26,844 nt of DNA, taken from the NCBI RefSeq assembly GCF_023653455.1, contig NZ_JAKEDR010000030.1, positions 1-26,844 on the forward strand, given 5' to 3'. A program made the position numbers and the translations under genes. This DNA comes from Paraclostridium ghonii (GTDB lineage Bacteria; Bacillota; Clostridia; Peptostreptococcales; Peptostreptococcaceae). The notes under the pieces are model-generated. The model worked only from the letters and a program-made list of their open reading frames with translations, did not search any database and had not been told where the DNA came from. Below are positions 1 through 26,844 of the stretch, in pieces. The first letter of the stretch is position 1. Each line of letters starts with the position of its first letter.

Positions 1-414
1 ACTATATATAGTTATTGATTCATCTTCATCAAAGTTATAATTTTTTAATAAAGATTCTACTTTTTCATAAACATCCATTGCTCTACTTTCAAAATAATAA
101 CAATATAATTTATTTATAAAATTACCTTTTGAGTCTTTTTTTATCATAATCTTTTTTTCATTGTTTTTATTTATATTTTTAAATTGATTTAAAACCATCT
201 TTATCTTACCTAATTTAGAATGGCTTATTCCTACTGGTAAAACTATTGTATTTGGAGGAGTATTTCTAGTCTGTTTCATAGCATTAGAGACCATAGTAGG
301 AATAATATATATTTTTTTAAACTTCTCAGAAAGATGGATAATTTCTGACTCTAAATATTCTTCTCCTTTATGAAATGGATAGTAATTAGTTAGTAAAATT
401 AAGCAATTATTCAT
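1..414 (-). CDS. Glycosyltransferase, N-terminal part (runs off the window)
   Basis: An open frame of 138 codons starts at ATG 414 and continues past position 1, so only the N-terminus is present. It begins MNNCLILLTNYYPFHKGEEY; a hydrophobic first strand followed by a Tyr-Pro-x-x-x-Gly-Glu loop is typical of the acceptor-binding half of GT-B fold (family 1/4) glycosyltransferases. A second strand, KIYIIPT, follows. The start overlaps the stop of the upstream sugar transferase gene by 8 bases, which implies translational coupling in one operon. The likely role is to add a sugar to the lipid-linked intermediate made by that transferase. The donor and acceptor sugars cannot be told, because the nucleotide-binding half lies outside the window. 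Confidence 0.75.
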   Translation of the reverse strand, partial: MNNCLILLTNYYPFHKGEEYLESEIIHLSEKFKKIYIIPTMVSNAMKQTRNTPPNTIVLPVGISHSKLGKIKMVLNQFKNINKNNEKKIMIKKDSKGNFINKLYCYYFESRAMDVYEKVESLLKNYNFDEDESITIYS

Positions 415-1030
415 TATTAGGTTCTGCCACCCTTTCTTCATCTTTATTTCGATTTATATTTTTTGATTGTAATACTGATACAATAGTCATTATTAAAATT
501 TTAATGTCTAATGTAAAAGATATATTATCTACATATAAGGAATCATTCTTTATCCTTTCCTCCATTAAAGCATTATTCCTTACAGTAGCCTGATTGTATC
601 CAGTTATTCCTGGTCTTACTTCAAATTTCCTAAAAAATTCTTTAGGATATATGCTTTTATCTCCCAAAGGACTTGGCCTTGGTCCTATAAAGCTCATATC
701 ACCTTTTAAAACATTTAATATTTGAGGTAGTTCATCTATACTTGTTTTTCTTAAAAACTTACCTACTTTAGTAACTCTTATATCATTATCTGAATTAAAT
801 GTAGTTCCATCTTCATTCCTAATATCCGGAGCATTTACTTTCATTGATCTAAACTTATACATTGTAAAATTCAACTTATCTTTACCTATTCTTGTTGCAT
901 TGTAGAAAATAGGCCCTCTATCCTCTAGTTTTATAGCTATGCTAACAGGTATCATTATTATAATAATACAAGGTAGTGCTATTAACGATAATATAATATC
1001 CAATAATCTCTTAATAAAGTAACGGTACAT
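407..1030 (-). CDS. Undecaprenyl-phosphate sugar-1-phosphate transferase (bacterial sugar transferase, PglC type)
   Basis: This 207-residue protein transfers a sugar-1-phosphate from a UDP-sugar to undecaprenyl phosphate at the inner face of the membrane, the first committed step of lipid-linked oligosaccharide assembly. It has the short single-hydrophobic-segment form of the family: residues 8-34 form a re-entrant or membrane helix. Conserved motifs follow: YKFRSM (58-63), the catalytic Asp-Glu dyad in SIDELPQ (D99-E100), GDMSFIGPRPS (110-120) and RPGITG. AAGGAG precedes the ATG. The start lies 20 bases inside the end of the epimerase gene. The neighbouring 4,6-dehydratase and aminotransferase suggest that the substrate is a UDP-4-amino-6-deoxy-HexNAc derivative, as in the Campylobacter pgl pathway; this is inference. 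Confidence 0.93.
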   Translation of the reverse strand: MYRYFIKRLLDIILSLIALPCIIIIMIPVSIAIKLEDRGPIFYNATRIGKDKLNFTMYKFRSMKVNAPDIRNEDGTTFNSDNDIRVTKVGKFLRKTSIDELPQILNVLKGDMSFIGPRPSPLGDKSIYPKEFFRKFEVRPGITGYNQATVRNNALMEERIKNDSLYVDNISFTLDIKILIMTIVSVLQSKNINRNKDEERVAEPNNE

Positions 1031-1910
1031 GGTCTAACTCCTTCATTTTAAAATATATTTCTTCTATTGCTTGTTTAAAAGTATAATCTGGTCTAAATCC
1101 TAATTCATTTTCTGCTTTTATACTTTTCATATATGAAGGTTCTATATTTTCATCTTCTTCCGGTCTCTTTATAATTAAATTATCTTTATTTTTAAATATA
1201 GAGTTAATAATTGTTGCAACTTCAAAATTTGTATAAGCCTCTTCGCTTCCTATATTGAAAGTCCCTGAAACATTACTATTATTTAATGCACAAGCAATTG
1301 CTTTTGCTGCATCTTTTACATATAAAAATTCTCTTTTTGCATAACTCTGGGTATTTAATTCTAAAGTTTCTTTATTAAATGCCCTTCTAAAAAATATGTT
1401 AATCATATAATTATTTTTTTCATTAAACCCGTATAAGTGTGCAAATCTTAGATTTTTAACATATAATCCCCTTTTATTTGAATATATATTTCCAATATAC
1501 TCACATGCCATTTTACTTACTCCGTACATAAGCTTAGGATTTGCTATATCTTCTTCATTCCAAGGCAATGTATATTTATCAGAGTAAATAGATATACTTG
1601 ATGCATAAACTATATTACTTATTCCTAGTCTGCTACAAGTCTCATACACATTTTGAGTTAAAATTTCATTGTCATGAAATTCACTTATTAATCCTTGACT
1701 CCCCCTCTTTGCTGCTAAATGAATTAAATCTGTTATATCTTTTAGTTTTTCTGTCAAATCTTCTACAGAATAGTCTGTTGTTCTACATTCATATATACTA
1801 TTATTAATTTTCCTTCTAGTAAATATCACTGGAGTACACCCTTGCTTCTTTAAATATTCAGCTAAATTTATTCCTAGAAAACCAGTTCCACCTAATATCG
1901 CTACTTTCAT
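1011..1910 (-). CDS. NAD-dependent epimerase/dehydratase (extended SDR)
   Basis: The 299-residue protein is an extended short-chain dehydrogenase acting on a nucleotide sugar. The Rossmann motif GGTGFLG (7-13) binds NAD(P). SSIS near 104-107 and YGVSK (Y129, K133) form the catalytic Ser/Tyr/Lys set. The C-terminal half has the substrate-binding pattern seen in UDP-glucose 4-epimerase-like enzymes (FNIGS near 218). GGAGG lies 5 bases before the ATG. Within this operon it probably epimerises or reduces a UDP-hexose used for the surface glycan. Sequence alone does not separate 4-epimerase from 4-reductase activity. Confidence 0.88.
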   Translation of the reverse strand: MKVAILGGTGFLGINLAEYLKKQGCTPVIFTRRKINNSIYECRTTDYSVEDLTEKLKDITDLIHLAAKRGSQGLISEFHDNEILTQNVYETCSRLGISNIVYASSISIYSDKYTLPWNEEDIANPKLMYGVSKMACEYIGNIYSNKRGLYVKNLRFAHLYGFNEKNNYMINIFFRRAFNKETLELNTQSYAKREFLYVKDAAKAIACALNNSNVSGTFNIGSEEAYTNFEVATIINSIFKNKDNLIIKRPEEDENIEPSYMKSIKAENELGFRPDYTFKQAIEEIYFKMKELDHVPLLY

Positions 1911-1933
1911 TAGCTAACCTCCATTTACTAATT

Positions 1934-1984
1934 AAAACAGAACCAATTATATGCTCCTCAAATAATTGATTCTGTTTTTTATTT
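1934..1984. terminator. Hairpin with T-runs on both sides, between epimerase and ATP-grasp genes
   Basis: An inverted repeat pairs AAAACAGAACCAATTAT with ATAATTGATTCTGTTTT around a short loop. On the minus strand it is followed by TTTT, and on the plus strand by TTTTTT. It could be a weak or bidirectional terminator, or an attenuator inside the glycan operon. The minus-strand U-run is short, so read-through is likely. Confidence 0.5.
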
Positions 1985-1985
1985 T

Positions 1986-3104
1986 CTATATTTCATATAT
2001 AAAATATCCTATTTTATCAAAAATTCCATTTACAGGTCTAATATTATCCCCTTGATTATAATATTTAAAGCTATCTACAGATGATTCAATTTTATTTTTA
2101 TATTCTATATAATCTGCTTTTGTATTAGGTTGTTGACATATAAATTCTAACACATATTTTTCATCTTTACTTTTATTTAAATCTAACTCTGCTGTATTAT
2201 TATTTAATAAATGTTCGAACGTAAGCTTTAATAAATTAATTCCAGTATAATAACTTAATAACTTCCACATATGGCATCCATCTAACCTAGGTGTAATTTC
2301 TATTATATATGGTTTATTCTTTTCTAATTTCATTTGTGCATATACTGGACCATTATTTATACCTAGTTTTTTACATGCATTGTATATAATTTTTGATATA
2401 TCTTCTTCCATGTCTTTATCTATATTACAAGCTGGAACTATATGTTTGTGTATAAGTCCTGTATGTTGTTCCCAAGTATCTCTATCTGAGATTATTAAAT
2501 ATTCTATTTTTCCATCTACTACATATCCATTAACCGATAATTCTTTTCCTGATATATATTGCTCTATCATTACAAGTCCAGATCTAGAATATTGTTTTGA
2601 TATATTAAAATTTTGTAAATATTCTTCATAATTATTAATAAGTCTAACACCTCTTTGACCTTGAGAATCTGCAGGCTTTAGTATAAAAGGAAATTCAATT
2701 TGTATTTGCTCTTCTATATTTTTTACAACTTGGAAAGCTATATTACCATTAAACCCTTCTCCTAATGCATGTCTCATTAAATCTTTATTATTACAAATAT
2801 AAGCGGTTTTTTCTGAAACAAAATGTGGCATTCCTAATTTTTCACTAATATAACAAGAAACTGGCATAGCTATATCAGATCCTACCGAATATACTAGCGA
2901 AATATTATTTTTTTCTATATATTTAATTATAGCTTCTTTATCTAGTATATTTATTACTTCAAAATGATCTGCGATATCTGCTCCTGGACCATCTTTTTTC
3001 ATTGCACATGCATAAGTTTCATATCCCATTTGTTTTAATTGAATTATTGCATCCATTTGTACTGATGCAACTCCTAGAACTAGTACTTTTTTATTTTGAT
3101 TCAT
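1986..3104 (-). CDS. ATP-grasp domain ligase in an amino-sugar cluster
   Basis: This 372-residue protein belongs to the ATP-grasp superfamily (carbamoyl-phosphate-synthase-like), which joins a carboxylate to an amine or other nucleophile through an acyl phosphate. An N-terminal Rossmann-like pre-ATP domain (residues 1-105) starts KVLVLGVASVQMDA. It is followed by CNNKDLMR, then the ATP-binding strand FPFILKPADSQGQRGV (K148 region), the EQYISGKE segment, and the Mg-binding VYAQMKLEKN...YIIEITPRLDG. ATG 3104 overlaps the aminotransferase stop, with GGAGG upstream, so the two are translationally coupled. In pgl-type pathways this position is usually held by an acetyltransferase; here the ligase may attach an amino acid or another acid to the new 4-amino group. 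Its substrate is unknown. Confidence 0.82.
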   Translation of the reverse strand: MNQNKKVLVLGVASVQMDAIIQLKQMGYETYACAMKKDGPGADIADHFEVINILDKEAIIKYIEKNNISLVYSVGSDIAMPVSCYISEKLGMPHFVSEKTAYICNNKDLMRHALGEGFNGNIAFQVVKNIEEQIQIEFPFILKPADSQGQRGVRLINNYEEYLQNFNISKQYSRSGLVMIEQYISGKELSVNGYVVDGKIEYLIISDRDTWEQHTGLIHKHIVPACNIDKDMEEDISKIIYNACKKLGINNGPVYAQMKLEKNKPYIIEITPRLDGCHMWKLLSYYTGINLLKLTFEHLLNNNTAELDLNKSKDEKYVLEFICQQPNTKADYIEYKNKIESSVDSFKYYNQGDNIRPVNGIFDKIGYFIYEI

Positions 3105-4339
3105 TAAAATACCTCCATTAATTCCTGTTTTACCTCAGAGTGATTTTTTACAATTTTCAGTAAATTATCACATATATAATCAATCTGTTCTTTTGTTAAG
3201 CAAGTATGTAGAGGCAAAGTTATTTCGTTTTTGTATAAATTGAAGGCGTTTGGGTAATTTACTATATTAAAACCTAAATTTTTATAAGCTGTTAATAGAG
3301 GCAGTGGCTTATAATGAACATTAGTTGCAATACCATTCTCCGCCATTTTCACTATAACTTCATTCCTAAACGCTTCGTCTTTTCCTGTTAGCCTAACTAA
3401 ATATAAATGTCCACTAGATTTATACTCATCAGTAAAATGATTAAGTACTTCTACCCCATCATTTTTGCTTAACATCTCATCATATTTATTTATAATTTCT
3501 TTTCTATAATTAAGTAATTCTTCATATCTACTTAACTGCCCTAATCCTATTGCTGCCATTATATCTGTCATATTGCATTTATATGCAGGTTCGATTATGT
3601 CATACTCCCAAGATCCTATCTTAGTCTTAGCTAATGCATCTTTTGTTTGTCCGTGAAGTGATAAACAATTATATTTTTTGTATACTTCTTCATCATCAAT
3701 CCCATCAATGCTCTTCCATGTAACGGCCCCACCTTCTGCTGTAGTAAGATTTTTAACAGCATGAAAAGAAAAGCTTGTAAAATCAGCTATACTTCCGCTC
3801 ATTTTACCTTTGTAACTTGCCCCAAATGAATGTGCACCATCAGCTATTACAGTTGCTCTTCCTATAGACTTTTGTATTTTATTATTTGGTTTAAATAAGT
3901 CTTTTTTACTATTAGCAGCTTCAAAAATCTTATCATAATCACAAGGTACTCCTGCTAAATCAACACATATAATAGCCTTTGTTTTTTCTGTTATAGATTC
4001 TCCTAATTTTACATAGTCCATTTGATATGAGTCTTCTGCTGTATCAACTAAAACTATCTTTGCTCCAACATGATGTATGACACTTGCTGATGCAGTATAT
4101 GTATAAGCACTTGTTATAACTTCATCTCCTGGTCCTATTCCTAAAACTCTTAATATCATTTCCATTCCTGCAGTGGCAGAGTTTAAACATATAGCTCTGT
4201 TTGTTGTGCAGTAATCAGCTATCTTTCTTTCAAATTCCTTAGTCTTTGGACCTGTTGTAATCCATCCTGATTTTAATACTTCTACAACATTATTTATTTC
4301 AACATCCGTTATATCTGGTGGTGAAAATGGAATATTCAT
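3104..4339 (-). CDS. DegT/DnrJ/EryC1/StrS aminotransferase (PglE type)
   Basis: This is a 411-residue PLP-dependent sugar aminotransferase. Visible motifs are GWITTGPKT (25-33), LNSATAGME (substrate and PLP phosphate contacts), VIADGAHSFGA with the PLP-ring Asp (D167), and FSFHAVKNLTTAEGG with the Schiff-base lysine K196. The length is typical of the family, or slightly long because of an insert around 140-160. AAGGAGG precedes the ATG. It sits directly downstream of the 4,6-dehydratase (3-base gap), so it most likely converts UDP-4-keto-6-deoxy-HexNAc to the 4-amino sugar using glutamate. Confidence 0.92.
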   Translation of the reverse strand: MNIPFSPPDITDVEINNVVEVLKSGWITTGPKTKEFERKIADYCTTNRAICLNSATAGMEMILRVLGIGPGDEVITSAYTYTASASVIHHVGAKIVLVDTAEDSYQMDYVKLGESITEKTKAIICVDLAGVPCDYDKIFEAANSKKDLFKPNNKIQKSIGRATVIADGAHSFGASYKGKMSGSIADFTSFSFHAVKNLTTAEGGAVTWKSIDGIDDEEVYKKYNCLSLHGQTKDALAKTKIGSWEYDIIEPAYKCNMTDIMAAIGLGQLSRYEELLNYRKEIINKYDEMLSKNDGVEVLNHFTDEYKSSGHLYLVRLTGKDEAFRNEVIVKMAENGIATNVHYKPLPLLTAYKNLGFNIVNYPNAFNLYKNEITLPLHTCLTKEQIDYICDNLLKIVKNHSEVKQELMEVF

Positions 4340-4342
4340 ATT

Positions 4343-6247
4343 TTATGCCTCCTTAAGTGATTTTTCATTTGCTTCTTCTGGTCTAATATAAGTAGTAACT
4401 AATTCTCTCATAACATTATCAATCAGTTCTACTTCTTCTTTATCTACAATAGACTTTAAAACCTCTAAATGCATCTTGTATCTTTCTGAATTAAAATCTA
4501 TTGGCTTTCCAATAAATATCTTTTTATGCTCAGTATTAGTTAATCCTTCCTCTGACATAAGTAACTCTTCATATAGCTTTTCTCCTGGTCTAAGCCCAGT
4601 AAATTTAATATCAATGTCAACATTTGGCTCAAATCCACTAAGTCTAATTAAATTATCTGCTAAGTCAACTATCTTAACTGGATCTCCCATGTCAAGTATA
4701 AATATCTCTCCACCTTTTGCCATAGCTCCTGCTTGTATAACAAGTTGTACAGCTTCTGGGATTGTCATAAAATATCTTATAATTTCTGGATGAGTGATAG
4801 TTACTGGTCCACCTTCTTCAATTTGCTTTTTAAATAATGGAATAACACTTCCATTGCTTCCAAGAACATTTCCAAATCTAACTGCTACAAATTCTGTTTC
4901 ACTTTTTTCGTTTATAGTTTGTATTATCATTTCTGCTGCTCTCTTTGTTGCTCCCATTATATTGGTTGGATTGACAGCTTTATCTGTAGATATGAGTACA
5001 AATCTTTTAACTTTATATTTATCTGCAAGTTTTGCTACATTTTTTGTACCAAATATATTGTTTTTTATAGCTTCACTTGGACTTTTTTCCATAAGTGGAA
5101 CATGCTTATGTGCTGCTGCATGAAATACTACATCTGGTCTATACTTATTAAATATTTCATCCATACGCTTTTCTTCTCGAATTGATGCTATTATTGTTGT
5201 AAGATTTAAATTTACCCCATATTTTCTCATTAATTCTTGTTGAATTGCATATGCGTTATTTTCATAGTTATCAAGTATTATAAGTTGTTTTGGATTAAAG
5301 CTTGCTACTTGTCTACATAGTTCGCTTCCTATACTTCCTCCTCCACCTGTTACTAGCACTACTTTATTTTGTAAATACTGACTCATTTCAGCTAGATTTA
5401 CTTTTATTGGCTCTCTTCCTAATAGATCTTCAATTTGAACATCCCTGATTTTTTTTATATCTACTTTTCCATCAATAATTTCATATACACCAGGTATTGT
5501 TCTTAATTTACATTTTGTCTTTTTGCAAGTTTCTACAATATATCTTTTTTCTTGTTTACTTATTTTAGCAATTGCTATTATAATTTCATCAATATTATAT
5601 TTTTCTACTATCTTGGTTACATCTTTTATATTTCCTAGAATAGGTATATTATGTATTCTTCTGCCTTTTTTGTTTGCATCATCATCTAATATTCCTATAG
5701 GCTTTTTTAGAAGCTGGGGATTATTTTTAAGTTCTTGTATTACCATATCTCCCGCACTTCCACCTCCTACAATAAGTACATTATAGGTTTTTCCTTTCAA
5801 TCCACTTCTTATTATTACACTTCTTCCTGTTCTATAAAAAAGCCTTGTTCCTCCTGCTAATGATATAGTTAATATTGCATTTAAAATATAAAAATTTATT
5901 GAAAACTTTTCCCCTATAAGTAGGTGTATTAAATAAGTTATAATTATAGATAATGTGCATGCTACTACTATAGCTATTAATTCCTCTTCTCCTGCATATC
6001 TCCATAGACTATGATAGCATCTACAAAGAGATAATGTTATTATACTTATTACAGCATATATCAACATTGCATTTATTGAAATATTTATTTGCAATCCTGG
6101 TGGGTATATCATCCACGCAGATGCAATAAATGACAGTAAGATGCATACTATGTCCACAGCAATTAGTATTAATTGTCTCGTCTTGTACTTACCCAATAGA
6201 GTTTCTAATACACTTGGTTTTTGTGGGGCTACCATTTCAGTTTTCAT
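4343..6247 (-). CDS. Membrane UDP-HexNAc 4,6-dehydratase (PglF/CapD-like polysaccharide biosynthesis protein)
   Basis: This 634-residue protein has four predicted membrane helices (about 26-47, 60-76, 90-111, 118-134). A first Rossmann unit follows (VLIVGGGSAGD, 157-167) and then the catalytic extended-SDR domain with TGGGGSIG (300-307). The active site carries Thr-Asp-Lys (T421, D422, K423) and Met-x3-Lys (M431, K435) instead of the usual Tyr-x3-Lys, as known for PglF and WbpM type 4,6-dehydratases. It would convert UDP-GlcNAc to UDP-4-keto-6-deoxy-HexNAc on the cytosolic face. GGGGGGAG precedes the ATG. It is unrelated to the CapD gamma-glutamyltransferase encoded elsewhere in this window; the shared name is historical. 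Confidence 0.93.
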   Translation of the reverse strand: MKTEMVAPQKPSVLETLLGKYKTRQLILIAVDIVCILLSFIASAWMIYPPGLQINISINAMLIYAVISIITLSLCRCYHSLWRYAGEEELIAIVVACTLSIIITYLIHLLIGEKFSINFYILNAILTISLAGGTRLFYRTGRSVIIRSGLKGKTYNVLIVGGGSAGDMVIQELKNNPQLLKKPIGILDDDANKKGRRIHNIPILGNIKDVTKIVEKYNIDEIIIAIAKISKQEKRYIVETCKKTKCKLRTIPGVYEIIDGKVDIKKIRDVQIEDLLGREPIKVNLAEMSQYLQNKVVLVTGGGGSIGSELCRQVASFNPKQLIILDNYENNAYAIQQELMRKYGVNLNLTTIIASIREEKRMDEIFNKYRPDVVFHAAAHKHVPLMEKSPSEAIKNNIFGTKNVAKLADKYKVKRFVLISTDKAVNPTNIMGATKRAAEMIIQTINEKSETEFVAVRFGNVLGSNGSVIPLFKKQIEEGGPVTITHPEIIRYFMTIPEAVQLVIQAGAMAKGGEIFILDMGDPVKIVDLADNLIRLSGFEPNVDIDIKFTGLRPGEKLYEELLMSEEGLTNTEHKKIFIGKPIDFNSERYKMHLEVLKSIVDKEEVELIDNVMRELVTTYIRPEEANEKSLKEA

Positions 6248-6390
6248 TTAAATCACTCCCCCCTTTTAGTATAATTTTTTAAATTTATATAAAGTTTTTT
6301 ATGTAACATCCGTAATATATATACACAAGGGTGCTACCATAACCCCTAAGCGATAAAATTCAAATTTTCATAATGTTTAATTTTATTAAT

Positions 6391-6418
6391 GCACTAAAAC
6401 TTTCGCCGATTTTAGTGC
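6391..6418. repeat. Inverted repeat upstream of the 4,6-dehydratase gene
   Basis: GCACTAAAA and TTTTAGTGC form a perfect 9-bp stem around a 10-base loop. A T-rich run follows only on the plus strand (6421-6425), so it is not a conventional terminator for the minus-strand genes. The surrounding 240 bases between the first Wzz paralogue and the dehydratase hold no gene that I can support. The stem may be a leader hairpin or an operator. Confidence 0.4.
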
Positions 6419-6487
6419 TACTTTTTATTCTTATTCTTTTTATATAATTATTAAGTACGACATCAATTCCGTTAGCTTTAACTTTTT

Positions 6488-7192
6488 CTAACCTTTCTTT
6501 AGATGTTTTGCCTCTTTATCCTTATGTTCATTAGGTACTACTCCTAGTAGTGGTAATTCTAAGTATTTTTCTATATCTTGTGGTGATTTTATTTTATTAT
6601 CTATATACTCAAGTAAGAAGATAACAAATAAAGATATCATTATACCTAGTACTCCTGCTATTATCACATTCATTATTTTGTTTGGTTTTATAGATATTTC
6701 GGATACAGTAGCTTTATCTATTATTTGAACACTGTTAGCCTTTGTTATTCTTTTAACATTTTTGGTGAATTCTTTTGGTATAGAGTTTGCTATATCAGCA
6801 GCTCTTTGTGGATTTGTATCTTGAACTGATACTGAAATTATTTGAGTATTGTTAACCGATGATACGTTTATTTTTTCTATTATTTCCTCATATCCGCCTT
6901 TTATCCCTATTGTGTTTGCTACTTCATCTAATACTGACTTTGACTTGATTATTTCCCCATAAGTTATTGCTAGCTTTTCAGAAACATTTATTTGATCAGT
7001 TGTCATAATTTCTGTTTCAGGTACTTTGTCACTATTTACTATAAGAGTTGTGTTCGATTCGTAAACTGGACTTAGTACAAAAAAGCTTATAACTGCACTT
7101 ACGATTACTGCTATGGATGTAATTAAAACTATTATCCATAACCTTTTTTTAACAATTTGAAAGTACTCCTTTAAGTGTATAGTCTCCTCCAT
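6488..7192 (-). CDS. Wzz/YveK-type capsule chain-length regulator, orphan paralogue
   Basis: A 234-residue polysaccharide co-polymerase of the Wzz family. It has a cytosolic N-terminus (MEETIHLKEYFQIVKKR), a first membrane helix at about 18-38, an extracytoplasmic alpha/beta domain with VYESNTTLIVN, and a second helix at about 173-195 preceded by the Pro-rich SIKPNK element. A short cytosolic tail of the kind that activates the partner tyrosine kinase follows. GGAGGAGG precedes the ATG. It is the same length as the protein at 9614-10318 and closely similar in both termini, so the two are paralogues. Unlike the other copy, it has no adjacent kinase gene. Confidence 0.9.
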   Translation of the reverse strand: MEETIHLKEYFQIVKKRLWIIVLITSIAVIVSAVISFFVLSPVYESNTTLIVNSDKVPETEIMTTDQINVSEKLAITYGEIIKSKSVLDEVANTIGIKGGYEEIIEKINVSSVNNTQIISVSVQDTNPQRAADIANSIPKEFTKNVKRITKANSVQIIDKATVSEISIKPNKIMNVIIAGVLGIMISLFVIFLLEYIDNKIKSPQDIEKYLELPLLGVVPNEHKDKEAKHLKKG

Positions 7193-7381
7193 TTCCTCCT
7201 CCTTTTCCTGTTTTATACTTTTTTATCCATATTCCTACTTTTTTCTCGATTACGTGATATATATATTACCACTTTAATACATATTTGTATATATTTTCTA
7301 CAAAAGCTTCTTTTTTATTACATATTTCGACATTTTTAAAGTATTTCAACTTATATTATTTAATTTTTTCTTTTTTATATT

Positions 7382-8107
7382 CTATTCTTGAGTTTTATTA
7401 CTTTCTAAATTATTTTTTTTAGAACTATTTCCATTATTACTCTCATCATTTACATAGTTTCCATTATCACTTTCATTACTAGTCTTATCTTCACTAGCTC
7501 CATTATTTTGCTTATTATTACTATCTTGGTTATTATTTTTTGAGTTGTTATTGTTTGTATTATTTGATTTGCTTGAGTTTGTTGAATTTTTTGGTTTTTC
7601 TTGAGTTTCTTCTTTCTTAGGCTCTTCTTGTTTTCTTTTTAAACTATTTTTATTTTCTTCTTTTTTAGAATTCTCTTTTATTACTGAAGTTGTTTCTTTT
7701 TCAACTTTGTTATCTATTATTAATTTTCCATTTTCAATTTCAAAGTTAACTAAATCTGTGCTTTTCAAAAACTGTGGAGAAACATATAATTCTTTATCTT
7801 CAAATATAGGTTTTTTATCTATTGGAAGTTTATATCCATTTATTTCTTTTTCTTCTAATGGATAGTAATTTTCATCTACCTTTACAAAAGATGATTGATT
7901 TTGAATTGTTATTTGTTTTGAACTTACATTTATTTTTAATTCTTCTTTAGATTCTTCTACTTTTCCACCTAACTCTTTTACTAACTTTTTAAAAGGAACA
8001 TACTCCTGTCCATTTTTTTGAATTACTTTTATTTCATTTGCAAATGCAAGTGTTGTTGTACATAGAGTTATTACTGTTGCTAGTGCTAATACTTTTTTAT
8101 TTTTCAT
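7382..8107 (-). CDS. Secreted protein with copper-amine-oxidase-N-like domain and Asn/Ser/Lys-rich tail
   Basis: This 241-residue protein starts with a signal peptide (MKNKK, then a hydrophobic core ending TLAFA; likely cleavage near residue 23). Residues about 25-135 resemble the stalk-type domain annotated as copper amine oxidase N-terminal (YVPFKKLVKELGGKV...). This domain is common in clostridial cell-surface proteins and has no oxidase activity by itself. Residues about 140-241 are low complexity (Lys/Glu, then Asn/Ser rich) and probably disordered and wall-spanning. GAGAGGAG precedes the ATG. It is 17 bases downstream of the next gene, so the two are probably co-transcribed. Its position inside a capsule locus suggests a wall or capsule anchoring role, but the function is unknown. 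Confidence 0.7.
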   Translation of the reverse strand: MKNKKVLALATVITLCTTTLAFANEIKVIQKNGQEYVPFKKLVKELGGKVEESKEELKINVSSKQITIQNQSSFVKVDENYYPLEEKEINGYKLPIDKKPIFEDKELYVSPQFLKSTDLVNFEIENGKLIIDNKVEKETTSVIKENSKKEENKNSLKRKQEEPKKEETQEKPKNSTNSSKSNNTNNNNSKNNNQDSNNKQNNGASEDKTSNESDNGNYVNDESNNGNSSKKNNLESNKTQE

Positions 8108-8124
8108 AACGTTCTCCTCTCTAT

Positions 8125-8826
8125 TTATATTTCTACTAATTCATTTTGTATAACTAAACTTTTATTTTCTGATGTATACTCCCAATTTGGAGCTTGATGG
8201 TCTTTGCTATATGCTTTTATATCTATTTTTTCTATTTTTTTATCTTTATTCAAATCTTTTATTATTTCTCCTAAAAACTTAATATGACTTAATGCCTTTT
8301 CAGGTTCTTTTATATTTTGTAGGCTTAATGATATTTGAGTTATTCCATTAACTTCTTTTATAGATTCTACTGCATAGTATTGTGGTATGCTCTTTACTTC
8401 TTCTTTTACTGTGTGATATGTTTTAACTTCTATTTGTTGATGATCTATAGGTTTCACAAGTATTTGAATTTTATTTATCTCATATTTAAAATTTTGTGCT
8501 TTTTCTTTGTCATCAAATATAAAAATATTAAAGTTTTTATTCATATCCTTTATTATATTTTTTGAGAGTTGTCCTATTTCCTCCTTATTAAACTTCTTTT
8601 TTTGTAAAACTATAAATGTATTTATTCCATCTTTATCTTCTTGTTTTATAATTTCATAATCATCTTTTGATATGTTTATTTCTGACTTAGAACTCGAGAC
8701 TTTAGATACATAATGTTCTTCTTTTGACTTTAAATCCCCACCCATGAGTGTAAACCCTAATACTACAACTACAGTTAGCGAACATGCGATTGTTACAACA
8801 AACTTTTCATTTTTTTTATAATTCAT
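8125..8826 (-). CDS. Membrane-anchored extracytoplasmic protein of unknown function
   Basis: I do not recognise this 233-residue protein. It has a basic N-terminus (MNYKKNEK), one hydrophobic helix at about 10-28 (an uncleaved anchor or signal), and an otherwise soluble, lysine- and glutamate-rich body of alternating strands and helices. Two segments that look related to each other (about 70-130 and 150-210) may form a tandem alpha/beta repeat. AGGAGG lies before the ATG. A strong terminator separates it from the upstream kinase gene, so with the following secreted protein it may form its own unit. Confidence 0.6.
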   Translation of the reverse strand: MNYKKNEKFVVTIACSLTVVVVLGFTLMGGDLKSKEEHYVSKVSSSKSEINISKDDYEIIKQEDKDGINTFIVLQKKKFNKEEIGQLSKNIIKDMNKNFNIFIFDDKEKAQNFKYEINKIQILVKPIDHQQIEVKTYHTVKEEVKSIPQYYAVESIKEVNGITQISLSLQNIKEPEKALSHIKFLGEIIKDLNKDKKIEKIDIKAYSKDHQAPNWEYTSENKSLVIQNELVEI

Positions 8827-8906
8827 CAGACTTTCCTCCTAATATTCCCTCTCTGATATAATATAACATTTACTTTTTTATTTTTTTGGCTTAACTTGTC
8901 GAATGC

Positions 8907-8938
8907 AAAAAAAGTTACCTAAAAATAGGCAACTTTTT
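8907..8938 (-). terminator. Intrinsic terminator after the Wzz-kinase pair
   Basis: On the minus strand AAAAAGTTGCCTA pairs with TAGGTAACTTTTT around a TTTT loop, followed by a run of seven T (plus-strand 8907-8913). One pair is G-U on the minus strand but A-C on the plus strand, which supports minus-strand function. It ends transcription from the wzz/kinase genes, or attenuates it before the rest of the locus. Confidence 0.85.
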
Positions 8939-8945
8939 AAAGACT

Positions 8946-9620
8946 TTATGCTCCATAGTAATAGTTGTAATATCCATAAGATCCATTAGTATCTTCAAAC
9001 TTATTAAGCACAACCCCTAATATATTCGCACCTACTTTATCTAATCTTTCTTTTGCAATTTGTGCCATTTCTACATCAACTTCTTTTGAAGCAACTACTA
9101 ATATGCTTCCATCAGTATATGTAGATAATATTCCTGCATCAGTTATTATTCCTATTGGTGGTGCATCTATAAATATATAGTCATAGTGATCTTTTAAGGA
9201 TTCTAAAAATATTTTCATTTTATTTGATGCCAACATCTCTGCTGGATTTGGTGGTATTTTACCACAAGTTAACACCTCTAAACCGTTTACTTCTGTTTTA
9301 TTTACACATTCATCAAATGATTTTTGTCCTGTTAATACATCTGTAATACCATAAGTATTACTTATATTAAACATTCTGTGTACTGTTGGATTTCTCAAGT
9401 CTCCTTCAACTACTAGTATTCTTTTTCCTTCCATAGCTGCAAAACTTACTGCTAGGTTTGCTATTACTGTACTTTTCCCCTCATTTTGTTGAGAACTTGT
9501 CACTAGTATTGATTTTATTTCTTTATCTATATTTGAATATTCTATATTAGTTCTTATAGTTCTATATGCTTCTGATATTGGTGATTTAGGATTTCTCTTA
9601 GTTATTAGTTTGCTTAGCAT
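8946..9620 (-). CDS. Capsule tyrosine kinase (CpsD/YveL/CapB-type BY-kinase)
   Basis: A 224-residue bacterial tyrosine kinase of the separate-subunit Gram-positive type. It has Walker A in QQNEGKST (44-51), the Walker A' strand ILVVEGDLRNP (68-78), and Walker B YIFIDAPP (148-155). A C-terminal autophosphorylation cluster, YGYYNYYYGA, ends the protein with six tyrosines. It needs the cytosolic tail of a Wzz-like partner for activity; that partner is encoded immediately upstream with a 7-base overlap. Cycles of phosphorylation tune polymer length and export. The Walker A' motif has Glu-Gly-Asp where Asp-x-Asp is most common. Confidence 0.93.
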   Translation of the reverse strand: MLSKLITKRNPKSPISEAYRTIRTNIEYSNIDKEIKSILVTSSQQNEGKSTVIANLAVSFAAMEGKRILVVEGDLRNPTVHRMFNISNTYGITDVLTGQKSFDECVNKTEVNGLEVLTCGKIPPNPAEMLASNKMKIFLESLKDHYDYIFIDAPPIGIITDAGILSTYTDGSILVVASKEVDVEMAQIAKERLDKVGANILGVVLNKFEDTNGSYGYYNYYYGA

Positions 9621-10318
9621 GCCTTCTTTCTACCTTTCTTTTCTATATTTTCGTTAGGTATCACTCCTAGTGTTGGTAAATGTAGGTATTTTTCAATATC
9701 CTGAGTTGTTTTCATTTTTTTATCCATAAACTCTAATAAGAATACTATAAATAACCCCGTCATTAGTCCTAAAACTCCTGCTATTGCTATATTCATAATC
9801 TTATTCGGCTTTATTGGATTTTCTGGTAGTCTGGCCTTGTCTATTACTTCAACACTATTTGCATTTGTTATTCTTTTAGCTTCTTTTGAAAATATTTTAG
9901 GTATAGCATTTGCTATTTTCATTGCTGTATTTGGACTTGTATTTGTTACGCTTATAGATAATATTTGAGTATCTTTAACTGGTTCTACTTTTAAGCTTTT
10001 TAATAGTTCATCATAAGTCATATCTAATTTTAATTCATTTATGACTGAATTTAAAACTGATTTAGATTTTATTATTTCTCCATATGTTAACGTTAACTTT
10101 TGAGTAACATTTAACTGATCTCCTGTTATCATGTTGTTAGTTGCTGCACTTTGTTCTGCGTTAACGATTAGAGTTGTATTGGCTTCGTATTCTGGCTTTA
10201 ATACAAAGAAACTTATAAGTCCACTCATTGTCATACATATTACAGTTATTAATGCTATTATCCATGACCTCTTTTTTATTATTTGAAAATACTCCCTTAA
10301 GTCAATCGTTTCTTCCAT
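9614..10318 (-). CDS. Wzz/YveK-type capsule chain-length regulator paired with the kinase
   Basis: A 234-residue Wzz-family protein that opens MEETIDLREYFQIIKKR. It has membrane helices at about 18-38 and 173-195, and the EYEANTTLIVNAEQ segment in the extracytoplasmic domain. It is a paralogue of the protein at 6488-7192 and differs mainly in the middle of the extracytoplasmic domain. AGGAGG lies 5 bases before the ATG, and a sigma-A-like promoter lies about 90 bases upstream, so this is probably the first gene of the polysaccharide operon. Its C-terminal tail should activate the overlapping downstream tyrosine kinase. Confidence 0.92.
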   Translation of the reverse strand: MEETIDLREYFQIIKKRSWIIALITVICMTMSGLISFFVLKPEYEANTTLIVNAEQSAATNNMITGDQLNVTQKLTLTYGEIIKSKSVLNSVINELKLDMTYDELLKSLKVEPVKDTQILSISVTNTSPNTAMKIANAIPKIFSKEAKRITNANSVEVIDKARLPENPIKPNKIMNIAIAGVLGLMTGLFIVFLLEFMDKKMKTTQDIEKYLHLPTLGVIPNENIEKKGRKKAC

Positions 10319-10385
10319 TTTTTCCTCCTATAGTGTTTTTTAAAATATATTAATTTAAATTTATGCATAGTCCCTTTTTATTATA

Positions 10386-10435
10386 AAAATTTACACTTTT
10401 AGCTAAATTTTACACTTTAACAATAAATTTTGCAA
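10386..10435 (-). promoter_or_regulatory. Promoter of the polysaccharide locus with overlapping direct repeats
   Basis: On the minus strand TTGCAA (10430-10435) and TAAAAT (10407-10412) are separated by 17 bases, close to the sigma-A consensus. Two near-identical copies of AAGTGTAAAATTT / AAGTGTAAATTTT lie about 19 bases apart, one covering the -10 region and one just after the start point. Their spacing of about two helical turns fits an operator, but this is inference from AT-rich sequence. Confidence 0.45.
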
Positions 10436-10455
10436 GTTTTTTACATCTTTCTTTA

Positions 10456-10552
10456 AAATAAATGAGCTTTCTATATAAAGTTATAGGATTAAAAATGCTT
10501 AAATATTTTTATTCTCCTCTAATCTAAATTAGAAAGCTCAATTTATTGTTAT
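10456..10552. terminator. Long-loop inverted repeat between the capsule and polysaccharide loci
   Basis: AATAAATGAGCTTTCT pairs with AGAAAGCTCAATTTATT (one bulge) around a loop of roughly 60 bases. It lies between the end of the gamma-glutamyltransferase gene and the promoter of the wzz/kinase genes, with T-rich sequence on the minus-strand 3' side. It is a plausible boundary terminator, though the loop is unusually long. Confidence 0.4.
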
Positions 10553-10608
10553 TTATAATTTTATATTCTATATCTCTAATTCTAAAAAGCTAACTTTCAA
10601 ATTTCTAA

Positions 10609-12174
10609 TTATTTAGCATCCCATTTGCCATGACGCCTATAATCTGCACCTCCAAAAACTCCATTTTTATAGTTATTTACCATAACTTGAATAGATCCAA
10701 AGTATAGCTTAGACTCATTTGTTTTTATTTCATATCCTTCACTTTGTAAAATTTCTTCTTCTTCTTTTTTTAACTCTTCTTCTGTTGTTATTTTATAAAG
10801 ATCTTCAAATACAATCCTATTATCATCTATAGAATCATCTAGTTTATGCTTAAAGATTAGGTTCTTTATTATGACTTGTGCCATAGCCTGAGGAATTTTA
10901 TTTCCCCCTGGACTTCCAATTCCCATAACAAAGTCATTATTTTTTATTATAGTAGGAGACATAAAAGTTCTTGATCTTTTCCCTGGTTTGTATGAGTTTA
11001 TAGAATTCTTGCTATCACAATCAAAATTAAACAAAGCATTATTTAGGAAAAAACCATTTAAATAATCTCCACTACCAAAAAAATCTCCTAGTGTATTTGT
11101 GCAAGATACTATCATTCCATCTTTGTCTGCAACTACAAAATGAGTTGTGCTTTCATGTTCCTTTTCATAATCTCCATAAAGTTCATTACTATTAATCATT
11201 TTTTTTACATATTCATCATCAACTATATTTTGATAATTTATATTATTATAGTTTAAATCTCCAATGTTATTTATTCTATCTTTATATGCAGCGTTTACTA
11301 TTTTAGACATAATCTTTATGTATTCTAGCTCATTATTTTCATATTTTTTTATATCTAAATAATCTGCTAACTTTAATATTTGAATAAGAGTTGTTCCTGA
11401 AAATGGTGGTGGAGCTGAAATTATATCATAATCATTAAATTTACTTTTTACAGGTTCATGTTCTAAAACAGAGTACTCTTTTAAATCATCTTTATCCCAT
11501 TTCATATAATCAGTTATGTTTTTAGATATTTTCCCACTATAAAAAGTATCAGCTCCATGTTTTTGTATTTCCATCAATGTATTTGCCAGGTCTTCTTGTA
11601 CTATTAAGCTTCCTATTTCTTTTGGTTCACCATTATGAAAAAATTGAGGTGTTTTGAATTTTTTAAGCTTTTTCTTTGCAAAGTCAAACCTATTGTATGA
11701 ATAATCATCTACTAAAAATCCCTCTTTTGAATAATTTATAGCGGGTTCAAGTAAATTTTTCATTTCTATTTTCCCATATATATTATGTACATATTCCATT
11801 CCTTTTACAAATCCAGGAACACCGATATTACTTACTTTATTATCATTACTTATAGGTGCATATTCTCTATAGTCATAGAATTTAGATGTATTGTCTTTAG
11901 GAGAGTATACCATCATTCCCCCACCGCCTCCAATCCCGGATGCATAGGGCTCTACAACACCTAAAACATATGCTATGGCCACAGAGGCATCTACTGCATT
12001 TCCTCCATTATTTAAAACATCCATTCCTACTTTTACAGCTATAGGATTTGATGAACTTACGCCATACTCTTTTTCTTTGCTTAAACTAAACCCACTATCC
12101 TTATATAGTTTACCTATAATTATTATTGCTATTATACATATAACTCCTATGAGCATTTTTAATTTTTTATTCAA
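10609..12174 (-). CDS. capD: CapD-like gamma-glutamyltransferase (poly-gamma-glutamate anchoring/hydrolysis)
   Basis: This is a gamma-glutamyltranspeptidase-family Ntn hydrolase that self-cleaves. The nucleophile is the first Thr of TTHFVVAD, residue 352 when counted from the upstream ATG at 12201. GTTLIQIL and GIGSPGGNKI (the oxyanion and gamma-glutamyl-binding region) are also present. I place the start at TTG 12174, because GAGGG lies 7 bases before it and no ribosome site precedes ATG 12201. Residues after the start form a signal anchor (LIGVICIIAIIIIG), so the enzyme acts outside the cell. As the last gene after capB, capC and a capE-like gene, it should cleave poly-gamma-glutamate and attach it to the wall, as in Bacillus anthracis. 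A general glutathione hydrolase is the alternative. Confidence 0.85.
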   Translation of the reverse strand: MNKKLKMLIGVICIIAIIIIGKLYKDSGFSLSKEKEYGVSSSNPIAVKVGMDVLNNGGNAVDASVAIAYVLGVVEPYASGIGGGGGMMVYSPKDNTSKFYDYREYAPISNDNKVSNIGVPGFVKGMEYVHNIYGKIEMKNLLEPAINYSKEGFLVDDYSYNRFDFAKKKLKKFKTPQFFHNGEPKEIGSLIVQEDLANTLMEIQKHGADTFYSGKISKNITDYMKWDKDDLKEYSVLEHEPVKSKFNDYDIISAPPPFSGTTLIQILKLADYLDIKKYENNELEYIKIMSKIVNAAYKDRINNIGDLNYNNINYQNIVDDEYVKKMINSNELYGDYEKEHESTTHFVVADKDGMIVSCTNTLGDFFGSGDYLNGFFLNNALFNFDCDSKNSINSYKPGKRSRTFMSPTIIKNNDFVMGIGSPGGNKIPQAMAQVIIKNLIFKHKLDDSIDDNRIVFEDLYKITTEEELKKEEEEILQSEGYEIKTNESKLYFGSIQVMVNNYKNGVFGGADYRRHGKWDAK

Positions 12175-12260
12175 TTTATCACCCTCTTTTTGTTTTTTCA
12201 TATGGTATTAAATAATAAAATCTATCTACAATCTTACTTGTAGATAGATCTTGAATTTGA

Positions 12261-12392
12261 TTAAATAAAGCTAATTATAATTAAAGTTATAATTAAAAAA
12301 CTTGTAATAAATAATGAATCTTTAAATGTAATTCTTTTATTATTTTTTATACGTACTTGCATTCGTTCTTTAAAAGATAAGTTCATGTCCAT
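12261..12392 (-). CDS. CapE/PgsE-like small membrane peptide (43 aa)
   Basis: A short frame starts at ATG 12392 with AAGGGG overlapping the capC stop codon, 8 bases upstream, which is a strong coupled ribosome site. The 43-residue product has a basic N-terminal half (MDMNLSFKERMQVRIKNNKR) followed by one hydrophobic helix of Ile, Leu and Phe to the C-terminus. Bacillus poly-gamma-glutamate operons carry a similar basic single-helix peptide (CapE or PgsE, about 47-55 residues) that is needed for or stimulates polymer synthesis. Size, topology and position fit. Sequence similarity cannot be judged at this length. An in-frame ATG at 12386 is the alternative start. Confidence 0.7.
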   Translation of the reverse strand: MDMNLSFKERMQVRIKNNKRITFKDSLFITSFLIITLIIISFI

Positions 12393-12404
12393 TTATAATT
12401 CCCC

Positions 12405-12854
12405 TTATGCAAAGTTTAGAATATTTACAATTCCATATATAACACTTGATAACCCTAATGTGCTAACTGTAGTTAATTTAATTCCTTGCTTATAAAATGT
12501 GTGTGCTATTAATGCAGGTACCACTATCCCTACTCCTTTTAATGCATTTATTCCCATAGATAGCTCGGGTAATGTAAAGTCTATAATTATTTTTAAACAT
12601 AATCCCACTATTATTGAAGCTAAAAATCTTCTTCTTCCATATATAATCATGATTTTGCTTATTCCAAAGTTTACAATTATATAAATTGTCATACTCATTA
12701 TAAGTATAAGTAATATAGATTTAATATTGTTCATAGATAAAGCTATATACCCAGGAACAATTAATCCTCCAGGATTTATCCCAAATTTTTCCGAAAATAA
12801 AAGACTTAAAGTTAATCCTAATATAATAACAATATATAATTCGTTTATAATCAT
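12405..12854 (-). CDS. capC: Poly-gamma-glutamate synthase membrane subunit CapC/PgsC
   Basis: This membrane protein of the poly-gamma-glutamate synthase complex works with the CapB ligase. I choose ATG 12854 (149 residues) over the in-frame TTG at 12866, because GGGGG lies 5 bases before the ATG and the product then matches the 149-residue Bacillus PgsC. The N-terminus reads MIINELYIVIILGLTLSLLF. Conserved features are FGINPGGLIVPGYIAL, the basic cytosolic segment IIYGRRRF, and GVGIVVPALIAHTFYKQG. There are about four or five hydrophobic helices. It is followed without a gap by the CapE-like gene, but lies 487 bases downstream of capB. Confidence 0.93.
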   Translation of the reverse strand: MIINELYIVIILGLTLSLLFSEKFGINPGGLIVPGYIALSMNNIKSILLILIMSMTIYIIVNFGISKIMIIYGRRRFLASIIVGLCLKIIIDFTLPELSMGINALKGVGIVVPALIAHTFYKQGIKLTTVSTLGLSSVIYGIVNILNFA

Positions 12855-13341
12855 AAAAACCCCCAAATTTAGTAATTCTTCTGTTAAATTATTTATATTT
12901 GACTTTCTATCCCTATAGGATTTACAATGGTTCCCTGAATTTTATTGATAAATACTTAACAATCTTATGCGCAATTAACTTACTCAAAAACTCTAATTAA
13001 AATATTACAATTAATGAGTGCTGATAAAATTATTGTAAAAATCAATGCTTACATATAATTCCTATTATATGTAAATTTCAGTTAAACACAGCTTTAAAAT
13101 ACCTACTCATATTGTAGTAGAAAGTTTTGATGATGATATTTATAATAAATTAATGACTAAGTCATTTAATCACAGCAAAAGTCTATTGTACTAAATATAC
13201 TCATAAAAAGTTAATTGTTTTGTAAAAATATTAATTATATTTTCAACGTGAAAATTTTATAATTTCATTAGGCTTGTTTGCTATATCTATTTTAAATAAT
13301 TGAATCCATCTATTAATCTATATGCGTATTAACAGAACCTA
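12855..13341. other. Gene-free interval between capB and capC
   Basis: I see no supportable gene in these 487 AT-rich bases. They contain a perfect inverted repeat, TTACATATAAT and ATTATATGTAA around TCCT (13049-13074). There is also a short plus-strand stretch (about 13082-13192) that reads without a stop as VKHSFKIPTHIVVESFDDD and onward, with no start codon or ribosome site, which may be a gene remnant. In Bacillus cap operons capB and capC are adjacent, so this spacer is unusual. A promoter for capC could lie here; TTAACT and TACAAT with an 18-base spacer occur on the minus strand near 13190, which is weak evidence. Confidence 0.5.
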
Positions 13342-14544
13342 TTAATTTGCTAGTAATTCTTCTGATTCAATAATTTCTTTATCTAGTTCAAGTAAACTTT
13401 CTATAAACGGCTCTCCAGAACCATGTATATTTCCTATTCCATATACAAGTGTATCTTGTAACAAAGGATCTATGTTTTCCATAATTTCACTTGTACTTGC
13501 ATTCTCCAAATCTAAATATGTATCCACATTTGACAACTTCCCATTGTTAAAAGCTGTTGTTATAGGTTCAGTTATACCCCCTATAGATATTAATGTTCCT
13601 ATTTGCATATGTGGAAGTACATCATCTGCAAACTGCTTTGTTCTATCTACTCTATCAGGCCTACAGTTCATAACCACTATTGGATTTTGTGAATCATATT
13701 CCATCTCTAATACTCTTTCCCATATCTTTAAAGTAGATTGTGGATCATTTGCCGCAAATCCATTTACGAAGTATGAATTTAAAGAATCTCCCCCTATACT
13801 AGTAATCCTCATAGCACCTGGATCCGGATGTGCATTTAACATACCTCTTAGACATGTCTCTTTGTCTATTCCTAAAGCTTCCCCAACAGCCAACGCTAAT
13901 GATACATTCTCAGGGAAAACCATATAGTCAAACTTAGATAAAAAGTCTTCACTTATTTTCGAATTGTCAGCTACTATAACTTTTGTATTTCTTTCCTTTG
14001 CAATACGTTTAAAATATTCTGTATACATGCCATCGACTGTTACTAGATACCCATTGTAAGGTATGGTTGTAGTAAATGCTTGAGCTACTTGATCTAAAGT
14101 TGGTCCCATAACATCCATATGATCCTCTAATACATTTACTATTACCCCTATAGTAGCTTGTAACATTTTGCATTGAAACACTTCTTGATACTCAGGATTA
14201 ACAGCCATACACTCGCATACAAGAGCTTCAGCATCTAACTTTGCAGCCTTATCGATAACCCTTAACTGTTCACTTATATTTGCTCCCTGTGGCTTTCTTT
14301 TTATAATTTCTTCTTCTTCATCAAACCAATATATCATTCTTGCAGCAGTCCCAGTAGTTTTCCCTATGGTTTTGTAACCAGCTTCTGTTATAACTGCTGT
14401 TATCATACGTGTTACCGTAGATTTTCCCCTTATTCCATTTACATTTACTCTTATTGGAATTTTAGCTACATTCTTTTTTTGTTTAATTTGCTCCCTAACC
14501 CCTAAGGCCAATAATAAACTTATACATAAAACTATTATAACTAT
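13342..14544 (-). CDS. capB: Poly-gamma-glutamate synthase ligase subunit CapB/PgsB, with an apparent non-standard start codon
   Basis: This ATP-dependent amide ligase, related to Mur ligases, polymerises glutamate at the membrane. NVNGIRGKSTVTR holds the P-loop. KTTGTAARMIYW, CMAVNPEYQ, VNVLEDHMDVMGPTLD and NCRPDRVDRT are PgsB signatures, so identity is firm. The frame's first ordinary start is TTG 14511, but that has no ribosome site and would remove the N-terminal membrane helix. The open frame continues upstream through a hydrophobic helix (VIIVLCISLLLALG) to AGGAGGGG. The codon 8 bases after AGGAGG is ATA (14544-14542); using it gives a helix and length (400 residues) matching Bacillus PgsB. 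ATC and ATT at the two preceding codons are alternatives. Confidence 0.9.
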   Translation of the reverse strand: MVIIVLCISLLLALGVREQIKQKKNVAKIPIRVNVNGIRGKSTVTRMITAVITEAGYKTIGKTTGTAARMIYWFDEEEEIIKRKPQGANISEQLRVIDKAAKLDAEALVCECMAVNPEYQEVFQCKMLQATIGVIVNVLEDHMDVMGPTLDQVAQAFTTTIPYNGYLVTVDGMYTEYFKRIAKERNTKVIVADNSKISEDFLSKFDYMVFPENVSLALAVGEALGIDKETCLRGMLNAHPDPGAMRITSIGGDSLNSYFVNGFAANDPQSTLKIWERVLEMEYDSQNPIVVMNCRPDRVDRTKQFADDVLPHMQIGTLISIGGITEPITTAFNNGKLSNVDTYLDLENASTSEIMENIDPLLQDTLVYGIGNIHGSGEPFIESLLELDKEIIESEELLAN

Positions 14545-14830
14545 GATAATCCCCTCCTCATTTCTACAAACATTAACCCCCTTAAAAAAATGAGCAAATA
14601 CAACACAATTCCAATAACTCCCCTTAAATACTCTATAATATCATCTTGAATATTATAAAATAAAGCATAACCTTTGTAAAGAGTTTTTTGGTAAATATTA
14701 CCATTAAGACTTCTAATCTTATCTTGAATCTTCAAAATCTATATATTTAAGTTTTTCTTAATTTTTGAACTTGTGTAGTTAATCCATTTCTATAATAAGG
14801 TATTATTTATATGTTTTAGCAACATTACAT
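14545..14830. other. Leader region of the poly-gamma-glutamate locus
   Basis: This is the stretch between the capB start and the tandem hairpin after grdD. It contains AGGAGGGG at the capB ribosome site and a second purine run, AAGGGGG, just before an ATG at about 14570 that opens a ten-codon minus-strand frame ending on the ATAG at the capB start. A longer frame reaching back to TTG 14735 has no ribosome site. I see no convincing promoter, although one must lie between the grd terminator and capB if capB is independently transcribed. Confidence 0.4.
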
Positions 14831-14835
14831 CTTTC

Positions 14836-14909
14836 CACAAAAAAGACTAGGTTACAAGTTTGGAGAAGGATTTCTGTGTATGTTGCAGCGACATTTACCG
14901 CTTTCTTTA
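14836..14909 (-). repeat. Degenerate tandem copy of the 3' half of the grd-terminal hairpin
   Basis: On the minus strand this stretch repeats the 3' half of the adjacent hairpin with divergence. It shares GTAAATGTYGCTGCA at one end and the AACCYRGTCTTTTTTGTG end with its U-run, while the stem sequence between them has diverged. It lies one period (about 76 bases) downstream in the direction of transcription and has no matching 5' arm of its own. Confidence 0.7.
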
Positions 14910-14911
14910 CA

Positions 14912-15039
14912 CAAAAAAGACCGGGTTATCAGTTGGGAGGGTTTGGGTTTGATGGTGCAGCAACATTTACAAGCATCTTCTCAGCTTGTATGAAGCAAAA
15001 CATCTAACCCAAACCCTAGCCCCCAGATAACCCAGTCTT
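14912..15039 (-). terminator. Long hairpin terminator after grdD (divergent member of the grd hairpin family, copy D)
   Basis: On the minus strand AGACTGGGTTATC...AGGGTTTGGGTT pairs with AACCCAAACCCT...GATAACCCGGTCT over roughly 36 bases, followed by TTTTTT. Inside is the family module: TTTTGCTTC, a 3-bp helix (CAT/ATG), a TT bulge, a 6-bp helix (ACAAGC/GCTTGT) and a 9-base loop, closed by TGTTGCTGC. The U-run directly after the outer stem makes it the probable terminator of the grd operon. Confidence 0.8.
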
Positions 15040-15076
15040 CAACCGTTTCCATGGCAAGGATTCGTTTTATTTTTTA

Positions 15077-16225
15077 TTACTTAGCAGTATATCCTGCATC
15101 TAGAAGCATCTTAACACACGCTTCTCCTTTTCCATCAGCAACAAGTACTATAGGCCCCGTGCATCCCATACCACTTTCTGCATAGATGCCATTTTTCCAT
15201 AAAACTTTAACCGCATCTTCTAAATCCATTATATCTACACCAGATATTTGATGAGTAACAACTTCTTTGGCCGGCATAGCTACTTCCTCATCATTATCTT
15301 TCTTAACTTCTTTCTTAGTTAAAGCAGCTATAATATCGTCATATTTAGCATTTTTAACATTTTTAAATTCGCCTTTTGATACTTGAGTCACATCACCTTT
15401 AACAACGTCATAAGCGTATCTCAATGCATTTGCAACAACTGGAGAACCAGATGCTCTAGATAATATTAATATCTTTCTATCATAGTCTTCACCTACACCA
15501 GGACCATATCCAAATCCTTGAGCTTCATAATCTCCACCAGTAGTAAATGAAGAGAATACTTTCATAAATATATTTCCACTTAAAGTATCAGTAACCATAA
15601 CATCTGGAGCCCCACATAATAAGTCATTTCCTCTCATTACGCAACCACCATCTGCTCTAACTGATTGTGCAAAAGATATATCGTATCCATTTGCTTGTAA
15701 ATCTTTTAAAGCTTTTTCTACTTGTCTAGCACCGTCAACATTTAATATACCAACAGTAGGATTTTTAATTCCTATAGACTTAGCTGTAGATATACCGTAG
15801 ACAGCATTTCTAACCATAGCTTCTATTCTGTTTGTAGCACTAGTTCCTGTAGTAGTAGCAAGTATCATTTCTTTACCTCTACCTGGAGTTATAACTCTAC
15901 CAACTGTAGAAACTCCTATAGGAAAGTTGTAATGCATAGTTACACAAGCATCTATGTAACCTGAGTCTAATAACTCTTCCATTTTAGAATGCATTTTACT
16001 TTCATCATTAACTTCAACAACCTCTAGCTCAGTTTCAACTTTAGGTCCTATTAAAACTATATCAAATAAATTTGACTTAGCTAAGTGAGCTCCTTTAACT
16101 AAATTTTCAGTTCCATGCTCACTACCTAATGTAGTCAAACCTATTCTAACTTTTTTACCAAATTCGCCGCTTTCAATAGCATTTGCTATATCTAAAAAAG
16201 TTTCGGCAATAATCTTTTTAGGCAT
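15077..16225 (-). CDS. grdD: Glycine reductase complex component C, subunit alpha (GrdD)
   Basis: Protein C takes the Se-carboxymethyl group from GrdA and releases acetyl phosphate by phosphorolysis of an acetyl thioester. GrdD resembles PlsX-type phosphate acyltransferases. KIRIGLTTLGSEHG-like and GIGVEDY-type segments are visible (VRIGLTTLGSEHG, GPGVGEDYD). Near the C-terminus, MGCTGP carries Cys355, a likely candidate for the thioester cysteine described for component C of related clostridia. I choose ATG 16225 (382 residues), because GGGGAG lies 8 bases before it; an in-frame TTG 18 bases upstream has no such site. It is the last gene of the operon and is followed by a long hairpin terminator. 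Confidence 0.94.
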   Translation of the reverse strand: MPKKIIAETFLDIANAIESGEFGKKVRIGLTTLGSEHGTENLVKGAHLAKSNLFDIVLIGPKVETELEVVEVNDESKMHSKMEELLDSGYIDACVTMHYNFPIGVSTVGRVITPGRGKEMILATTTGTSATNRIEAMVRNAVYGISTAKSIGIKNPTVGILNVDGARQVEKALKDLQANGYDISFAQSVRADGGCVMRGNDLLCGAPDVMVTDTLSGNIFMKVFSSFTTGGDYEAQGFGYGPGVGEDYDRKILILSRASGSPVVANALRYAYDVVKGDVTQVSKGEFKNVKNAKYDDIIAALTKKEVKKDNDEEVAMPAKEVVTHQISGVDIMDLEDAVKVLWKNGIYAESGMGCTGPIVLVADGKGEACVKMLLDAGYTAK

Positions 16226-16273
16226 AACCAGATCTCCCCTCAAAATGAATTTTTATAAAATTCTATACGTCTT

Positions 16274-17815
16274 CTATTTCTGCTCTTCTATTAACATATC
16301 TTGAGCTAATTTCTTCATAGATTGTGCTATAATTTTTTTGATTTCTTCTTTAGAAACAGCACCTGATTCTTCTTCTACTCCTTGATTTCTCTCAACTATG
16401 AAAGAAACTCCGTCAAATAAGTTAGTCATTCTTCCTAAGAATAAACTTCCCTTACCAACTACCATAGCTCTGTTTTTATCTCCAGAAGTTAAATCATCTA
16501 TACAGAATCCTATATATGGAACTCCTGAAGGTATATGTCCTTGAGTTGGAGCCCAACCTGGTATACCTTTTTCACTTACAAAGTTCTTTAATTCTTTTTT
16601 CTCTAAATCTCCACGCTTAACAGCAAGAGCACCTATCATTTTGTAGTTAGCTTCTGGAACATCTCCAGCTCCAGCAGGCTTAGTTATATCTGGGTTTTGC
16701 ATTTCAACTGAGTAAACATCAACATCAGTTATTTTTAAGTTAGCCCTATCAAGTCCAGTAGTTATTAATGCAGTCATAACAGCTTGTGGAGAAGATCCTG
16801 TACCAACATTATGCTTTCCTGTTAAATCAGTTCTTATTATTGGGTTAACTCCATCATTTTCAGAAACTAAAACAGCAAATCCACCAACAACGTCTTCTAA
16901 AACTGGAAGACCTTTTTTTACATGGTCTTTAGCGTTCATTCCAAGTTTAGCACTAGCTCCACCTGCAACTACCATAACATTTTTATATACTCCTGATTTA
17001 ACAAGTGCAGCAGCATTTATTAAAGCATGAGTAGGAGCAGCACAGAAACCTCTTGTATCTGATCCTGAAGCATTTTGAAGTCCAGCCATCTCAGCTATAG
17101 ACTTAGCAAAGTTTCCTCCACCTCTTTGGTTCATATCTCCACAAGCTTCTTCTGAACACTCTATTACATAATCTATATCTAATGGATTAATATTTTCTTT
17201 TCTTACTAATTGTATAGCCGAAACAACACCTGAAGCTTTAACAACTAAGTTTTCAAACATTGTATGAGCGTTTAAGTTAACATCAACATCATGAGCTCTC
17301 TTAACGTATCCAATTAATTGTCCATCATGATATAATCCTTCAGCATGGTGTGCATCTATTAATTCATTTGCATCATCTATATTATGACCCTTAACTTTTC
17401 CAAAGAATGGAGCAAGTTCTGGGTAATTATTTTCAAAGTCAGGTTTTATATTATTAACAAAATCTTCTTTTAATTTAACTAAGTCAAAAGCATCGCATAT
17501 TTGCATCATTACTAAAAATTCATCTTGTGGCATTATTTCTCCACGCTTACCATCTCTTTTCCCTTCCATTTTATGTTCGCACCAAGGAAGAGATATTTCC
17601 CTTAATTCTTCTGGTCTATTGTTTCCTATGTAAACTTGATTTGGTATATAATTTACTACTTCTTCATAACTTCTTATATGTTTTGTAACTTCTTTTAAAA
17701 ATTCTGATTCTGGATGTGTTTCTCTTTCAACAGCACAAGTAGTACCATTTTGAACTATCATATCTGGCGTGTGAACTAAAATGTAACTAGCACCTTTTAA
17801 AACTGGAAATGTCAT
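16274..17815 (-). CDS. grdC: Glycine reductase complex component C, subunit beta (GrdC)
   Basis: This FabH-like (beta-ketoacyl synthase III fold) subunit of protein C works with GrdD to make acetyl phosphate from the Se-carboxymethyl selenoether on GrdA. The N-terminus is MTFPVLKGASYILVHTPDMI. The synthase-like core includes CSEEACGDMNQRGGGNFAKS, DTRGFCAAPTHALINA and VMVVAGGASAKLG. I take ATG 17815 (513 residues) because GGGGG lies 8 bases upstream; the frame extends back to TTG 17863 without a ribosome site. It is separated from grdB by 322 bases holding a terminator-like hairpin and the hairpin-family copy A, so its level may be set separately. Confidence 0.94.
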   Translation of the reverse strand: MTFPVLKGASYILVHTPDMIVQNGTTCAVERETHPESEFLKEVTKHIRSYEEVVNYIPNQVYIGNNRPEELREISLPWCEHKMEGKRDGKRGEIMPQDEFLVMMQICDAFDLVKLKEDFVNNIKPDFENNYPELAPFFGKVKGHNIDDANELIDAHHAEGLYHDGQLIGYVKRAHDVDVNLNAHTMFENLVVKASGVVSAIQLVRKENINPLDIDYVIECSEEACGDMNQRGGGNFAKSIAEMAGLQNASGSDTRGFCAAPTHALINAAALVKSGVYKNVMVVAGGASAKLGMNAKDHVKKGLPVLEDVVGGFAVLVSENDGVNPIIRTDLTGKHNVGTGSSPQAVMTALITTGLDRANLKITDVDVYSVEMQNPDITKPAGAGDVPEANYKMIGALAVKRGDLEKKELKNFVSEKGIPGWAPTQGHIPSGVPYIGFCIDDLTSGDKNRAMVVGKGSLFLGRMTNLFDGVSFIVERNQGVEEESGAVSKEEIKKIIAQSMKKLAQDMLIEEQK

Positions 17816-17888
17816 ATTATTTACCCCCAATGTATATATGTTATTATTTTTACTTAAATCCAATTATGATGAAAGACTTGATGATTTT

Positions 17889-17928
17889 ATAAAAAATAGG
17901 TGGGTAAAGTTAACCCACCTATTTAATT
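17889..17928 (-). terminator. Terminator-like hairpin inside the grd operon, before grdC
   Basis: AAATAGGTGGGT and ACCCACCTATTT form a perfect 12-bp stem with a 7-base loop. On the minus strand it is followed by TTTTTTAT. It has all the marks of an intrinsic terminator but lies between grdB and grdC, so partial termination could lower grdCD expression relative to grdA and grdB. It lies downstream of the long hairpin A, between that and the grdC ribosome site. Confidence 0.75.
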
Positions 17929-17987
17929 TTTATTAAAATGTTTTATCCTCAAATATGCCAAGCCGCAGGCTTCTAACGTGAAGTCTG

Positions 17988-18134
17988 TGACTTATAAATG
18001 AGTTTTTCATGACGATAAAAGGGAGTAAGTTGTAGTATTGACGAAACACTTCAAGTCCGATCTTTTTAGGACTTGGTGTGAAGGAAACACTATAACTTAC
18101 TCGCTCCCAAGTCAATTATAAAACTCTTAAGTCA
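17988..18134 (-). repeat. grd hairpin family, copy A (between grdB and grdC)
   Basis: This is a ~147-base imperfect hairpin. The outer arms pair in blocks (TGACTTA, GAGTTTT, TGAC, GGGAG, then TAAGTTGTAGTATT with one wobble). The conserved module at 18040-18085 reads, on the plus strand, GACGAA, ACAC, TTC, AAGTCC, 10-base loop, GGACTT, G, GTGT, GAAGGA. Two small hairpins flank it on the left (AAGCC-GCA-GGCTT; AAGTC-TGT-GACTT). The plus and minus open frames crossing it do not look like genes. Confidence 0.85.
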
Positions 18135-18137
18135 TAA

Positions 18138-19481
18138 TTAAGCGTTAGCCATTATATCCTTTAAAGTTATATCTTTTTCAAATACTGTTTGACCATCAAC
18201 CTCAGTAGTTAATGCAACTAAACATTTTTCAACTAACTTTCTTCTTAAAGCTTTTTCCTCAGCTGGATCTAACTTAGGATTTCCAAGAGGATGAGGTATA
18301 GCTATAGCTGGAACTATTCTGTTAGCCCCAACAGTTAAAGATATAGGTACTACTGTACAGATATGAACAACTGGAAGACCAGCTCTTTCTATCTCTTTTA
18401 CCATCGTTGCACCGCAACGAGTACAAGTGCCTCAAGTAGAAGTTAGTATTACAGCATCAACACCAGCTTCTATTAACTTTTGAGCATACTCTGCAGCATA
18501 TTTCTTAGAACTTGCAACAGCAGTTCCATTACCTGTAGTTGAGTAGAATAACTCATGTAAGGAACCTATAGCCCCTTCTTTTTCTAAATCTCTTAAAACA
18601 TCTACTGGTAAAACTCTATCTGAGTCTAAGTTACAATAAACTGGGTCAAACCCACCATGAGCAGTCTCATAAGTTTCTTCAGTTAAATCATTAACTCCAG
18701 CTATAGAGTACTCTCCATATTTAGATGCAGAAGAAGATTCTATTCTATCTGGGTTTCCTTTAGGAACTATCCCCCCAGAAGTAACTAGAGCTATTTTAGC
18801 CTTAGCTAAATCTTTTATAGCTGGCTGTGGGTCAACTCTATCAAAGTTAGGCATTGGATATTCAGTTACGAAATCTTCACCTTTTATTTTCTTTAATAGC
18901 ATATCTACAGCTCTTTTTGAACCTCTTTTCTCAGCGAAGTAGTTAACTCTTATTCCCCTTTGTATATAACCTTCTTCAGCTGGAGATCCTATTTCTTCTC
19001 CATTCGCTATTTTTTTAGCTAATTTAGATATCTTTGGAAGAGCCTTTCTCATACCTGCAGCAGAGTCAGATGTTTCTACTATATATATATCCTTCTTGAA
19101 CATATCTGCTCCTGGATTTTCAACATACATTCCTGTTAAAGCTGGTATATTTAACTCGTCTTTAACGAATTTAGTTATTGTTCCTGCAGCAACCCCGTAT
19201 CTTCCTGCATTGAACGATGGTCCAGCTATGAATAATTGTGGATTAAAGCTTTTAACCATTTCTAATACTTCTTGGCTAGCAAGCTCCATATTTTCTCCGA
19301 AATAACTGTCCCCACAAACTACAGTTCCAACTACTTCTATTTCATCCCCTAATAACTTATTTAATTGTAAACTTATTGGAGGTAATTTTTCAGCTATATG
19401 TGGTTTCGTATCAGCTTTTTCTTCTCCTCCAATCCCTGCAAAGAATTGGTTTATATAATGAACTACTTTTATCTTTTCCAT
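18138..19481 (-). CDS. grdB: Glycine reductase component B selenoprotein GrdB (in-frame UGA = Sec350)
   Basis: The frame from ATG 19481 meets TGA at 18434-18432 and continues in frame to TAA at 18138, for 447 residues if the TGA is read as selenocysteine. The context is LTST-Sec-GTCTRCGAT, the Sec-x-x-Cys-x-x-Cys motif of the GrdB/PrdB family, and Sec falls at residue 350. This subunit binds glycine (as a Schiff base with the pyruvoyl group of GrdE) and forms the carboxymethyl-selenoether passed to GrdA. AAAGGGG precedes the ATG. A 6-bp hairpin follows the TGA. Read as two proteins (349 and 88 residues) neither half would be complete. Confidence 0.96.
18405..18434 (-). promoter_or_regulatory. 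UGA selenocysteine codon and bacterial SECIS-like hairpin of grdB
   Basis: Twelve bases after the TGA (18432-18434), CGTTGC and GCAACG form a perfect 6-bp stem closed by a GGT loop. Bacterial SECIS elements sit at this distance and need a short apical loop containing G-U for SelB binding, which fits. The hairpin is also part of the coding sequence. Confidence 0.75.
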
Positions 19482-19507
19482 CTTTATCTCAACCCCTTTT
19501 GATTTAA

Positions 19508-19987
19508 TTAGGCATTATATTTGCAGAATTGACCCCTTATATCGTTCATTTCTTCAACGATTTCATCAACTTCAAGAACCATTTCCATCATACTTATTTG
19601 ATCTTCATAAACTGATTCGTCAAATAATTCTTTCATTTCTGGTTCAACAACATGATAAACAGCCAATCCTAACTCAACACCAGCAAGTGGTCCAGCAAAA
19701 GTTGGATCTCCAGCAGTTACTGTTTCAGCTGCAAGACCTGCAGCTTCGGCTTCAGCAGCACCTAGTAAAACCACAACATTTTCAGCACCGAATTTTTCAG
19801 TAGCATCTTTAACTCTGTTTTGGTTTTCTAAGTCCATAGCCCCAGCAGCAGTTCAGACAAAACATTCTGTTGAAGCAAAAACTATTTCAGTATTTTCTAC
19901 AGTGTTTACACACTCTTCTATCGCAGGTCCCGGAATACCGTCACGGTCACCTATGATTATGATCTTTTTATTACTTAATAAGCTCAT
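19508..19987 (-). CDS. grdA: Glycine reductase component A selenoprotein GrdA (in-frame UGA = Sec45)
   Basis: GrdA is the small selenoprotein that carries the carboxymethyl group from protein B to protein C and is re-reduced by thioredoxin. The frame starts at ATG 19987 (AAGGAG upstream), meets TGA at 19855-19853 in the context [20 protein letters not shown], and continues to TAA at 19508, for 159 residues with Sec45. The Cys-x-x-Sec pair (Cys42, Sec45) and the following TAAGAMDLE are diagnostic. The N-terminal strand [11 protein letters not shown] is also typical. The 109-residue frame starting at MDLENQ is only the part after the UGA. I see no clear SECIS stem after this UGA, only weak pairing around it. 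Confidence 0.97.
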
Positions 19988-20091
19988 AATATATCTCCTT
20001 TTCCCTTTTTAATATTGTCATTTTATACCTTTTTAAATTTACACTCTTTAAAAACTCTTTTCTTTAAACATATTATTCTCAGCTATATTAT

Positions 20092-20232
20092 GAAACAATT
20101 GTATTTACGAATGTGGCGTAGTGACGTTTAAACATTTGTTGACGTAGCACTTAAAGACCGCTCTTTTTAGGTCTTTGTGCGAAGGAAACAATGTTTAAAT
20201 GGCATGAAGCGACCCCATCGTATTACAGTTTC
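20092..20232 (-). repeat. grd hairpin family, copy B (between grdE and grdA)
   Basis: Outer arms pair in blocks (GAAAC, TGTA, TACGA, then TTTAAACATT-GTT near the core). The module at 20141-20186 reads, on the plus strand, GACGTA, GCAC, TTA, AAGACC, 10-base loop, GGTCTT, T, GTGC, GAAGGA. Compared with copies A and C, one helix pair changes from A-T to G-C and another from T-A to A-T, so pairing is kept. Its left boundary reaches the grdE stop codon. Together with 100 AT-rich bases it fills the 244-base grdE-grdA gap. Confidence 0.85.
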
Positions 20233-21518
20233 TAATACCCCTTAGCTGTTAAGAATCCAAATCCTGTTTCATTAGTAGCTCCTGTTATTACTTGTATCTC
20301 AGCTTCTATAGATCCATCTTCTCTTAAAGACCCAGAAGCTCCACCAGCTATAACATCAGCAACTTCAACATGACCTATAACTCTATCCATCTTAGGTAAT
20401 ACTACAACTTGGTTAGCATTTCCCCCAGTTACAACAGCATCTGCTTTAGCATCTGCATCTGCTAATGATTGAGATGCTCCGTCTCTACCTGCATATTCAT
20501 CTGTAACTATAACAGTTTTAATACCTTGACCTTCTATTTTCTTGCAGTTCATTATAAGGTCTGTATCTGGGTTTCCAAATCCTTCTTGAGATACTATAAC
20601 AGCATCTAATCCTAATTGCTTACATAATTTAGCAGTCCAGTTAGAAGATCTTTCTTTATCTGCTAGGTATACGTTTTCATTAGTTATAATAACTCCCATA
20701 AAGTTTATTTCTTTTCCATGTTGTAAATATAAATCTTCAACTACAGAGTTGTTCATATGAACATAACTTGGGTTTTTATCACAAGCAGAAACACAATTCC
20801 CACTTACTATAGCTCCATCCATTAATTCAGTTGGATATAATAAAGTAGGTACTATTTGTTTAGCGTCAACTCCGTAAACGTATGTGTCATGTAGTAATCC
20901 TTGAGTTTGAAGCATATATACATATCCTACTTTTGGAAGTTCTGGATACTGTGCTACTGCATCTAATAACGGCTTAGTTTCATAAGTTATTACTTCATCT
21001 GGAGTTAAGTTTCTAGCAACTTCTCCTAAATAGATAGCAGATTTAAACCCTATCATTCTAACAGCTTTTTCATGGTCGTATTGTTTTAATCCATCTATTG
21101 GTTCAGCTATAACAACAACGTTGTTTAACTTAGAGAATGGAGTATACTCAGCTCCAGGGCCAGTCATATCTATTATACCTTCTTGGAAACCAACTATTTT
21201 ACCAGTTGTTACGACTCCAACATTTTTAAGTGCATGAGTTCTACCTTCTCCAACAGTGTCTACTTTAGATATAACACCTGGGAATATTCCCCCATTACCT
21301 TCAACTTTGACTCTCGGTTCTATAACGTCTTTAACTGGTATTATTCTAACGCTTTCTCCTGGACGAACTATATCTAAGTCTATTGATTTTATATGTTCGT
21401 CTCCACCAATTTCTTTTAACATCTCTTCTTTGTTGATGTATAATACTGAATCTTTAACTTCTGTTACTGCTCCAAATTGTACATCTTTTATAAAGATTTT
21501 CCCTAACTCAAGACGCAT
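20232..21518 (-). CDS. grdE: Glycine reductase component B proprotein GrdE (alpha and gamma subunits)
   Basis: A 428-residue proprotein that self-cleaves to give two subunits of protein B. The cleavage site is visible in VSGNCVSACDK at Asn241-Cys242, the same place as reported for Clostridium sticklandii GrdE, where the Cys becomes the pyruvoyl group that binds glycine. The N-terminal part runs MRLELGKIFIKDVQFG to Asn241, and the C-terminal part continues through VTDEYAGRDG and GGASGSLREDG. GGGGG precedes the ATG by 9 bases. It lies between trxA and grdA, 61 bases from trxA; the spacer contains a small GGGGATATAATCCCC hairpin. Confidence 0.96.
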   Translation of the reverse strand: MRLELGKIFIKDVQFGAVTEVKDSVLYINKEEMLKEIGGDEHIKSIDLDIVRPGESVRIIPVKDVIEPRVKVEGNGGIFPGVISKVDTVGEGRTHALKNVGVVTTGKIVGFQEGIIDMTGPGAEYTPFSKLNNVVVIAEPIDGLKQYDHEKAVRMIGFKSAIYLGEVARNLTPDEVITYETKPLLDAVAQYPELPKVGYVYMLQTQGLLHDTYVYGVDAKQIVPTLLYPTELMDGAIVSGNCVSACDKNPSYVHMNNSVVEDLYLQHGKEINFMGVIITNENVYLADKERSSNWTAKLCKQLGLDAVIVSQEGFGNPDTDLIMNCKKIEGQGIKTVIVTDEYAGRDGASQSLADADAKADAVVTGGNANQVVVLPKMDRVIGHVEVADVIAGGASGSLREDGSIEAEIQVITGATNETGFGFLTAKGY

Positions 21519-21579
21519 ATTGGCACCCCCTATTTTGACCTTAATTTATTTTAACGGGGATATAATCCCCATTAATGGC

Positions 21580-21897
21580 TTACACATACTTCTTTATCAT
21601 AGCTTCTATGTTAGAAACTGTAGCATCATCTTTCGTTACTTCATCTATTTTAGCTCCATCCTTGTATATAGCTATAGTTGGAAGCCCTAAAACCTTCTCT
21701 CTTATAGCGACTCTTCTAGCTTTAGTAGTATCGAATTTACAGAACTTTATATTTTCTCCATACATCTCTGCAAATCTTTCTATATCTGGAAGTAATGCTT
21801 TACAAGGTTCACAACCTTGACTCCAAAAATCTACTAACACTAACCCTTCAGCTTCTAGTACTTCTTGATCGAATGTATTTTTTTCTAATGCTATCAT
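21580..21897 (-). CDS. trxA: Thioredoxin of the glycine reductase system
   Basis: This 105-residue thioredoxin reduces the GrdA Sec/Cys pair after each turnover. The active site reads WSQGCEPC (C29, C32), so the usual CGPC is replaced by CEPC and Trp-Cys-Gly by Gln-Gly-Cys. This GC-x-PC form is known from grd-linked thioredoxins of amino-acid-fermenting clostridia. The conserved Pro of the cis-Pro loop is in GLPTIAIY, and FDTTKARRVAIREKV precedes it. GGGGGAT lies before the ATG. It lies 143 bases after trxB; the spacer carries the palindrome AATGTTTAATT/AATTAAACATT region near 21984-22006. Confidence 0.94.
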   Translation of the reverse strand: MIALEKNTFDQEVLEAEGLVLVDFWSQGCEPCKALLPDIERFAEMYGENIKFCKFDTTKARRVAIREKVLGLPTIAIYKDGAKIDEVTKDDATVSNIEAMIKKYV

Positions 21898-21983
21898 TTC
21901 ATTATCCCCCTTATTGGATTTTATATATTTTAATATATTTTTAATATATTAATAGCTATTTCAGTTCAAGTACCGTTCATAAT

Positions 21984-22006
21984 TAATGTTTAATTAAATT
22001 AAACAT
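21984..22006. repeat. Palindrome between trxB and trxA
   Basis: AATGTTTAATT is followed after one base by AATTAAACATT, a perfect 11-base inverted repeat with almost no loop. No U-run follows, so it is not an obvious terminator. It may be an RNA stability hairpin or a protein-binding palindrome. Confidence 0.45.
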
Positions 22007-22040
22007 TATCCCCTGATAACCTTAATAAACGTACTTTCAA

Positions 22041-23003
22041 TTAGCAATTACTCGCTTTTTCTTCAAAATTTTCTTCTACATATTTTTCAGCTATTACGGC
22101 AGCTATAGCTCCATCAGCAGTTGCTGTAACAACCTGTCTTAATGATTTTACTCTACAATCCCCTGCAGCAAATACACCTGGTATATTTGTTAACATATTA
22201 TCATCTGTTTTGATGTATCCATAATCATCCATATCTACTTTCCCTTTGAATAATTCAGTCTGAGAATCAAATCCTACAAATATGAATATTCCCATAGTTC
22301 CATCTTCTTCATCTGCAAAATATTCATTAGTTTCACCTGTTTGAGTATTTCTAAATACTACTGATTCAACTAATCCATCACCTTTTATTTCATCTATAAC
22401 TGTATCTAGCATAAATTCTATTCTTTCATTGGCTCTTGCTTTATCTTCTATAGATCCAGCACATCTTAAACCTTGTCTCCTATGAACTATAGTAACTTTT
22501 CTAGCAAACTTAGTTAAGTATAATGCTTCTTCTATAGCACTATCTCCTCCTCCAACTACGAATACTTCGAAGTCTTCGAAAAAGTCTGCATCACATGTAG
22601 CACAGTAAGAAACACCTTTACCTGTTAATTCTTTTTCTCCTGGGCATCCTAATTTTTTAGGAGTAGCTCCAGTAGCTATTATAACAGTTTTAGCTCTGTA
22701 CTCACCTTTTTCACCTTTTAATACTTTTATATTTCCTTCTAATTCAGTATCTACTATAGTATCTTTAACTATTTCAGCCCCAAATTCTTTGCATTGATCT
22801 ACCATTCTAGCTATTAGACTAGGTCCAGTAGCATTTTCAATAGATCCTGGATAGTTAGCAACTTCGTGAGTTATAACTATTTGACCACCAGTTTTTCCTT
22901 TTTCAAGTATTAAAGTCTTCATTTTGGCTCTTGCACCATAAAGTCCAGCTGCAAGTCCTGCTGGTCCACAACCTATTATGACTATGTCATATAAATTTTC
23001 CAT
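22041..23003 (-). CDS. trxB: Thioredoxin reductase of the glycine reductase system
   Basis: A 320-residue low-molecular-weight flavoprotein that passes electrons from NAD(P)H through FAD and its disulfide to TrxA. The FAD motif GCGPAGLAAG (11-20), the redox-active CATC (134-137) followed by Asp, and the nucleotide motif GGGDSA (151-156) are visible. HRRQGLR corresponds to the NADPH-phosphate-binding HRR-x3-R segment, and GVFAAGDC binds FAD near the C-terminus. The ATG is preceded by GGGGG and GAGG. Position between grdX and trxA is the standard grd order, so it is dedicated to glycine reductase, though general thiol metabolism is possible too. Confidence 0.95.
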   Translation of the reverse strand: MENLYDIVIIGCGPAGLAAGLYGARAKMKTLILEKGKTGGQIVITHEVANYPGSIENATGPSLIARMVDQCKEFGAEIVKDTIVDTELEGNIKVLKGEKGEYRAKTVIIATGATPKKLGCPGEKELTGKGVSYCATCDADFFEDFEVFVVGGGDSAIEEALYLTKFARKVTIVHRRQGLRCAGSIEDKARANERIEFMLDTVIDEIKGDGLVESVVFRNTQTGETNEYFADEEDGTMGIFIFVGFDSQTELFKGKVDMDDYGYIKTDDNMLTNIPGVFAAGDCRVKSLRQVVTATADGAIAAVIAEKYVEENFEEKASNC

Positions 23004-23044
23004 GACCTCAACCCCCTATTTTTATTATGTATATACACCAAAGC

Positions 23045-23416
23045 CTATGCGTATTGCATTCTTTGGATTGTATTTCTTATTATATCAAAATCGATTACTC
23101 TGAAATCGTCTAATACTCTTTCAGTCCACATAGGAGTTTGTTTATTATTTTTAAATTTTTGAGCTGTTTCTATTGCATCTTCAATTAAGTTTAATGAATT
23201 TGTATCTAAAGATTTCCCCTTTTTCAATATGACTGTACGATATGGCGTTTCATTGGGTTTTACGCTCCCATATAGCGGATGTGATAATAATTCATACCCC
23301 TTATGAACTAAATCTCTACATTTTTTTAATGTTCCTATATAGTCAGTATCTAACGTTAAAACCTCTTTATCTTTAACGTTTTCCTCTATGATAGGATTGT
23401 TAGTGATTATTAACAT
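23045..23416 (-). CDS. grdX: GrdX family protein
   Basis: This 123-residue protein is always found at the head of grd operons and has no assigned biochemical role. The N-terminus MLIITNNPIIEEN and the region GYELLSHPLYGSVKPNETPYRTVIL are typical of the family. It appears soluble, with no signal or membrane helix. The ribosome site is weak (GTGAG about 9 bases before the ATG). It is the first gene after the riboswitch terminator and is followed 41 bases later by trxB. Confidence 0.92.
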   Translation of the reverse strand: MLIITNNPIIEENVKDKEVLTLDTDYIGTLKKCRDLVHKGYELLSHPLYGSVKPNETPYRTVILKKGKSLDTNSLNLIEDAIETAQKFKNNKQTPMWTERVLDDFRVIDFDIIRNTIQRMQYA

Positions 23417-23454
23417 GTGTCTACACTCACTTTCAAAATTTCTTTTGTTAAACT

Positions 23455-23490
23455 AAAAAACAGGAAACTAAGTCCCCACTTAGTTCCCTG
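23455..23490 (-). terminator. Intrinsic terminator of the glycine riboswitch
   Basis: CAGGGAACTAAGT and ACTTAGTTTCCTG pair around a GGGG loop (13 bp, one G-U), followed by TTTTTT on the minus strand. It lies just after the glycine aptamer and before grdX, so it is the expression platform. Glycine binding would be expected to prevent its formation and turn the operon on, but the antiterminator pairing was not traced. Confidence 0.9.
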
Positions 23491-23494
23491 TCAA

Positions 23495-23645
23495 AATGTC
23501 TTTCAGAGATCCGTCCAGTTAAAGTCCTTTTACCTGAGAATTTCATTTAAATCCTTTTGGGTTGAATTTAAATTTGTCCCTTCGGTCATCTCTAACATCC
23601 CCATATTAGAGATAGTCTCCTTTAACCTTCAAACGGTTTTATTTT
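23495..23645 (-). promoter_or_regulatory. Glycine riboswitch (single aptamer) controlling the grd operon
   Basis: On the minus strand the aptamer core is plain: GTTAAAG (P1), GGAGACTATCTCTAA, GACCGAAGGGAC, TCTCAGGTAAAAGGAC and CTTTAAC (P1'), then GGACGGATCTCTGAAAGA, which resembles the remnant "ghost" partner seen with singlet glycine aptamers. Only one full aptamer is present. It senses the operon's own substrate, glycine. The plus-strand open frame over this region is not a gene. Confidence 0.92.
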
Positions 23646-23683
23646 TTAATTTTGTCTAGCCCTTTGGTGCTTTTCTTAATTAC

Positions 23684-23712
23684 ATTATATATACCTTGTT
23701 AAATATATACAA
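23684..23712 (-). promoter_or_regulatory. Promoter of the grd operon
   Basis: On the minus strand TTGTAT (23707-23712) and TATAAT (23684-23689) are exactly 17 bases apart. Transcription would start near 23677, about 30 bases before the glycine aptamer. The stretch from here to the pepF end holds only this promoter, AT-rich sequence and hairpin copy C. Confidence 0.7.
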
Positions 23713-23925
23713 TACTTTTTTAAAACATTTATTTTATGTTTTTTTGTTGATATTAGCCATTTTTTGCTAAACCGTTGATATAGCTATAATCTTTTGAATA
23801 ACTTTCTACTATAGTTTTTTTCTATAAATTAATTTTTTATCTTTCAATTTATATTTATTCTGATTTTTTTTAAAGTATGTATTTTTTATTTTCGAAATAC
23901 TTCAAGTAACTTCGCCTCCACCTAC

Positions 23926-24041
23926 TATGATTTTAAAACAGCTAAGGGTGTTTATTTAGTATTGACGTAACACTTCAAGTCCGCGAACTTTAGGACTTTG
24001 TGTGAAGGAAATACTAAATAAACACCCTACTACCTAAATCA
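23926..24041 (-). repeat. grd hairpin family, copy C (between pepF and the grd promoter)
   Basis: This is the clearest copy. AGGGTGTTTATTTAGTATT (23945-23963) pairs perfectly over 19 bases with 24010-24028, with looser pairing continuing outward (TGATTT near both ends). The module reads, on the plus strand, GACGTA, ACAC, TTC, AAGTCC, 10-base loop, GGACTT, T, GTGT, GAAGGA. It starts directly after the pepF stop codon, but no U-run follows on the minus strand, so it is not a classical terminator. Confidence 0.88.
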
Positions 24042-24042
24042 C

Positions 24043-25737
24043 TTACATATTCTTATCATCTATAGATTTTAAATATTCATCTATACTTTCAATAACACTA
24101 CTTACACAACCTTTTTCAAAAGGAGAAATTAGGTTAGCATATTGAACAATATCTAAGAAAGACTTTGTTCCACCTATTCTACAAATATTTAAATAGTCTT
24201 GATATCCTTTAACTCTATCAACTTGCATCTTCTTCCAGAATTGAAGTGCACAAATTTGAGCTAGTGTGTAATCTATATAGTAAAATGGATTTTTAAATAT
24301 GTGACCTTGTTTAAACCACCATCCACCTCTTTCTAGAAAATCATTGCCTTCATAATCCTTATGTGGTTGATATTTCTTCTCTAAATCTCTCCAAACTAAT
24401 TTTCTTTCATCTTTAGTCATATTTGGATTTTCATATATTATATGTTGGAACTCATCAACTAAAACTCCATAAGGTATAAATTTAATAGCACTACCTAAAT
24501 GAACAAATTTATATTTATCAGTATCTTCTTTAAAGAAAAGTTCCATCCAAGGCCAAGTTATAAATTCCATACTCATAGAGTGTATTTCACAACTTTCATA
24601 TGTAGGGAAATTTATATCTGGAATTTCAATCCATCTTGACATATAAACTTGAAATGCATGTCCAGCTTCATGAGTTAAAACATCTATATCATCTGCTGTT
24701 GAGTTAAAGTTTGAGAATATGAATGGAGCTTTATATTCTGGTATATAAGTGCAATACCCTCCAGCACCTTTTCCTTTTTTAGTTTCTAAGTCCATTAGTT
24801 CATGTTCAATCATATATTTAAAGAACTCATCAGTTTCCTTTGAAAGTTCTGAGTACATTAAAATACCATTTTTCATTATAAATTCTGAGTCTCCCTTAGG
24901 TTTTGCGTTTCCACTGTTAAACTCAAAGTTTTCATCAAAGTATCTAAATTGCTGAAGTCCTAATCTTTCCTTTTGTCTTTGGTATAATTTATTTGCAACA
25001 GGAACTATATATTCGCTTACTTGCTTTCTAAAGTTTTCAACCATATCTGCATTATAATCAGTTCTTAGCATTCTTATATAACCAAGTTCTACGAAATTTT
25101 CAAAGCCTAGTTTTTTAGCCATTTTATCTCTTACTTTTACTAATTTATCAAATAAGTCATCAAATTTTTTCTCGTTTCCTTCAAAGAATCCGTAATATGC
25201 TTGTGATGCTTTTTCTCTTTCATCTCTAAATGGAGATGTCATGAAAGGACCTAATCCTGAAAGGTTTCTTTCCTCTCCATCAAAAGGAATTTTAGCAGAT
25301 GCTAAAAGTTTAGTATATTCTGATGCCAGTTTATTTTCTTCCTGTAACTCAGCTATTATTTCTTTAGAAAATGCTTGTATTGAGTAATCAGCTATAGACA
25401 TAAATTGTTTACCTAACTCTTTAGTAAGTTCATCTTTAAATCTAGACTCCACTATAGCTTTATAAAATAATGAGTTTAATTCTTCATAGTGTGGTCCATT
25501 TTCATCCCAATAATCTTTCTCTTTTGAGTAAAATTCATCTTCCGTATTTATACTGTATCTTATAGATACTAATGTCGCCATACTGTCTATATGATTTCTT
25601 AGCTTATTAATTTCATCTATATTTTTTCTAATCTCTTCATAATTTTGGCTATTTCCCATATTTTTTATTAGATTTTCAAATTTAATTTTTATATTTTCAT
25701 AATTAGGTCTTTTGTATTTAAATTCATTAAATTTCAT
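24043..25737 (-). CDS. M3 family oligoendopeptidase (PepF type)
   Basis: A 564-residue cytosolic zinc metallopeptidase that cleaves short peptides. The zinc motif is HEAGH (356-360) within VLTHEAGHAFQ, with the third ligand Glu expected in the downstream YESCEIHSMSMEF segment. GGYCTYIP and the FNSTADDIDVLTHE approach are typical M3B features. There is no signal peptide. GAGGTGAT precedes the ATG. It probably completes degradation of imported peptides and so supplies glycine and other amino acids to Stickland metabolism; that link is inferred from its position beside grd. Confidence 0.93.
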   Translation of the reverse strand: MKFNEFKYKRPNYENIKIKFENLIKNMGNSQNYEEIRKNIDEINKLRNHIDSMATLVSIRYSINTEDEFYSKEKDYWDENGPHYEELNSLFYKAIVESRFKDELTKELGKQFMSIADYSIQAFSKEIIAELQEENKLASEYTKLLASAKIPFDGEERNLSGLGPFMTSPFRDEREKASQAYYGFFEGNEKKFDDLFDKLVKVRDKMAKKLGFENFVELGYIRMLRTDYNADMVENFRKQVSEYIVPVANKLYQRQKERLGLQQFRYFDENFEFNSGNAKPKGDSEFIMKNGILMYSELSKETDEFFKYMIEHELMDLETKKGKGAGGYCTYIPEYKAPFIFSNFNSTADDIDVLTHEAGHAFQVYMSRWIEIPDINFPTYESCEIHSMSMEFITWPWMELFFKEDTDKYKFVHLGSAIKFIPYGVLVDEFQHIIYENPNMTKDERKLVWRDLEKKYQPHKDYEGNDFLERGGWWFKQGHIFKNPFYYIDYTLAQICALQFWKKMQVDRVKGYQDYLNICRIGGTKSFLDIVQYANLISPFEKGCVSSVIESIDEYLKSIDDKNM

Positions 25738-25828
25738 TTAATCACCTCGTTATATATTATTAGTATTTTTATCTTATGTTAAAACCTATAATTTATGTAA
25801 TTTTTTACTAATTTATCTCTTCAGACCT

Positions 25829-25857
25829 ACTTTACTATATGAGTAATTTAAAGTCAA
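25829..25857 (-). promoter_or_regulatory. Probable pepF promoter
   Basis: On the minus strand TTGACT (25852-25857) and TAAAGT (25829-25834) are 17 bases apart, about 90 bases before the peptidase start. The -35 is good and the -10 is fair. The divergent promoter for the HAD gene is about 30 bases away. Confidence 0.45.
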
Positions 25858-25886
25858 TTAACTAAACATTCACTTAATCTATGTGT

Positions 25887-25914
25887 TTGTTAACACTTAA
25901 GCTATTGATATAAT
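25887..25914 (+). promoter_or_regulatory. Probable promoter of the HAD phosphatase gene
   Basis: TTGTTA (25887-25892) and TATAAT (25909-25914) are 16 bases apart on the plus strand. A second TATAAT at 25921-25926 has no good -35. The gene starts about 60 bases downstream. Confidence 0.5.
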
Positions 25915-25972
25915 TCTCTCTATAATATAAACTGTATTTAGCAAATTAAATTGATTTATTGGGAGGACATTT

Positions 25973-26782
25973 ATGTATAAACTAATCGCATTAGACATAG
26001 ACGGTACATTACTTAATAGTAAGAAGGAAGTTACAAAAGAAGTTTTTGAGGCAATACAAAATGCAAAAGAAAAAGGTGTTAAAGTTGTATTATCTACTGG
26101 AAGACCTCTTCCAGGGGTTCAATCTTTATTAAAAGAATTAAAACTAAATGATGAAGAGAATTACGTAGTTACATTTAATGGAGGGCTTGTTCAAGAAATT
26201 ACTTCTCAAGATGTTATTTCTAATATAGAAATGTGTCATGAGGATTTTGATTATATATATAATGAGTTAGCTAAAAAACATGATATAAAAATCCATATAA
26301 ATACTCCAGATTCTTTAGTTGTTCCTTATCAGGAAGCTCCTAAATACAGTGTTCATGAATCTAATCTTAATAATATTCCTGTTGTTTGTATGGATGAAAA
26401 TGAAATTAATTCAGATTTAACATTCTGTAAAGTTATGTTAGTTGATGAACCTGAGGTCATAGAAGATATTATGTCTAAAATTCCTCAAGAATTTCATGAT
26501 AAATATACTATAGTTCGTTCTGCTCCATTTTTCTTAGAGTTTTTAAATAAACAAGTTAACAAAGGATTAGGATTAAAAGCTTTATGCGATAGATTGAATA
26601 TAGATCCATCTGAAGTTATAGCTGTTGGTGACGAAGAAAATGATAGACACATGATAGAATTTGCTGGTCTTGGAGTTGCTATGGGTAATGCTAGAGATAG
26701 TATAAAAAACATTGCTAATCATATTACTGAAACTAATAATAATCATGGAGTTGCTAAAGTTATATCTGACTTCATACTATAA
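25973..26782 (+). CDS. Cof-type HAD-IIB phosphatase
   Basis: A 269-residue haloacid dehalogenase-family phosphatase of the Cof/YwtE type. Motif I is ALDIDGTLL (nucleophile and acid Asp of DxDGT, residues 8-12), motif II the Ser/Thr in VVLSTGRP, motif III the Lys in NKGLGLKAL, and motif IV AVGDEENDRHMI. A C2B cap lies between motifs II and III. GGGAGG precedes the ATG. It is the only plus-strand gene, monocistronic with its own promoter and terminator. The substrate is probably a sugar phosphate, flavin precursor or similar metabolite, and cannot be told from sequence. Confidence 0.93.
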   Translation: MYKLIALDIDGTLLNSKKEVTKEVFEAIQNAKEKGVKVVLSTGRPLPGVQSLLKELKLNDEENYVVTFNGGLVQEITSQDVISNIEMCHEDFDYIYNELAKKHDIKIHINTPDSLVVPYQEAPKYSVHESNLNNIPVVCMDENEINSDLTFCKVMLVDEPEVIEDIMSKIPQEFHDKYTIVRSAPFFLEFLNKQVNKGLGLKALCDRLNIDPSEVIAVGDEENDRHMIEFAGLGVAMGNARDSIKNIANHITETNNNHGVAKVISDFIL

Positions 26783-26834
26783 AAAACAAGGGTAATAATA
26801 TTTGTTTTAACAATATTATTACGCTTGTTTTTTT
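26783..26834 (+). terminator. Intrinsic terminator of the HAD phosphatase gene
   Basis: AAAACAAG plus GTAATAATATT pairs with AATATTATTAC plus CTTGTTTT, with one internal mismatch (G-G), followed by a run of T on the plus strand. The A-run on the left would also allow termination from the opposite side. Confidence 0.88.
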
Positions 26835-26844
26835 AGTATATTAT

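Follow-up and report, generated by a model that had tools for sequence, protein, structure and literature searches.

Gene-end hairpins with conserved loops and free stems in Paraclostridium, tentatively read as long REP-like repeats

We analysed a window of 26,844 nt, the whole stretch of Paraclostridium ghonii DNA presented above, in which four hairpins (copies A to D) lie at the 3′ ends of grd genes and of an M3-peptidase gene:

14836..14905, + strand: partial D-like sequence that adjoins copy D on its left (direct reading)
14912..15041, + strand: copy D, of a sister subfamily, 3′ of grdD
15077..16243, − strand: grdD; its 3′ end is followed by copy D
17988..18134, + strand: copy A, between grdB and grdC; model match 18024-18101 (E 4.8e-16)
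18138..19481, − strand: grdB, split by a selenocysteine TGA; its 3′ end is followed by copy A
18394-18431: SECIS_4 match, within grdB
20092..20232, + strand: copy B, between grdE and grdA; model match 20125-20201 (E 3.3e-14)
20232..21518, − strand: grdE; its 3′ end is followed by copy B
23926..24041, + strand: copy C, 3′ of the M3-peptidase (pepF-like) gene; model match 23948-24025 (E 2.4e-15)
24043..25737, − strand: M3-family oligoendopeptidase gene; its 3′ end is followed by copy C

From the end of the model match to the stop codon is 30 nt for copy B (grdE) and 17 nt for copy C (M3-peptidase gene). In the partial D-like sequence at 14836..14905, AGACTAGGTTACAAGTTTGGAG is by reading similar to AGACCGGGTTATCAGTTGGGAG.

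A sequence-only reading of the window had proposed that a hairpin family occupies the gaps of the grd operon, and the folding results bear this out. On the + strand the z-scores are −6.14 for copy A (17995-18134), −5.63 for B, −8.31 for C and −7.82 for D, and none of the 200 shuffles of each copy folds equally well; on the − strand, that of the mRNA, they are −6.36, −3.15, −7.49 and −8.60, with 2 of 200 shuffles as good as copy B. Copies A, B and C share the module as it had been described: GACGWA opposite GAAGGA, ACAC/GTGT, a bulge, a stem of 6-7 bp and a loop of about 10 nt. Their common orientation relative to the genes within the window also holds: the purine-loop (GA-rich) strand of the grd copies is the + strand and grd mRNA corresponds to the − strand, hence the two are complementary. 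Copy D had been counted in the same family; it is a similar hairpin (z −7.82), but it represents a separate sister subfamily with its own scattered copies. Its outer stem, AAGAC..GTCTT, is followed by a T-run on the mRNA strand, and a predicted terminator-like hairpin encloses the element. None of copies A to D was called by a simple terminator scan, in which loops were limited to 8 nt. Nor did any of 4227 Rfam models match over copies A to D at E up to 1.

The element measures roughly 100-150 nt; its helices are nested, its non-canonical loops are conserved, and its stem sequence is free. The outer stem differs in each copy, as had been noted; its length is no less than the 16 bp of the model, and some copies beyond the window close it with one more motif like GCGAAG...CGAGC. 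When 12 copies are aligned with MAFFT, the share of paired cells is 90.2% versus 66.5% after shuffling, and covariation is 0.598 versus 0.189, a value that 0 of 500 shuffles reach; the compensatory changes previously reported between copies are correct and hold in this alignment. Across 103 model-fitted matches, pairing holds in 95.5% of pair cells (62.5% when shuffled) and covariation is 0.779 versus 0.189, with slid controls at most 0.109; 26 of 500 shuffles reached one of the five measures in this test, that of pairs with two-sided change. The earlier picture of conserved internal loops set in freely varying, covarying stems is thereby supported, and a force keeps the fold.

The internal loops stay purine-purine in most copies, a TT bulge is present, and the strand that carries the conserved GACGAA/GAAGGA loops is the complement of the gene's mRNA. 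Together with GNA loops, these purine-purine loops point to the non-mRNA strand as the one that folds, which disagrees with a purely mRNA role. A GU-against-AC strand test was dropped as evidence for action as DNA: the + strand mismatches in 99 copies (54 G-T, 41 A-C) are like those of 180 terminator-like control hairpins from the same genomes (55 versus 42), so that the test is uninformative. One-sided changes in 17 chosen orthologue pairs split 11 versus 10 in this test.

Covariance model R2, at E up to 0.1, matches 38 distinct places in the draft genome to which the window belongs (G000); with three places of type D, about 41 are known, the window's copies being four of these. The other five Paraclostridium genomes compared (G001 to G005) have 4 to 31 matches each. 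Under stricter filters 6 of 71 Peptostreptococcaceae genomes match, all Paraclostridium, and the 65 family genomes outside the genus gave 0 matches to the covariance model; within this family, the distribution seen is limited to the genus. An exact pattern, run over 84,980 species genomes, found only P. benzoelyticum (four stretches) and [Eubacterium] tenue (two), a lower bound given that the pattern is tight and that records near the window may be missing; other bacterial orders were covered by this tight pattern alone. The same pattern had 0 matches in IMG/VR, a copy-A query gave no match in plasmids, and a query with a G005 copy gave none in phages and plasmids. The literature consulted, mainly openly readable, names no such hairpin family in Paraclostridium. 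We thus describe a gene-end hairpin family about forty strong, found here in one clostridial genus only.

Also new here is the placement of the copies just past stop codons, in a preferred orientation. A right-hand minus-strand gene has its stop within 60 nt of 19/30 copies in G000, 18/24 in G001, 16/24 in G004, 9/11 in G002, 4/7 in G005 and 3/3 in G003; the left-side counts within 60 nt are, in the same order, 4, 5, 5, 2, 1 and 0. For 15 of these 19 G000 copies the modelled stem ends 12-32 nt from the stop codon. Exceptions are 3 of the 25 G000 copies with clear neighbours, which lie (+,+), and one G005 copy (−,+). Outer parts of the element can approach the stop codon more closely than the modelled stem does. 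Copy orientation is partly confounded with replication direction.

The upstream host genes include groEL-, RNase R-, NifU-, SelB-, formate-tetrahydrofolate-ligase- and glycine-reductase-type genes, and no functional class is evident among them. The suggestion of a grd-specific device that sets subunit ratios finds no support here: genes of groEL, RNase R, NifU and SelB type are followed by the element as well, and some congeners lack copies A, B and C. Copy A is full in G000, a deletion remnant in G004 and absent from G001, G002 and G005; copy B has orthologues with compensatory changes in G001 and G004 and is absent from G002 and G005; copy C occurs in G001 and also in G004, where its stem differs. 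A role at the mRNA 3′ end, as judged from sequence, is plausible. In the main family in G000, at least six T in some 8-mer occur within 60 nt downstream of 17/30 copies and upstream of 13/30, compared with 44% of random 60-mers; overall, U-tracts are not clearly enriched. By reading, a T-tract follows the stem in copy D and in five other D-type copies, and some copies sit within terminator-like hairpins.

Orthologues were present in the stretches compared for 21 of 30 G000 copies, and inheritance is vertical at many loci. Orthologous copies with flanks 91-99% identical differ by many two-sided compensatory changes, from which it follows that resident copies are held to the fold. Between G001 and G004, 272 stem pairs divide into 196 same, 44 two-sided and still Watson-Crick, 25 one-sided and 7 other (194, 35, 23 and 4 of 256 pairs without one out-of-register locus); between G000 and G001, the 192 pairs, one locus being out of register, divide into 131, 36, 23 and 2. 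Close relatives thus differ by more two-sided than one-sided changes, which come in bursts at certain loci and are absent at others. No donor copy for the new stems was found among the 99 copies compared: best matches are 10-13 of 16, like random arms.

In G005, 86 of 92 letters are common to the two L140 hairpins and the hairpins of L139, L160 and L185, and flank similarity between L140 and these three is absent at E 1e-3 over 800 nt on each side. The L140 pair itself is a segmental duplication (795 nt, 94%), and L160 has 218 nt in common with L185 and 96 nt on its left in common with L139; part of these alike copies is not free dispersal. Some copies, to judge by their likeness, have spread. 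One locus shows clean presence/absence, read as clean loss; there is no target-site duplication at this one clean site, and no clean syntenic empty site for the alike G005 copies was found in four relatives.

Among the options first raised, the best fit is that of a small mobile hairpin repeat, given that copies lie scattered through the genome and that alike copies have unrelated flanks. Of the expectation that a mobile element would lie scattered at random sites in both orientations, the scatter was found, but site and orientation do not look random, and the hairpins could be assigned to no IS or MITE family. A TIR-type MITE does not fit: stem sequences differ between most loci, and there is no duplication at the one clean site. 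A REP transposase as sole driver was rejected, with a whole Y1_Tnp domain (PF01797) in G001 and G004 only; the domain occurs in 3/6 genomes, G000 having two short pieces, and neither G002, G005 nor G003, which is incomplete, gave a match.

We hypothesize, with slightly less than even confidence, that these are genus-specific, long REP-like gene-end hairpin repeats that spread as folded DNA and shield mRNA 3′ ends. The element would spread, or would have spread, as a structure-recognised DNA hairpin through a putative enzyme; a resident copy would then give the upstream gene's mRNA a long hairpin soon past its stop codon, which would shield the 3′ end from exonucleases and, with a U-tract behind it as in copy D, would form part of a terminator. 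In the grd operon, the hairpins would delimit the grdE, grdAB and grdCD segments. On this reading the repeats would probably act at the mRNA 3′ end of the gene before them. We count in favour the genome-wide copies, the genus limit, the fold kept with free stems, the stop-codon position, the spread, the clean presence/absence and the clostridial precedent of 3′ stem-loops, and against it that no driver enzyme was found, the shared flanks in G005, the absence of a target-site duplication, the loops on the non-mRNA strand, the U-tract counts, the copies with exceptional neighbours and the partial confounding with replication direction.

Somewhat unlikely, in our judgement, is a purely cis-acting RNA element (for processing, 3′ stabilisation or internal termination), ancestral to the genus and immobile, its stems the product of ordinary compensatory evolution. 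Alike copies whose flanks show no similarity, loops apparently suited to the non-mRNA strand, the lack of clear U-tract enrichment and functionally diverse host genes all argue against it, whereas the 21/30 copies with orthologues, the position after stop codons, the terminator-like hairpins that contain some copies and the flanks common to part of the alike G005 copies are consistent with it; there is also clostridial precedent, as presented in the portions of the papers cited, for 3′ stem-loops linked to transcript ratios (PMC4423207, PMC9045158). The compensatory changes could instead come from functionless, self-correcting palindromes, whose arms would stay complementary through quasi-palindrome template switching and whose copies would owe their survival to chance. 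The excess of two-sided changes in close relatives, in bursts at some loci, and the new stems without donor among 99 copies speak for such switching, and copy A has a left flank that looks like an inverted echo of the end of grdB (score 31 versus a null 95% point of 28); correction should erase the internal loops too, yet most remain purine-purine, and position and orientation are left unexplained, so that we consider this reading unlikely. We give little credence to the proposal that the family comprises targets of a putative undescribed ssDNA enzyme that would read purine-purine loops and bulge rather than sequence and would place or exchange hairpins at gene ends, attC- or REP-like with free stems and without a known integrase or REP transposase. 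An integron-attC-like ssDNA recombination site, with a folded strand complementary to the coding strand, located after the stop and read by structure and extrahelical bases, is very improbable: post-gene placement, free stems, the TT bulge, non-canonical loops on the strand opposite the mRNA and the clean loss at one locus accord with it, but an integron integrase (TIGR02249), rejected as driver, exceeds the curated cut-off in 0/6 genomes, weak sub-cut-off matches occur also in 14/14 control genomes, no cassette-like array was noticed (short of a dedicated search), and attC boxes (R''/R') were not recognised by eye against their consensus.

At orthologous loci of the long REP-like repeats that we favour, stems turn over and fold and loops stay, a natural experiment on hairpin upkeep at gene ends; such loci could separate RNA selection, DNA selection and hairpin-templated repair. 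If the hairpins act on mRNA ends, dozens of genes would be marked as sharing one kind of control; if it is instead their folded DNA that is recognised, a putative enzyme would do so.

Integron attC sites are described, in the text cited, as palindromes with extrahelical bases whose bottom strand folds (PMC3053210); the Paraclostridium hairpins differ from them in having no integrase over the cut-off and no cassettes noticed. REP/GTAG- and CGTC-tagged repeats, as portrayed in the sections cited, are 20-40 bp long with an unpaired tag at one end and RAYT transposases; stem mismatches or bulges matter for REP recognition in E. coli, and CGTC repeats occur without a dedicated transposase (PMC3733652, PMC8266576). 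Like REPs, our hairpins are dispersed intergenic palindromes near gene ends with heterogeneous stems, and like CGTC repeats they have no dedicated transposase. Unlike REPs, they are roughly 100-150 nt long and combine nested helices with several conserved internal loops, and their carriers do not all have a Y1 transposase; the 38 places in G000 fall below the >100 copies given there as usual for REPs (PMC2817692). Outside the 16-bp stem, position counts of bases, as distinct from a dedicated tag test, lean towards a GCGAAG-like sequence on one flank and show a C-rich stretch on the opposite flank, with GTAG and CGTC not seen. E. coli REPs at most 15 nt from the stop codon are reported to lower translation or stall ribosomes (PMC12306157); here too a hairpin comes soon after the stop, the modelled stem mostly 12-32 nt away. 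Operon gaps and gene 3′ ends are also where clostridial internal terminators (PMC9045158) and selective-RNA-processing stem-loops lie, 28/33 of the latter without a U-run (PMC4423207); the portions of these papers cited describe the processing stem-loops as separate and mention no dispersed common-core family. Stem-loop repeat families are described elsewhere in clostridia, for example in C. perfringens (Clop-1) and C. tetani (Clot-1; PMC2267715), and by description, as distinct from sequence comparison, the Paraclostridium hairpins are like them an intergenic family of structured repeats.

Folding against shuffled sequence, on both strands, bore out the four hairpins that the sequence-only reading had described in the grd (glycine-reductase) operon, whose mRNA is the minus strand (z-scores: plus strand, mRNA strand). 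The relevant features of the window are:

17988-18134, plus (purine) strand: copy A (-6.14, -6.36)
20092-20232, plus strand: copy B (-5.63, -3.15)
23926-24041, plus strand: copy C (-8.31, -7.49)
14912-15041, plus strand: copy D (-7.82, -8.60)
23484-23636, minus strand: glycine riboswitch ahead of grdX (score 76.7 bits, below the gathering score of 110)

None of 4227 Rfam families matches copies A-D at E up to 1; the sole Rfam matches in the window are the riboswitch, SECIS_4 in grdB, and a mir-71 match weak enough to be taken as chance. Gene names in the window were checked against Pfam and NCBIfam. A separate inverted repeat, AAATAGGTGGG...CCCACCTATTT, lies between copy A and grdC (17894-17924) in all five species aligned, and is a possible second attenuator.

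These hairpins belong to a genome-wide family. In this draft (G000; 3.53 Mb, 374 contigs), a pattern search finds exact matches at A, B and C only, with more hairpins among the places with one to three mismatches, where chance matches are frequent (three mismatches: 26 forward and 20 reverse, versus 15 and 19 for the control). A covariance model, R2, built from the 103 matches (83 source sequences) of a 12-copy model, R1, yields 40 matches in G000 at E up to 0.1; these are 38 places, because two are the reverse strand of hairpins already counted, and the weakest are perhaps decayed. In five other genomes of the genus (G001-G005) R2 gives, ranked by count, 32, 28, 16, 14 and 4 matches, the first three including one reverse-strand duplicate each; since no more than 150 initial candidates were scored per genome, copy numbers are minimum values. 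Across the bacterial family, R2 matches 6 of 71 genomes and R1 6 of 60 (G000 counted), every one in this genus, and among 84,980 species genomes a tight exact pattern finds solely Paraclostridium benzoelyticum and [Eubacterium] tenue.

Read 5' to 3' on the purine strand, which is complementary to the gene's mRNA, the element has a variable outer stem of at least 16 bp (modelled length) and an internal loop in which GACGAA faces GAAGGA (read as G.A, A.G, C-G, G.A, A.A, A.G). Further in come, in order, a 4-bp helix (ACAC/GTGT), two bulged bases (TT), a stem of 6-7 bp and the apical loop. Where internal-loop pairs of the 99 copies are not Watson-Crick, they are mostly purine-purine. Three-base loops (n=23) are GNA in 13 cases and AAA in 6; those longer than five bases (n=75) start with G and end with A in 27. 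In DNA, high stability is a known property of GNA loops and of the GCGAAGC hairpin. An outer motif like GCGAAG...CGAGC stands on both sides of 13/30 copies in G000, 6/24 in G001, 4/11 in G002 and 1/7 in G005, counted with a loose pattern and no chance control. Beyond it, flanks are complementary above chance (mean score 23.1 versus 18.6, sd 4.8; 6 of 30 copies exceed the 95% point of the null and 3 the 99% point), and in a few copies the outermost stem looks terminator-like. G/(G+C) of the 5' arm is 0.79 (99 copies) versus 0.58 in 178 terminator-like stems, and this arm is G- and T-rich on either strand (G-C 280 versus C-G 55, T-A 652 versus A-T 411; 99 copies, all genomes). One G005 copy (stretch L137, 5636-5757) has about 45 additional apical bases, themselves small-hairpin-like (GCAACGGGCGAAGCCGTTGGC); it looks as if a second repeat had inserted into it.

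Copy D represents a sister subfamily, frequently inside a terminator-like hairpin. Its core pattern occurs at 19 places in the genus with at most two mismatches, versus 1 for a reversed control; judged by reading, 13 fold D-like with differing outer stems (some are orthologous) and the remaining 6 are chance matches. A4-A6 immediately precedes the outer stem on the plus strand in 6 of the 13, equivalent to a T-run after the stem on the mRNA strand.

Evidence that paired bases change together, as had been proposed from the window copies, was found in two alignments. Among 103 aligned matches (101 distinct), standard pairs fill 95.5% of 2750 cells (62.5% shuffled), covariation scores 0.779, compared with 0.189 after shuffling and no more than 0.109 in slid controls, and 26 pairs show two-sided change (both bases altered), a count reached in 26 of 500 shuffles. 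This alignment leans towards structure because it was fitted to structure and contains orthologues; a MAFFT alignment of 12 copies, not so fitted, agrees with it. At least 21 of 30 G000 copies have an orthologue in one or more other genomes, by flank matches in stretches around family matches. At 17 orthologous copies in G001 and G004 (flanks 91-99% identical), 272 stem pairs comprise 196 same, 44 two-sided and still Watson-Crick, 25 one-sided and 7 other; excluding one out-of-register locus, g13, the figures are 194, 35, 23 and 4 of 256. The corresponding figures for G000 versus G001 (12 loci; locus gB out of register) are 131, 36, 23 and 2 of 192. Change is uneven: stems are identical at some loci and nearly new at others, and among the 99 copies compared, none matches a new stem better than random arms do. 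In 17 of these 29 orthologue pairs, selected because they stay cleanly in register and change gradually, 25 of 34 two-sided changes are transitions. Fewer letters change in loops (26/204) than in stems (127/544), both counting g13.

A further observation concerns position. For 19/30 copies in G000, 18/24 in G001, 16/24 in G004, 9/11 in G002, 4/7 in G005 and 3/3 in G003, the minus-strand gene to the right has its stop no more than 60 nt from the modelled stem; a left-hand stop is this close in 4, 5, 5, 2, 1 and 0, respectively (99 copies in element orientation, orthologues being non-independent; genes are open frames of at least 60 codons). Neighbour strands at the 25 G000 copies with clear neighbours are (-,-) 17, (+,-) 5, (+,+) 3 and (-,+) 0, with 5 further copies flagged or incomplete; G005 has one (-,+) copy. 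Thus hairpins tend, when read on the mRNA strand, to start shortly past the upstream gene's stop codon. Orientation also tracks replication direction (11/15 and 9/13 in G001, 13/14 in G005; halves backed by GC skew), and this may follow from how the genes are oriented. The adjoining genes are of diverse kinds. Above curated cut-offs are groEL, RNase R, NifU, formate-tetrahydrofolate ligase and a MATE exporter; below them, on partial frames, are SelB- and topoisomerase-III-type genes. The G000 copy in stretch L032 follows the SelB-type gene, and its orthologues share their stretches with a tRNA-SeC gene (L142, 9719-9815; L162, 2842-2938). In G005 (L138, ~6377-7243), two elements lie near each other, one of them after a recT-type gene, perhaps in a prophage. 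One copy lies beside a sub-cut-off match to the MADS2 defence methyltransferase (L044, 1599-3071, minus strand).

At the grd sites, G000 has the whole of copy A and G004 a remnant of it, left by a deletion between ACTTA repeats; G001, G002 and G005 lack it. Copies B and C occur in G000, G001 and G004, C being rearranged in G004 into partial tandem repeats, and neither occurs in G002 or G005. Between grdX and a pepF-like gene, about 4 kb extra lies beside site C in G004, G001 and G002 (L121, L122, L123), absent in G000 and G005. Another locus holds the element in G000 and G004 and a clean junction in G001, where no target duplication was found; since G000 is more distant (flanks 84-96% versus 91-99%), the element was more probably lost from G001 than gained twice. 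Five G005 hairpins agree at 86-89 of 92 letters. Two (L140) form a segmental duplication (upstream 795 nt at 94%), the other three have 69-218 nt of left flank in common, and no flank similarity between the groups was found in 800 nt either side. The unlike flanks of the two groups support some spread of copies without flanks; the duplication and common left flanks weaken that support. For this reason our confidence in the best explanation, given below, is slightly lowered, and that in a rival, a non-mobile, purely cis-acting RNA element, slightly raised; we still consider the rival rather unlikely. Against a pure mRNA role, the purine loops sit on the opposite strand and U-tract enrichment is not clear (17/30 downstream, 13/30 upstream; 44% of random 60-mers). 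A strand test meant to distinguish between RNA and DNA did not pass its control and was discarded. L140 (~6135-6653 and 8402-8770) also holds another dispersed repeat, ~200-520 bp with 82-89% matches, in 4 of 4 genomes searched.

Our best explanation, held with slightly less than even confidence, is a REP-like gene-end hairpin repeat: the element would disperse as a hairpin, copies would be retained at gene ends, and the resident hairpin would likely act on the 3' end of the upstream gene's mRNA. Two papers offer precedent for such a role: 28 of 33 C. cellulolyticum 3' stem-loops are without a U-run, and their folding energy correlates with transcript ratios (PMC4423207); ABC-importer ratios are set by internal terminators (PMC9045158).

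Structured repeat families have been named for C. perfringens and C. tetani (PMC2267715). Integron attC sites share a folded-strand logic with the hairpin family (PMC3053210), but no integron integrase was found above cut-off in the 6 genus genomes. REPs measure 20-40 bp and carry GTAG or CGTC tags (PMC3733652), and the E. coli REP enzyme requires a bulge in the stem (PMC8266576). The hairpin family is similar to REPs in habit, but unlike them in size and enzyme and apparently also in tag.
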